A stretch of 64,000 nt of DNA. Origin: Symbiodinium sp. CCMP2592. Its lineage: Eukaryota; Sar; Dinophyceae; Suessiales; Symbiodiniaceae. Both the position numbers and the translations under genes were made by a program. The notes below the pieces were generated by a model. It did not search any database. It had not been told where the DNA came from and saw only the letters and a program-made list of their open reading frames with translations. Of this stretch, positions 1 through 64,000 are shown piece by piece. Within the stretch, counting starts at the first letter, position 1, and each line of letters starts with the position of its first letter. Location of the stretch: assembly GCA_905221615.1 (NCBI GenBank), contig CAJNDT010003979.1, forward strand, positions 508,501-572,500, in the 5' to 3' direction.

Positions 1-469
1 CAGTGTGGCCGAAGGATAATGATGCAGACACCGTGCCAAGCTCTGCAGTGGCTCGAGATAGACCCTCAGCACGCGAGGACCGGTCTTTTTCTCTAGGCAT
101 GGTAGGTGTTCTGTGCCGTGCCTCAGCGGTTTCAGCAGTTGTCTCCTGCGAGGCCAAGCCGGACATCACCCAATCTGCCACTTCCCTGGAAGACGAGTAC
201 GAAGCGGACTGGGCGAAGCATTTGCCTAAGTGGAGATGACGGGGAGCGGACGGCGTGGCTAATCGAATGCGCCTTTGTCAGGCTCGGGGATGAGACCGCC
301 GCTGAGGCGAAGGGCACACAGCGGCATGCACAGTGCGGCACAGTGGCATGTTGTTGATGTCTCGGGTGTTCGTTGCTTCCGCTGGGGAAGGCTTTGATGT
401 CCATGAGCGTGGCGGATGCCCCATCACAGGCGCGGCTTGGCGCCTCTTGCCTCTACATCACAGTCAACG

Positions 470-1072
470 TCACATGCCACCGCTGCAGCACAGTATTGCA
501 CAATTGTTGTCCAATGGTTCAGGGCCCGAGTGACGATTGCCATCCAATGGCTCCCACGCTTGAGTGCCTTGGCCACAGAAGATGAAGGCACCAAACAGTT
601 TCGCCAACTCTGTAGCCGCCATTTCTGGGGTTGGAGTTGCATCATGAACCGTGGACAGCGATGAGTGGACCAGCACTCCACTGCTGAAAGCGTGCTGCAA
701 TCGTTGGAATCGCTGCTGTGTTGTGTGTCGGACAGGTACAGAGGGTTCCGCAGTTGACAGTTGTGGTTGCGCCGTAGTACAAGTGCAGACAAGTGCAGCT
801 TTGGAATCAACGTTTTTTTGGAGAATCGGACGGCCCGACGCTGGGGGGTGAGGCTTCCCACCGCCAAAGCAGAGACAGCTGGCAAGCTCGTGCTGGAGAC
901 GTGTGTGTTGGATAAGGAGGCAAGCGCCGTGAGTGGCGGGGCTACATCTTGAGTGGGGAGGCTTCAGCTTTGTTTTGGCCGTACGTGGCAGGTCAAGAAA
1001 CGGCTCGAATGTGAGAAATGTCTGCCATGCGCCGAGCCGCTCGTAATGCGGTAAACGCAGCAGAACTTTCAT
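470..1072 (-). CDS. Conserved-in-both-copies ORF, unknown
   Basis: A 200-codon minus-strand ORF that is also open, at the same length, in the second copy (15781-16383). I recognise no family. The C-terminal half contains a stretch beginning MAATELAKLFGAF. The two copies differ only by substitutions here, which is what selection for coding would give but is also expected for a recent duplication. Several other frames are open as well, so this could be chance. Confidence 0.22.
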   Translation of the reverse strand: MKVLLRLPHYERLGAWQTFLTFEPFLDLPRTAKTKLKPPHSRCSPATHGACLLIQHTRLQHELASCLCFGGGKPHPPASGRPILQKNVDSKAALVCTCTTAQPQLSTAEPSVPVRHTTQQRFQRLQHAFSSGVLVHSSLSTVHDATPTPEMAATELAKLFGAFIFCGQGTQAWEPLDGNRHSGPEPLDNNCAILCCSGGM

Positions 1073-1323
1073 CAGAACCTTAGAGCAACTAGGCTTGGTG
1101 ACTCTTCAGAGCTGAGGAACTTCGTGGAGATTTGTACATACCTTCCGATCGGTGACCTGCTATCACTTCGCGTTGCGTCCAGGAACATCATCCCAACTCA
1201 GGCCGGGAGGTCAGACATCACACTTGAGCACCATTCAGATGTTATTTCCCACCCTCGGTGTGGGGTTGATACTGTAGATGTTAAACTAAACTCTTCTCCT
1301 CGGGTCTACTCCTCGTTCATCCC

Positions 1324-1465
1324 TGGAGTGCCAGGGTGTCCCTGGAGTGTCCAACCCCACAGTGTCCCTGAGAGTGTCCCTGTAGTGCCCCACCCATCCC
1401 AATCCCATAGTGCCCCTAGAATGCCCAACCCCAAAGTGCCCCTGAAGTGCCCAACCCCAAAAAAA
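1324..1465. repeat. Degenerate GTGCCC/TGTCCC minisatellite, copy 1
   Basis: The motif AGTGYCCCTGRAGTGYCCAA recurs about five times at a spacing of roughly 26-30 bp, with CCAACCCCA linkers. The second copy of duplication A has the same array at 16622-16768 with a few changed bases. Confidence 0.7.
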
Positions 1466-1618
1466 TCCAAATCTGTAGGGCGGGCATGTTCGAAGTAAAA
1501 CCGTTTAAATTGATATGTCCTGGATTGTCCTGGTATACTAGCCTAAGGCTTATGTGGCTCACATGATGCTGCGGCTATCCTTGTTGGACCCATCGAAGAG
1601 CCCGGTGTCAAACGTGGG

Positions 1619-2035
1619 CTATATGCTGGCCTTGACGGACGACCAGAAGAGGATGCTGAAAGCATTCAAAAAAGAGTTCGAACATCGTCGAAAGAGACCC
1701 TCGACATGAGCAGCTAAGTTTGTTTCAGAGATGCGCAGAGATTCTGTTTTGCTAACTGCCAAGGCCTCCTTGCTTTGGTGATGCTGAGCCGCTTTTTCTT
1801 CACTGACTCTCCGATGCAGCTCCTGCAGCTCCTGCTGAGCATCCTCCGGTGCTTGTCCCCACAAGGCTCTGAACATGAGGAAACGCGCGCAATGAGGGAG
1901 GCTGGTGCTCTGCATCTGCTGAAAATCCTTGGAAAAAGCCTCGACATCGATCCGGATACTGTCCTGAAGATGCGGGACTTGGGCAATCCACACTAGTGGA
2001 GCGGGCTGCTCATGGAAGATGGCATGGAGGGTCAA
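1619..2035 (-). CDS. Coiled-coil-like protein exon, unknown (copy 1)
   Basis: A 138-codon minus-strand ORF with protein-like composition. An N-terminal globular part (LHAIFHEQPAPLVWIAQVPH) is followed by a heptad-like, Glu/Gln/Lys-rich segment (QQELQELHRRVSEEKAAQHH at about residues 67-86) and a hydrophobic tail. The same ORF is open at identical length in the duplicate (16922-17338) with very few replacements. No family recognised. It may be a small gene or one exon of a larger one; I saw no clear upstream exon. Confidence 0.45.
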   Translation of the reverse strand: MTLHAIFHEQPAPLVWIAQVPHLQDSIRIDVEAFSKDFQQMQSTSLPHCARFLMFRALWGQAPEDAQQELQELHRRVSEEKAAQHHQSKEALAVSKTESLRISETNLAAHVEGLFRRCSNSFLNAFSILFWSSVKASI

Positions 2036-2111
2036 GGTGCAGGCCCGCCTTTAATGCCGTGCTTCGTGTTCGGTGTTGCAGGCTTGAGGGATTGCAAGCA
2101 ACGAACCTCAC

Positions 2112-2116
2112 TCAGG
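2112..2116. repeat. Target-site duplication TCAGG, left
   Basis: TCAGG directly precedes the left terminal inverted repeat (AGCTAGACAG...). The same five bases follow the right terminal repeat at 3814-3818. Confidence 0.8.
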
Positions 2117-2385
2117 AGCTAGACAGTTTCACACGTATGGTTCAAACGCCCTCCATATATATCCCGCCCAAAAACGAATTCATATTATAACATCATAATA
2201 TGAACTAATCCGCCTCCTGCATTCTCATTTTGTCCATATACTTATTCGTTGTCTTAGGTCTGGCAAAGTGACATTTCAGAACATCGCAATCACAAACATC
2301 ACAGCCAATCGCCAAAGAATTTTACACTTGCTTTTCTTCCCTGTGCCTCTCACGATAATCCTTACGCTGCTCCATCCGTTTCTCC

Positions 2386-2571
2386 TTATTCATTTCCCTT
2401 TACAACTTCATATTTCAATGCACCGCCTACGCGACATATAACCTTCATCAAATTCCTCACCCTAGGCGACAATTCTTTTGCACACACTCTACACATCTCC
2501 GCATCCGCTTCAAAAAACTCATCTGCTCGTCTCCTCTTACATCTCATACAAAGTTTTCTAGAATTCGCCAT
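2386..2571 (-). pseudogene. CxxC zinc-finger ORF in TIR element, frameshifted
   Basis: From an ATG the frame reads MANSRKLCMRCKRRR..., giving one CxxC-x(n)-CxxC finger (KLCMRC ... MCRVC). The second finger seen in the other copy is lost: about 33 bp are missing near 2462 and the frame continues to an unrelated end. The finger type (K-x-C-x2-C, then Phe, then C-x2-C) resembles small zinc fingers attached to nuclease genes in large DNA viruses and phages. That is a recalled resemblance, not a search result. Confidence 0.5.
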
Positions 2572-3024
2572 GCCTAATAATACTACCTTCTCTTTAAGAC
2601 AAAAATGCCACAATATCCAACAAAAAGACCTTACCAATTATGATATATCCACTGCACCAAAAACCGTTACCAAAAAACAATCCAACCCCAACCCCACCCC
2701 CCCCATCCGCGAACCTAGGCGTGAACCTTATTTAATTTTCATAATTAGTTTTCGTAATTAAGTTATTTTGAAAACTAACGTGAAACATATTATAGATATC
2801 GCTGTCTTCATCAAAAAACTGCTCCAACTGTTCATAGAGTTTTGCACCTTTACGTTTCAAAGAAAATATCCTATCTCTGTTTCTAGACCTTCTCTTCTTC
2901 AATATCTTTAATTTCGTCAGCCATGGCCAACATTTCCGCATCTATCTCGCATCTCTTGCCACCAGCCATCATTGCAATATTTAAGCAAATGTTCTCAGGT
3001 AGTGTTTTTGTGAACTGGTTTTAT

Positions 3025-3207
3025 CTAATCAGTAACTAATGATTGGAAGTATGCTTGGTGTTTATTGGTTCGTTCGTGTCTTGCCATATGGCAGAGACTA
3101 TATGTTGAACCACATTCGCATTGACAGTTCTTTGGCTGTTTATGATATCTTTCCAAATGTGTTTTTCTTAATTTGTCTCCGCATTTCTCTCGGTATGTTT
3201 TTGACTT
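3025..3207 (-). CDS. C2H2-like zinc-finger fragment in TIR element, copy 1
   Basis: A 60-codon minus-strand frame rich in Lys/Arg/Glu (KTYREKCGDKLRKTH) leads into CQCECGSTYS..ARHERTNKH and then a stop. The C-x-C-G ... R-H-x3-T-x-K-H pattern matches C2H2-like fingers recalled from giant DNA virus and virus-like elements of protists. The same frame is open in the other copy (18362-18544). There is no start codon in the frame, so it is a remnant of a longer reading frame. Confidence 0.5.
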   Translation of the reverse strand, partial: KSKTYREKCGDKLRKTHLERYHKQPKNCQCECGSTYSLCHMARHERTNKHQAYFQSLVTD

Positions 3208-3536
3208 TCATTTACCCGTTCAGGATATTTTTTCGCGATAGTTGTGCCTGCGCTCGTCCGTTTTCTGGGAAATCTGCCCTCGACATATTCTTATTTCTTC
3301 CTGCAATGTTTTTATTCAGTGTTGCTAGTTTTCTAATGTATTCGCATTCTTTTGCCCTTAACTCTTCCTTTGAGGAGACGAGCAGATGAGTTTTTTGAAG
3401 CGGCTGCGGAGATGTGTAGAGTGTGTGTAAATATGAAAAACTGTTCTATGTGTCGGCGAAATCGGAAGGTTGAGGAATTTGATGAAGGTTATATGTCGCG
3501 TAGGTGGTGCATTGAAATATGAAGTTGTAGAGGGAA

Positions 3537-3723
3537 ATGAATAAGGAGAAACGGATGGAGCAGCATAAAGATTATCGTGAGAGGCACAGGGAAGAAAAGC
3601 AAGTGTAAAATTCTTTGGCGATTGGCTGTGATGTTTGTGATTGCGATGTTCTGAAATGTCACTTCGCCAGACATAAGCAAACGAATAAGCATATGGACAA
3701 GATGAGAATGCAGGAGGCGGATT
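3537..3723 (+). pseudogene. Zinc-finger tail inside right TIR, interrupted by one stop
   Basis: In one frame the right inverted repeat reads MNKEKRMEQHKDYRERHREE, then one TAA, then a finger CDVCDCDVLKCHFARHKQTN ending in a KH pair and a stop. The basic KEKR..DYRERHREEK lead-in plus CxxCxC...H...H is the architecture of the other finger in the element. The single in-frame TAA marks it as decayed or as two pieces joined by frameshift. Confidence 0.5.
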
Positions 3724-3813
3724 AGTTCATATTATGATGTTATAATATGAATTCGTTTTTGGGCGGGGTATATATGGAGGGCGTTTGAACCATACGTGTG
3801 AAACTGTCTAGCT

Positions 3814-3818
3814 TCAGG
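3814..3818. repeat. Target-site duplication TCAGG, right
   Basis: Matches 2112-2116 exactly and abuts the right end of the inverted-repeat element. Confidence 0.8.
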
Positions 3819-4177
3819 AACACTGGGACTCGGGAGTCTAGCATCAAACTCCTCCGGAAACCCAAAATCTTGCCTCTTTGCAGCGGTTGAACCTTGAACC
3901 ACACACGGGTAGCACAGCTTATGTTTATGGTTACAGAGTTACAGGCTCTCGAGGGGCCGTCCGCTTTAACTTAACGGGGAGCTTCGCACTATTTCAGAGT
4001 CTCCACAGGTGTTGGAGGGATTCGGTGTGCAGCAGAAGTTAATCGAAGCTGTTGCGTTTTGGGGTAACAGAGTGTACGAGAGTTGTTACACCGGTGTTAT
4101 GTTCTTTGTTGGTGGTTTTGGGTTCTGTTTGGATCCTCTCAGCTGGACCGACCCAGTATCACCGCACATAGAACGCG

Positions 4178-4372
4178 ATGGCGGACTCGCCAGGACTCAT
4201 CAAGGCTGCTGATGGGAAGATCGCCCTGAGAACTCGCAGAGGAAGCAGCAACATCAGTTGCTGTGGTACGGACCTGGTGCTGTATCTTCGTGCTGCGTTT
4301 TCTCATTCTCACTCACGTCGGCTGAGCCAAGAGGCAGCGTCAGCAGGAAGCTTGAGGATTCAGTGCCGATGA
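4178..4372 (+). pseudogene. Diverged remnant of the 81-codon small ORF
   Basis: It starts MADSPGLIKAADGKIALR, matching the first 18 codons of the intact ORF at 54540-54785 (MADAPGLIEASDAKTALK). The homology then stops and the frame continues into unrelated sequence. This is where duplication A copy 1 loses similarity, so the gene was cut at the breakpoint. Confidence 0.6.
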
Positions 4373-4775
4373 ACTCGGTTCAGCGCCGCTGGAGGCAGAC
4401 GCTAAGAGTCTAAGCTGACAGAAGGCTGAAAGCAGCTGGAAAAGGTTGCACATTTTTCATTTCCTTGCGGCTAGATGGCTAGATTGTTTTGTGAACACAC
4501 CCTTGCCTTGGATTCGATTCCAGCGGGTTTTTCGTTGTTCCGGTGTTGCCATGCATGAGTCGGTGCGTCAGCCTGCAGCCTTGGGCTCAAGCTTCTTCAC
4601 TTTGAGGTCCGCCAACACTGCCGCCGACTCCTCTGCACACCTGCGCTCCGATAACCCTGAGTCACCACTTCGTGCTGTTGCTTTTGGCTTTCTCAGGTCA
4701 ATGCCACAGGGTATTCTGCAGAACTTCAGTCCTCTTGAGGCCCAGCAGTTTCAAGAGCTTCGGTAGCGATATTAT

Positions 4776-5009
4776 TTGGGATTGTCGGACTGCGCTGCTA
4801 TCCAAGAGTGTAAACCGTGTAAACCTAATCAGGGCTTCGGCTACCTCCTGCCAGACGAATGGCAATTTTACGGCTACGTCTGTGCGCAGCTGGGCCGCAG
4901 AGGGTTCAATTCAGCCTCGTGCAGGGCCAAAAAAGGGGCAGCTGAGTTACACACTGCCCATGATGTTTGGCATTATAAGTACCGCGTCGCCTGCCAGGGA
5001 TGTCACTAG
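4776..5009 (+). CDS. Possible exon, unknown
   Basis: A 77-codon frame with protein-like content (NQGFGYLLPDEWQFYGYVCA, then a Cys/His-rich end AELHTAHDVWHYKYRVACQG). Not recognised. It overlaps other open frames and has no supporting duplicate, so this is only a candidate. Confidence 0.28.
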   Translation: MGLSDCAAIQECKPCKPNQGFGYLLPDEWQFYGYVCAQLGRRGFNSASCRAKKGAAELHTAHDVWHYKYRVACQGCH

Positions 5010-5264
5010 CTTCGCCGGTGATCGTCAGCATCTGCGAAGTGGACTTCGCGTAGTCTTCCAGGCTGGACATGGTCATGCAGAGGGCTGCAATCTGCAAGCC
5101 TGAGCTATGAAATTGATGCGTTGACGAGAGCCCCCAGACCTTTGTGCCAGGCGGAATGGAGTCACGAAGCTGCGGCGTCACTTGGCTTTTATATGAGCAA
5201 GGGTCAAAACTATGGTACTTGCGGTTTTAGCTTGGTAGGGCATTTACATGCTGAAGGGTCAATA

Positions 5265-5462
5265 ACCCTGTAAAGCGACGGGGAACATTGAAAAGCGACG
5301 CCCCGTATAGTACCCACAGAAGGTTTGACTTCAACAGATTGATTGGTGCTGACAGTTGGCTCGAAACACAAACCTCTGTAAAGCGACGGGTTACAGTTGG
5401 GGCCCGTGCCAAAACCATCAAAAACCCTTGCAAAGCGACGGTGAACATTGAAAATCGTGGCC
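5265..5462. repeat. AAAGCGACG-containing short repeats
   Basis: The phrase GTAAAGCGACGGG or GCAAAGCGACGG, followed by AACATTGAAAA, recurs at about 5271, 5291, 5378 and 5430. This looks like a decayed repeat with irregular spacing. Confidence 0.6.
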
Positions 5463-5520
5463 CCCCACCCCTATTGCGCGAACCCCCCCCCTCCGATCCT
5501 TAAATGACATAATGAACAGA

Positions 5521-5572
5521 ACGTTCCCGCCCTGAACCCGAACCCGAACCTAAACCCCCCCTTCCCTCCGGC
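5521..5572. repeat. Short (GGGTTC)n-like tract, C-rich strand
   Basis: CCTGAACCCGAACCCGAACC followed by TAAACCCCC. A variant of this tract recurs at 6226-6410. Confidence 0.6.
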
Positions 5573-6235
5573 TTTTAATAGCAGAGGGCACAGATGTTTT
5601 GGATGAGGGCAGCGACGGCAGTGAAGCGTCATACTCGTAGCCAGCCCTTCGGGGCGGCGTTGGCGGCGGCGGTGGCACGGCCTTTCTGCCAGCCGGACAG
5701 GCCCAAGTTTGATTGATCCAACTCTGCACATGCGAGTCGGGCCTGGAAGCAGATGTAACAATGCTTTGCAAATTCCAACTCAACGACCCGGCGAGTATAC
5801 TGCCTGGCGACGGGGTCATCCGGCTCTGGCCACACAATGGCGACACGGGCGTCAGCATGCGTCAGCCATGTGGGTCCCGGAGAAAGCCCTTTTCTCCTCA
5901 ATCGATCACCTCGGATTCGGGAGTCTGATCCGTGCAAATATCTCAATCTTGTCAACGGATTGGATAGAGATGCCGCGAGCCATGAAGTTCCACCCCTCAA
6001 ACGGAGAGTAAGCCGGTGAGGCCGCGGCTCTTGGTCTGGAGTTCGTGATCCTATCACGATAGATGCTGAACTTGAGCCCGACCTCCTGGGCGTCTTCAAG
6101 CCTGTCGTACAAGATCCTGATCGGGTGTGCAAAAAGGGAGCTCTCGTGCGGCTTCGGGCTGTTCAGCGAGTGTTCGAGCGGCGCTGAGTGCGGAGACTTA
6201 GCAAGAAATAAACAGAACGTTCCCGCCCCCTGCAT
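5550..6235 (-). CDS. Minus-strand coding fragments, unknown
   Basis: Three overlapping minus-strand frames each contain a protein-like stretch: HPIRILYDRLEDAQEVGLKF...FEGWNFMARGISIQ (frame of 5906-6235), then VAIVWPEPDDPVARQYTRRV...ELEFAKHCYI (frame of 5629-6132), then a proline-rich end (frame of 5550-5858). The passage from frame to frame suggests either introns or frameshift decay. The fragment lies between two GGGTTC-like tracts. I do not recognise the family. Confidence 0.35.
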
Positions 6236-6410
6236 CCGAACCCGTCAACCCGTCCCTAAAACCCCCCCAAGCCGAGAACCCGAGCCTAAACCCCCCGGCC
6301 CGGCCCGCCCCCTGAACCCGATTCCCACCCCGGACCCGGGATAAATAAATCTGCCCGAATCCCGACCCGAACGTGAGCGGGAACCCGAACCCGAACCTGA
6401 ACTTGTCAAT
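6226..6410. repeat. Degenerate CCCGAACC / CCTAAACC repeat tract
   Basis: Many near-copies of CCCGAAC, CCTAAAC and CCTGAAC follow one another. They resemble a mutated telomere-type hexamer/heptamer repeat. Same family as 5521-5572. Confidence 0.65.
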
Positions 6411-6809
6411 GAGAAAAAGTGAGCACCTCGAGGTACTTTGCCGTGTGCTGGTGGTGCGCGGACTGGACGTTTGTTGCGGGCTTGGTGTTGGCTACAACCG
6501 CAGAGCTTGTACCGCCTAGCCGCGTAGCGCCTGCTTCCCTCCTTCCCTCCCAGGCGGCGATTGAAGAAACAACGACAATAGAAGAGGCCAGTGCACAGGC
6601 CTGCACTACGCATGTACGTGTGCTGCATGGTGTGGATACATCACTTTATGCCGCCTCACAGGAGAAGATCACTATCCGATCGAACGATCGCGGAGTTTGG
6701 TGGAAGGCTGACGCTTGCTGTATGTTGCGGGGGCGGCGGCCTTCGAGGTAGATGAGGGAGTGGTTGGCTGTGGGGGAAGCATGCAGAAGCAGCCGGACGC
6801 AGGTTTCAG

Positions 6810-7088
6810 ATGATGATCGGCAAGATAAGGCCGCTGACCCAACATTTCAACATACCAGTAGAAGCAAGCGTTGGAGAAGGCCTCGCAGATTGTGCTGCAC
6901 TGTTTGAGACATCCAAACAGCAATACGTAGCAAGAACCATCAAATATTTGGGGCATCGCAAGGAGAAGCGCCCCGACCCCATCACCCCTACTGCCCTACT
7001 GTGCCCCGAGGTGAAGTCAGACAAGAGCCAGATCGAAGTGGCTGGAATGGAGGACTCGGCTCCGGGTCGAAGCTGCCCAACTTTATAG
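6810..7088 (+). CDS. ORF running into the 400-bp array, unknown
   Basis: A 92-codon frame. The first half is unique (VEASVGEGLADCAALFETSK) and the second half (KSDKSQIEVAGMEDSAPGRS) is the array-unit end. It ends at the same stop as the unit ORFs. This may be the original non-repeated version from which the array grew. Function unknown. Confidence 0.3.
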   Translation: MMIGKIRPLTQHFNIPVEASVGEGLADCAALFETSKQQYVARTIKYLGHRKEKRPDPITPTALLCPEVKSDKSQIEVAGMEDSAPGRSCPTL

Positions 7089-7137
7089 GGTATGGGTGGT
7101 CCTTCGCTGATGGAGTTGTCAACCGCGTTAGTTAGAT

Positions 7138-7488
7138 GTGTTTCCCTTGCTTGCTGATTTACTCCCTCTCCCATACGACTATCTTGTTCTCACTCCTGGT
7201 GAAGACACGGACGGTGATATACTCGTCACTGTTGCTGGATTCTTTCTTCAGCCTGTTCTGCAGTACTGCTTTTTCGATGCTGCGTTGCTCGGTAGGAGGA
7301 ATCGCCTTTGGACGAGGCTTGCGCAGAGGCGGAGGTTGGAGCTTGGCGAAGAACGCGTGCGTAGTCCCCCCCCCCCGCCCCCCATCCGATCGCCCCTACT
7401 GTGCCCCGAGGCTGAGTCAGACAAGAGCCAGATCGAAGTGGCTGGAATGGAGGACTCGGCTCCGGGTCGAAGCTGCCCAACTTTATAG
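7138..7488 (+). CDS. Array-unit ORF, 116 codons (unit 1)
   Basis: The frame starts MFPLLADLLPLPYDYLVLTP, passes the poly-C tract as a proline run and ends with ...DSAPGRSCPTL. It is intact in unit 1 and unit 3 (7940-8290). Units 2 and 4 have different poly-C lengths and exit into another frame ending ...YRVWVVLR. Not recognised. The alternative minus-strand frame (MTTPSAKDHPYPIKLG...) is equally open, so coding is unproven. Confidence 0.25.
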   Translation: MFPLLADLLPLPYDYLVLTPGEDTDGDILVTVAGFFLQPVLQYCFFDAALLGRRNRLWTRLAQRRRLELGEERVRSPPPPPPIRSPLLCPEAESDKSQIEVAGMEDSAPGRSCPTL

Positions 7489-7939
7489 GGTATGGGTGGT
7501 CCTTCGCTGATGGAGTTGTCAACCGCGTTAGTTAGATGTGTTTCCCTTGCTTGCTAATTTACTCCCTCTCCCATACGACTATCTTGTTCTCACTCCTGGT
7601 GAAGACACGGACGGTGATATACTCGTCACTGTTGCTGGATTCTTTCTTCAGCCTGTTCTGCAGCACTGCTTTTTCGATGCTGCGTTGCTCGGTAGGAGGA
7701 ATCGCCTTTGGACGAGGCTTGCGCAGAGGCGGAGGTTGGAGCTTGGCGAAGAACGCGTGCGTAGCCCCCCCCCCCCCCGCCCCCCATCCGATCGCCCCTA
7801 CTGTGCCCCGAGGCTGAGTCAGACAAGAGCCAGATCGAAGTGGCTGGAATGGAGGACTCGGCTCCGGGTCGAAGCTGCCCAACTTTATAGGGTATGGGTG
7901 GTCCTTCGCTGATGGAGTTGTCAACCGCGTTAGTTAGAT

Positions 7940-8290
7940 GTGTTTCCCTTGCTTGCTGATTTACTCCCTCTCCCATACGACTATCTTGTTCTCACTCCTG
8001 GTGAAGACACGGACGGTGATATACTCGTCACTGTTGCTGGATTCTTTCTTCAGCCTGTTCTGCAGTACTGCTTTTTCGATGCTGCGTTGCTCGGTAGGAG
8101 GAATCGCCTTTGGACGAGGCTTGCGCAGAGGCGGAGGTTGGAGCTTGGCGAAGAACGCGCGCGTAGTCCCCCCCCCCCGCCCCCCATCCGATCGCCCCTA
8201 CTGTGCCCCGAGGCGAAGTCAGACAAGAGCCAGATCGAGGTGGCGGGCATGGAGGACTCGGCTCCGGGTCGAAGCTGCCCAACTTTATAG
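7940..8290 (+). CDS. Array-unit ORF, 116 codons (unit 3)
   Basis: Same frame and length as 7138-7488. The 11-C tract keeps the frame that leads to ...DSAPGRSCPTL. Confidence 0.25.
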   Translation: MFPLLADLLPLPYDYLVLTPGEDTDGDILVTVAGFFLQPVLQYCFFDAALLGRRNRLWTRLAQRRRLELGEERARSPPPPPPIRSPLLCPEAKSDKSQIEVAGMEDSAPGRSCPTL

Positions 8291-8999
8291 GGTATGGGTG
8301 GTCCTTCGCTGATGGAGTTGTCAACCGCGTTAGTTAGATGTGTTTCCCTTGCTTGCTGATTTACTCCCTCTCCCATACGACTATCTTGTTCTCACTCCTG
8401 GTGAAGACACGGACGGTGATATACTCGTCACTGTTGCTGGATTCTTTCTTCAGCCTGTTCTGCAGTACTGCTTTTTCGATGCTGCGTTGCTCGGTAGGAG
8501 GAATTGCCTTTGGACGAGGCTTGCGCAGAGGCGGAGGTTGGAGCTTGGCGAAGAACGCGCGCGTAGTCCCCCCCCCCGCCCCCCATCCGATCGCCCCTAC
8601 TGTGCCCCGAGGCTGAGTCAGACAAGAGCCAGATCGAAGTGGCTGGAATGGAGGACTCGGCTCCGGGTCGAAGCTGCCCAACTTTATAGGGTATGGGTGG
8701 TCCTTCGCTGATGGAGTTGTCAACCGCGTTAGTTAGATGTGTTTCCCTTGCTTGCTAATTTACTCCCTCTCCCATACGACTATCTTGTTCTCACTCCTGG
8801 TGAAGACACGGACGGTGATATACTCGTCACTGTTGCTGGATTCTTTCTTCAGCCTGTTCTGCAGTACTGCTTTTTCGATGCTGCGTTGCTCGGTAGGAGG
8901 AATTGCCTTTGGACGAGGCTTGCGCAGAGGCGGAGGTTGGAGCTTGGCGAAGAACGCGTGCGTAGTTAGAGAAAGATAGAGAAAGCCTGGTGTGTCATG

Positions 9000-9700
9000 C
9001 TTCGAAGATGCAACGCGGCAGGCAGAAGAGGAGTTGCGCAGACAGAAGGCCCGTGACTGGACCTGTTCCAAGAGAACGTGCCAGAACTGCCAAAGCACAT
9101 CCGCAGAGCGTTGTGGAGATCTAAAATGCCCATTTCATTGTTGGTGATAGGGACGATTGCTATTGCTACTGCTCTGCCACGCGTAACTTGTTCAGGGGCG
9201 TCGGATCTCTCTTCATCGCACCAAAGGCCACAGAATGCCACAGAGAGCTCGGAAGTCACCCAGAGTTTGACATTTCGTGGGAATGTCACAGGCTTGCGAT
9301 TCTTCACCGGCTTCGCGCGGCTTCTGGGATTGAGGTTGGTGGCATGCCTCAGGGTTTGAAATATGCGGGGGACTTGCTCGCTTCGGACTGCTACGCCTAG
9401 GCCTAGGTATGAAGGATGTGGGTGTAAGTAACGGGCGGCATGTTGCACCAACGAATTCGAGCCAATGCTGCTACCACAAATGCAAAAAAAAAAAATCAAA
9501 TTGAAAACCAAAAAAAAGGTAGCCCGGCAAAGGGTGGGCCAGCCTTTTGTGCGTACTCGTATGGCTGATTGCTTTAGAAGTTGGAAACTTTCTGGGCAGT
9601 ACTTGTCACTTGTAGATACGTCGCTTCCATGCCAGTGATGGTCATCTAGACAAAAAGCAAACCCACCTGAGCCTCACGGTCGGTGGACCGGGGCTGGCGG
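9000..9700. other. No clear gene; A-rich patch
   Basis: The sequence after the array holds only overlapping short frames. A 12-A run and an 8-A run lie at 9485-9520. A palindromic CCTAGGCCTAGG occurs near 9400. I see nothing else to support. Confidence 0.5.
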
Positions 9701-10054
9701 ATAAGTGCAGCCCAAAATACTCGGGATGCCAGCAACCAAGTCATCAGTACAGTGCATCGTCGACTCGATTGGGATGCAAATATCCTTTGGCCCCCCCGCT
9801 ATCGGCAGGATAGATCTGCACGAATGTTACAAGTTTGGCGCCCTACAGGTACTGACCTTACTAACATACTTCTCGAAGTTACAAGCTTAGTTAGTGATAA
9901 GTTAGGTATAAAATCGGGAGCTTAAACATAACAAGCTTTTGGCCAGTGGATTTCTGGTTCTGAACTGTTGCTGAAAAAATGCGGAAACCACCGCTGGGAG
10001 TGTTATGAGACCCAGTCCCTGCAACCCTTGGGATGGTCTGAAAATGTTATTTGT

Positions 10055-10400
10055 GTGAGGTTTTGTGTGAGCGAGAGTGTGAGCGGAAGTGTGAGCGGGG
10101 GTGTGAGCGGGCGTGTGAGTTGCCCAATCATGCTCACACTTCCGCTCACACTTTTGACTGTGTTTTCCAGCAAAAATGTGTGAGCGGGAGTGTGAGCGGA
10201 AGTGTGAGCGGGAGTGTGAAAGGGAGTGTGAGCGGAAGTGTGAGTGGAAGTGTGAGCGGGAGCGGTAGAGGGAGTGCGAGCGGGATCCGGAGTGTGAGTG
10301 GCCCATTCATGCTCCCACTTTCGCTCACACTCAACCTTACACTTCCAGATGGGCTGGAAATTCATGCTCACACTCAACCTCACACTCAAACTCACGAAAT
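10055..10400. repeat. 12-bp GTGAGCGGAAGT repeats in alternating orientation
   Basis: Plus-oriented copies of a 12-mer close to GTGAGCGGAAGT run from about 10066 to 10120. Reverse-oriented copies (GCTCACACTTCC) follow at 10133-10157. A second plus block runs at 10172-10310, and reverse-type copies (CTCACACTCAAC) run at 10312-10400. The blocks can fold on each other as long stems. Confidence 0.9.
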
Positions 10401-10679
10401 AAGTATTTCCTGGAATCCAAGCACTTGCAGGGTACGGGGTGTCATAATGGTAGTGATAGTGCTTTTTGCCAGATTCCCCCCATGACATGGCCAAACGGCA
10501 GAAGAAACAAAGACAAACAAGGATTCGGCAAGAAACTGGAGGCATTTCAGCTCTTTTTTTCTCGATCCGGAGGCTTCTCGCTTCACCGCTTCTGTTCTCT
10601 GGGGTTTCGCACGCCCATGTGAACCAGGCGTGCTGCGTCTGTCAAAAACATTGGCAACAAGGTCCAGTCTTGCATGCTG

Positions 10680-10790
10680 GCTTTTGGCCTTCCGACAACC
10701 GACGTTGCGGAACCACCGCGCTTGCCATCACTCTCCGCAGTTCCGCTCGCTCTTCGGGCTGCAACTCCATCACAGATATCTGCAGCCCGA
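10680..10790 (-). CDS. Possible minus-strand exon, unknown
   Basis: Read on the minus strand after a CTGCAG acceptor-like site, the frame gives ISVMELQPEERAELRRVMAS and then VVPQRRLSEGQKP, a charged helical segment. The opposite strand also has long open frames here, so the strand is uncertain. Confidence 0.25.
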
Positions 10791-11912
10791 ATTGCGAGAG
10801 TTCCAGCTGGTTCATGGACCTTCCCTTCACACACTGCGCTATTGTTTTTGCTGCTAGGTTGGACACAGAAATGCGGCACCACCGCTGTCGGCGCTCTGCT
10901 GCATCGATTGAGATTCGCCACCAGCACCGAGGTCCGACATGGCACTCCAAATGCTGCTGTTCGCTGTTGTGCTGCGTCCAAGAATATGTCTATAAGCCTT
11001 TCAATCGCTGTGAGCTATCTGGCTTGTGGTAAACTATTTCATATTTTGCGCGAGAGGAAGCCCATTTCTCAACTCTGAGCCAGGTTTCTTATGTAAAACC
11101 AGCTTTATCTGTAGTTCAACACACGAAAATGCTGCCATTCCAAGCAGATTAGCTTGTAAAACGGTGTCACTTGAGCAGACCACCCAAAAAGCGAACATAG
11201 TTAAGACAATAACAACAACAAGAAGTGGCTTTGATTTTTTCTTTTGTCAAAAGTCATGTTGTTCCCCAAGCAAAGCCAGGAAACATCCATAATTTCGGTA
11301 AATTCCATAACTTCGTCAGAATAATTTCTGGCATGTTAAAGTTCGTAAGTGTGCTAAGTATACTTAGATCTTCAAGACATTCTCATAAACGCTACAGAAC
11401 TTGTTAGCTTATTGCACATAATCGTCCACTTAGCGAAATGTTTACCCCAGTTAGCCAGGTGACTAAGTTCAGTGTCTGTAGGGGGCCAAACTTGTAGACA
11501 CAACGGACAGGCCCCTGGGAGCCGATCTTAGAATTTTTGGCAGTTTTGTTGGTTTTCGATGCCGGCATGTTGTGATACTTGTGCTGTGCCCCACGCTGTA
11601 CAGCCGTCATGTGCTGCTTTGTACAGTCGGCGCGTGAACACGCGGAGCAACAGTCTTGCAGGGCGCACTCCTGCAAACCGAGCCCAGCAATGGTTAGTGC
11701 TCAGCATGGTGGGCAGGCTTGGTGACTCTTGAAAGCTTGCGGACTTTTGCGCCTGGAAGATGCTGGAAGCCTGCGAACCCGAGCCATTTTGAGTCGGCTC
11801 AGGTTCGTTGCAACACCTTGTAGCACCCTGTGTCCCCACGATTCCGGCTTTAGGCCCCTACCTCCGGCCCAGCCATTAGTTCGGCACCAGTTAGGCCTGC
11901 GGCGACACATGT

Positions 11913-11940
11913 GACACACACAGACACACACACACACATA
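11913..11940. repeat. (CA)n microsatellite
   Basis: About 28 bases of ACACACAGACACACACACAC type. Confidence 0.8.
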
Positions 11941-12142
11941 TCCATCTGCAATCTTGGCAAAGTGCATGTAGTAGGTGCTCCGAGTTACTGCTCGGCTTGT
12001 CGAAGCATTGACGCATGTGGAAAGTTCTTTGGCCAGCTGAGGCTGAGGCTCCCTTGTTGATTTCAACTCACCTCAGTTTGTCACCTGCAAAAGCACCACT
12101 TCTTCAAAACAGGTTGGTGCCGATGCAGCAGAAAAGGCACCT

Positions 12143-12376
12143 TTGGTTGCAGTATTCAGGAGCAAATGCAGTTTTGCAGTCTTCGATCACCAGGCAGAGC
12201 TCGAGGCAGTCACGTGCAAAGACATGAGATTGCTGGTTGAGCAGGCACCCGCGCTTCCAAAACGCTTTGCATCTGAAACCCTCAACTTCTCAAAATACAA
12301 TGCTGAGAGTGCTGGCGTGCTGCAACATCCAGTCCTTGAAGGAGTTCCAGAAGTTCCGCGTCGTGCTGATGAATGA
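12143..12376 (+). CDS. Possible exon, unknown
   Basis: A 77-codon frame with mixed charged and hydrophobic content (FRSKCSFAVFDHQAELEAVT ... KRFASETLNFSKYNAES). Not recognised and has no duplicate in the window. Candidate only. Confidence 0.28.
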   Translation: MVAVFRSKCSFAVFDHQAELEAVTCKDMRLLVEQAPALPKRFASETLNFSKYNAESAGVLQHPVLEGVPEVPRRADE

Positions 12377-12704
12377 CCTTCAGCATTTGTTGTGTGACCT
12401 CAAGGCCCCAAACAACCGAGACTAGATGCTCTTTGAAAGCATCCCATCCCATGCTGCGTTTATCCTATGGGCAAGGTTCCACTTGGAAGCTGCGAGTCAC
12501 CGACTCGATGCGACGAGGCGAACCAGACACGGCTCTCAGATCTTACCGTGGATGCATGGTGGAGTCAATGGAGCCGGTCACCCGGACTAAACTACCAAAA
12601 ATTACACCCTCAGAATACTCTGACTGACCTGAAGAGATCGTCTGGAGAGTCTGCCTTGTCAGGCTTGTCAAGCTCGGAGGTTTAGCGGTTGCCCTGTCAG
12701 CTTT

Positions 12705-12992
12705 GTGGATGCTTTGGCAGATTTTGGCAGGAAAGCTTCTGCAATCTCAGGGAAGGCAGGGGCTTTCCCGCAAATTGTTCTTGCCCGCCTGGCGAAGAGA
12801 GCAGGTTCCCCGAACGGCTCCCCGGAAGCACGCAAGAAGCGGCGCAGGAAGAAGGCTGGAACCGGCATGTTGGTGAACCTTGTTGCCGAGACATCTGTGA
12901 GCAAATGTGCTGTCAGATGCTGTCAGCCTGGTGAAGGTGTTGAAGGTGGTGAAAGTGCAGACGGTGCAGCACCACCACCTGGACAGCCCTAG
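12705..12992 (+). CDS. Possible exon with basic nuclear-signal-like patch
   Basis: The frame reads DALADFGRKASAISGKAGAF, then a basic cluster ARKKRRRKK at about residues 40-50, then a Cys- and Gly-rich end. A CTGTCAG acceptor-like site lies just upstream near 12700. The Lys/Arg cluster would fit a nuclear localisation signal, but the family is unknown. Confidence 0.32.
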   Translation: MDALADFGRKASAISGKAGAFPQIVLARLAKRAGSPNGSPEARKKRRRKKAGTGMLVNLVAETSVSKCAVRCCQPGEGVEGGESADGAAPPPGQP

Positions 12993-13124
12993 TCAACATA
13001 AGTTCGAAAAAAATGGTCCCCCCCACCCTCGGGTGGGTGTTCTTTTTGGGTATGTGTGTTTTTTGATTTTTTGTTTTTGGGTTTTTCTTTTGAGGTCGGC
13101 CCATGTCAGTCAGGCAGCTAGTGG

Positions 13125-13300
13125 CTCCACGCGCTCAGTCAGTGGGGCGGTCAGTCAGTCGGCTGGTTGGTCGGTCGGTTTGCGTACCCAGCACCGGCCA
13201 GTCAGTCAGTCAGTCGGTCGTTCGGTTCGCGAGCCTGCCGGTCAGTCAGTCAGTCGGTTGGTCCCGCCGGCCTTTCAAGCAGTCGGTCGGTCTGTTGGTC
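13125..13300. repeat. (CAGT/CGGT)n tetranucleotide region
   Basis: Runs such as GTCAGTCAGTCGGTCG and GGTCGGTCGGTT recur through this interval. Confidence 0.85.
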
Positions 13301-13424
13301 GACGTTCGTTCGCCTGCCCCCCGATCGGCCACTCAGTCTTTGCGTCCGCCGCCAACTACCCGGTTGCATTCCGTGATAGGTCAGGCTTGGGCGTGTGAAG
13401 CTCCTTCAAGGGTGCAGACATAAA

Positions 13425-13580
13425 TAAAGGCGCATGTTTAAGATATATGATGAACCGAAATCGCCACAGGATGGGTTTGCTTAAGATGTATCGTGAAGCT
13501 GAATCTCCAAATGAGGGGGCCTGTCTCAGATATGGGATGAACCGGAATCGCCAAAAGAGGGGGGGTGTTTAAGATACAAC
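13425..13580 (-). repeat. Inverted copy of the 45-bp dispersed satellite
   Basis: ATGATGAACCGAAATCGCCA, GATGAACCGGAATCGCC and similar phrases, with GTTTAAGATAT, are the reverse complement of the repeat units at 20395-20845 and 55430-55870 (GGCGATTCCGGTTCATCAT...CTTAAACACGCC). About three units. Confidence 0.8.
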
Positions 13581-13958
13581 TTTAACAAGTTTAATCATAT
13601 GTATATGAGTATGACTATGTGCGAGTGTATATCTTTATGTTTGTGTATGTTATGCGTGGATTCTCAGGTGATCCTAAAACAGAACAACTAAGTACCAGCT
13701 TACTAAACGAAAGTCCAACACCCCTACGAACTCAGGCGGCTCGTCCCGTCACATACGGGACAAAGCTCTGCGTATGACTTCAGGACGGTACAACACACTG
13801 CACCGCGTCCATCTACAGAGACCTCGCGAATGTCATCAAGCAGCAGACGCTTGAGCAAAGGATGCCCCAAGCCAGAATCATCGTGCTGCACCTCGTTGCC
13901 GAGCCCAGTGGCCCCATCTGTTTGCTCGAACAACCCGCGGACACACGTGCCAGTACGA

Positions 13959-14720
13959 TCACTTTGCAAGCAATACCTGAGCTTGCATGTCAATGCAACT
14001 TTCTGCAAGCTGCCGGCTTCGATCAACGACCGAATCAACGATTCCAATCCGCATGGTACGTCCTAGGACCGCGTCATTCGCAGTGGCTGCTATACCAGCC
14101 GCAATACCAACACAACCACCGACCGTCTTGTACGAAGGCACGGTCCGCAGTAGTTTGCAACTGTTGTAGTCCAACAGTGCACGGCGACGTTCACGCGCAT
14201 ATTGTCCCGCAGACTCCGAAGTCAACCTGAAATGGCAGCATGTGTTTCTCGCAAGGCTATCATGCAACGCATTCGCCTCCGGCAGCTTGTCAGTCCCAGC
14301 GCGGATAAATGAAGAAGGCACAACGATGTCGCCGCCAAGGTCGTGAAGCTCTGTGAACAGCATGCTTCCATGTGTCATGCATGGAACAACAGCAGCACCT
14401 GTAGCAACGGTACTGCAGAAAGGCTTCCACTTACCGACATACGGGTCGCGCAGTCTTGTTCCTTGTTCCAGTGGCATCTGCGTCAAGTCGAGACCGGAAG
14501 TCAGTGTCGCGCAGGTATGCTCTGCCACTTGCCTTATGAAGGACTTCTCGGATGTCAGGTCGATGTATGCCCGGTGTTGTAAGACCAGGCGCAGCTCTCG
14601 GAGTGAAACCCTTTCCCCATGTTCCAGGAGCTCATAGACAGCACGGCCCACCATGGTTGATGTTAAAGGCGTTCCCTTCCCCATTTGGGGCGATTCTCCG
14701 GGAATTGGGGCTACCGACAT
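13959..14720 (-). CDS. 253-codon ORF, unknown
   Basis: One of the longest single-frame ORFs in the window outside low-complexity DNA. It starts MSVAPIPGESPQMGKGTPLT. It contains varied, protein-like sequence such as GRAVYELLEHGERVSLRELR, a run of small hydrophobics (VGGCVGIAAGIAATA near residue 205) and ends ...IDMQAQVLLAK. I recognise no domain. It could be an intronless gene or a large exon; no spliced-leader relict is visible upstream because a TATGTA repeat begins there. Confidence 0.45.
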   Translation of the reverse strand: MSVAPIPGESPQMGKGTPLTSTMVGRAVYELLEHGERVSLRELRLVLQHRAYIDLTSEKSFIRQVAEHTCATLTSGLDLTQMPLEQGTRLRDPYVGKWKPFCSTVATGAAVVPCMTHGSMLFTELHDLGGDIVVPSSFIRAGTDKLPEANALHDSLARNTCCHFRLTSESAGQYARERRRALLDYNSCKLLRTVPSYKTVGGCVGIAAGIAATANDAVLGRTMRIGIVDSVVDRSRQLAESCIDMQAQVLLAK

Positions 14721-14754
14721 TCCTGTCCTTGCAGGCCATTCGAGCCTTGATGTA

Positions 14755-14945
14755 CATGTCTACGTATATGTAAATGTATATGAGTGTGTACATGTACTTG
14801 TTTTTGCCTAGGTACATGTGAGTGTATAGGTATAGGTATATGTATATGTATATACATGTGTAAATGTATATGTATATGTATATGCATATGTACGTGTATA
14901 TGTACATGTATATGTGTATGTATATGCATGTGCAATTGTGTATGT
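14755..14945. repeat. Degenerate (TATGTA)n tract
   Basis: Repeated GTATATGTATATG, TGTACATG and similar phrases of period near 6. The minus-strand His/Ile-rich and Tyr/Ile-rich ORFs here are products of the repeat. Confidence 0.85.
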
Positions 14946-15780
14946 CCTTGTTTTCAGCTATGTTTTTGTGTTTGTATATGCACGTGCCTATGTACAATAT
15001 TTCCAAGCTGTTATCATCATGACAAACGTTAAACCCTTGTCAGGAACTTCACACGTCCAGAGCTTGAGCTGTCACGGAATGCAGTCGGGTAGACCTTGGG
15101 CGGACCGGACTGACGGCTATACGGCTATGCGGCTATACAAACTTGAGTGACGGAAAGAGGGCCGAAGACCATTCGGCCGAAAACAATCCCGGCGACTCTT
15201 GCAGTTTTTGTATATGGACCGACACGAAAACCAAAAAAAAGCACTCAAGAAAAATACACCCAAAAAAATTGGTTACCCCTCACTATCTGGGTGCTACAGT
15301 CGACAGAGATCCAGTGTGGCCGAAGGATAATGATGCAGACACCGTGCCAAGCTCTGCAGTGGCTCGAGATAGACCCTCAGCACGCGAGGACCGGTCTTTT
15401 TCTCTAGGCATGGTAGGTGTTCTGTGCCGTGCCTCAGCGGTTTCAGCAGTTGTCTCCTGCGAGGCCAAGCCGGACATCACCCAATCTGCCACTTCCCTGG
15501 AAGACGAGTACGAAGCGGACTGGGCGAAGCATTTGCCTAAGTGGAGATGACGGGGAGCGGACGGCGTGGCTAATCGAATGCGCCTTTGTCAGGCTCGGGG
15601 ATGAGACCGCCGCTGAGGCGAAGGGCACATAGCGGCATGCACAGTGCGGCACAGTGGCATGTGGTTGATGTCTCTGGTGTTCGTTGCTTCCGCAGGGGAA
15701 GGCTTTGATGTCCATGAGCGTGGCGGATGCCCCATCACAGGCGCGGCTTGGCGCCTCTTGCCTCTACATCACAGTCAACG

Positions 15781-16383
15781 TCACATGCCACCGCTGCAGC
15801 ACAGTATTGCACAATTGTTGTCCAATGGTTCAGGGCCCGAGTGACGATTGCCATCCAATGGCTCCCACGCTTGAGTGCCTTGGCCACAGAAGATGAAGGC
15901 ACCAAACAGTTTCGCCAACTCTGTAGCCGCCATTTCTGGGGTTGGAGTTGCATCATGAACCGTGGACAGCGATGAGTGGACCAGCGCTCCACTGCTGAAA
16001 GCGTGCTGCAATCGTTGGAATCGCTGCTGTGTTGTGTGTCGGACAGGTCCAGAGGGTTCCACAGTTGACAGTTGTGGTCGCGCCGTAGTACAAGTGCAGA
16101 CAAGTGCAGCTTTGGAATCAACTGTTTTTTGGAGAATCGGACGGCCCGACGCTGGGGGGTGAGGCTTCCCACCGCCAAAGCAGAGACAGCTGGCAAGCCC
16201 GTCCTGGAGACGTGTGTGTTGGATAAGGAGGCAAGCGCCGTGAGTGGCGGGGCTACGTCTTGAGTGGGGAGGGTTCAGCTTTGTTTTGGCCGTACGTGGC
16301 AGGTCAAGAAACGGCTCGAATGTGAGAAATGTCTGCCATGCGCCGAGCCGCTCGTAATGCGGAAAACGCAGCAGAACTTTCAT
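15781..16383 (-). CDS. Conserved-in-both-copies ORF, unknown (copy 2)
   Basis: Same 200-codon frame as 470-1072, with a handful of replacements and no indel. Status as a gene is equally uncertain. Confidence 0.22.
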   Translation of the reverse strand: MKVLLRFPHYERLGAWQTFLTFEPFLDLPRTAKTKLNPPHSRRSPATHGACLLIQHTRLQDGLASCLCFGGGKPHPPASGRPILQKTVDSKAALVCTCTTARPQLSTVEPSGPVRHTTQQRFQRLQHAFSSGALVHSSLSTVHDATPTPEMAATELAKLFGAFIFCGQGTQAWEPLDGNRHSGPEPLDNNCAILCCSGGM

Positions 16384-16621
16384 CAGAACCTTAGAGCCAG
16401 TAGGCTTGGTGACTCTTCACAGCTGAGGAACTTCGTGGAGATTTGTACATACCTTCCGATCGGTGACCTGCTATCACTTCGCGCGGCGTCCAGGAACATC
16501 ATCCCAACTCAGGCCGGGAGGTCAGACATCACACTTGAGCACCATTCAGATGTCCCCACCCTCGGTGTGGCGCTGATACTGTAGATGACTAAACTCTTCT
16601 CCTCGGGTCTACTCCTCGTTC

Positions 16622-16768
16622 ATCCCTGGAGTGCCAGAGCGTCCCTGGAGTGTCCAACCCCACAGTGTCCCTGAGAGTGTCCCTGGAGTGCCCAACCCAT
16701 CCCAATCCCATAGTTCCCCTAGAATGCCCAACCCCAAAGTGACCCTGAAGTGCCCAACCCCAAAAAAT
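16622..16768. repeat. Degenerate GTGCCC/TGTCCC minisatellite, copy 2
   Basis: Duplicate of 1324-1465. Confidence 0.7.
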
Positions 16769-16921
16769 TCCAAATCTGTAGGGCGGGCATGTTCGAAGTA
16801 AAACAGTTTAAATTGGTATGTCCTGGATTGTCCTGGTATATTAGCCTGAGGCTTATGTGGCTCACATGATGCTGCGGCTATCCTTGTTGGACCCATCGAA
16901 GAGCCCGGTGTCAAACGTGGG

Positions 16922-17338
16922 TTATATGCTGGCCTTGACGGACGACCAGAAGAGGATGCTGAAAGCATTCAAAAGAGAGTTCGAACATCGTCGAAAGAGA
17001 CCCTCGACATGAGCGGCTAAGTTTGTTTCAGAGATGCGCAGAGATTCTGTTTTGCTAACTGCCAAGGCCTCCTTGCTTTGGTGATGCTGAGCCGCTTTTT
17101 CTTCACTGACTCTCCGATGCAGCTCCTGCAGCTCCTGCTGAGCATCCTCCGGTGCTTGTCCCCACAAGGCTCTGAACATGAGGAAACGCGCGCAATGAGG
17201 GAGGCTGGTGCTCTGCATCTGCTGAAAATCCTTGGAAAAAGCCTCGACATCGATCCGGATACTGTCCTGAAGATGCGGGACTTGAGCAATCCACACTAGC
17301 GGAGCGGGCTGCTCATGGAAGATGGCATGGAGGGTCAA
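16922..17338 (-). CDS. Coiled-coil-like protein exon, unknown (copy 2)
   Basis: 138 codons, the same length as 1619-2035, with only scattered replacements and no indel. An open frame kept in both copies fits coding, but the duplication looks recent enough that this is weak evidence. Confidence 0.45.
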   Translation of the reverse strand: MTLHAIFHEQPAPLVWIAQVPHLQDSIRIDVEAFSKDFQQMQSTSLPHCARFLMFRALWGQAPEDAQQELQELHRRVSEEKAAQHHQSKEALAVSKTESLRISETNLAAHVEGLFRRCSNSLLNAFSILFWSSVKASI

Positions 17339-17710
17339 GGTGCAGGCCCGCCTTTAATGCCGTGCTTCGTGTTCGGTGTTGCAGGCTTGAGGGATTGCAA
17401 GCAACGAACCTCACTCAGGAGCTAGACAGTTTCACACGTATGGTTCAAACGCCCTCCATATATATCCCGCCAAAAAATTAATTCATATTATAACATCATA
17501 ATATGAACTAATCCGCCTCCTGCATTCTCATTTTGTCCATATACTTATTCGTTGTCTTAGGTCTGGCAAAGTGACATTTCAGAACATCGCAATCACAAAC
17601 ATCACAGCCAACCGCCAAAGAATTTTACACTTGCTTTTCTTCCCTGTGCCTCTCGCGATAATCCTTACGCTGCTCCATCCGTTTCTCCTTATTCATTTCC
17701 CTTTACAACT

Positions 17711-17908
17711 TCATATTTCAATGCACCGCCTACGCGACATATAACCTTCATCAAATTCCTCAACCTTCCGATTTCGCCGACACGTAGAACAGTTTTTCCT
17801 AGGCGCCAATTCATTTACACACACTCTACACATCTCCGCATCCGCTTCAAAAAACTCATCTGCTCGTCTCCTCTTACATCTCATACAAAGTTTTCTAGAA
17901 TTCGCCAT
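17711..17908 (-). CDS. Two-finger CxxC zinc protein of TIR element
   Basis: An intact 65-codon frame from MANSRKLC. Finger 1 is CMRC ... MCRVC (residues about 8-30). Finger 2 is CSTC ... RRRC (about 39-60), separated by NELAPRK. Both have the layout C-x2-C, basic patch, Glu-Phe, acidic patch, C. The frame starts in the core and ends inside the left inverted repeat. By resemblance it could bind nucleic acid or accompany a nuclease. The last Cys pair of finger 2 is incomplete, so the protein may be truncated. Confidence 0.55.
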   Translation of the reverse strand: MANSRKLCMRCKRRRADEFFEADAEMCRVCVNELAPRKNCSTCRRNRKVEEFDEGYMSRRRCIEI

Positions 17909-18361
17909 GCCTAATAATACTACCTTCTCTTTAAGACAAAAACGCCACAATATCCAACCAAAAGACCTTACCAATTATGATATACCCACTGCACCAAAAA
18001 CCGTTACCAAAAAACCCTCCAACCCCAACCCCACCCCCCCCATCCGCGAACCTAGGCGTGAACCTTATTTAATGTTCATAATTAGTTTTCGTAATTAATT
18101 TATTTTGAAAACTAACGTGAAACATATTATAGATATCGCTGTTTTCATCAAAAAACTGCTCCATCTGTTCATAGAGTTTTGCACCTTTACGTTTCAAAGA
18201 AAATATCCTATCTCTGTGTCTAGACCTTCTCTTCTTCAATATCTTTAATTTCGTCAGCCATGGCCAACATTTCCGCATCTATCTCGCATCTCTTGCCACC
18301 AGCCATCATTGCAATATTTAAGCAAATGTTCTCAGGTAGTGTTTTTGTGAACTGGTTTTAT

Positions 18362-18544
18362 CTAATCAGTAACTAATGATTGGAAGTATGCTTGGTGTTT
18401 ATTGGTTCGTTCGTGTCTTGCCTTATGGCAGAGACTATATGTTGAACCACATTCGCATTGACAGTTCTTTGGCTGTTTATGATATCTTTCCAAATGTGTG
18501 TTTCTTAATTTGTCTCCGTATTTCTCTCGGTATGTTTTTGACTT
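18362..18544 (-). CDS. C2H2-like zinc-finger fragment in TIR element, copy 2
   Basis: Same frame as 3025-3207, ending ...CECGSTYSLCHKARHERTN-KH and QAYFQSLVTD. Lys replaces Met before ARH, which is closer to what I recall as the consensus for this finger. No start codon. Confidence 0.5.
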   Translation of the reverse strand, partial: KSKTYREKYGDKLRNTHLERYHKQPKNCQCECGSTYSLCHKARHERTNKHQAYFQSLVTD

Positions 18545-19353
18545 TCATTTACCCGTTCAGGATATTTTTCGCGATAGTTGTGCCTGCGCTCGTCCGTTTT
18601 CTGGGAAATCTGCCCTCGACATATTCTTATTTCTTCCTGCAATGTTTTTATTCAGTGTTGCTGGTTTTCTAATGTATTCGCATTCTTATTCCCTTAACTC
18701 TTCCTTTGGGGAGACGAGCAGATGAGTTTTTTGAAGCGGATGCGGAGATGTGTAGAGTGTGCGTAAATGAATTGGCGCCTAGGAAAAACTGTTCTACGTG
18801 TCGGCGAAATCGGAAGGTTGAGGAATTCGTGTAGGCGGTGCATTGAAATATGAAGTTGTAAAGGGAAATGAATAAGGAGAAACGGATGGAGCAGCGTAAG
18901 GATTATCGCGAGAGGCACAGGGAAGAAAAGCAAGTGTAAAATTCTTTGGCGGTTGGCTGTGATGTTTGTGATTGCGATGTTCTGAAATGTCACTTTGCCA
19001 GACCTAAGACAACGAATAAGTATATGGACAAAATGAGAATGCAGGAGGCGGATTAGTTCATATTATGATGTTATAGTATGAATTAATTTTTTGGCGGGAT
19101 ATATATATATATATATATATGGAGGGCGGTTGAACCATACGCGTGGAACTGTCTAGCTTCAGGAACACTGGGACTCGGGAGTCTAGCATCAAACTCCTCC
19201 GGAAACCCAAAATCTTGCCTCTTTGCAGCGGTTGAACCTTGAACCACACACGGGTAGCACAGCTTATGTTTATGGTTACAGAGTTACAGGCTCTCGAGGG
19301 GCCGTCCGCTTTAACTTAACGGGGAGTTTCGCACTGTTTCAGAGTCTCCATGT

Positions 19354-19761
19354 GTGTTGGAGGGATTCGGTGTGCAGCAGAAGTTAATCGAAGCTGTTGC
19401 GTTTTGGGGTGACAGGGTGTGCGAGAGCTGTTACACCGGTGTTATGTTCTTTGTTGGTCGTCCTCTCAGCTGGACCGACGACGCAAAATATCACCGCACT
19501 AATAGAAGAGTCTCCGATGGCGGACGCGCGCCAGGAGGACTCGAATCGAGGCTTCTACCGGCGGGCAGCCCGGCCTCGGCCCCAGGAGTTTCTCTGCCAG
19601 GCCTTTTTGGCAGAGACTCTCCTTTCCCTTCCTCAAAGACGCAGCTACATGGCGGGAGCGAAGAATGGCCTGAAGAGCCCTTGGTGGCGCCGGCCGAACT
19701 CGTTCAGGGCTCTGCTGAGTCCGCTTTCAAATGGCTCTATGAGCGAGTTTTGGGCGACTAG
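19354..19761 (+). pseudogene. Frame-disrupted copy of the 81-codon small ORF
   Basis: Homologous to the intact ORF at 54540-54785. The ATG at 19516 (MADARQEDSNRGFYRR...) loses the frame after an indel, while the C-terminal phrase EWPEEPLVAPAELVQGSAES is kept in the frame of 19354-19761. Two frames are thus needed to cover the gene, which marks a pseudogene. Confidence 0.6.
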
Positions 19762-20394
19762 TCGCATGTGGCTTGAAAATATACCGTGTGCCTGCACAGA
19801 TAGGTCGTTCGTTGACGAGCCACAAAGCCTTGCCGCTGCATTGTGAAGGTTTTGAATGCCTGCGTGCGCGCCGCGTTATTCAGCTCGTCGTTGGGTCGTA
19901 GCTTATTTAGTTTTGCCAGATCTGGGCAATGACATTTGCCAAAGGCCGCCAGACAAGCTTCTCGCTGTCATGATGTGCGACTCCGACTTGCCCGCAAGGC
20001 AGACAGATCCGAGGTCAGATTTGTGAGGCAGGCAAGAAGCAGCACCAACCACTTGGAACAACTTGTGTTGACACCCGGGTTCCAGGTGCGAGAATGCTTC
20101 GCTGGCTATTGCGTTGTCACGGTTGGGCATGAGAAGGTAGAGGCGACGGGGGAGTGACCTGTGAAGAGTGAATTAGTTCTTCGAGATTGGGCCTGGTCTG
20201 AGTGCAAGCAGAGTTTGCAACTACCCGACAACTACCCCCCCCACCCCCGCATCTTTCCCCCCAATTTTCATCCGACGCCTTGCCCATCTCCCTATCCCAG
20301 ACCAAGCAGTGATGTGCACGCTTCACGATTTAGGGTTTAGGTTTTGGGTACACCCTGGTCAACAATGCTACCACGCTTGTGTTAGTCAAAGGTC

Positions 20395-20845
20395 GGGAAC
20401 ACGCCCCCTCGTCTGGCGATTTCGGTTCATCATATGTTTGATGCATGCTTCCTCATTTGGCGATTCCGGTTCGTTACAGTTCGTAGACACGCCCCCTCAT
20501 CGGCCATTCCGGTTCATCACCCCCCTCCTTATCGATTCAGTCATCATATGTCTCAAACCCGCTCCCTCATGTGGCGATTCCGGTTCATCATAGATCTTGA
20601 ACACGCGCCTCTTTGGCGATTCCAGTCATCCTATGGCCGTTGCAGTTCGTCCTGAAACTTAAACACGCCGCCTCCTTTGGCGGTTCATTCCAGTCATAAT
20701 ATGTCATACACACGCCCCCGCATTTGGCGATTCGGTTCTTATTCATAGATCTTAAACAGGTTCCCTCCTTTGGCGATTCCAGTCCTCCTATGTCTTAAAT
20801 ACGCCGCCTCATTTGGCGATTCCGTTCATCACTTGCCACGAAAAA
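20395..20845 (+). repeat. 45-bp dispersed satellite, array 1
   Basis: Units of 40-48 bp around GGCGATTCCGGTTCATCAT and CTTAAACACGCCCCCTCATT recur about ten times with variable spacing. The duplicate is at 55430-55870 and inverted units lie at 13425-13580. Confidence 0.9.
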
Positions 20846-21440
20846 CAGTACATGATAAGCCGAAGGGTCCACGAAGTCCGCGATGGGAAGCGCGAAACAC
20901 AATTGTTTGGAGCACCGAAAGCTCGGAACCTCTAAGAGAAGGCATGAGCTCGTGTGGGGACCGATGTTATTTGCACATGCCCCCAAGCGACCTTAAGCTT
21001 TAGCATCCCCGAGTGATAAGATTTGTTTGTCCAACACCTGAGAGGCTGCATTTGCTGCGCACGCACCGCGGTCTTGGCTGCGTTGACGGAGGAACAGTTG
21101 CGTGGCTCCAGAGATTAGCGCAGGAAACGAGCTTTTGCACAAGCAGGATTTCTAGTTCTGCTTCGGATTGTACGTGCACTGACCTTGCTTCTTTTTCAGC
21201 ACAGAGTTGCTAGAGGGCCGTGTGATTCTGCCATCGTTGCAACGTAGCATGGCTAAGGTTCCGCACCTGGCATGCTCGGCTTTTGCTGCTAGATCGGTGC
21301 TTTGGCAAGAATGGATTCGGTGTATCCGTGCTTGGCTTGAGTGCTTTTTCAGGAAAGTGGGTCTCGTGATATCCAGCGGCGCTGTCCCGTTTGCCACAGC
21401 TGCAGCATCAGAAGAGGAGGAGCTCCTGAACTGCATTGTG
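20838..21440. other. Block unique to duplication B copy 1
   Basis: Copies 1 and 3 of duplication B match up to CATCACTTGCCAC and again from GTCGTAGTTCTTG. Between these, copy 1 has about 600 bp and copy 3 has an unrelated 85 bp (55872-55956). The 600-bp block holds the candidate exon at 21249-21455. Confidence 0.8.
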
Positions 21441-21455
21441 AGTCGTAGTTCTTGA
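21249..21455 (+). CDS. Possible short ORF, unknown
   Basis: A 68-codon frame MAKVPHLACSAFAARSVLWQ ... AAASEEEELLNCIVSRSS. It has an amphipathic or hydrophobic centre and an acidic end. Present only in this copy of duplication B. Not recognised. Confidence 0.3.
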   Translation: MAKVPHLACSAFAARSVLWQEWIRCIRAWLECFFRKVGLVISSGAVPFATAAASEEEELLNCIVSRSS

Positions 21456-21602
21456 AAAACAAATCACAAAAGACGAACTTGCTGGAACCATCCAAGATCA
21501 TGTCTTCTCCTTGTGTCTGCCTCCCTCCTTGCACGGCTTCAGTCGGATGCGATTGGTAAGGCTGCGTGCGTGAACAGGTCACTCCGAGTTTCTTCCAGCA
21601 CG

Positions 21603-21743
21603 ATGAGACGTCGCAGGCTGCTGTTGGATTGGGTTCGGGCAGAGTTCGCTGACAGAGTGGATGCCAGAGCAGTTGAGGCTCCGGCTCGATTACTTCTCGG
21701 TCGCTGGTTTGATGAGCGAAGTGTTGAGGTGCGCTGTGGTTAG
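21603..21743 (+). CDS. 46-codon ORF, conserved in duplication B
   Basis: Reads MRRRRLLLDWVRAEFADRVD and continues with an Ala/Arg/Glu-rich helix ending EVRCG. The third copy (56106-56255) keeps the frame despite a 9-bp tandem duplication that adds VRA. A 2-bp indel lies just upstream of the ATG, outside the frame. This indel pattern is what coding would give. Probably an exon of a larger helical protein. Confidence 0.4.
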   Translation: MRRRRLLLDWVRAEFADRVDARAVEAPARLLLGRWFDERSVEVRCG

Positions 21744-21898
21744 AGTGAGCTAGTGCTCGGTGCGCTTGGTCAGAGTCCACACTTGAGACTTGCGACAGGG
21801 CGCCTTGGCATCATAGTTCCGCTGGATGCATGCAGGCATCGGCCGCTAACGCTCCAAGACACGCAATCACCAGGTTGCAGTGACAGCGAAACCCTAGC

Positions 21899-22030
21899 AT
21901 GCACCCCGCTTGGCAGGCTGAGAAGATCTCGGAACTGCGTGCAGTCCAGAGGGCACAAGTGGCTGAGTTCGTGGCGGCCGTCACTGCAGCTGATCAGGCA
22001 GCAGGGGGGGCCGTGGTGTTGAGTTCATGA
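21899..22030 (+). CDS. 43-codon helical ORF, conserved in duplication B
   Basis: Reads MHPAWQAEKISELRAVQRAQ, then VAEFVAAVTAADQAAGGAVV, then LSS and stop. An alanine-rich heptad-like helix. The copy at 56411-56542 has the same length with one Gly-to-Arg change. It overlaps a longer frame (21753-22022) that is less protein-like. Confidence 0.4.
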   Translation: MHPAWQAEKISELRAVQRAQVAEFVAAVTAADQAAGGAVVLSS

Positions 22031-22310
22031 CTCTGTTTTCGAGAGGCTCGGTCTTGAACTTTCTGCAAGTCGGTTGGTGTTTCGGGTGAGAGGGGCAAAC
22101 TTCATGTTTTCATCAAAAATCTTGCTGAAGCCATGTGGGGACGGCGGTGCCCTTAAAGGCTGTTCGTGTTGCGGCATGCGTGGATGTTTGGCCATCTGCT
22201 TTGCACAGGAAGCAATCGTGAGGAGCGCCCTTGCAACACGCTGGGCTTAGAGCATTTGTCCGCCATTTGAATCTTTCAGCCGGGCCTTCGATGCTTCAGC
22301 AACACGACGG

Positions 22311-22550
22311 TTGCAGAGATGTGCATGGTACAGGCATGCAGGTGTCAAGAGTCGGAATCGGAACATGAGATCGTGCAGTTATAGAGCGATTGCTAAATCT
22401 TTCGGCCATGATACTCAGAACAGCTGCGGGGCGTATTCCGTCTCACCCATCGGTGAGGACCTCCCCATGGCGGCCAAGGTACGAGTGCTGGCTGAGCTCC
22501 TCGCCTTTGGCCTTCGAAACAAATGCAGAGATTTTTGGGAGTGTCCATAG
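22311..22550 (+). CDS. Exon-like ORF present in three copies
   Basis: The best part is EDLPMAAKVRVLAELLAFGL followed by RNKCRDFWECP and stop. Copies at 30244-30429 and 56883-56990 keep this frame, with changes such as Ile to Met and Glu to Asp. Amphipathic helix. Unknown family. In 56883-56990 CRDF becomes CTGF. Confidence 0.38.
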   Translation: MQRCAWYRHAGVKSRNRNMRSCSYRAIAKSFGHDTQNSCGAYSVSPIGEDLPMAAKVRVLAELLAFGLRNKCRDFWECP

Positions 22551-23421
22551 CTGTTCCTCCCCCCCAGCCCCCTAAGACAAAAAGAAACGAGGGGGATTTT
22601 GTGCCCGTACCCTATTTGTCCCAGCCCACCCAAAAGTTACCTGTAGCACCAGGGGGTGGGGCAAGTCGCGACATGGTGCAACATTCGGGGTTTCTTTGCT
22701 GGCGAATCCCTTGGCCAAGCAAGCTTCCTGTCATTTGGCAGCAACCAAAGCCCACCGAAGACCAACTGACCAGAACCTGCCCGTCACAGTGCTGTCCTCG
22801 GGCATAGGTCTTCGGAGTTGCACGGCTTTGCTGTGTTTCTGGTCAAAAAGAGCCTGCCCATGCCAAGACTCGCAAAAGGACCTCTCTTGGCATCGCTATT
22901 TCATAACAACCTCGACCTCAATCCAACATTACCATTAGAAAACCCCCAGTGTCAGAGGTGGCGGTGAAGGCAGATCATAGTCAATGCCTTCAGCTGTATC
23001 ACAACCTGCAAAGAAGACGTTGTTGTGTTCGCACCTTGCTGGAAGTCACAGATGTCAGTGGCATTGATTGGGCTTGCTCGTTTCGGCGCGGATATCCTGC
23101 AGTTGGATTGGGCCTGCATTTAAGACATTGAGTGATCTGTCCAAGACTCTTTCTGCTTACCGCAGCACTGTCTTGAGTCGAAACACGTGGCATCACAGCT
23201 TGTGCAGGCGCACACACAGGCACACACTCTAGACACTAAATCTCTCCTCTCCCAAATCGTACGTGAAACCCGAATCCTTCCCGAGAGACTCCTTTCATTC
23301 AGCAGCACGGGGCCTCACAGCATGGCGCCGCTTGGACCGCGTGGCGGCGCCCCTCTGCCGCCTTCGCTCGGGCCGGCGTCGCCGGCGCCCTTGCGCCGTG
23401 TGGTGGTCACTTAGCGAATCT

Positions 23422-24838
23422 AGAGACTGGAGGGATCACTGACTAAAGAGATCCTGAAGCCCTGTGCCAACATCTTGACAGAGAGCACCTACAAGATCGC
23501 AGAAGAAGTAAGTAGCAGCAGTATAAATGATCGAAAAAACGTTGAACAGCAACCACTACCGCAACAACTGCTAGAGCACTGTTGTCAGCAAAGACAGGAG
23601 TTGAATGCTCATGTGTTTTTGACCAGAACCTTTTCTATACGTGGGTGCTCGCCTGTGGTGTTTCGAGGGTTTGGGAGTTCAGGGGCCCTTTCAAGCGCTG
23701 CGAGCTGCTGCTCGTGCGTGTCTCTGAAGTCTCAGGTCTCGCGCACCAGCAGCTCGAAGCCCAGGAACTGACCCCGGCAACCGTGAGATCGTTTCTGACC
23801 TCAGGCCCAGCCCGCCACCAGCCTGGCCCTCAGAGGCTTTGCCGAGGCTTGGCCAGTCGGATTTGCCCGGCGGTGAGGCCGACCATCTACATTCGCTCCC
23901 AAACGCCTCCGCGGTTCCTCGGCGCCGCGTGCCTGCATCCGGTAGACTCGGGGTCACAGCTTTTTCACCCTACCAAACCCTCCGTGATCTGAGGTCATAA
24001 GGAGCAGCAGCCTCGATGTCTGCAGTCGTCAGCCGCTGCGAGCTGTTGTGCGTCGTTCGGCAGGTCACGAAGTGCTGCCTCCACGCTTCCATTGGGCTGC
24101 CAGAGCCTGGAAGGGTCTGCACATTGTCTGCGCCGTCTTTGCAGCAAGAATTACATCTTCTTCGTGTCCGCTGCCCCCTGCCCCCCTTCCCCCGCGGCCC
24201 CTTCACTTCCCAGGAGGCCAGCAATGCGACACCGCCCGCAACGCCGCCCCGAGCCGGTGACCTAAGTGCGAACACGGTGCTCCCGCGCTCTCTTGAAGCG
24301 CCCAACGGTCCAACTTAGATCATTCAACGTTTTTGGATATCGCATCAGAGGGTGTCTTATCAGGGGTTCATGAACACCCCTAATCCAGAAGAAGATCAGA
24401 GTCGAGCCCGGCTCAGGTGGTCCAAGCCACCACACGTGCCATGACCTCGGAGTCTCAAAAAAGTTGTTGAGCCGGCCTTTGGTGGCCTCCAGAGTGTTGG
24501 ACTGCGGCTTCGCTCAGGCTGATCTCACTGACGGACTCACCCCGGACAAAGAGGTGTTGGCACTTCATTCACGAGCACTCTGAAGCCTCCAAACCTGAGC
24601 TTCGCTTGCTTCGCGAGGTGCAGAAGCCGGCGACGGACTGCGCGCCTAAAGAGCTGCTCGGGCTTGAAGAAGTTTAGCCGTTTAGCCCACAGGGGTTCAC
24701 TTCATGCTCTTGAGGGTTGAGGAATGGTCAGGACAGTACGACGGCCCGTAAAGCTGCGGGATCAGTGGGCCGAGCGGATCAGGAGGACCGTTATTCCGTG
24801 CTCTCGCTGAGGCTATTGCCGACGCCAGACGCGAAAAA
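23422..24838. other. Region without a clear gene
   Basis: Several overlapping short frames in both strands. A helical fragment ELRLLREVQKPATDCAPKEL lies near 24597-24660 and could be the exon before the coiled-coil array. Nothing else I can support. Confidence 0.4.
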
Positions 24839-25562
24839 GCAAACACGCAGTGCTACAGGGGGCGAGCGTGACGAGGCTGAGGTGGAGTGCTTTGGGTCTC
24901 TTCGACTCCACTCTTTTTGCCCGCCGCATGATGGGTGCAAGGCCGCACTGGCTCAGCAAGTGGCAGAAGTCACGTCCCTGAAGGCATGGTTTCTTGTTTC
25001 GAGTCTTGAACGGGCGATGCTGTATGCTTGCTGGGCTATTCCGGAGGCCGCCTTGGCACAGGCACGTGACGACCGAGATGAGTTTGAGAAGCTAGAGGCT
25101 GAGTTGGCCATTGGAGGAACGGCTTTTCGCCAGCGAATCTATTGACGTTCACTTGCTTGGTCTGTGAGGTCGAGTGACCAGAATCAGGCGAGACCGTCCC
25201 AGGCATGACTTCCCAACATGTCCCGAAGTTGTTGCGGCTTGGATGCCTGACAGCTTCGGGCACTCTTCCTTTTGCAGGCGCTTGCGCGCCGTTTGCAAAG
25301 CAAGCCTGTAACTCAGAGATTTGGGACGTGGCTTCACGGAATAGAGTGGTCGTCGCGTGGCAAGGCTAAACGGCTTGGCCTCTGTCCTTGAGCAGCGTGA
25401 TCAGGATTGGTCATGTTTTGCTACGTTGTCCAGCATGTTCTTTGCAATCAGAGATTCATGTCCGCGAGGAAATGCAGACCCTGAGGACTTGCGCTCAGCC
25501 TGCCTGGCTCAGCTAGGGCGTTCGTACAATGTTTGTGTGTGTGTGTGGAAGTGTGGCAAAGC

Positions 25563-25985
25563 CACAGGTGTGACCTGACGGCCGCGCAAGATGCATGGCA
25601 GGCGCTTACAGCAGCCAAAAGTCACGGGTCATGGCTGTCCGTTCAAGACGAGCAGCGTGGGTGTCGGGAGGCCAGCGAGAAAGCACGCAGTGCGACAGAG
25701 GGCGAGCGTGACGAGGCTGAGGTGGAGTGCTTTGGGTCTCTTCGACTCCACTCTTTTTGCCCGCCGCATGATGGGTGCAAGGCCGCACTGGCTCAGCAAG
25801 TGGCAGAAGTCACGTCCCTGAAGGCATGGTTTCTTGTTTCGAGTCTTGAACGGGCGATGCTGTATGCTTGCTGGGCTATTCCGGAGGCCGCCTTGGCACA
25901 GGTGCGTGACGAGCGGGATGAGTTTGAGAAGCTAGAGGCTGAGTTGGCAATTGGAGGAACGGCTCTTAACCAGGGAATCTATTGA
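25563..25985 (+). CDS. Array-unit coiled-coil ORF, unit 2
   Basis: The frame runs from about HRCDLTAAQDAWQALTAAKS through SVQDEQRGCREASEKARSAT, ERDEAEVE, a linker, AALAQQVAEVTSLKAW, a hydrophobic stretch with two Trp, and RDEFEKLEAELAIGGTA to a stop. The charged heptad-like blocks alternate with linkers that begin and end at possible splice sites (GAG|TGC, AAG|GCC, AAG|GCA, CAG|GTG). The real protein may use only the blocks as small exons. Unknown family. Confidence 0.4.
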   Translation, partial: HRCDLTAAQDAWQALTAAKSHGSWLSVQDEQRGCREASEKARSATEGERDEAEVECFGSLRLHSFCPPHDGCKAALAQQVAEVTSLKAWFLVSSLERAMLYACWAIPEAALAQVRDERDEFEKLEAELAIGGTALNQGIY

Positions 25986-26390
25986 CGTTCACTTGCTTGG
26001 TCTGTGAGGTCGAGTGACCAGAAACAGGCCAGACCGTCCCACGCATGACTTCCCAACATGTCCCGAAGTTGTTGCGGTTTGGATGCCCTGAAATCTTCGG
26101 GCACTCTTCCTTTTGCAGGCGCTTGCGCACCGTTTGCAAAGCAAGCCTGTAACTCAGAGATTTGGGACGTGGCTTCATGGAATAGAGTGGTCGTCGCGTG
26201 GCAAGGCTAAAAGGCTTGGCCTCTGTCCTTGAGCAGCGTGATCAGGATTGGTCATGTTTTGCTACGTTGTCCAGCATGTTCTTTGCAATCAGAGATTCAT
26301 GTCCGCGAGGAAATGCAGACCCTGAGGACTTGCGCTTAGCCTGCCTGGCTCAGCTAGGGCGTTCGTACAATGTTTGTGTGTGTGGAAGTG

Positions 26391-26825
26391 TGGCAAAGCC
26401 ACAGGTGTGACCTGACGGCCGCGCAAGATGCGTGGCAGGCGCTTGCAGCAGCCAAAAGTCACGGGTCATGGCTGTCCGTTCAAGACGAGCAGCGTGGGTG
26501 TCGGGAGGCCAGCGAGAAAGCACGCAGTGCGACAGAGGGCGAGCGTGACGAGGCTGAGGTGGAGTGCTTTGGGTCTCTTCGACTCCACTCGTGTTGCCCG
26601 CCGCCGCATGATGGGGGCAAGGCCGCGCTGGCTCAGCAACTCGCAGAGGTCACGTCCCTGAAGGCATGGTTTCTTGTTTCGAGTCTTGAACGGGCGATGC
26701 TGTATGCTTGCTGGGCTATTCCGGAGGCCGCCTTGGCACAGGCACGTGACGACCGAGATGAGTTTGAGAAGCTAGAGGCTGAGTTGGCCATTGGAGGAAC
26801 GGCTTTTCGCCAGGGAATCTATTGA
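26391..26825 (+). CDS. Array-unit coiled-coil ORF, unit 3
   Basis: As in unit 2, with AALAQQLAEVTSLK and ARDDRDEFEKLEAELA. An in-frame 3-bp insertion adds a proline in the linker CCPPPHDGG. Confidence 0.4.
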   Translation, partial: WQSHRCDLTAAQDAWQALAAAKSHGSWLSVQDEQRGCREASEKARSATEGERDEAEVECFGSLRLHSCCPPPHDGGKAALAQQLAEVTSLKAWFLVSSLERAMLYACWAIPEAALAQARDDRDEFEKLEAELAIGGTAFRQGIY

Positions 26826-27229
26826 CGTTCACTTGCTTGGTCTGTGAGGTCGAGTGACCAGAAACAGGCCAGACCGTCCCACGCATGACTTCCCAACATG
26901 TCCCGAAGTTGTTGCGGTTTGGATGCCCTGAAAGCTTCGGGCACTCTTCCTTTTGCAGGCGCTTGCGCACCGTTTGCAAAGCAAGCCTGTAACTCAGAGA
27001 TTTGGGACGTGGCTTCATGGAATAGAGTGGTCGTCGCGTGGCAAGGCAAAAGGCTTGGCCTCTGTCCTTGAGCAGCGTGATCAGGATTGGTCATGTTTTG
27101 CTACGTTGTCCAGCATGTTCTTTGCAATCAGAGATTCATGTCCGCGAGGAAATGCAGACCCTGAGGACTTGCGCTTAGCCTGCCTGGCTCAGCTAGGGCG
27201 TTCGTACAATGTTTGTGTGTGTGGAAGTG

Positions 27230-27664
27230 TGGCAAAGCCACAGGTGTGACCTGACGGCCGCGCAAGATGCGTGGCAGGCGCTTGCAGCAGCCAAAAGTCA
27301 CGGGTCATGGCTGTCCGTTCAAGACGAGCAGCGTGGGTGTCGGGAGGCCAGCGAGAAAGCACGCAGTGCGACAGAGGGCGAGCGTGACGAGGCTGAGGTG
27401 GAGTGCTTTGGGTCTCTTCGACTCCACTCTTGTTGCCCGCCGCCGCATGATGGGGGCAAGGCCGCGCTGGCTCAGCAACTCGCAGAGGTCACGTCCCTGA
27501 AGGCATGGTTTCTTGTTTCGAGTCTTGAACGGGCGATGCTGTATGCTTGCTGGGCTATTCCGGAGGCCGCCTTGGCACAGGCACGTGACGACCGAGATGA
27601 GTTTGAGAAGCTAGAGGCTGAGTTGGCCATTGGAGGAACGGCTTTTCGCCAGGGAATCTATTGA
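27230..27664 (+). CDS. Array-unit coiled-coil ORF, unit 4
   Basis: Nearly identical to unit 3 (one visible replacement around the SRLHSCC linker). Kept open over 145 codons. Confidence 0.4.
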   Translation, partial: WQSHRCDLTAAQDAWQALAAAKSHGSWLSVQDEQRGCREASEKARSATEGERDEAEVECFGSLRLHSCCPPPHDGGKAALAQQLAEVTSLKAWFLVSSLERAMLYACWAIPEAALAQARDDRDEFEKLEAELAIGGTAFRQGIY

Positions 27665-28113
27665 CGTTCACTTGCTTGGTCTGTGAGGTCGAGTGACCAG
27701 AATCAGGCGAGACCGTCCCATGCATGACTTCCCAACATGTCCCGAAGTTGTTGCGGTTTGGATGCCTGAAAGCTTCGGGCACTCTTCCTTTTGCAGGCGC
27801 TTGCGCGCACTTTGCAAAGCAAGCCTGTAACTCAGAGATTTGGGACGTGGCTGCACGGAATAGAGTGGTCGTCGCGTGGCAAGGCTAAAAGGTTTGGCCT
27901 CTGTCCTTGAGCAGCGTGATCAGGATTGGTCATGTTTTGCTACGTTGTCCAGCATGTTCTTTGCAATCAGAGATTAATTCATGTCCGCGAGGAAATGCAG
28001 ACCCTGAGGACTTGCGCTCAGCTTGCCTGGCTCAGCTAGGGCGTTCGTACAATGTTTGTGTGTGTGGAAGTGTGGCAAAGCCACAGGTGTGACCTGACGG
28101 CCGCGCAAGGTGC

Positions 28114-28494
28114 GTGGCAGGCGCTTACAGCAGGGTCATGGTGTCCGTTCAAGACGAGCAGCGTGGGTGTCGGGAGGCCAGCGAGAAAGCACGCAGTGCG
28201 ACAGAGGGCGAACGTGACGAGGCTGAGGTGGAGTGCTCTGGGTCTCTTCGACTCCACTCTTGTTGCCCGCCGCCACATGATGGGGGCAAGGCCGCGCTGG
28301 CTCAGCAACTCGCAGAGGTCACGTCCCTGCAGGCATGGTTTCTTGTTTCGAGTCTTGAACCGGCGATGCTGTGTGCTTGCTGGGCTATTCCGGAGGCCGC
28401 CTTGGCACAGGTACGTGACGAGCGGGACGAGTTTGAGAAGCTAGAGGCTGAGTTGGCCATCGGAGGAACGGCTTTTATCCAGGGAATCTATTAA
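28114..28494 (+). CDS. Array-unit coiled-coil ORF, unit 5 (diverged)
   Basis: Keeps QDEQRGCREASEKARSATEG ... RDERDEFEKLEAELAIGGTA. The upstream part is shortened by about 10 bp near 28132, which shifts the earlier frame. The array ends about 270 bp further on. Confidence 0.38.
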   Translation: MAGAYSRVMVSVQDEQRGCREASEKARSATEGERDEAEVECSGSLRLHSCCPPPHDGGKAALAQQLAEVTSLQAWFLVSSLEPAMLCACWAIPEAALAQVRDERDEFEKLEAELAIGGTAFIQGIY

Positions 28495-28769
28495 CTTTCA
28501 CTTGCTTGGTCTGTGAGGTCGAGTGACCAGAATCAGGCCAGACCGTCCCACGCATGACTTCCCAACATGTCCCGAAGTTGTTGCGGCTTGGATTCCTGAA
28601 AGATTCGGGCACTCTTCCTGTTGCAGGCACTTGCGCGCACTTTACAAAGCAAGCCTGTAACTCAAAGACTTGGGACGTGGCTTCATGGCATAGATTAGTT
28701 GTTGTGCGACCAGGCTAAATGACTTGACCTTCGTCCTTGAGCAGCGTGATCAGGATTGGCCATGTTGTG

Positions 28770-28893
28770 CACATGCTGTGCTTGAGGAAGGGAGTTCCCT
28801 GTGGCATCAGCGTGCCAGCCAGGATTGCATGGAAAACGTGGCGCAGTTGGAGCATGTGACAGGCAACGGCAACTCCACACAGGAGCAAAGTTG
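28770..28893 (+). CDS. Possible exon after the 840-bp array
   Basis: A frame gives EEGSSLWHQRASQDCMENVA and then QLEHVTGNGNSTQEQS and a stop. The style (Gln/Glu-rich, helical) continues that of the array blocks, so this may be the last exon of the same coiled-coil gene. Confidence 0.3.
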
Positions 28894-29640
28894 ACGTTCA
28901 CTACCTCTTCTGTTTGTTGCGTGACTTGTTTGTGAGTGGGCCGAGTTTGGAGCAGGAGCAGGAACATGAGGCACCGCAGAGCGAGACGCCGCCTGCACAG
29001 TCGTACGTAGCCTCAGTAGCATGCACTGTCAGCTGTTGTTTGCCATCCCAGTGCTGCCGGCTCTACCAGCACAGGTCGGGGTCCATATCTGCGCTGCCGA
29101 CACTGCTGCCGCAACCTCAGCCGGCATGCTCGGGCATGGATTGGGAGAGCTCAGTGTTTCCGTAATTGAAAGATTGACTTAAGGACGCAGGGGGCGCAGG
29201 CGTCCCATGAGGACGGGCGACGCCGTAGGGCGCACTGGCCTCAGCGGTATAAGGTCCGGCCGGTGGCCTTGACTCCTGTTGCGTGTGGGTCCTTCTTCAG
29301 GTCCTGGGTTCTTAAAGACTGCGACCAACGTGGTTGTCTCTACTCTGTGTGCCCGAATCTGGAGGCCGTAGGGACAGCTTGGGAACGCAAGAAGCTGGGC
29401 TCTGGGTGGTGATCAGGCGGCCGGCGTACCCGGCTTGTGGGGTCAGGCAGGACAGTTCCACGGAAGTTCCAGGAGCTAACGGCCCTTAGGGCCTTTACAA
29501 GTAAGGCTATCGCGTTGCAAGGCTTCTGGCGCCCAGAACTACGGTCTCAGCAAGGAGGCCAGAGCCCTGCTCCGGGAAAGCAGTCAGCAGGCGTGGCGTT
29601 TTGTCTGCAATTCGGTGTGGTTTGCCCTTTTTGATGGGAC
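28894..29640. other. Region without a clear gene
   Basis: Only short overlapping frames in both strands. Nothing repeated elsewhere in the window. Confidence 0.45.
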
Positions 29641-29860
29641 ATTGCTGCGCGATGCGGTGCAGGTGGCGGCAGAAGCTGATCAGAGCAGTGGGCTCGCAGA
29701 GGCAGAGCTGATGGAGCTGTGGTGGGAGAATGCCGAAAAACTCCCTTGAAAGGAGCTCTTCGTCCAGTACAAACGTCATCACGGCCGCGATCCTGACGAT
29801 GGGGCCGCCCGGTCCATCTCAAAACCACATCGATCAACGATTCTGTCGAAAGGGTTCTAA
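29634..29860 (+). CDS. Possible exon pair, unknown
   Basis: One frame gives GTLLRDAVQVAAEADQSSGL then AEAELMELWWENAEKLP. After a stop the same frame continues KELFVQYKRHHGRDPDDGAA then RSISKPHRSTILSKG. Both parts look like protein. Either an intron separates them or the gene is broken by one stop. Confidence 0.33.
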
Positions 29861-30019
29861 GGTTCCAGACCGCTGTGGCTCGGCGCATTCGTCACGCTCC
29901 CAGGTCCAGCTGCGGCTTTTCGCGAATCGACTTGGCCACAACCTGCCCTTTCGGGCTGCAGATCGAGCTGTGTTCCGCTTGAGGCGCGTCCAACATCTTT
30001 CGTGCTCGGGCATCTCGCT

Positions 30020-31113
30020 GTCAACCAATGTTCGTGTTGCGGCATGTGTGTGGATGTTTGGCCATCTGCTCTGCACAGGAAGCAATCGTGAGGAGCGCCC
30101 TTGCAACACGCTGGGCTTAGAGCTTTGTGTCGCCATTTGAATCTTGCAGCCGGGCTTTCGACGCCTCAGCAGCACGACGGTTGTAGAGTTAGAGATGTAC
30201 ATAGTACAGATAGCATGTAGGTGTCAAGAGTCGGAGTCGGAACATGAGATCGTGCAGTTATAGAGCGATTGCTAAATCTTTCGGCCATGATACTCAGAAC
30301 AGCTGCGGGGCGTATTCCGTCTCACCCATGGGTGACGACCTCCCCATGGCGGCCAAGGTACGAGTGCTGGCTGAGCTCCTCGCCTTTGGCCTTCGAAACA
30401 AATGCAGAGATTTTTGGGAGTGTCCATAGCTGTTCCTCCCCCCCAGCCCCCTAAGACAAAAAGAAACGAGGGGGATTTTGTGCCCGTACCCTATTTGTCC
30501 CAGCCCACCCAAAAGTTACCTGTAGCACCAGGGGGTGGAGCAGTCGCGACATGGTGCAACATTCGGGGTTTCTTTGCTGGCGAAGCCCTTGGCCAAAACA
30601 AGCTTCCTGTCATTTGGCAGCAGCCAAACCAAAGCGCACCGAAGACCAACTGACCAGAACCTGCCCGCCACAATGCTGTCCTAGGGCATAGGTCTTCGGA
30701 GTTGCAATGCTTTGCTGCCCATGCCAAGACTCGCAAGAGGACCTCTCTTGGCATCACTATTTCATACCAACCTCGACCTCAATCCAACATTACCATTAAA
30801 AACCCACAGTGTCAGAGGTGGCGGTGAAGGCAGATCATAGTCAATGCCTTCAGCTGCATCACAACCTGTAAAGAAGACGTCGTTGTGTTCGCACCTTGCT
30901 GGAAGCCTTGGCACAGATGTCAGAGGCATTGATTGGGCTTGCTCGTTTCGGCGCGGATATCCTGCAGTTGGATTGGGACTGCATTTAAGACATTGAATGA
31001 TCTGTCCAAGACTCTTTCTGCATACCGCAGCACTGTCTTGAGTCGAAACATGTGGCACCACAGCTTGCGCAGGCGCACACACAGGCACACACATGCAAGC
31101 AAGCTCTAGACCC
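30020..31113. repeat. Segmental duplication B, partial copy 2
   Basis: Matches 22170-23235 and 56675-57679. It begins near TGTTCGTGTTGCGGCATG and stops at CTCTAGACCC, exactly where the retrogene insertion begins. The homology resumes at 33592, on the far side of the insertion. Confidence 0.93.
30244..30429 (+). CDS. Exon-like ORF, copy in partial duplication B
   Basis: 61 codons, same frame as 22311-22550, ending ...RNKCRDFWECP. Replacements are conservative. Confidence 0.36.
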   Translation: MRSCSYRAIAKSFGHDTQNSCGAYSVSPMGDDLPMAAKVRVLAELLAFGLRNKCRDFWECP

Positions 31114-31126
31114 ATTTTGGCTCAAG
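31112..31126 (+). promoter_or_regulatory. Relict dinoflagellate spliced-leader sequence
   Basis: CCATTTTGGCTCAAG is identical to the last 15 nt of the 22-nt dinoflagellate trans-spliced leader. It lies 54 nt before the ATG of the intact gene at 31181 on the same strand. Spliced leaders are added to mRNA, so a genomic copy here marks a reverse-transcribed, reinserted message, as established for dinoflagellate retrogenes. The first two C may belong to the target site. The 5' seven bases of the leader are missing, which is usual for such relicts. Confidence 0.93.
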
Positions 31127-31180
31127 CTTCTGGGCTCCTGAAAAGACGACGCTTAGTGAGCACTCCCACTCCCGCGCAAC

Positions 31181-32293
31181 ATGTTCATGTGTCTCCGACC
31201 TGCATACCATGTCATAGACTTGACAGATGTTGCTGAGCCTGAAGTCCCGAACTGCGAGTTAGCCTGTGAGCCCACGCAACCACAGCCCTTAGACTCCTCT
31301 CAGGACCAAGCCCTTGACACAACCCTGGAACAGCCCCTGAAACGCCCCAGAAAGCCAACAAGCCAGGACATCCCCGAGGATCTACGGACACCCCCCCACA
31401 ACCCGAGGTTGCCGTCGTTCGGTTTTTTTGAAGACCACCTGCTACGTGCCGTGGAGTTCAGGGCGTACAGACTGCTAAGTCGAGAACAACCACCGGAACG
31501 TGAGGACTTGGTGAACCTTTTTCGAATGGTGCCGCGTTCGTACCGTCGTCGTGCTGGTGGTGATAGGGATGCTGTAGGCACATACATCGTGGCCGGATGT
31601 AACCCTCGGCATAACGACTGTCCTTTGGCCACCTGCACTGAAACCCCGTACTTCGTGATGCTTGTGAACAGGTACATTCGTAAGCTTGCCCCAATGTTGC
31701 CCTACACTAATTTCGTCCTCCGCGAAGGCCTTGTAGGACAACCCCACCGGGACACAAAGAATGGACCTTTCTTCTCAATGATTGTGAACCTGCATGAACC
31801 GACAGGCGCAGAAGGGCTCTGGGTACAAGACTCCCTAGGCACATGCTTCAAACAGCATCTTGGAACCCTACTCCCAGGCCGAGTCGAGGACATCACGGAA
31901 CCCTACTTTTTCAACGCTAGGAAACTTTTGCATGCAGGACATCTGGTCCCTGGGGCAGACCCAAGTAATAGGGTTACACTGGTTGCCTTCACAATCCTCA
32001 ATGCTAAGAATGTGAGTGAAGATCTTTGGCAGCATATGGTAGGACTGGGCTTCCACCTCCCGAGTAGCACGATGGTAAGACAGGCCACTCTTGGGTTTTT
32101 GCCGAATGACTTCGGCTGCAACAGAAACCCAGACCTCAAGCAACTCAATATCCTTGAAGCCCTGGCCCTTAGTCGAGAACGGCAGGCTCTGGAACAGTCC
32201 GCAGAGAAGGTGACAATGGAACAGCAGAAGCGATGCCCTTTTCAGGACCTCATGTTGAAACCCATTCTCATTGAGGACACCCAGAACAGCTAG
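31181..32293 (+). CDS. 2OG-Fe(II) oxygenase-like retrogene protein, 370 aa
   Basis: An intact single-exon gene. Residues 1-80 are a low-complexity, Pro-rich leader with KRPRK. The rest looks like a double-stranded beta-helix 2-oxoglutarate/Fe(II) oxygenase: an HxD motif in GQPHRDTKN (His189, Asp191), a distal His251 in RKLLHAGH and an Arg264 in SNRVTLVAF, the expected Fe- and 2OG-binding set. GLWVQD before the middle loop matches the usual G-G-x-L-W-V-x-x of such dinoflagellate proteins, though one Gly is replaced. Many Symbiodiniaceae proteins with this domain sit next to reverse transcriptases; none is visible here. Substrate unknown. The start is the first ATG after the leader relict. Confidence 0.8.
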   Translation: MFMCLRPAYHVIDLTDVAEPEVPNCELACEPTQPQPLDSSQDQALDTTLEQPLKRPRKPTSQDIPEDLRTPPHNPRLPSFGFFEDHLLRAVEFRAYRLLSREQPPEREDLVNLFRMVPRSYRRRAGGDRDAVGTYIVAGCNPRHNDCPLATCTETPYFVMLVNRYIRKLAPMLPYTNFVLREGLVGQPHRDTKNGPFFSMIVNLHEPTGAEGLWVQDSLGTCFKQHLGTLLPGRVEDITEPYFFNARKLLHAGHLVPGADPSNRVTLVAFTILNAKNVSEDLWQHMVGLGFHLPSSTMVRQATLGFLPNDFGCNRNPDLKQLNILEALALSRERQALEQSAEKVTMEQQKRCPFQDLMLKPILIEDTQNS

Positions 32294-33586
32294 GTCGCGC
32301 CAGCAACCCACGAGCTTACAGTGTGTAATACACTTGCCCGTGCAGGACTTGCCAGGTATGCCCTTTGCAGGACTGTGAATTTGATGCATGTGCTGGACTG
32401 TGAATTTGTTGCATGGATGCATGATGCATGATGAATGATGTCTGTGATGGTGCTACGGGGTACGTCGGTCTTGGGACCCCCGTCGTCTGGTCACCGGGGA
32501 GGGAGTGCTTACGACCTTGCCACCCCTCTTCTAGCGGGTTTTACCCTTGTTCCCCTTCTTTCCTTAATGAAACCACCAACCCGCGACCCCCGCTGCAGCC
32601 ATGGGACTGCCTTTCTGCGAAGCGAAGCCTGCTATGGAGACAAACAGGAGATGAGCACTTCCTTACCTGACTCGCTGCAACAAGACGCAGATCGGAAATG
32701 GACGGGACATCACTTTGTGAGCTCGAAAGGCCGCCAGGTCCCCCACTACACGCGTGGGCCTGCCCTCGACTGTGAACGAATGCTGAGTTCTGACCATGCC
32801 TGTCCTGTGGGTGTGCTGCACATCTCTTGGTCGGCGAGCGTACATGTTACAGGTCACTGAGATCAAGAGAGAGTGTCGATGAGACACCTATCTCTCTGCA
32901 AGCCTGCCTGTTTTGACCCATGACCGCGATGGTCCGACCGTAGATAGCCAGTACAAGCACCGCAGAATTTGGGGCCACAAGAGAAGGATGTCATTTTGAC
33001 GACCGACAGATGCACGAGAAACCCTGCCCGACAGCCGCGAGTCCGGGAAACTCTGCACCTACCGAATGCGAACGCTCGAGCCATGTGACCTGAGCCTGAC
33101 CGGTGAGTCTGTTTCACCACCACCTACAGCACAGGTTGCTCTGTTGGAATCTACAAGAGGCTTCCGTGTACTCAAGTTCCACGTAGGCTAGTGCGTGCCT
33201 CATGTAGAATTTGCAGAGTGACGCAAGCTCAAAGTAGCCACAGTAGTCAACCAATGTAAGACCTCGTCTTCCTCTGCTGACCGCCCTAGCTAGACTCAAG
33301 ACACTCAGCGCCCACACTTTTCTAATGTCATGGTCTGGGTCTTACTGTGTTCAAGTTGATCGATGTGTTGTTTCGTGGCGACGAGTGACCATAACTGATC
33401 CTCACGCCAGTCCATTGTTCTGGAGTCCGATGTTATTTCGAGTTTTAAATGATAGGCCTCGTGGTGAACTGGCACAAGTGAGGATCGATCTTTGCCTCTT
33501 TTCACACCGACCTCGCACCTAAGAACCTCGCCTGGCATGTCCGAGTTGTGAGAGCGTAAACTCAAACCCTGAGTTTGAGAGTCGAA
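32294..33586. other. 3' part of the retroposed insertion, no gene seen
   Basis: After the stop codon come imperfect direct repeats (AGGACTGTGAATTTGATGCATG, in two versions near 32366 and 32396) and then 1.1 kb with only short overlapping frames. It is most simply the 3' untranslated part of the copied transcript or co-inserted flank. Confidence 0.5.
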
Positions 33587-34042
33587 ACCCCAAAATCTCT
33601 CCTCACCCAAATCGTATGTGAAACTCGAATCCTTAAAACCCCTAAAGAGCCATGCGAGAGGGAAAAGAAAACCCTAGAGATTTCATTCAACAGCACTGGG
33701 CCACAAGAAAACTCCCAAGCACTGAAACTTAACATGCCTTTTTGTAGAAGAACAACGTCAGGGGCTTGAACCGCTGCAGGGTCTAGGCAGCATGGGCGGG
33801 TTGTGCGCCTGTGCGACATGCATCGGCTTCCGCAAGGCCTTGAGCTTCCAGCTCTCGTTCTGCACTGCGTTTATAGATCCGTTTGGAGCAAGCACTGTGC
33901 AGGGTTTTTGAGCCTCCTCTTTCCGCCCCAAAGACGACCATCACTTAAAGTCGGAGAGAGGTGTATGTGTAGCATCAACTTGTACAGTCTGTTTCAGCTG
34001 GCTGCTGGCATTCATGGCGTGGATTGACATTGCCTTGCCGCA

Positions 34043-34640
34043 TCAAAGCTTGTGCCGTTGTGGAGTCGCTGTCAAGTCTGGCAGGATGCCGAAGCTCCGA
34101 TCCAAGAGTCGGTGCCTGAACTCGTTGTTGTTGTTGTTGCAGAGTGAGTAAGAGGTGACTTCCTTTGCGGATAGGGGATGTGTTCGTCGACGCAGTCTTG
34201 CAGCGGCCGCTTGCGGGAGATCAAGATAGGTTGCCCTGTGAGACTCAGGAAAGTTGAGATCCCCCGGAGTGAGGATGAACGCACCAGCGATGATCTCAGC
34301 TTGTGCCCACGAACATTGGCGGCGGGTGGCTTTCGAGATACAAAACTCCAACGCAAGTGCCATTCTGATTTCGTAGGGTCATTTGGAGCTGGAAAGCCAA
34401 CGGGAACCAGTTCGTCAGTGGTGTGGTCACGGATTCGATCAAGACCTTGTAAGCACCGAGGCCACATTGGTGTCTGCAGCCAGGTTGAGCCGGCCGCAAA
34501 GGCGGACGGCAGACAAGAGGGAAGTCTCGTTGAGAGGGGAGGGTTGGCGGGAGCAGGGTGGTGAGCGGGGGTCGAGGGCAAACTGCAGAACACTGACCAC
34601 CTCAAAAGCAATATATACCTGGGGCGTCGAAGGTATGCCT
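34043..34640 (-). pseudogene. Minus-strand coding remnant, possible retroelement endonuclease
   Basis: Two minus frames look like protein: DELVPVGFPAPNDPTKSEWH (frame of 34072-34659), then EIIAGAFILTPGDLNFPESH with RATYLDLPQAAAARLRRRTH (frame of 34043-34363). GDLNF resembles the GDFN motif of the endonuclease/exonuclease/phosphatase domain carried by non-LTR retroelements. The frame change marks decay. The assignment rests on one motif and is weak. Confidence 0.3.
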
Positions 34641-34663
34641 TTTTATTGGCCCTTTCCAAAAGG

Positions 34664-34722
34664 TGCGTAAATATCCCATTCCCGAAAAAGGGTGCGTAAA
34701 TGACCGTAATCGTGTTTAGGCC
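34664..34722. repeat. GTGCGTAAA-type motif cluster, upstream
   Basis: AAAAGGTGCGTAAATA and AAAAGGGTGCGTAAATGA occur side by side, followed by TGACCGTAAT. The same motif style fills 43150-43545 and recurs at 51985-52060. Confidence 0.6.
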
Positions 34723-35514
34723 CTTATATTATATACCCTATAATATATAAACCCTGACATAAACCCTATCCCTACTCCCCGAAAACAACCCAATAATCTG
34801 CCTTGAGGCCAAAGCTGTGGAAGCCGTGGTGCTGATGGCTCCCAGTGCAGTTCGAAAGGGTTCGTAGATTCGTGATGCAGCAACATAGGGGTATAGTGTC
34901 CTTCTAGCTTGGGATTATCAGCAGATACGTGGACTTCCCGATTTTAGGCACGAAATGTCGTGGAATTCTGCATGCAGGATGTTCTATATAGATGCATGTG
35001 CACTCTAGTGAAACCTCGGTTGCTGATGGCTCCCTGTACCTCCTGGTCTTCCTGGCTAGATTGGGTTTGAGGCCTCTGAGCTCCCGGGGAACATTAGGGC
35101 GCCAGTCCTCCGTGGCAGGGCGGACAGTGGTTGGATGGCTTCGACTTTACGCCTTGCGTGGTGAAGGCTGGGCAGAGGGCTTTCAATCCAAAATGGTGCG
35201 GACTGTTGTTTTGTGCAGGGCGAGCTGTCGCTGGTGGATGATGGTTTGTAAGACCATACATTTCGCATGTGCAGCTGGCTAGTTTGAGCTGTCCTTTGTG
35301 TTGTGGTTGTATTATAATTGTTGGCAATCATGGCCTTTGCCAGGGCTGCGGTTCCTGGTCCGACGAGCTGGAATGTGGGTCAGGCACACCTTTTTGCACT
35401 TGGAATTATAATCAGTCTTGAAAGCAGATCGCTGGTGACTGCATCTATGCCAGTTTGTTTGCATTCCTGCAGAATTTTGATCCGGAAGGTGTGTTCGAGT
35501 GTTCCTAGACTAGG

Positions 35515-35880
35515 GATCCAATGGCTGCAGCGAGCAGCTTCCAAGCTAGGGACTTCCAGTGGGTGGCACAGTTGCCGGTCCTCTGGGAAAACAACCGTGC
35601 CTTCCGTGAACGGTCTTTGAATGGCCAGTCGCTGTTGCGTGGGATTCACCAGCCCGGGCATGGAGACCGCGAAGTCGTGCTTGGCAACATTCAGTGCTGC
35701 AAGTTGAATGGCGAGGTGTTGAAAGTCGTCCTGAAACTTATGGGTGACGAAGGGTGCATTTTTGTAGCCAAAGTTTACCTGCTTCATGCAGCTGCATTGG
35801 AGTTTCATAGCAACTCTGGATATCCGGAAGCCGCCTCTTTGGGCGCGGTGGCTCATTCGGACGGCTGGGGCTTGAAACGC
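35515..35880 (+). CDS. Gene A exon 1: N-terminal globular domain
   Basis: The frame reads DPMAAASSFQARDFQWVAQL, then RERSLNGQSLLRGIHQPGHG, then DREVVLGNIQCCKLNGEVLK and a beta-like VVLKLM...VAKVYLLHAAALEF. I recall the S-L-N-G-Q-x-L-x-R-G and REIVLGN-type motif from the N-terminal part of large dinoflagellate repeat-family proteins. The true 5' end is not identified; an ATG at 35329 in another frame is a possible earlier exon. The 3' splice boundary lies between 35830 and 35890. Confidence 0.6.
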
Positions 35881-36025
35881 ATGCTGAGCTTCTTGAAGCG
35901 CAAATGGATGAGGGGTCAGACACCTCGTGTATCTCGATTGTGTCCAGAATGTTTGCGTTTCTTGATGTGGTTTGTGGGTGTATTTGGTTTGCAAACCTCG
36001 CTTCCTTGGTCTGTCTGTGGATAAG

Positions 36026-36100
36026 GACAGACTGATTCGTGCATTGGTTGCTGAGTTCCAGCGGGCCTACGAGACTCTCAGGGCTGAAGCTTTTCTGAAG
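36026..36100 (+). CDS. Gene A exon: 25-codon helical segment
   Basis: DRLIRALVAEFQRAYETLRA then EAFLK, exactly 25 codons, bounded by ATAAG on the left and GAAG|ATTC on the right. A charged helix that fits a coiled coil. The donor is not GT, which would fit the AG-repeat type of dinoflagellate intron in which cut sites slide by one base. Confidence 0.5.
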
Positions 36101-36171
36101 ATTCAAGCAACATGTTGCATGTGCAGTCTAGAGCTTAAGATTCTTAATTGGAGGTTTAGTGGTCTGTTGAG

Positions 36172-36543
36172 GCTGTTGGCGATCGCATAGCGCGGGCTCT
36201 CAGAGCTCGAGGGGACGATGATGACACCGATGATCCAGATGGAGCCCTTGATGTGGACTCCGACCAGTGCCGTGCCCCTGCACCGGCACTGGCCGAGGTT
36301 TTCGAAGCGCCCCCGCCAGCCCCCGCAGCCGTCGAGGAGCCAGTGGCCACGGCAGCAGATGTCGTGCTTCCGGCCCCGGCCAGCGAGGTGCCGCAGGACG
36401 GGGCACCAGCAGAGACTGAGGATGAAGAGAAGGCCAAGGATGCGATGCAGGATCGGCCACCGTCCCAGGAAGACTTGATAGCGCAACTCAGAATTGCGGA
36501 GCTGAAGCTCGAGGCCAAACGCTTGCAGCTGGGCTTTGTTTCA
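36172..36543 (+). CDS. Gene A exon: acidic Ala/Pro-rich linker and helix
   Basis: After a TTGAG acceptor the frame gives AVGDRIARALRARGDDDDTD, a Pro/Ala-rich stretch (APPPAPAAVEEPVA), an acidic part (ETEDEEKAKDA) and a helix IAQLRIAELKLEAKRLQLGF. The stop at 36547-36549 is probably intronic. A low-complexity linker between domains. Confidence 0.55.
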
Positions 36544-36741
36544 CGGTGAAGTAGAGATGCCATGACCCATAAACATTTCGTCAGCTCACGATTTAGCATT
36601 CGAGGATGGCCATAGAGCGGAAGCGTGCTGTGAAGCAGTTTGCCAAGAGCCTGCCACGAGGAATTCCGAGATTTTTCTTTTGATTCATACATGCAGTGAT
36701 ACAGCCTATCATGTCCATGCAGGGACATTTGTCATGCATAG

Positions 36742-37889
36742 TTGTGGATTTCGGAGGACCGATCGCTGTGGATTCAGATGATGAGGCAAACCCTTCACCC
36801 CCGGTCAAGTCTGCTGCATTGCTTCCGACCTCCGCGGCAAATCCGGATGCTTTGGAGACCCAGCCTTTCGAGATGGACACTCAGACGGTGCAAGATGTCC
36901 TGACTAGGTTGGACCAGCCCGTGCCATCGCCCCCTGCCAAGACCTTTGCTGAGCTTCAGACTTTGGTCCTGAGCCCCCAGAACACTACGTCGCCGGTTGC
37001 GTCGCCTTTGGTGCCGCCAGCCGAAACGGAGACCCCGAGTCCCCGAGGTGTTCCTGTGGCTGAAATCACGCCGGTGAAGACTTATGCCAGTCGCGACGAT
37101 CAGCTTCAAGTGAAGGGCGCCAACGAGGACGAGAAGAAGGCCAGAGCGGCTGAGAAGGAGGCACAAAAGGCTGAGAAAGCTACTCGTGGGAGAGGCCGGG
37201 GTGGCCGTGGCAGAGGCCGCGGTAATGCGCGGAAGACGTCCCATGCCGCTGACGAGCTGCACCATGGCCAGGATGACGAGACCAAGGCAGAGGTTGCTGA
37301 TGCCGAGGCCTCGGGGAGTGCAGAGATGGAGAAGGGCAAGAAGAAGAAAGGGGGCCGACCCAGGAAGGATCAGCAAGACGAGTGTCCGCAGACCGAGACG
37401 GGCAAGAAGAACAAAGGGGGCCGACCCAGGAAGGATCAGCAAGACGAGTGTCCGGAGATTGAGACGGGCAATGGCAAGAACAAAGGGGGCCGACCCAGAA
37501 AGGATCAGCAAGACGAGTGTCCCGAGTCCGAGACGGGCAATGGCATGAACAAAGGGGGCCGACGCAAGAAGGATCAGCAAGACGAGTGTCCGGAGACCAC
37601 GGGCAAAGCTAAGAAAGCCAAAAAGGGAAATGCAGCAGCTGAAGCTGCCGATGCTCCAGCCTTGCGAGTTCGTGGCAAGAGATGCGCGGAAGTGGCTTCG
37701 CAGCCGAAGTCCAAGCGTGTGCCAGTGCCAGTGCAGACCCAAAGTGGCTATACGTGGCCCTTGACCTTTGCTCGCCGCTACCGCCCCCGTGGGGACAACT
37801 ACACCCAGAAGCTCTGGGAGGGATGTATTCTTGCATTCAAGAATGTGATCGTGTCCCACCTCGAACCGGGCTCGCAATCGGCCGCTCAG
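36742..37889 (+). CDS. Gene A exon: charged AT-hook-repeat region plus TFARRYRP domain
   Basis: One 382-codon exon after a GCATAG acceptor. It runs from VVDFGGPIAVDSDDEANPSP through a Pro/Thr-rich linker and an RG-rich patch (RGRGRGGRGRGRG). Four tandem units of 22-24 codons follow, each with KGGRPRKDQQDECP (the last has GRRKK). A basic stretch and a globular end, TFARRYRPRGDNYTQKLWEG, complete it. GRPRK is the core of the AT-hook, so minor-groove DNA binding is a fair inference. The TFARRYRP...LW...F segment is one I recall from many dinoflagellate proteins. The exon ends at CAG|GC, a GC donor. Confidence 0.75.
37342..37605 (+). repeat. Four coding tandem repeats of about 69 bp (AT-hook-like)
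   Basis: Units begin near 37350, 37413, 37482 and 37551, each encoding KGGRPRKDQQDECP plus a variable ETG linker. Length differences are whole codons (GK against GNGK), so the frame is kept. Confidence 0.9.
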
Positions 37890-38050
37890 GCCGGATTTTT
37901 CGTTGGGCAACTACTTTGGGATGTGTGTTTTTAGATCGGTTCAGTGAGCTCGAAACATTATATGGGTTACCTCTTGTTCCTGGTGTATTAATGATCATCT
38001 ATAGATTTACATCCATAAACTCTTGTTTTCATCTGTACACAAGATCTAAT

Positions 38051-38106
38051 ACCCTAAACCGTATAAACCCTAAACCCTAAACCCTAAACTAAACTAAAAA
38101 ACCCTA
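38051..38106. repeat. Interstitial telomere-type repeat, C-rich strand
   Basis: AAACCCTAAACCCTAAACCC and degenerate neighbours, inside the GC-AG intron 37890-38126. (CCCTAAA)n is the plant- and dinoflagellate-type telomere repeat. Confidence 0.9.
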
Positions 38107-38126
38107 CACTCCTCGGCCCTTTGCAG

Positions 38127-38224
38127 TCCGACTTCTTCGATTTTGCGAAGCAGTTCATCCCGAACGATGAGAAAGTTTCCACTCGAGTTGCAATGTTCAA
38201 GAGCTGCTCTTTGGCAGCTGCTAG
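38127..38224 (+). CDS. Gene A exon: continuation of TFARRYRP domain
   Basis: After TTTGCAG the frame reads SDFFDFAKQFIPNDEKVSTR and VAMFKSCSLAAAR. It joins in phase 0 to the previous exon (...GSQSAAQ) across a 237-nt GC-AG intron. It ends at GCTAG|GTTTGT, a GT donor. The joined reading keeps an aromatic helical pattern. Confidence 0.65.
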
Positions 38225-38728
38225 GTTTGTAGAGACGCTCGAGCAAGCCTGAGCCTGGGCCCTTGATTCGTCCTAGTGGATCGATGTATATCATTTTAGC
38301 TACAATAAGCAGTTTAAGTGCACAAAAGTTTCATCCTGTGTACGGGCTTTCTGCTTGAGCTGCTAGAAACGAGGCCGCTCGATTTGCATCCATAGGATGA
38401 TGCTGCAACGGGCCAGTTGGGGTCCATGCTGTCTGGTAGTATTAATGCGCTACCGGGGAAGAGCCTTAAGGGCTCGCCAGGGGTGCTTCGATCAATGCTA
38501 GCGCTTGTGTGCTTTCAGACTGCATGCTGGCTTTCTACACAATTCGTGACTGCTGTGCGGCCTCTGCTCAGAGTCCACGACCACGGCTATGGATACCGTC
38601 TGAAGCAAAATAACTCTTGCAACAGTCGTTGTGTGACCAGTGCATGCAGATTGAAGCTTTGGGACTGCCAGATTTCTACCATACAATCAAGCTTCTAAAT
38701 TCTTAAGTACGACTCTCCCTGTGGCCAG

Positions 38729-38824
38729 GTGAAGAACTTCTTTCGCCGCAAGAGTGCCCAGACTCGCTTGCTCAGTGCAGCTGCTTCAAAGCGCCAGCAG
38801 GCAATCAGCAGCCAGCCTCGCTAG
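38729..38824 (+). CDS. Gene A candidate exon: basic helix
   Basis: After GGCCAG the frame gives VKNFFRRKSAQTRLLSAAAS and KRQQAISSQPR. It is basic and helical and fits the style of the flanking exons. The phase relation to its neighbours is not established. Confidence 0.4.
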   Translation: MKNFFRRKSAQTRLLSAAASKRQQAISSQPR

Positions 38825-39010
38825 TTTATGTGTCGCTTGCATACAAGAGCTTGTCATGTTTGTATCGTTTGCAACGCCGGGCAACACTCATGCTGCACTT
38901 GGTCCAAGGGCTGCTTCTTGTGGTCTGGGCTACAATACTGACAGTGGGGAGTATGAGATGGTCGACTTAAGATTGATCGATAGTTTCGGAGAGTTCTGAA
39001 TTCCTGAAAG

Positions 39011-39099
39011 TAGCTGGGCTCGCCTCCCCGGTTCCTGACATGGTGAAGCGCAGCTTCGAAGAAGTGGCGATCAGCTTGATTCGCCTCGGATCACCCAAG
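39011..39099 (+). CDS. Gene A candidate exon
   Basis: Between GAAAG and CAAG|GTCTTT the frame gives VAGLASPVPDMVKRSFEEVA then ISLIRLGSPK. GT donor. It looks like protein; its position before the methyltransferase-like exons suggests the same gene. Confidence 0.45.
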
Positions 39100-39840
39100 G
39101 TCTTTGGGCGGGCATTGTAGGTTTCATATTGTTTTTCGATTGTTTTCAATTCAGTTGTGGTGCAACTTTCCATACATTGTCCTGGCTTTGAGGTGGGGTC
39201 TATGTTTCTCTAGAGCTGCTTCGGAAGTTCAGTGTCGGGTGGTTCGGGTTCAATAGCCTGGTTGAAACCTCCTGCTGAAATCCGAAGCATTTCTCACTGC
39301 ATTAGGTTAACTTATAAACCTGTATGAGTTTGGGGTATACACAATATGACAAAGTTAGCATTTCTTCGTGGCCAATCATATCATGATTATTGGGGTGCTT
39401 CAAAGAATCAGAAACTCCTCTCTGCCCCAGGTTTTCGTCCTTTGCATTTTGCTGCTGTTATGGAACGAAAGCATTGACTTCGACAAGGACGGCTGCCCTT
39501 CTACTTGGGTTAGCTTGGGGTGTTCTAAATAATTCTTTACAGTTTGAGGTTAATAGAGGGTTTCGGGATAGGAGTCTCAAGGTTTTGTTGCCAGGATCTA
39601 GGCAAATCCTTGATGCTATATAGCAATGTTATATTGTGTGCTGCAAGTATGCCTCGTTTGGACCCCAGCCTTGAGGCTCCGGTCTAGCTTAGCAGAAATC
39701 ACAATAAGGGCATGGTTTTGGATTACATTCGTCACCTATACGGTTAATACCCTGTAATCTGATTGTTCTAAGGTCTAGTTGTGCAGCACACCCCTGGCAC
39801 GCACACAAACACACTTAGGCTTGGAATGCAATACTACCCT

Positions 39841-39920
39841 GTCTCTCTCTCTCTCTCTCTCTCTCGGTTTAGGGTTTAGGGTTTAGGGTCTCTCTCTCTC
39901 TCTCTCTCTCTGTCTCTCGT
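39841..39920. repeat. (CT)n with embedded TTTAGGG repeat
   Basis: Two CT tracts (39842-39864 and 39889-39917) flank GGTTTAGGGTTTAGGGTTTA-GGG at 39866-39888. The telomere-type repeat is in the opposite orientation to that at 38051-38106. Confidence 0.93.
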
Positions 39921-40056
39921 TCTCACATAAGTGCCACAAGAAATCCTGGAACTCTGATTCCAAGCAAACCTGGGTTCTACCCAAGTACCTACCACACCTC
40001 CCAGATAAACCCACCATAAATTCCCCAATCGATATACAATCCCACACATTCGCCAG

Positions 40057-40225
40057 GATATCGATCTCGCGGAGCTCTTCAGTGGATCCGGAACCCTCTC
40101 CAAGGAGTTCTATTATGAGGGTAAGGAGGTGGTCGCATGTGATTTGAAATATGGCCGGGGCATGGATATATGTCAATCCTCTGGATTCGGGTGGCTTGCA
40201 TTGAAACTAGCTTATGAGTCTGTGC
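40057..40225 (+). CDS. Gene A exon: methyltransferase-like motif I
   Basis: After CGCCAG the frame gives DIDLAELFSGSGTLSKEFYY, then EGKEVVACDLKYGRGMDI, then SSGFGWLALKLAYES. E-L-F-S-G-S-G-x-L-S is the glycine loop (motif I) of C5 DNA methyltransferase-type folds. VVACDL has the acidic residue expected at the end of the next strand (motif II). I recall the same E-L-F-S/A-G-x-G ... D-I-x-Y-G ... M-D-I series in dinoflagellate repeat proteins. The catalytic PCQ motif is not visible, so activity is doubtful. The donor is unresolved (GC donor at 40226 would fit phase). Confidence 0.72.
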
Positions 40226-40305
40226 TACATCTTGCCACCAGTGTAGTATGTCTTACTGGAGCCCAGGACATTCTGTTCAGCGGTTCTATGTGGTCGGCCG
40301 AATAG

Positions 40306-40437
40306 CTGTGTATGGCTTGGTGTTCTTTGCAGCTCCTGGGTTTCTATCTCCCGCCCGTCAACAAGAAGATCATATGCTAATCCCGAAGGCTTTGAAGGCT
40401 ACGAGAAGGTGAGAACGGCTAACCTGATGGCCGCAAG
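40306..40437 (+). CDS. Gene A exon: CSSWV motif
   Basis: After AATAG the frame gives VWLGVLCSSWVSISRPSTRR then SYANPEGFEGYEKVRTANLM and AAR. The C-S-S-W-V ... T-x-R-S ... P-x-G ... A-N motif is one I recall as directly following the ELFSGSG exon in related dinoflagellate proteins. The Cys lies where a methyltransferase would have PCQ. It ends at CAAG|GC, another GC donor, and joins with the next exon as AG|G (Arg). Confidence 0.7.
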
Positions 40438-40506
40438 GCCCGGTTCGAAAAAGATCCCCTGACTTAACTACACTTCAAACTTAATGCTCCGGGGTCCAAT
40501 ATTCAG

Positions 40507-40624
40507 GTCGGCCTTTCTATGCCTTCTGGCTGCAGCTTTGGGTCAATGGTGGGTGATCGAGCAGCCCAGAACATCCTTGCTTTTGCAGAGTCAACGCTTC
40601 AAATGGCTTCGGGACAAACTACAG
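40507..40624 (+). CDS. Gene A exon: WVIEQP motif
   Basis: After ATTCAG the frame gives SAFLCLLAAALGQWWVIEQP then RTSLLLQSQRFKWLRDKLQ, ending at CAG|GTAACT. (V/I)-E-Q-P sits where C5 methyltransferases have the ENV motif VI. Joining 40306-40437 and 40507-40624 removes a 69-nt GC-AG intron and keeps the frame. All three motif exons are in the order expected for a split methyltransferase-like domain. Confidence 0.72.
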
Positions 40625-40927
40625 GTAACTTGTGCCATTGGCATTACCGAATGCTTGGTCTTGGGGGTCAAGCTTGCTGCCTAGGACCTACAATTCCTGA
40701 GTTCGGATAGCTTCGGCCCAGGTGTATAGGAGGCCTTCGTGAAGGTTCTCTTCGGAAATTTTCTTCAGGTGATTTATAGTCCTTAACCGGAAGCCGGAAG
40801 CCCGAATATCACGTGTTCAAATTCCTGAAAACTACCCTCTTATGTGGTGTAATAACCCCGCAATGTGTGACAAGCCTGGGTCGACCCTCTTTAAAGCGAA
40901 AACCACCTCAACCCACGAAACTAGGCT

Positions 40928-41009
40928 AGTAATATGGTACTATATCGTATTATCATGAGAGCTTCAAAATTGAAACTCTCATGATAATACGATATAGTAC
41001 TATATTACT
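40928..41009. repeat. 82-bp near-perfect palindrome
   Basis: AGTAATATGGTACTATATCG ... and its reverse complement meet at a centre between 40968 and 40969. Only positions 40936/41001 (G opposite T) and 40962/40975 (C opposite A) fail to pair. Lies in the intron after the WVIEQP exon. It would form a hairpin in DNA or RNA. Confidence 0.95.
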
Positions 41010-41094
41010 GTTGCGACGACTCTGAAAGTAGCACAAGTGGGGGCGCAGGTTAAGGACGCAGATGGGTCATCGGTTTTCGGAGTCAGAACTATAC

Positions 41095-41173
41095 CACCAC
41101 TATCCACCACTACTATACTATACTACTAGAGTACTACAACTACTACAACAACTACTATACTACTATAGTACTA

Positions 41174-41248
<75 letters not shown>

Positions 41249-41300
41249 CACTACTACCACTACTACCACCACTGCGACGACTACTATTATACTACCACCA
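41095..41300. repeat. (TAC)n microsatellite
   Basis: About 75 bp of uninterrupted TAC repeats near 41175-41250 with degenerate TACTA/CCACTA flanks. The Leu-rich frame across it is a product of the repeat. Confidence 0.95.
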
Positions 41301-41619
41301 CTGCTGCTACTGAGTACTCTACTTATACCGCTAACTACTATACTACTACGCTACTATATATGTTATATATAAACTATGCTACTGTAATAATGCTAATAGA
41401 AGAATCAACAACAGTTTGTGCTGCTCATCCGAGCGAGGCCTCCGTTATTAGCCGTTGTGCACCGCCACCAACAATGCCAGTACCACAACCACCGCCAACA
41501 ACAGACTCCAACACCAAAACCAACTGCAACACTACTAGCAACGCCACCACCGCCGCCACCAACACCAACACCAAGACCAAGGCCCCAAGGCCCCAACCCC
41601 AACCCCAACCCCAATGCAG

Positions 41620-41836
41620 CCGAGGTTTATCGTCTGGATCTGTGGATGGCTTTGTTCGGCTCCAGAACGCCAAAGCGCAGCAGCCTCTGGAGCAACTCGA
41701 GGGTCATTAGTCTTTTCTTCAGCAGTAGAAAGCTGCAACGCAGCTTACAAGATCCTACCTTCAAGACTACAAAGCGGTATGTCAACGAGAAGGGGAAGCA
41801 GTGCTTCGAGGGCAATCGCAACTTGACAGACACTGG
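41620..41836 (+). CDS. Gene A exon: FGSRTPK / TTKRY domain
   Basis: After AATGCAG the frame gives EVYRLDLWMALFGSRTPKRS, SLWSNSRVISLFFSS, then TTKRYVNEKGKQCFEGNRNL and TDTG. The series L-F-G-S-x-(T/S)-P-K ... T-T-K-R-Y-x-x-x-x-G-K-x-x-F-x-G-N is one I recall downstream of the IEQP motif in related proteins. Preceded by CCAACCCCAACCCC, a pyrimidine-rich tract. The last codon is completed from the next exon. Confidence 0.7.
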
Positions 41837-41870
41837 GATTCTCGGCCGATTTGGGTGCTTTCTAGGAATT

Positions 41871-41942
41871 TTCTGTTCAGGTTTCTGTGTTTCCAAGACT
41901 AGAATCTTCTGTTCAGGTTTCTGTGTTTCCAAGACTAGAATC
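41871..41942. repeat. 36-bp intronic tandem duplication
   Basis: TTCTGTTCAGGTTTCTGTGT plus TTCCAAGACTAGAATC occurs twice in tandem inside the GA-AG intron 41837-41951. Confidence 0.95.
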
Positions 41943-41951
41943 TTCTCTAAG

Positions 41952-42198
41952 GATCTACACTCGCCAATTTGCGAGGAGAGCATTCGAGGTTATGCAGCTG
42001 GGAGAGTCTGTTCTACCGAAGTCTGAATTCTTTGTGGGAGACAAGAAGCCAAACCAAGCTATATTGCTTTTCCAAGCAATGGATGACAGCGATAATTGTG
42101 AGGATGCCGGTTTGATCGCAGTCGCACATTACCTTCGAGGATGCAAAGCACTGTGTATCCCAGAGGAATGGAGAGCAGTACTTCCTAAGAGGCTGTAG
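41952..42198 (+). CDS. Gene A last exon (IYTRQFAR ... stop)
   Basis: The exon starts GATCTACACTCG. With the GG left from the previous exon it gives G-IYTRQFARRAFEVMQL, continues with VGDKKPNQAILLFQ and GLIAVAHYLRGCKALCIPEE-WRAVLPKRL and stops at TAG (42196-42198). Joining needs a 115-nt intron with GA at the donor (41837) and AG at the acceptor (41950-41951). The Y-x-x-x-F-A motif follows G-N in the related proteins I recall, which supports the join. Taken as the C-terminus of gene A. Confidence 0.65.
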
Positions 42199-42384
42199 TG
42201 TAGTGAGCTTCGTGATTGCATATGATCGAGGTAAAACCGATCGAGTCTGTGAGTGTGCATTCAAGGGCATACATGCATGTGCATTTACACACCAACACGG
42301 CACTTTGTTCCGGTGTTCAGTGGTCGCAGCGATTTCTCTTCAGGTGCTAGCTGAACTTCGGCAGACTTCTATAGTCGGCTCGCA

Positions 42385-42876
42385 ATGATCGACACCCGTC
42401 CCGAAAAAGTCCTTTGGGCCAAAGAGGTTCTGAGACACCTGTCCACCCGGACCCTAGATGAACAAATCGATGCGGTGACCGGGCCCCTGGAATCCATTCG
42501 ACACGGACTCCAGGCTTTGCTATCAGTTCTCCCCATCTATGCTGAGGGTGCCCTTCGCTCTGCTAAACTGTTGGCCGATGTCTTGACAACGGTCAGGTGC
42601 ACAGTGGAGTCCGGCGGTTTGAAGGGGGACGAGGAACTACAAATTATCGAGATGGGGCTTCCAACCTATCCACAAGAGCGCTACGAACCCATGTCCCAAA
42701 GAATCCAACTTCGTGGGCCGGCTATGATTCGCAGGGAGATCTCGCAAGGACTTGATGCCTGGGATTCTTGTGCAACAATTCTGTGGTGCCCTGCCGTTAG
42801 TGCTTGTCACTGGCACATGTCAATCCTCATGACGGCATTCAAAGATGTTCTAGCCTTCGTGGAGAGTGTGCAGTGA
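42385..42876 (+). CDS. 163-codon ORF between genes A and B, unknown
   Basis: MIDTRPEKVLWAKEVLRHLS leads into a helical, protein-like frame (LLSVLPIYAEGALRSAKLLA, EMGLPTYPQERYEPMSQRIQ, ILMTAFKDVLAFVESVQ) and a TGA stop. It is on the same strand as both genes. It may be an early exon of gene B or a small separate gene. No family recognised. Confidence 0.5.
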   Translation: MIDTRPEKVLWAKEVLRHLSTRTLDEQIDAVTGPLESIRHGLQALLSVLPIYAEGALRSAKLLADVLTTVRCTVESGGLKGDEELQIIEMGLPTYPQERYEPMSQRIQLRGPAMIRREISQGLDAWDSCATILWCPAVSACHWHMSILMTAFKDVLAFVESVQ

Positions 42877-43149
42877 TGTTGGACAGGATCCTATCCATTA
42901 TAAGTTAAGCAGAAGCCGGATTTTGTGAGGGCAGGTCGGATTCTGCTCGCTGCCTGATGCAAAACGAAAGATCCGATTATTTAGCTGTTGCTCTTTTGTT
43001 GTTCTTGGGGTGTTTTGGGCTGGCTTCTGGGGCCTTTGGTTTTACGGATTCGATATATAGGGGTCAAACATATTCCGTTTTGGGGGTCTGTGTTTCTGGG
43101 TTTTGTAAATCCTTTTGGCGGTGATTGTTCCTGGTGTGCTTTTTTTCAG

Positions 43150-43545
43150 GTTTGCACCTGAAAAAGCGTAAAACGGCCCAAAAGAGCGTAAATCTCTGCA
43201 ACGCCCAAATCCCAGAAACCACCCCCAAAAAGCGTAAAGACCATAAACTTCCTCCAAAACCCGGGGCCCGAAGCGCAGAAGAGCGTAAAATCCCGCAAGA
43301 ATCCGTAAAATGGCCACGGCAAAGGAGCGTAATTATCCGTACCGCACCTAAGCACCCCAAAAAGACCATAAAAACCCAGCCCAAAGGACCATAAATACCC
43401 GGCCACCCCAAAAGGCCATAAAACCCAAGGCCAAAAGACCATAAATCCCAAACAAACCCACGCAGAAAGGGACATAAAAAAGCGTAGGAAAAGCGTAGGA
43501 AAGCCGTAGAAAGGCCATAAAAAACCGTAAACCCTATACCGTAAT
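43150..43545. repeat. CGTAAA/CATAAA motif cluster between genes A and B
   Basis: More than 20 occurrences of AAAGAGCGTAAA, AAAGACCATAAA, AAAACCGTAAA and close variants in 400 bp, with CCCAAA-rich spacers and no regular period. Similar short clusters occur at 34664-34722 and 51985-52060. Confidence 0.8.
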
Positions 43546-43616
43546 TCTAGACCAGGGAGCAGGCCACAGCTTACCGCTCTCGGTGCCCACGTCGTCCGGA
43601 TCTGCAGGCTTTTGAG

Positions 43617-43813
43617 TGGGCCCAAGTGTGGAAATGCAACGGGAGGCTAAAACCTTCCTTTCCAAAGCGTGGTCTGGGAGCTCTTTGACTTCTGGAGCAC
43701 AAAACATGTTTGCTGCCTTCATCAAGCAAGAGCAAGCATTACCTGATGACGTGGATTCACTGAGACAGAGGGTTGAGGACAGTCTCATGTGCACTCTGTT
43801 CTGTTCCGAATGA
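43617..43813 (+). CDS. Gene B exon 1 (candidate)
   Basis: After TTTTGAG the frame gives GPSVEMQREAKTFLSKAWSG, SSLTSGAQNMFAAFIKQEQA and LPDDVDSLRQRVEDSLMCTL. It has good protein character, acidic and helical. The frame ends at 43813; a GT donor near 43798 would end the exon earlier. Confidence 0.55.
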
Positions 43814-44099
43814 TGATCTTTTTTGGTGATCTATATACCAGGACCTTCGGCGACAGCTGGGTATGGGCTCGGCTGTCAAAGAGGTGCCTGCCTTGGGCTC
43901 CCATTCTTAGTTGGCTTCTGTTGCTTACAAGAGTTTTGAGGAGCCGTGCGGGGATGCAAAGCAGCCTGGGCAAATGAAGGAGCCCAGATTCCTAGCACAA
44001 ACCCAATGCATTCCGGACATATGCTGATATCAGGAGACCGGATTGGACAAGGAGGCCGCCTGGTCGGTCTGGGTTTTCCTTTTGATTCGTTCATGGTAA

Positions 44100-44122
44100 T
44101 GTGGTAATGTCTCTCTCTCGCT

Positions 44123-44169
<47 letters not shown>

Positions 44170-44960
44170 CTTGCTTCTGTCTCTGTTGCAGGCACCGAAG
44201 ACTACCCTCCCCAGAACTACCGTCTGCTCCTCAAGTCATGAAACTTCGACTGGATCCTAGTTCTGCTTGTGGAGCACTTCAGGAGCCACGCCCGGACACA
44301 TTGCAGGCCACACAAGTGGAGGCCTGAACCATCGAAGCCAGTAAAGCAACAAGGTGCTGTGCCCTAAAATAGTGTATCTCTGAGGAGACCCAAGAGAATG
44401 ACAGCCAGGCCCGGATCCTCGCTACTGAAGCCACAGTGTCTGGGTTTTCTAAATCAAACTTCGGGTGCCCGTGACTTAATTTCAGTCTCCGCCAGGCACC
44501 GGAGTTTGCAGCTGCCGAACCTACCGTCTGCTCCTCGAACTACTCACTGCCTGATTGCCTGTGTTGTGTTCCACCAACCCAAAAGGAGCCAGCTTCGACG
44601 CAGGCATTGCAGCCTGCACAGGAGCCCTAGCAAACCCATACCGCGCAGCAGACAGCATTGTGGTGTTCTGTCAGGAGACCCGACCGAATGACATCCAGGA
44701 GACCTTCGACAATGACCTCCAGGAGACCCAACCGGATGACATCCAGGATGCCCTTCCCTCACGCTTTCTCCCTCTCTCCCTCCTCTCTCTTTCGAAGTAG
44801 AAGGAGTGGATTCAAATAGCACCCTTCTCTCTCTCTCTCTCTCTCTCGCTCCCTTTCTCTCTTTCTCGCTCTCTCTCTGTCTGCTGTGTACCTGAGCAGG
44901 AACAGAAGCCTTCCATCCCCAAGACTGCCGTGTGCTCCTCAATATTTGGCTTGCTTGGAC
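44100..44960 (+). CDS. Gene B: repeated small exons (VCSS and QETxPNDI repeats)
   Basis: Two short coding motifs recur. AP(K/E)...TVCSS follows a GCAG acceptor at about 44191 and 44494, with a third version (KTAVCSS) at about 44905. (Q/E)ETQPDDIQ-type acidic repeats lie at 44377-44402 and 44670-44745. Each VCSS copy follows or lies near a CT tract. This looks like tandem duplication of exon plus intron, giving an acidic, repeat-bearing linker. Exact exon ends are not resolved. Confidence 0.45.
44110..44169. repeat. (CT)n microsatellite
   Basis: About 55 bp of CT repeats directly upstream of a TTGCAG acceptor-like site. Confidence 0.95.
44820..44882. repeat. (CT)n microsatellite
   Basis: Interrupted CT tract with the same position relative to the third VCSS-type motif. 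Confidence 0.93.
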
Positions 44961-46262
44961 AATGAACCCTATCTGTAGCCTAAACCCAATGTTCCTTAAA
45001 ATACTTGTATAGACGATCCCCACAATACAGCACAGCAGTTGTTCCTTTGCTGTCCCCGAACTAAACCTGCTTCCGAAACTGGGGTTATCAGTATATCCTA
45101 TATGACCCAATCACCCAACCGCTTTGTTCTCCCCGCCTTATTCTCGGTCGCAGCCCATCCAAGAACCTCAAGGGTCCATAGGGTATGTTGTCGGGTCAGC
45201 TATATGTCGGGGCCCCTGCTACTAGTTAAGACGACTAGGGTGCTCTTTGGTATCGAAACAGAAGTCTTGCTTCAGGGTTCGATAGGGGGCTTGGGTTTGG
45301 GTATATAAGTATCTTGTTAGGCATCGGGGGTGGGGTGTCAACTATGTACATAGTTCCCGACTTACAAGAGTAGCAAGCCCGGTTCCATCATGGACCCTCC
45401 CCTACCCACAAACCTTTCCCAAATATCCTGAAGCCAAGCGACCCTGAAACTACACGGCACGATAATTAAGACAGGCCCAATCGTTCCATTGTCATCCCGC
45501 ATAGTACCTTGAGGCTTCATCCGTGGGGCACAGCGCAATGGGGCATGCCAACAGCTTTGTCGCGCACCAGGAGACGATGGTTTGCAAATCGGTTGTTGAA
45601 TTCACTTGTTTTCATACCATATATATATTATAGGCCTAGGCTTGTATCCAGTCGAAGCAAAGCAACCCTATAGTGGCAGCACAGTTGGGAAGGGTCACTT
45701 CTGTTATCAACAAAGAAATCAAGCCTTAACCCTATAAGCTCTTGGAGAAAATTGTTTTTAGCTTATTTCGAAAAATATACTGATGTCTACCAAAGGCCAA
45801 TGCTGAAGACCAACCCTTTAATTTGATGAGGACTCCTCGCAACTGCCGCCCGAGATCATGTTCAAGTCGCCGAGCCGATCCCCTTCCAGCCCACCTAAGA
45901 ACATCGAGGCATGGGCACTTCATATCTAAGAGGCCCCGATTGCTTCTTAGCCGTTGTGCATGACAGGCGATGATGGATGGTGCACCTCTCGAGTCTCTGC
46001 CAGCCCCAACGACTGCTGATGTCTCAGTTTTAGACAAGTGTTGTAGTGATGGTTGATGATATTAGATACAGATCGATCACTTAGGCACGCGAAAAGCAAC
46101 TGTACGAGATCATTGCTCACCTGCAAAGAACGCAGCCGGGCACACCAAGTATGTTTGCACCCGCTTCTGTCCGGAGCAGTGTGCTTCAGCAGCAAATGTG
46201 TTTCAATCGTTCCCAGCTTTGAGCTTAATCTGCCTTTTCCATTCCAAGCTTAGGATCCATCA
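44961..46262. other. Gene B intron region, no exon identified
   Basis: Short frames only. A TATATATATTATA stretch lies near 45618. The minus strand has a 101-codon frame (45732-46037) that I do not trust. Confidence 0.4.
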
Positions 46263-46263
46263 G

Positions 46264-46634
46264 TGAAGTCGCGGCCGGAGCGGCTGGACTCTGTGACTTC
46301 CCTTGCCACATCCCTGAGTGACGGGGTCCCCGCACCCAAGGATTTGCCACCGATGCGGGCCCCAGCCCCTGCTACCCCTGTGTCTGACGGCACAGGCACG
46401 GAAACGAAGGAGAGTGCTGCGCCTACCGGGCCTACCGATGACGAGGATGACTGTGAAAGTCCGGAAGAAAAAAAACTCTACGCAAGGATGGAGGCAAAGA
46501 TCCGTCGAATGTGTACCCCGAGCCCGACCACCGGAAAGACCACGGCAAGCCCACAGTTGCTGGCGGAGTGGAAAAGCAAGGGGTACACCCGTACCCAACT
46601 CATGCAGTTGATGATCGAGGCCAACGGCGACAAG
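46264..46634 (+). CDS. Gene B exon: acidic linker and RMCTPSPTTGK domain
   Basis: After CATCAG the frame gives a Ser/Pro/Thr linker, an acidic patch (DDEDDCESPEEKK), then LYARMEAKIRRMCTPSPTTG, a basic KTTASPQLLAEWKSKGYTRT and QLMQLMIEANGDK. The R-R-x-C-x-P-x-x-x-G-K ... W ... L-x-x-x-x-x-x-x-G motif is one I recall from dinoflagellate repeat-family proteins, followed there too by a W-Y-(T/S)-E-(E/Q)-x-M segment. The best join uses a GA donor at 46635. Confidence 0.68.
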
Positions 46635-46640
46635 GATCGG

Positions 46641-46684
46641 AATCAGAGAGAGAGAGAGAGAGAGAGGGACACAGAGAGAGAGAC

Positions 46685-46725
<41 letters not shown>

Positions 46726-46741
46726 GAGGGACGGAGGGAGG
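46641..46741. repeat. (GA)n microsatellite in GA-AG intron
   Basis: About 100 bp of GAGAGA with CA and GG interruptions, filling most of the 116-nt intron 46635-46750. Confidence 0.95.
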
Positions 46742-46750
46742 GTAACAGAG

Positions 46751-46867
46751 AAGACTTGCCGTGAGGCGCAGTTCCAAACGAAACTGGAGTCGTGGCGCCA
46801 GACGGAGCAGTTCAGGAAAGTCCAGACGAGGGGAGGCTGGTACTCGGAGCAGGACATGAAGAAGCCG
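46751..46867 (+). CDS. Gene B exon: GGWYSEQDMKKP segment
   Basis: Exactly 39 codons between ACAGAG and CCG|GTGAGC: KTCREAQFQTKLESWRQTEQ then FRKVQTRGGWYSEQDMKKP. The aromatic GGWYSEQDMKK motif continues the preceding exon in the order I recall for this family. Phase 0 on both sides, GT donor. Confidence 0.7.
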
Positions 46868-46987
46868 GTGAGCGAAGGAGGATGTGCCTATAGTGCGTGT
46901 TTCTGCTGCATCGATAGTTACGAATGACTATACTATACGTGTGTGGAGGAATGGAATGCTTCCTATGTAGCCACGCTTCCTATGTAG

Positions 46988-47043
46988 CTAAGGAAAAAAG
47001 TGCAGAAGGTGAAGGACTTCTGCGAGAAGCACGGCTTCGTTCG
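46988..47043 (+). CDS. Gene B mini-exon (LRKKVQKVKDFCEKHGFVR)
   Basis: 56 nt between TGTAG and CG|GTGGCT. Encodes a helix ending KDFCEKHGFVR. The 2-nt remainder is completed by the first G of the next exon (CG|G, Arg), supporting both joins. Confidence 0.62.
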
Positions 47044-47597
47044 GTGGCTTGCTTCAATGACCGAGCATTTCTGCAATCCTTAATAAGCCCCTCAATCTGT
47101 GGATTACCACGGAACCCTAAGGCCCAAAAGCTTAAAACATCCCAAGCCAATGGAGCCGGAGTTTGGGTGTTACAAGTTTGTAAGTACCTTTGTCTTCAGT
47201 CCTTCAGGGGATCCCTCGAGTGTTATGAAATAAAACTGTTTGTAGTGTTATAATGCTAACTGGGGTAAAGTTGACAAAGGGCTTTTTCGGAGATCATTCG
47301 GTGCCTCACAGCAAACATGTTACCCGTGCTAGTGTATCGTAGGAATATAATTATATTCGGGCTTCTATATTGCATGGGTTGTATGGGGTCTTCAGGGGCT
47401 TAACCCCCAAACCGTACCCCGAAATGTTTCCTTTAAGAAGTCCGATGACTGATAGTCTTCAATCCAATATCCGGAATCCTTGAAAATTTCCCTTCACATA
47501 ACACCCGAAGAAACCCAGAAGCCCAATCAAAGCCCGCTTGACAGACACCCCCTATCATCCTTATCCCAAAAACAATCAACCTTATTCTCCCTACCAG

Positions 47598-47818
47598 GAA
47601 CAACAAGTACGATGAGGACGAGAAGGAATACTGGGTGGACTTCCGGACGGAGGGCAGCCGAGGGACCAACGAGATTGATGCTGTCCGGGAGAAGAAGATG
47701 GCTGACACCACCGGTGCCGAAGGGTTTGTTACGGGGGCTGTGGGCGACGGGCCGCTTCCAGAACTTCCGATTCAAGGGGGCCTTGCTCCAGGGATCGAGA
47801 AGGCCTGCTACTGCTTGC
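47598..47818 (+). CDS. Gene B exon: NNKYDEDEKEYWVDFRTEG
   Basis: After ACCAG the frame gives NNKYDEDEKEYWVDFRTEGS, RGTNEIDAVREKKMADTTG and a Gly/Pro-rich end. (R/N)-x-K-Y-D-x-x-x-x-x-Y-W-V is recalled as the next element in the family. The right boundary is uncertain; a GA donor at 47819 or a GC donor at 47803 are the options. Confidence 0.65.
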
Positions 47819-47855
47819 GGATGTTCTAAACAACTTGTGTGTGACTGGGTTTCAG

Positions 47856-48140
47856 AAACTCTATGCAGGAGGACCAGGGCTTGGCTAAGATCATGGACGA
47901 TGCCTTTCAGACCCGTAAGAACCTTGACAAACTTGTTGCGAAGCTCAAGAAAGACAAAGGCAACGCGGGGACCCTTTGTTGCATAAATGCAAACCCAAGC
48001 CGCGGATCCAGGAAGCTTTCTGCCACAAACCAGCAGCCCAGGGACATCGCCAGCATGGAGGAGTGCATCTCCAAACTGGGATCGCTTTACGACGATCTTG
48101 CCGGAATCCAGGCCGAGGTGAAAGTGAACGGTATGGATGA
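47856..48140 (+). CDS. Gene B exon: Lys-rich helical segment
   Basis: After TTTCAG the frame gives NSMQEDQGLAKIMDDAFQTR, KNLDKLVAKLKKDKGNAG and MEECISKLGSLYDDLAGIQA. Helical and charged throughout. The 3' end is not fixed; the frame runs on to 48201. Confidence 0.58.
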
Positions 48141-48207
48141 CAAGTTTCTTTGTCGCAATACCGGGATGTTGGTCCTAAATTCGGGATATATGTGTTTCTA
48201 GATTCAG

Positions 48208-48278
48208 CTCAATTAGCAAGGCTGAAGCAGCAGCTGGCGGAAAAGACCAAAGCCGTGAAGCGCCAGTGCAGCTCTTAG
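48208..48278 (+). CDS. Gene B exon: short coiled-coil
   Basis: After GATTCAG the frame gives QLARLKQQLAEKTKAVKRQC-SS and then a stop that is probably intronic. Heptad-like leucines. Confidence 0.5.
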
Positions 48279-48569
48279 ATTGCTCAAAGTCGTTTTCAAA
48301 TCCTCAACAGCAGAACTTGTATGTGGTCACAACAGCTAGCTGAGGTGTGTTCTGGCGGTGTCGTGTGAGATCAAGAACAAGTATCCCGAGGAATCTGGTA
48401 GATCCTTTTTATACTGTTTGTATTATTGCCGCTCCCCGTATATAAGGCTTTGGGGCTCAGGGTTTCTAGGGTTCAGTGGCTTTACTGGGTTTGTAATTTC
48501 GGGAGTCAAATTACTATGGTCCGTTCACGTGGTTGCATGCTAGACCGATGCTATATGCTTTTCAATCAG

Positions 48570-48657
48570 GTCGATCAAGCGCAAGGAGCCGCCGCCAAGC
48601 ACCGAGGAGCCCCAGTCCAAAAGGAAGCCGAAAAGCAAGACAAAACCCAGCAAGAAG
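48570..48657 (+). CDS. Gene B exon: Lys/Pro-rich basic segment
   Basis: After CAATCAG one frame gives SIKRKEPPPSTEEPQSKRKP then KSKTKPSKK. KRKP and KKPS-type clusters look like a nuclear localisation signal. A second frame is also open, so the reading is not certain. Confidence 0.5.
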
Positions 48658-48805
48658 TGAGCCTGAGCCTCTAGAGTTTTGAAAGCGCCGTCGGTGTGAT
48701 TTTATGTCACATTGACATGATCTTCTCAGTAGATTGTCTTTGCAAACTCGAGCACGGGGCTTTGCTCAAACCGGAAAATCTCCGTGCTTCTTATTGCCAT
48801 TCCTG

Positions 48806-49012
48806 CAGATCCGGCAGCACTTCGAAGTTTTTGGTGTAATGTGCAAACAAATACGCATGCCAGGTGAGGCTTGCTTCCGCGATGCCACTCACAAAGCGTG
48901 CGACTACGTGCGCAGCTATGGCAAAGGTGCTGGGGTCCTAGCTATCGGGGAGTCGGCGATCATTCGTTCTTACAGATTCAGAACTTCGGTCATGAAAGTG
49001 CTCATCAGGAAA
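48806..49012 (+). CDS. Gene B exon candidate before the HGDGG domain
   Basis: After CTGCAG the frame gives IRQHFEVFGVMCKQIRMPGE, ACFRDATHKACDYVRSYGKG and AGVLAIGESAIIRSYRF. It has protein character and lies just before the large central exon. Confidence 0.48.
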
Positions 49013-49444
49013 TGAGTTCCCCCAAACCCCTATCATGTGTAGCTACAACCCTAGTACAAAGTAACCATTACCCCAAAACCTAAATCGTGTCTAATAGCTA
49101 CAATCCTAGTGTCGGAATACACAATCCAAGACTGGAAGTTGTATTGTATGGCTCAATCAATGAACCACCAATCTTAAAGCAAAGACGCTACGAACCCGTT
49201 TCAGCTGCATTCCGAGGAGTTAGAGGCCCTTGCAAAAACAAGGTCTATGCTGGTATTGTACGAAACCCAACAACTGAAACCTTTCATACAATACAAAGCT
49301 TAAGGCAAGCTTCAAATCTGTTCCCTCTTGAAAGCCAGATCAGAGTCACATCCTTGTAAACGTTGCATCAATATCTTCTGGAGACGAAGCCTTCCCAACG
49401 TCCCAGGTTACCAAATCCAAAGAACAACACCCCTTGTAATGCAG

Positions 49445-50732
49445 TAGACGATCCGTTGCTCGCCCAGGTTCCAGCGAAGGATATCGTGAACAGAGCGAAA
49501 GCCTCCGCAAAAGATGGAGATGTTCTGTGTATTACGGGCAAATCTGTGGCGGCTGTTTCTGCGGGCAACGAGGAACGTGGTTTGTATGGGGCTTTGTTGG
49601 AAACGAGGCTGCTTGTAAACATTCCGTGGTCCTATGTGAAGATCGGAGAAGGTTGTCTCAGCGAGCACCCCTGTTTCAAGCCTAAAGACATCATTCATGC
49701 CCTTGCTGAATTGGGGAAGTTTGATACTGTGATTGGGACTCCGGTTGACGCTTCGGCCGCTGTGCTAGCTGATTTCTGGGAGAACTTCACAAGGCAGTTT
49801 GAGCACCCGGTCACTGCAGATATTCAATCTGGAAAGCTGAATCCTGCTTTTTTGGTGCCCATCAATATTCATGGAGATGGTGGAAGAACTTATAAGAAGT
49901 CTGAACTCATGGTATTGCAGCTTCAATCTGCCATCGGGGGTGGCTCCAGGCTGAGTGGGCAAAAGCGGAAGCTGCCTTCGGGAGCTGAAGAAGCCGACTA
50001 CAACCTGAGTGGGCATAGTCTTGCCACTCGATATTTGATGAGTTGTCTCCATAAGAGGCATTACAGTGATGACCCTACACCCCTGCTTGAGCTCCTGGGC
50101 TGTGTTTCGGACTGGCTTGGGGACTTGTACGACAACGGCTACGAGTACCGAGGCCAAGTTTGGAGGTTTGTTCCAATAGGCCTGAAAGGCGACTTGGTGT
50201 TTCATGCCAAGGCTGCTAGCCTAGAACGGTCGTTCAGTCGTGTTCGCAAACGGAAGGAGACTCCTAAATCGAAGCCTTTACAGGGCTGCTGCCCGTGGTG
50301 TTTAGCAGGAACCCCAAACGTGGCTTTTGAGTGTTTTGACAAAGAGGCTCCCTGGATACAAACTTCGGGGGCTCGGAACCCAGTACCTTGGACAGAGACC
50401 CCTTCGATCCTGAGATCGATCCCGGTCAGCGCGGACCAGCCGTCTTTCTTGAAACCCGATTTATTTCACATTTTGCAAATGGGAGCCTACAAAGAATTCG
50501 CGGCGAGTGGACTCTGCCTACTGTTGCCTTTCTGTGGCGGTAGCTCTCAGGACGAGAATATGGCTACGATGAACCAGTACCTTGTGAACTATGTCAAAGA
50601 AACGAAGTCCCCGCTTCACATGCCAAAGCTCTCGCTGGAAATGATTGGTGCCAAGACCCCCACCGTTTATGCTTCTGGGGGCTGGAACAAAGGCCAAGAT
50701 TCAGTGGTTTTGATGGGCTTCGTTGAGTGGCT
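49445..50732 (+). CDS. Gene B central exon: HGDGG domain
   Basis: The largest exon, about 429 codons. It contains LVNIPWSYVKIGEGCLSEHP, PKDIIHALAELGKFDTVIG, VLADFWENFTRQFEHPVTA, the hallmark PINIHGDGGRTYKKSELMVL, a serine/basic loop, HKRHYSDDPTPLLELLGCVS, a Cys pair (CCPWC), PDLFHILQMGAYKEFAASGL and GGWNKGQDSVVLMGFVEW. The H-(G/A)-D-(E/G)-G motif followed by D-x-F-H is, as I recall, among the most repeated sequences in dinoflagellate predicted proteomes; no function is assigned to it. The metal-ligand-like H/D residues suggest a nuclease or transposase fold, by inference only. Confidence 0.75.
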
Positions 50733-51028
50733 GATTGGTGGCTTGGTTATCCTTTGTACAGGTTTTGTTGATATTAATATTATACCTCCTAAACCCCATG
50801 AGCCCCTGCTTTCCACTGTTTGGAAACAGTATGCTAGAAGCCTTGACAATATAAAAGCCATATATAGAAAACCCTCGTTTTACATCGTTTCCAGAACCGA
50901 ACCAGAAAACATTTACCCTTGTATAAGCCCTGAAATCGACCTAAACTACCCCCTATATAAGCCCTTAAATCGTCCCATAAGCCCAACCCCTGTGAACCCT
51001 CGCTCAAAACCGTCGCTTCCAAAATCAG

Positions 51029-51479
51029 ACGAGGCAAGCTGCCTGTCGATGCTTTTCAAAAACCCTGGAAATACCTGGCTGAGGGCTGCAGATCAATTGC
51101 GTGTGCGATGAAGATTTTGCATTCGGCCGCTGCTTTTATGCCTAAAAGCAGTGCCCTGGAGGCAGCCGAGGCTGGATATAGATTCTTGCTCTGCTACGCG
51201 AACTTGGTCAAATGGTCGGTTTCCCAAAAGAAACTTCTGTTCAACCTCATACCCAAACTGCACTATCTGCATCACGTGCTGGTGGAACTGCGGGCGACGG
51301 GTTTGAACGACCGAATTGCCCGTGTTTTCAACCCGATGTGCAACTGCACATCACAGTGCGAAGATTTTATTGGCCATATCGCACGGCTGAGCCGTCGTGT
51401 AACCCCAAAGCACCCGCATACACGTGTTCTGCGACGTTATCAGGCAGCCCTTGCTGATAAAATGGGATTGCTGAAGTGA
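51029..51479 (+). CDS. Gene B last exon: PKLHYLHH domain
   Basis: After AAAATCAG the frame gives RGKLPVDAFQKPWKYLAEGC, ACAMKILHSAAAFMPK, LLFNLIPKLHYLHHVLVELR, then NPMCNCTSQCEDFIGHIARL-SRR and ends ADKMGLLK with TGA at 51477-51479. Joined to ...GFVEW-L by a 296-nt intron with GA donor (50733) and AG acceptor. The P-K-x-H-x-L-x-H ... N-P ... E-D-F-(I/V)-G ... R-L-S-R-R series is recalled as the C-terminus of the same family. The frame in front of the ATG at 51108 is also open, so that ATG is not the start. Confidence 0.75.
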
Positions 51480-52110
51480 GCTGTTGATATAGAGCCCTGA
51501 AAGCCCTCCAATGTAAGTCCATACACGCCCACACACACAGTTGCTTTGCATCCCATTTGGGCCAAGCCTCGATCGTCTCAGCAGATTGAGCTGCAGTGCC
51601 AGAATGCCAGAAGGCGTGGAAACAGTTCGGCCATGGTCGCTTCGAGGGTGCTTTTGCTTGAAGACATGTTCCGACAATGTGCAATTGTTATAGAAGAATT
51701 CTGTCCGCCAGATTTATGATAGCTTCAGAATTGTAGTGCAAAACCATCTTTGGGATGCTGGCTTCGAGGCTTTGAAGACCCCACTCCAAAATCCGTGTGA
51801 AGGGTGTTAAGGGCATTTGAGATTTACGAGTCTGCGGATGTGGTTTGGAGATGCTACAAAGGTGCCTTGGAAGCACAAAGCCTGGGCGATTTTAGGTGGG
51901 AGTTCGGGCCGACTTCGGGTATTAAGATTGATCCTTCTATGACATTATGATAAAACCCAATAAATGTTTAAAAACCACGGAAACCCCAAAAGAGCGTAAA
52001 TTCGCAACTCCGGAACAAAGGGGCGTAAAGCAACCCGAAAAACCGTAGGGGCGTAAACGGAGTCACTTGAACGACCTAGGTAAATAATATACGGAAAGGT
52101 TCGGGATGGG
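51480..52110. other. Downstream of gene B, no gene; CGTAAA motifs
   Basis: Short minus-strand frames only. AAAGAGCGTAAA, AAAGGGGCGTAAA and GGGGCGTAAAC occur at 51990-52055, the third cluster of this motif around the two-gene region. Confidence 0.5.
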
Positions 52111-52119
52111 TTAGGTTAG

Positions 52120-52608
52120 GGAGACGCATCCAGACACACAAGATACAAGCACAAGCACATACACACACAAAGAAACACAACCGCACAAACCCGCACACAC
52201 AGGCACAAACACAAACAGACACACACACACACAGGCACAAACACACAAACAAACAAACAAACCCCCAAACACACAAACAAACAAGCAAGCAAACACAAAC
52301 AGACACACACACAAACAAGCGCACACACACACACACAAACGCAAACACTAAGACACACACACACACATCAACGCAAACACATGCTCAACCGCAAACACAA
52401 ACACACACACACACACAAACAAACAGACACACACACAGAGACACAGAGATACACAGACACACGGACACACAGACACACAGATACACAGACGCACAGACAC
52501 ACAGAGACACAGACACGGACACGGACACAGACACACGCACGCACACAAACACACAGACACACAAAAAAAAAAACACGCACTCAAACACCACACACACACA
52601 CACACACG

Positions 52609-52640
<32 letters not shown>

Positions 52641-52889
52641 AACACAAAGACCAACACCAACACCAAACACACACACACACAAAAGCACAAACACAAGAAT
52701 AAAAACACAAGAACACAAACACACTCACACACACATACAAACACTCACAGGCAAACACAAATGCAAACACACACACACACAGACAAACAAACAAACAAGC
52801 AAACACACACACACACACACACAAACAAACAAGCACACACCGACACACACACACACACACCCACACACACACACCACACACACACACAC

Positions 52890-52920
<31 letters not shown>

Positions 52921-53205
52921 CACCACACACACACAGACAAACACAAACAAAAACACACACACAAACACAAACACAAACACACACACAAACACAAACACAC
53001 AAACACACACACACACACACCACACACACCACACACACCACACACACCACACACACACACACCACACACACCACACACACACACACACACCATACACACC
53101 ACACACACTCACACGCACTCACACGCACTCACACGCACACACACGCACACACACACACACACGCACACGCACACACACATGCACACGCACACGCACACAC
53201 GCACA

Positions 53206-53256
<51 letters not shown>

Positions 53257-53357
53257 ACCCACAACACACCCACACACACACACGCACACACGCACAGAGA
53301 CACACACACACACACACACACCCGCACACGCACACACACACACCCACGACACCCACG

Positions 53358-53390
<33 letters not shown>

Positions 53391-53772
53391 CACACACACG
53401 CACACGCACACACACACACACGCACACACACGGAGACACAGACGGACACAGAGACACGCGCACACACACACAGAGACATCACACACACACACAACACACA
53501 CACACAGACACACGCACACACACACACACACACACCACACGCACACGCACACGCAAACTCACATGCACAATCACAGGCACAGGCGGCACACTCACACGAC
53601 CACGCGCACCCACTCACCAACCTACCCCTACCCACCCACGCACCCACCCGCCCACCCACCCACCCACACACACCCACACGCACGTTCGCATGTAAACACA
53701 CCCACACGCACGCAAACCCATGTACACACAAAAGCAAACAAACACACACACACACACACACGCACACACAAG

Positions 53773-53806
<34 letters not shown>

Positions 53807-54090
53807 CAAACACACAAGCAAGCAAACACACAAGCAAGCAAACACACACACACACACACACGCTCAACACGCACCCACACACACACACAGACACACACAC
53901 ACACACACCACACACACCACACACACCACACACACCACACACAACACACACACACACACGCTCAACACGCACCCACACACACACGCAGACACACACAGAC
54001 ACACGCACACACACACACACACACACCATTTAATCACCCACCCACCCACGCACGCACACACGCACCCGGGCACACACACACACAAAAGCC
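52120..54090. repeat. CA-rich minisatellite/microsatellite block, about 2 kb
   Basis: Nearly all of the plus strand is built from CA, with CAAA, CAGA, CACC, CACG and CATG variants. T and G are rare. Long Thr/His frames (up to 550 codons) on the plus strand and Val/Cys frames on the minus strand follow from the repeat and should not be annotated as proteins. Confidence 0.97.
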
Positions 54091-54539
54091 AAAACCGAGA
54101 ACTAATTTACTCGCTTATATACATTTATACACATACCATATATTGATATATATATATATATATGTACATATATGTTTACACATATACTCGCACCTTCTCC
54201 ACTTCTGCATTTCAATGGTTGAGTCTACAGCTCGATGCAGGCAGGCGGCACGCTTGGTGACTTGCTAAGCTGGGTGCTAAGCATCGCTCCGTCAACAGCA
54301 TGCATTTTTCCGCGCATTTGGATCTGAAGCAAGTCTCTAGAGTGCATCCCCCCCGCCCTTGGGCAAGGCGTCGGCAAAGGGATTCGGTGTGCAGCAGAAG
54401 TTAGTCGAAGCTGTTGCGTTTTGGGGTAACAGGGTGTACGAGAGTTGTTACACCGGTGTTATGTTCTTTGTTGGTGGTTTTGGATTCTGTTTGGATCCTC
54501 TCAGCTGGACCGACGCAGCCTCACCACACATTGAACACG

Positions 54540-54785
54540 ATGGCGGACGCGCCAGGACTCATCGAGGCTTCCGACGCGAAAACCGCGCTGAAGGCTGCAG
54601 CCCGGTTTCTCCCAGGCCTTGAGCAGATACTCTCCCTTCCTCAAATGCGACGCAGCTACATGGCGGGAGCGCCAGTGGGGAGGCAAGAATGGCCTGAAGA
54701 GCCCTTGGTGGCGCCGGCCGAACTCGTTCAGGGCTCTGCTGAGTCCGCTTTGAAATGGCTCTATGAGCGAGTTTTGGGCGACTAG
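54540..54785 (+). CDS. Intact 81-codon small protein ORF
   Basis: MADAPGLIEASDAKTALKAA then ARFLPGLEQILSLPQMRRSY, MAGAPVGRQEWPEEPLVAPA and ELVQGSAESALKWLYERVLG-D, then TAG. A compact, mostly helical small protein with an acidic Pro-rich middle. Remnants in the other two copies (4178 and 19354-19761) are broken. No family recognised. The ATG sits 160 bp inside the duplication. Confidence 0.5.
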   Translation: MADAPGLIEASDAKTALKAAARFLPGLEQILSLPQMRRSYMAGAPVGRQEWPEEPLVAPAELVQGSAESALKWLYERVLGD

Positions 54786-55429
54786 TCGCATGTGGCTTGA
54801 AAATATACCGTGTGCCTGCACAGATAGGTCGTTCGTTGACGAGCCACGCAGCCTTGCCGCTGCATTGTGAAGGTTTTGAATGCCTGCGTGCGCGCCGCGT
54901 TATTCAGCTCGTCGTTGGGTCGTAGCTTAATTATTTAGTTTTGCCGGATCTGGGCAATGACATTTGCCAAAGGCCGCCAGACAAGCTTCTCGCTGTCATG
55001 TGCGACTCCGACTTGCCCGCAAGGCAGACAGATCCGAGGTCTTGTGAGGCAGGCAAGAAGCAGCACAGTAGCAGCACCAACCACTTGGAACAACTTGTGT
55101 TGACACCCGGGTCCCAGGCGCGAGAATGCTTCGCTGGCTATTGCGTTGTCACGGTTGGGCATGAGAAGGTAGAGGCGACGGGGGAGTGACCTGTGAAGAG
55201 TGAATTATAGTTCTTCGAGATTGGGCCTGGTCTGAGTGCAAGCAGAGTTTGTAACTACCCCACAACTACCCCCGCACCCCCCCTTCTTTCCCCCCAATTT
55301 TCATCCGACGCCTTGCCCATCTCCCTATCCCAGACCAAGCAGTGATGTGCACGCTTCACAATTTAGGGTTTAGGTTTTGGGTACACCCTGGTCAACAATG
55401 CTACCACGCTTGTGTGATTAAAGTCAAAG

Positions 55430-55870
55430 GTCGGAGCACCCCACCTCGTCTGGCGATTTCGCTTCATCATATGTTTGATGCACGCTTTCTCATTTGGCGA
55501 TTCCAGTTCGTTACAGTTCGTAGACACGCCCCCTCATCGGCCATTCCGGTTCATCCCCGCCCTCCTTATCGATTCAGTCATCATATGTCTCAAACGCGCT
55601 CCCTCATGTGGCGATTCTGGTTCATCATAGATCTTGAACACGCGCCTCTTTGGCGATTCCAGTCATCCCATGGCCGTTGCAGTTCGTCCTGAAACTTAAA
55701 CACGCCGCCTCCTTTGGCGGTTCATTCCAGTCATAATATGTCATACACACGCCTCCGCATTTGACGATTCGGTTCTTCATAGATCTTAAACAGGTTCCGT
55801 CATTTGGCGATTCCAGTCCTCCTATGTCTTAAATACGCCGCCTCATTTGGCGATTCCGTTCATCACTTGC
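55430..55870 (+). repeat. 45-bp dispersed satellite, array 2
   Basis: Duplicate of 20395-20845, about ten units built on GGCGATTCC(G/A)GTTCATCAT. Confidence 0.9.
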
Positions 55871-56105
55871 CACCCGCGTTTAACGATGCGGTCATCAGTT
55901 GTTTTTCTATGTATATGTGCAGATGCTTCGGCAGGTGGCCGACGAAACCTCGTAGTCGTAGTTCTTGGAAAAACCAAACTTGCTGGAACCATCCAAGATC
56001 ATGTTTTCTCCTTGTGTCTGCCTCCCTCCTTGCACGGCTTCAGTCGGATGCGATTGGTAAGGCTGCGTGCGTGAACAGGTCACTCCAGGAGTTTCTTCCA
56101 GCACG

Positions 56106-56255
56106 ATGAGACGTCGCAGGCTGCTGTTGGATTGGGTTCGGGCAGTTCGGGCAGAGTTCGCTGACAGAGTGGATGGCAGAGCAGTTGAGGCTCCGGCTCG
56201 ATTACTTCTCGGTCGCTGGTTTGATGAGCGAAGTGTTGAGGTGCGCTCTGGTTAG
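56106..56255 (+). CDS. 49-codon ORF, copy of 21603-21743 with in-frame insertion
   Basis: Reads MRRRRLLLDWVRAVRAEFAD, continuing as in the other copy and ending EVRSG. A 9-bp tandem duplication (GTTCGGGCA) adds three residues without breaking the frame. Confidence 0.4.
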   Translation: MRRRRLLLDWVRAVRAEFADRVDGRAVEAPARLLLGRWFDERSVEVRSG

Positions 56256-56410
56256 AGTGAGCTAGTGCTCGGTGCGCTTGGTCAGAGTCCACACTTGAGA
56301 CTTGCGACAGGGCGCCTTGGCATCATAGTTCCGCTGGATGCATGCAGGCATCGGCCGCTAACGCTCCAAGACATGCAAGCACCAGGTTGCAGTGACAGCG
56401 AAACCCTAGC

Positions 56411-56542
56411 ATGCACCCCGCTTGGCAGGCTGAGAAGATCTCGGAACTGCGTGCAGTCCAGAGGGCACAAGTGGCTGAGTTCGTGGCGGCCGTCACTGCA
56501 GCTGATCAGGCAGCAAGGGGGGCCGTGGTGTTGAGTTCATGA
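56411..56542 (+). CDS. 43-codon helical ORF, copy of 21899-22030
   Basis: Same length. One Gly to Arg change in DQAARGAVVLSS. Confidence 0.4.
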   Translation: MHPAWQAEKISELRAVQRAQVAEFVAAVTAADQAARGAVVLSS

Positions 56543-56882
56543 CTCTGTTTTCGAGAGGCTCGGTCTTGAACTTTCTGCAAGTCGGTTGGTGTTTCGGGTG
56601 AGAGGGGCAAACTTCATGTTTTCATCAAAAGTCTTGCTGAAGCCATGTGGGGACGGCGGTGCCCTTAAAGGCTGTTCGTGTTGCGGCATGCGTGGATGTT
56701 TGGCCATCTGCTTTGCACAGGAAGCAATCGTGAGGAGCGCCCTTGCAACACGCTGGGCTTAGAGAATTTGTCCGCCATTTGAATCTTGCAGCCGGGCCTT
56801 CGATGCTTCATCGTGCAGTTATAGAGCGATTGCTAAATCTTTCGGCCATGATACTCCGAACAGCTGCGGGGCGTATTCCGTC

Positions 56883-56990
56883 TCACCCATGGGTGAGGAC
56901 CTCCCCATGGCGGCCAAGGTACGAGTGCTGGCTGAGCTCCTCGCCTTTGGCCTTCGAAACAAATGCACAGGTTTTTGGGAGTGTCCATAG
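56883..56990 (+). CDS. Exon-like ORF, third copy (EDLPMAAKVRVLAELLAFGL)
   Basis: Same frame as 22311-22550, ending RNKCTGFWECP. The upstream part has a deletion of the segment with the ATG used in the other copies. Confidence 0.35.
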   Translation, partial: SPMGEDLPMAAKVRVLAELLAFGLRNKCTGFWECP

Positions 56991-57873
56991 CTGTTCCTCC
57001 CCCCCAGCCTCCTAAGACAAAAAGAAACGAGGGGGATTTTGTGCCCGTACCCTATTTGTCCCAGCCCACCCAACAGTTACTTGTAGCACAAGGGGGCGGG
57101 GCAAGTCGCGCATTCGGGTGTTTCTTTGCTGGCGAATCCCTTGGCCAAGCAAGCTTCCTGTCATTTGGCAGCAACCAAACCAAAGCGCACCGAAGACCAA
57201 CTGACCAGAACCTGCCCGTCACAGTGCTGTGCTAGGGCATAGGTCTTCGGAGTTGCACGGCTTTGCTGTGTTTCTGGTCAAAACAAGACTCGCAAAAAGA
57301 CCTCTCTTGGCATCGCTATTTCATAGCAACCTCGACCTCAATCCAACATTCATTACCATTAGAAAACCCACAGTGTCAGAGATGGCGGTGAAGGCAGATC
57401 ATAGTCAATGCTTTCAGCTGTATCACAACCTGTAAAGAAGACGTCGTAGTGTTCGCACCTTGCTGGAAGGCACAGATGTCAGAGGCATTGATTGGGCTTG
57501 CTCGTTTCGGCGCGGATATCCTGCAGTTGGATTGGGCCTGCATTTAAGACATTGAATGATCTGTCCAAGACTCTTTCTGCTTACCGCAGCACTGTCTTGA
57601 GTCGAAACACGTGGCACCACAGCTTGTGCAGGCGCACACACAGGCACACACATGCAAGCAAGCTCTAGACTCTAGACCCAAAATCTCTCCTCTCCCAAAT
57701 CGTACGTGAAACCCGAATCCTTAAAACCCCGAGAGACTCCTTTCATTCAGCAGCACGGGGCCTCACAGCATGGCGCCGCTTGGACCGCGTGGCGGCGCCC
57801 CTCTGCCGCCTTCGCTCAGGCCGGCGTCGCCTGCGCCCTTGCGCCGTGTGGTGGTCACTTAGCGGCTTAGCGA

Positions 57874-58990
57874 ATATGAGCCTTCATGGCGCAGCGGTTT
57901 CGTGTCCGCTCATGGCTTCAGGGTTTGCTGCGCCGATCGAAGAGGTGCTTGCGCGTCGTGGCAGAGTCTTTGAACGCGACAAAAGCCGAAGACTCGTTAT
58001 CCCAGACAGCACTAAAATTCGCACCCTCTCTCTGATTCCATCACGGCGATAGCGTTCAGACGCCGACAGATGCAACAGTACAAAAAATCCTGAACCTGAA
58101 GCCCTCGTTAAACGGAAAGCCCCGATCTCTCAAGCCATAGAAGCCAACTCTGCAATCCCGGCCAATCCTGAAGAAGTACAGTGACGCGAAGCCAGGCGTT
58201 CGGTTGAAGATTGCACAGGAGCCGCCTTTCGAAGGAAGTTTCTGGATCCACGTTTGGAGTTTCGGGTGTAGATCAGCATTTGGGCTTCGGATTTAGGCCC
58301 AAGAGCACACGAAATGATGAGTCGCCGGCTCCTGCCGAATTGTGGTTTCTGGTTAAGCCCACATCAAAAACTCCAGGAGCGCAAAACCTCAAACCGTGGC
58401 AGTTCCTGCGATCTGACCAGGACGGAAAGCGTGAGGCCGCGCCGGGTCTCACTGCTCGGCATCCCAGCGCCAGGAAGCCTCTGACGGGAGCTTTTGTGCT
58501 GGTGAGGGCTCGGAGCTAAGATATGTTCATAGGAGGCCAAGACGAGGGGTTTTAGGCTTACGGGGGTTCAGTAGGGATTCGGGTCCCCAGAATCGGGTTC
58601 ATACTAAGGAATCCCTAACCCAAGAATCTTAAACCCCCCTTTTGGCCTCCAATCATATGTGCGGCAGAAGAGTGGGCCCCCGAATCCCACTCGAGTTGTT
58701 CCTTTCCGAGGCTTTGGAGCGACCTAATAGCCCAGGGTTCTTGGACATCCGGACTAGCCGCGCTCCTAGGAGGATGCCAGGCATGAGGAGATCTGCGCGG
58801 CAGTCTCGGTGTTTGCTCGAGGGGTCGGCAAGTCTGCTGGGTTTCACGGCGACACCATCAGAAGCAAGAGCGGCTAGACTTCATACACGGCTTCGAGAAG
58901 CCCGGATCCCGGGGTTGCTAATGCGAGGAAAGTCTGGGTTGTGTCAGGGAAGTGCTCCATGGCTCGTGGGTTAAGGCGGTTGAGACATAG
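57874..58990. other. Region without a confident gene
   Basis: Overlapping short frames. One at 58211-58519 (102 codons) has some protein character. A palindromic-like pair of phrases, GGTTTTAGGCTTACGGGGGT and CCCTAACCCAAGAATCTTAA, lies near 58547-58640. Nothing I can name. Confidence 0.4.
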
Positions 58991-59007
58991 TATTTGATAG
59001 GCACTGC

Positions 59008-59280
59008 TTGCCATCGGACTGGGATGAGGAGCTACAGAGCAACTTCCTCCGGACTGAGGACGGAGGGCTGTCAGCCCAGCCCGCTGCAAACGATGTGCAT
59101 ACAGCCGGGTGTCGTGCCCCGTCATGGCATGCCTGCGTCACAGAGGCATATCCACTCTCTGAAGCCGCAGCAACTGCAGTCATGGGTCATGCTGAGACGG
59201 GAGCTTTGGAATGTGAAGCCAGTCACTTGCCTGGGCAGGTACTCGAGTGCGACGGGAGGCATCGCCTGGGTAGCTGGTAG
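59008..59280 (+). CDS. Possible exon, unknown
   Basis: The frame reads LPSDWDEELQSNFLRTEDGG, then CRAPSWHACVTEAYPLSEAA and ALECEASHLPGQVLECDGRH. Acidic, with several Cys and His. Not recognised. Confidence 0.33.
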   Translation: MPSDWDEELQSNFLRTEDGGLSAQPAANDVHTAGCRAPSWHACVTEAYPLSEAAATAVMGHAETGALECEASHLPGQVLECDGRHRLGSW

Positions 59281-59289
59281 TTCGTAAGT

Positions 59290-61990
59290 CGGCACGTGTA
59301 AGTATTAAGAAATCCTCGAAGACCACCTTCAAGTCGTGAGATTTCGCCTACACAGATTCGATCACGAAGCAGCTTCAGATGCCCAAGGTATGGGCTCAGC
59401 ACTTCGTCACTAAGCTAGGTGCAGGCAAAGTACGAGTCGTGAGACGCGGCAAATTCTGTTCCACTTCTGTGCAGGAAGAAGTATGGCCCACGTCGCGAAG
59501 GGACCGCATGGTGCGCCTGCCATGATTACGTGGACAGAGTGGTTTGGAAGACTTCATGCTGACATTGTGTAGCCCCGAAGCAGCTTGCGCAGTGGTAGGT
59601 TGATTGAAATCATCAGCATAATCCTGAAGGTTTTTGTGGGGAGTTCTGGCTTTTGCGGGCTCAGTTTAAGCCCCCAGGACGTAACGTGATCACGGCATTT
59701 GACAACTGAGCATGTTGGCTCTGGGGTCTGCTCATGCCGGCGTTCCTTCAAACACAGGCGGAGCGGCGGCTGCTCGCAGTAGCGCGATCGAAATGCGTTC
59801 GATGCAGTCAGTCGTGGCTCTCTTCATCCCGAAGAATACCGCAGAGTACGTGCACACATGTTCATCGGCTCCTAGCCGCCTCTTACGGCCTTCGGGTACG
59901 TACTCCTGCTGCAGGACAGAACGCGGTCCCGTGTCCCGTCCATGAAGAGCCTTCAAGCAGAGCCGGTCGTGCAACATGAGTGTGTGGGTGTGTGCTGCAG
60001 GCAGCGAGTACGAGGATAAGCGAGGATCTAGAGGCCTTGGAGGATAAGGTTTAGGATTTCGGGCCGTCGTGTTAGTCACGTTGAGTTTAGTTTAGGGTAC
60101 TTCTTGTCGCTTAGTTTTTGAGCTTGGGGCCTTATCATATCGCTTGAGGGACAGGGAGACATCATATGTGTGTACTCGTATCTGAGATAGAGATGTTTGC
60201 GCTGGCTACAACTTGTAGTAGGGTCTGGATCTTTGTGTCGCGGTAATTCAACCTTGCTCGGATAGCATTATCAGTGCAGTCACGAGACCCGACTCTGGGC
60301 AAAGGATTAGCAAGCACAACGACCAGTACTCTAATGATGATTGTAATTATGTAGTGGAGGATAGAGACGGCGACGCAGGTATCACCGCAACAGTCGTCTG
60401 AACAAGTTGTAGGCAGGAGCGAAAGCAGCGACAGTATCCGCCAAAAATGATGATAGACCCATATTTACCCTGCAGCAACAGGCTCGATAGAGTCAAGACT
60501 GGCAACAAAACAACAAAACTGGCAGCAGCAAAGACTTCAATAATCGTCGCCATTGCAATATAGTCATCCTCACAGAAACCATAGGCGCAAATCACATCGA
60601 AAGAAGGCGCAAATCATATCGAAAGAACATCGGCCCCAGATAACGGGACAGTCAAGTCCGACTCACTTGCAGTCCGCTTTCCTTTCGTTACAGGTTGAAC
60701 TCCTGTGCTCCGATGGTCAGTGGACTCTGAAGAGGCGCGTCGAGGAACCGGCTTCTTGCTGGACGTGATTCCGTGAGGACAGAGTGTATCAAATGGTACT
60801 GCAGCTGGTGTTTCAATGGATTTGGTTCGTAATTCATTGGATCTTTCCGGCGGCTCGCCCGCCTCGCCCAGGGTTTACTGGTGCCAGGTGATTGAGCACC
60901 ACCCGGCAGGGAGCTTGATTCTCAGTTCGCATGCAGAAAGTGTGTTCAGCAGCCAAGCAAGGAGTAAGACTGCATTTGTTGGGTGGCACATTGCAACAGG
61001 TTGGGGTTCAGTCTGGTTTGTGCCTGAGGCGTCTTCGCTGGCTTGCAGCATCGGCAGCCGATGACTCGGAGCGAGTCTGTGCTGCTATCGGTACAGAACG
61101 AGCAGAACGCAGTTGTCACATTGTGCTCGCAAAGTCGGGTAGCTAACTGTGCATCAGCCGGTCAGCCAATCGGCGGATCAGCTGATCAGCGTCAGCCGGG
61201 AGCAAGGGCCCCAAACGCCACACACACTGAGTAGATGTTCACGGCCCTCGCGGCCAAGCGAAAACAGGGCGAGATGTTCAGGAGCCTCAGCCAGGGCCGA
61301 TTTGCGACACGACTTCCCGATTGCGGACATGTCTGCTGCTCTATTTATATATATATATATATACACATGTATATTCATATCTGTTTCTCCGGCAGCCCGG
61401 GGAGCGTTCACGATTCGCATTTGGAGAAGTTCACTTGTTTAGGCTGTGCACGTGCTGTCAAGAGCTATAAACAAGCTTGAAATCCTGAGTGAGTCGAGTG
61501 TAGGGGCTGTCCCAGCACTAGCACGTCCTGTAAACGGTCTGAAGGTGGTGGCTCGGTGCCCAAACCAGAACTTGGCCATTGGTCGTGCTGGGGGACCGGG
61601 GCTTAGCTGCAGAATCTGCTGGTTTGTCTCCATAATGCTTCTTGATGTCACGTGTTCTGGTGAAGAGGCTTTCGCTGAAGAGCTGCCCAGCTCAACATCT
61701 CCCGTACAATCATGCGCAATCATGCCCACGTTTTGGCTCACAGCATCTCACAGCTAATCGCAGCTGTTTGTTTCAATTGTTGCCTGCTCTTCTTCCAGCG
61801 GCTTACTATAGCATCATGCAGAAGCTTGCGAACAAGATCGTGAAGGATCTTGCCCCCGCACTGGCAGATTCAGGCCACGGTGGATCATTGATTCACTGAC
61901 ACCTCCCCAACTTAGCATGAAAGACCGTAAGCCGCCCCTCAAATATCCCCAGATTTCTCGAACCTGTCAACCCTTCACCAGGAGCAGCCA
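59290..61990. other. Region without a confident gene
   Basis: Many overlapping frames under 110 codons. A (TA)n tract lies at 61343-61362 (18-20 bp). No duplicate in the window and no recognised motif. Confidence 0.4.
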
Positions 61991-61994
61991 CAAC

Positions 61995-63190
61995 ACAACA
62001 GTGTTGCAAAATCTCCCGCGGTTGACTCCGTGGCTAATTTGGACAATGGATGGATGAGTGCTAGAGATGTTCCACCTGGGGTGCGGTAAAAGGGCGTTGT
62101 TCTTGCAGCTGATAGAAGACACACTCCAGCAACGGTGTTGCAACATGTCCCACGGCTGTACAGATGGATGATGTGTCGTGCCAGAGATGTTCCACCTGGG
62201 GCACGGTAAGAGGGCGTTGTTGTTGCTGCTGACAGATGACATGTTCCAGCAACAGTGTTGCAACATGTCCCACGGTTGACTCCGTGGCTAGTTGGGGCAC
62301 TAGATATGGACGGTATGTCGTGCTAGAGATGTTCCACCTCGGGACGGTAAGAGGGTGTTGTTCTTGCAGCTGACAGATGACACGTTAGAGCAACAGTGTT
62401 GCAACATGTCCCACGGTTGACTCCGTGGCTAGTTTGGACACTAGATATGGATGATATATGTCGTGCCAGAGATATGCCACCTGGGTCACGGTGAGAGGGC
62501 GTTGTTCTGGCAGCTGACAGATGATGCGTTCCAGCAACAGTGTTCAACATGTCCCACGGTTGACTCTGTGGCTAGTTTGGACACTCTAGTTATAGATGGA
62601 TGATATGTCGCGCTAGAGATGTTCCACCTGGCGCACGGTGAGAGGGCGTTATTCTTGCAGCTGACAGAAGACACGTGCTAGCAACAGTGTTGCAACATGT
62701 CCCACGGTTGACTCCGTGGCTAGCTTGGACACTATAATTATAGATGCATGGTATATGTCGTGCAGATGTTCCACCTGGGTCACGGTGAGAGGGTGTTGTT
62801 CATGAAGCTGACAGATGACACGTTCCAGCAACAGTGTTGCAACATGTCCCACGGTTGACCCCGTGGCTGGTTTGGACACTATAGTCATAGATGGATGATG
62901 TGTCGTGCTAGAGATGTTCCACCTGGGGCACGGTGAGAACGTGTTGTTCTTGCAGCTGACAGAAGGCATGTTCCAGCAAGATTGTTGCAACATGTCCCAC
63001 GGTTGACTCCGTGGCTAGGTTGGACATTATAGTCGTAGATGGATGATATGTCGTGCTAGAGATGTTCCGCCTGGGTAACGGTGAGACCTGGGGCACAGTG
63101 AGAGGGCGTTGTTGTTGCAGCTGACAGATGACACGTTGCAGCAACAGTGTTGCAACATGTCCCACGGTTGGCTCCGTGGCGCTAGTCTGG
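61995..63190. repeat. Tandem array, about 120-150-bp unit, nine copies
   Basis: The phrases CAACATGTCCCACGGTTGAC, TCCGTGGCTAG and GAGATGTTCCACCTGGG recur in order nine times, with TAGATGGATGATATGTCGTG and GGGCGTTGTTCTTGCAGCTG in between. The second unit is shorter (about 120 bp); the eighth has a partial internal duplication. Minus-strand ORFs across the array (HLSAARTT...) are repeat products. Confidence 0.95.
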
Positions 63191-63251
63191 TTTGTGTGTG
63201 TTTTTGAATCTACTTCTTTCAGGGGGGTTCGCGATAGCTTGATCCCCTGAG

Positions 63252-63544
63252 ACGTCGACCGCCAGTACGCCCTCGAGTCTTTTGCCGGCTGCCACTCGAA
63301 GAAAGGGGCCAGCGGCTTCGTGACCGTGGTCTATGCTTCCGACGGTGGTGTCGTCGGAGCTATGGCCTGGTCCGAGCTCAAGAACCGCAGCATCGAGATC
63401 GACGCTGCGGTGGGCGTGCGACATGGGCGATACGTTGCCGACTTGCTCGAGGGCATAGAGGCGGGCCCGGATGCAGGAACACAAATCTCAAGAAGAAACT
63501 GGCGAAAGCTAGCCCACCAGAAAAAAGCGGAACAGTACTTGTAG
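63252..63544 (+). CDS. GC-rich coding segment at window end, unknown
   Basis: The frame reads VDRQYALESFAGCHSKKGAS, GFVTVVYASDGGVVGAMAWS, ELKNRSIEIDAAVGVRHGRY and ends HQKKAEQYL at TAG. Strong third-position C/G use (GTG, CTC, GAC, ATC) sets it apart from its surroundings and supports coding. The same frame continues after the TAG into 63586-63735. Family unknown. Confidence 0.5.
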
Positions 63545-63585
63545 CTACAATCGATCGTCGTTGCGCGAGTGAAATCTCGCCAGGC

Positions 63586-63735
63586 GCGCGTGCGGCGCGG
63601 GCGTGGGAAAAAGGTGGGCCTATTGGCCGCAGGCCGCTCTGGGGACATCTGGGAGTCCCGCGGCTTCCAGACGGCCCACGACAAGACCATGTACAAGCTC
63701 GTGGGCCAGGAGGAGGCGTGGTGTCGGTACAGCAT
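63586..63735 (+). CDS. Second GC-rich coding segment, same frame
   Basis: After TCGCCAG the frame gives ARVRRGRGKKVGLLAAGRSG, DIWESRGFQTAHDKTMYKLV and GQEEAWCR, then passes into GTATAGCAGAG repeats. Either the next exon (intron about 63545-63585) or the rest of a gene broken by one stop. Confidence 0.45.
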
Positions 63736-63800
63736 AGTTCAGTATAGCAGAGCACGGTATAGCAGAGTACAGCCTAGCATTTCCTGTAGCGTCGTACAGG
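63726..63800. repeat. Short GTATAGCAGAGCAC-type repeats
   Basis: AGTATAGCAGAGCACGGTAT and variants (AGTACAGCCTAGC, CGTACAGGAAAGC) repeat four to five times with a period near 13-15. Confidence 0.6.
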
Positions 63801-64000
63801 AAAGCATACGTAGCATAGGGAACCCATCCAGCCCGTCCACTAAAAATCACGATCCTACGTAAAGAAGTGCTTCTACCATCTTCTGCCCACTGCTGCTTCT
63901 TGACATTGGCACGTCTGTTACAGAACAATTTACATACTTTCATTGGGGCCCCCATCAACTCCGGCTCCATTCAATTCTCCATGGCTTCATATGGCTTCTT

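Follow-up and report, generated by a model that had tools for sequence, protein, structure and literature searches.

Two neighbouring genes, here designated A and B, were located on the plus strand of the window, by which we mean the whole 64,000-nucleotide stretch of Symbiodinium sp. CCMP2592 DNA that was analysed. All 12 motifs quoted for this locus in the preliminary description were recovered on the plus strand in the order given there, and the claimed stop codons were confirmed at 42196-42198 (A) and 51477-51479 (B). The exon-like segments are real. Two of the proteins that NCBI lists for this strain, encoded on a contig of 667,846 bases, mapped to the window with 0 mismatches: P0009 (711 aa), corresponding to A, was spliced onto 35521-38249 in 6 exons, and P0005 (642 aa), corresponding to B, onto 43634-48657 in 24 exons, with 28 introns in the two models together. 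The earlier estimate of about 20 exons was clearly too low, and B starts near 43634. Beyond the annotated models, the stretch of A that begins with CSSWV and ends at its stop (42198) was placed by similarity to P0011/P0012, and the catalytic half of B on this contig by similarity to P0001-P0004. Searches of the window for tRNAs and Rfam families found none, and further copies of the genes within it were absent at E ≤ 1e-3, only weak matches appearing up to E 5. The features, all on the plus strand, were as follows.

35521..42198, plus strand: gene A, AT-hook-like and methyltransferase-like; 6 annotated exons at 35521-38249, the rest by similarity
37329..37598, plus strand: four 69-base tandem repeats encoding KGGRPRK-type units, AT-hook-like
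37764..37787, plus strand: TFARRYRP, by motif scan
40057..40624, plus strand: methyltransferase-like core, from the phrog_757 match of joined exons and alignment to the distant family
40072-40092, plus strand: ELFSGSG, in the methyltransferase-like core
40328-40342, plus strand: CSSWV; SSWV (40331-40342) by motif scan, C from the open frame 40247-40462
40550-40567, plus strand: WVIEQP, in the methyltransferase-like core
41625..41702, plus strand: FGSRTPK segment (motif at 41655-41675), matching WWMCHYGSASPKR of P0012
41766-41780, plus strand: TTKRY, by motif scan
43634..51479, plus strand: gene B; N-terminal half 43634-48657 annotated (P0005), stop at 51477-51479
46506-46538, plus strand: RMCTPSPTTGK, by motif scan
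46832-46864, plus strand: GGWYSEQDMKK, conserved motif of the N-terminal half (GWYS..EMK in the distant family)
47605-47637, plus strand: KYDEDEKEYWV, conserved motif of the N-terminal half (YD..EEYW in the distant family)
49444-50742 and about 51036-51476, plus strand: catalytic half of B, by similarity to P0001-P0004
49870-49884, plus strand: HGDGG, with the first catalytic Asp candidate at 49876..49878
50191..50193, plus strand: second catalytic Asp candidate, in KGDLVF; invariant column in alignment A2
50290..50301, plus strand: CPWC, C(2)C motif, zinc-site candidate
50458..50469, plus strand: DLFH, D(2)H motif, by motif scan
51252..51275, plus strand: PKLHYLHH, H(3)H motif, zinc-site candidate
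51360..51362, plus strand: catalytic Glu candidate, in CEDFIG, by motif scan

The KGGRPRK-type repeats of A, which we take to be AT-hook-like, gave no AT-hook match in Pfam scans. The TFARRYRP motif was found as TFARRYR or TFARRYK in P0007-P0011 and P0013. The P0008 model extends A into 38729-38776, 39431-39487 and 40057-40153; counter to the CSSWV reading, it takes 40267-40409 in another frame. Later segments of A were aligned to P0011/P0012.

The assignment of A as a methyltransferase-like partner was upheld in part: the joined window exons gave a weak match to phrog_757 'DNA methyltransferase' (E 9.6e-4), but no Pfam methyltransferase family reached its cut-off with window segments or relatives, the match of PF02086 to one A exon (E 0.02) lying below it. 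Methyltransferase profile matches were not obtained for P0008, P0010, P0011 or a P0011/P0012 composite, and no PDB relative of A was found by sequence. C5 DNA methyltransferases carry catalytic Pro-Cys and Glu-Asn-Val motifs; a Cys and a Glu are present in CSSWV and IEQP of the window and in MCSSF and VEQP of P0011 and P0012, with the Pro and Asn-Val changed, and P0007 has neither the CSS[FW] nor the EQP motif. In a tblastn search phage TJE1 matched at E 0.09, but off the annotated frame, and neither that frame nor any of the five ORFs listed there looked like a methyltransferase; the match was taken as noise and the phage discarded as a relative of A. In viral contigs the A-alignment pattern matched 33 stretches with 0 relatives among them, and one exact A pattern matched 0.

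For B, the N-terminal and catalytic halves were found in a single protein in P0001-P0004, and P0001 (Symbiodinium necroappetens) covered 100% of residues 65-933 of joined B at 55% identity. Profile-profile comparison of the two B families gave a probability of 99.8 (E 1.5e-27, 330 columns). The residues D..D..C(2)C..H(3)H..E occurred in this order in P0001, P0012, P0008 and the window, representing three divergent groups, the acidic residues being assigned by position in the sequence; the generic motif pattern arose by chance in 41, 73 and 62 per 1000 shuffles of P0001, P0012 and P0008, respectively (4-7%), and the exon with the first Asp was missing from three of the four distant-family models. 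The suggestion that B is a possible transposase gains from this motif layout, but no Pfam transposase family reached the cut-off with window segments or relatives. By sequence, no PDB relative of B was found. In CMCT/RAG1-type DDE transposases an RNase H fold brings the acidic residues together. Structure prediction, proposed earlier as a check on B, was run and yielded two models too poor to judge (mean pLDDT 51.3 and 44.3), with the three acidic residues all in stretches below 50; Foldseek with these low-confidence models returned no match at E ≤ 0.001. Pfam includes a KDZ model, and KDZ transposase was set aside when scans against Pfam with a limit of E 5 gave no match to such a model. The B-alignment pattern matched 18 stretches in viral contigs, with 0 relatives among them.

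Relatives were collected in three protein searches, each scoring the 8000 candidates sharing most words, which returned 7, 3 and 4 proteins (13 different); these searches saw only relatives sharing exact 5-residue words, and the 13 proteins are not a measure of abundance. A motifs followed by B motifs were found within one predicted protein in 4/4 distant-family proteins, query included, from four strains or species. The lengths returnable in that search were about 880-2800 aa, and fused models were favoured because proteins under about 880 aa could not be returned. The A part of P0008 matched the distant family in profile-profile comparison (probability 98.7, E 2.7e-16). On other contigs of CCMP2592, four further family proteins or parts were present, in P0006, P0008 (A copy and B-like part) and P0011. 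The A copy in P0008 is nearly identical to that of the window but follows a different B-like part, and in P0006 a fragment of B is fused to PPR repeats. The linkage of A and B in a fixed order, as originally proposed, is supported by the window and the four distant-family proteins. That A and B are neighbours in every case, also proposed, would go beyond this, given the opposite order in P0008 and the fusion in P0006.

Terminal repeats were scanned for as 18-base arms beginning CA only, and none were found above control: 2 and 10 pairs were counted, where each of six control pairings gave 1-5; the region with 10 pairs was about six times longer than that of the control. The notion that the pair forms one transposable system retains the transposase-type motifs of B on its side, but lacks CA-starting arms of this length above control. 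Many introns, 28 in the annotated models, would be unusual for an active DNA transposon and count against this notion.

On balance, we lean towards reading A and B as the coding portion either of a single lineage of dinoflagellate DNA transposons or of a descendant that lost its mobility recently; any movement of the pair is an inference. B would then be a DDE transposase of the CACTA/Mirage/Chapaev/Transib/RAG1 layout, in which the metal ions would be bound by two Asp and one Glu, and a zinc by the C(2)C and H(3)H motifs that follow the second of these Asp and precede the Glu. A would sit on AT-rich DNA via its AT-hook-like repeats, and its methyltransferase-like domain may mark DNA by methylation, most likely that of the element itself; such a mark could regulate excision or evade host silencing. 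More tentatively, the pair might represent a new, distantly RAG1-like superfamily of dinoflagellate DNA transposons, in which the transposase is paired or fused with its own AT-hook DNA methyltransferase and the elements place a base mark on themselves or their target during transposition. Among the papers listed by searches of PubMed Central, which were judged mostly by title and start of abstract, none was noticed that describes the A-B pair; subscription papers and bioRxiv lie largely outside that coverage.

Alternatively, though we consider this rather unlikely, a transposase-derived gene and its neighbour may have been domesticated, the pair being immobile and kept in a host gene array for another use such as DNA marking. 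The many introns, the long open exons and the result of the terminal-repeat scan would all suit a domesticated pair, as would co-expression of neighbours, dinoflagellate genes being arranged in one-directional arrays. Against it stand the four further family proteins or parts on other CCMP2592 contigs and the other upstream neighbour of the near-identical A in P0008. It is improbable that the two genes are unrelated, being adjacent here and merged elsewhere by gene finders: the opposite order in P0008, the PPR fusion of P0006 and the length-restricted search behind the 4/4 count fit such an artefact, but the window shares its order with the four distant-family proteins, which come from four strains or species, and a gene-finder merge still needs A and B as neighbours. 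A methyltransferase-carrying retroelement of the SymbioLINE-Dnmt or SymbioDIRS-Dnmt3 kind shares the host group and a methyltransferase-like partner (PMC5890265), but is very improbable and was disfavoured because Pfam scans of window segments and relatives contained neither reverse transcriptase nor PF00145, and because the many introns of A and B contrast with the intronless genes in which >90% of Symbiodinium DNMTs lie according to the same source.

Should A and B prove to be a transposon, a mechanism would at once be in place for two gene families of dinoflagellates that lack any database name, and DNA transposons would join retrotransposons as carriers of DNA methyltransferases in these algae. 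A catalytic layout resembling that of RAG1, if true for a dinoflagellate, would also be informative about how that group spread.

The motif order of B is that of RAG1 and of the CMCT clade (EnSpm/CACTA, Mirage, Chapaev, Transib, Plavaka, ESTA, Lanisha), whose layout is defined as D..D..C(2)C..H(3-4)H..E in PMC12730594. The D-D/D-C/C-H/H-E spacings were 87/19/217/19 in P0008 and 105/33/222/29 in P0001, close to the 108/19/207/20 of mouse RAG1 (PMC4914335). Unlike CMCT transposases and RAG1, B matches no Pfam transposase profile and has an extra D(2)H motif, and the pair includes a methyltransferase-like partner; elements of the CMCT clade are flanked by target duplications of 2-5 bp and end in terminal inverted repeats, CA..TG in most of them, whereas here CA-starting 18-base arms did not exceed control and no target duplications were found in the single copy of the window. 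SymbioLINE-Dnmt and SymbioDIRS-Dnmt3, mobile elements of Symbiodinium with a DNA methyltransferase, are described in PMC5890265 as retroelements with reverse transcriptase, mostly intronless and recognised by PF00145, none of which holds for A-B. A further comparison is with fungal DNA transposons (KDZ, Plavaka, EnSpm and others), which carry TET/JBP dioxygenases (PMC12730594). Their partner is an oxygenase and their ends are defined, whereas the partner in A-B is methyltransferase-like and the ends were not located; as proposed for A-B, they likewise combine a DNA transposase with a base-modifying enzyme.

The two co-oriented genes under study were placed in the window as follows.

35521..42198, + strand, A, AT-hook-like and methyltransferase-like gene
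43634..51479, + strand, B, transposase-like gene downstream of A

Two NCBI proteins of Symbiodinium sp. CCMP2592 from a shared 667,846-base contig, P0009 (711 aa, annotated start of A) and P0005 (642 aa, annotated N-terminal half of B), mapped exactly onto the window, which places its source in that strain or a very close one. Spliced alignment, with GT, GC and GA permitted as donors and AG as acceptor, placed P0009 in 6 exons (35521-38249) and P0005 in 24 exons (43634-48657), each with 0 mismatches. The 28 introns started with GT (11), GA (9) or GC (8), and G directly followed the intron in 27/28, some borders being ambiguous. Mixed donors of these three types with G after the intron are the usual dinoflagellate pattern. 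All 12 motifs listed in the preliminary description were recovered in the order claimed, CSSWV lying within an open frame at 40247-40462. The GT at 38175 is read through by P0009 and used as a donor by the related protein P0008, which continues through 38729-38776, 39431-39487 and 40057-40153 to ELFSGSG; at 40267-40409 the P0008 model uses a different frame from the CSSWV reading. From CSSWV up to 42198, A consists of putative segments assigned by their similarity to P0011 and P0012. The TGA ending P0005 overlaps a putative splice donor, GTGAGC (48657-48662). In the related proteins P0001-P0004 the N-terminal half of B is continuous with the catalytic half, and the last B segment, from 51036, aligns unbroken with P0001 (S. 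necroappetens). Between A and B lies a protein-like open frame of 173 aa (42355-42876) with no Pfam match.

A carries four 69-base repeats encoding AT-hook-like units, and the TFARRYRP motif. The joined window exons of a further A domain matched phrog_757 'DNA methyltransferase' over residues 25-136 (E 9.6e-4; 0.0014 with one extra residue); no match of this type was found in P0008, P0010, P0011 or a P0011/P0012 composite. The distant family, made up of P0007, P0011, P0012 and P0013, kept the motif order of this domain at 28-32% identity to the window. The Cys and Glu presumably occupy C5 methyltransferase positions, with different flanking residues, and A is predicted to be methyltransferase-like. 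An 82-base near-perfect palindrome (93%; 40928-41009) separates two A segments, with a long ACT repeat 3' of it (41109-41349), and telomere-like CTAAACCC/TTTAGGG runs occur within A introns (38046-38089, 39866-39890).

For B, the motifs HGD, GD[L/W], C(2)C, D(2)H, H(3)H and ED were found in the same order in P0001, P0012, P0008 and the window; P0002-P0004 stop upstream of H(3)H, and the HGD exon is missing from three of four distant-family models. Apart from D(2)H, this order agrees with the transposase layout D..D..C(2)C..H(3-4)H..E defined in PMC12730594. Spacings (D-D/D-C/C-H/H-E) were 87/19/217/19 in P0008, 105/33/222/29 in P0001 and 69/31/220/28 in P0012; those of mouse RAG1, from the residues given in PMC4914335, are 108/19/207/20. 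A generic motif pattern occurred in 41, 73 and 62 per 1000 shuffles of P0001, P0012 and P0008, and a fuller pattern, picked after viewing the sequences, in 0/1000 for each, these three tests being non-independent among relatives. By BLASTP without composition correction, the B-like part of P0008 matched window B (E 4.7e-5) and P0012 (E 8.6e-6); against P0001, BLASTP gave no match at E 0.01 beyond a short N-terminal stretch, and hhalign just probability 5.6 (E 0.0068). The proposed structure prediction of B yielded two AlphaFold models (9 sequences each) of mean pLDDT 51.3 and 44.3, all three acidic residues lying in stretches below 50, and Foldseek with these models gave no match at E <= 0.001. 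No terminal repeats starting with CA stood out.

Linkage was assessed with P0007 (S. necroappetens), which has motifs of both genes. A protein search with its residues 600-1599 returned P0007 itself, P0011 (CCMP2592), P0012 (CCMP2456) and P0013 (S. microadriaticum), and A motifs preceded B motifs in 4/4, query counted, in a search biased by its limit to proteins of ~880-2800 aa and by the choice of a query having both parts. P0012 starts downstream of the first A motifs, P0013 stops upstream of H(3)H, and P0007 is without the CSS[FW] and EQP motifs. Distant-family B was ~23-26% identical to window B (BLASTP); profile-profile comparison joined the two B families (probability 99.8, E 1.5e-27, 330 columns), and the A part of P0008 matched the distant-family profile (probability 98.7, E 2.7e-16). 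A and B are a real, conserved pair: the claimed linkage holds in the window and, in the same order, in four strains or species (the search favouring fusions). P0006 has a B fragment fused to PPR repeats.

P0008 residues 951-1737, from a 1,010,178-base contig, cover window 35116-40409 and differ from it at a single internal amino acid and at the first residue used. Residues 1-950 hold a different B-like protein, absent from the window, so a near-identical A has a different upstream neighbour. Recent movement would account for the difference, as would an allelic copy, a segmental duplication or a duplicate in the assembly.

Several repeats and frames surround the genes. Direct repeats pair 1-4210 with 15312-19556 (94.7% identical) and 19361-23416 with 54378-57864 (~90%), the A-B region lying between the latter two; tandem units of ~0.84 kb at 24838-28770 (90-96% identity) share an open frame on the + strand. 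Further tandem features were:

6994-8966, tandem array of 400-base units
52156-54084, CA-rich tandem tract directly 3' of B
62162-63086, tandem array of 148-base units

At 31106-32290, a sequence resembling the dinoflagellate spliced leader (4/21 mismatches, core 12/12) directly precedes a single-exon 377-aa frame, possibly a retrogene, 3 kb upstream of A. The HRD..H..R pattern of this frame presumably resembles 2-oxoglutarate dioxygenases, and no match to it was found in Pfam or PDB.

Beyond the motif level, B would most likely cut and join DNA via a D-D-E site, and A, anchored to AT-rich DNA, would most likely mark bases in the element or in its target. Precedents for partnership of a transposon with a DNA modifier are found in fungal transposons carrying TET/JBP enzymes (PMC12730594) and Symbiodinium retrotransposons carrying DNMTs (PMC5890265). 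The explanation we favour, and hold to be somewhat probable, is that the pair represents a DNA transposon or a recent derivative of one; we hold it slightly less firmly in view of the bias of the linkage search towards fused proteins. Compared with the CMCT/RAG1-type transposons (CACTA, Mirage, Chapaev, Transib and RAG1), B lacks a profile match, and membership fails on that test, but it is alike in motif order.
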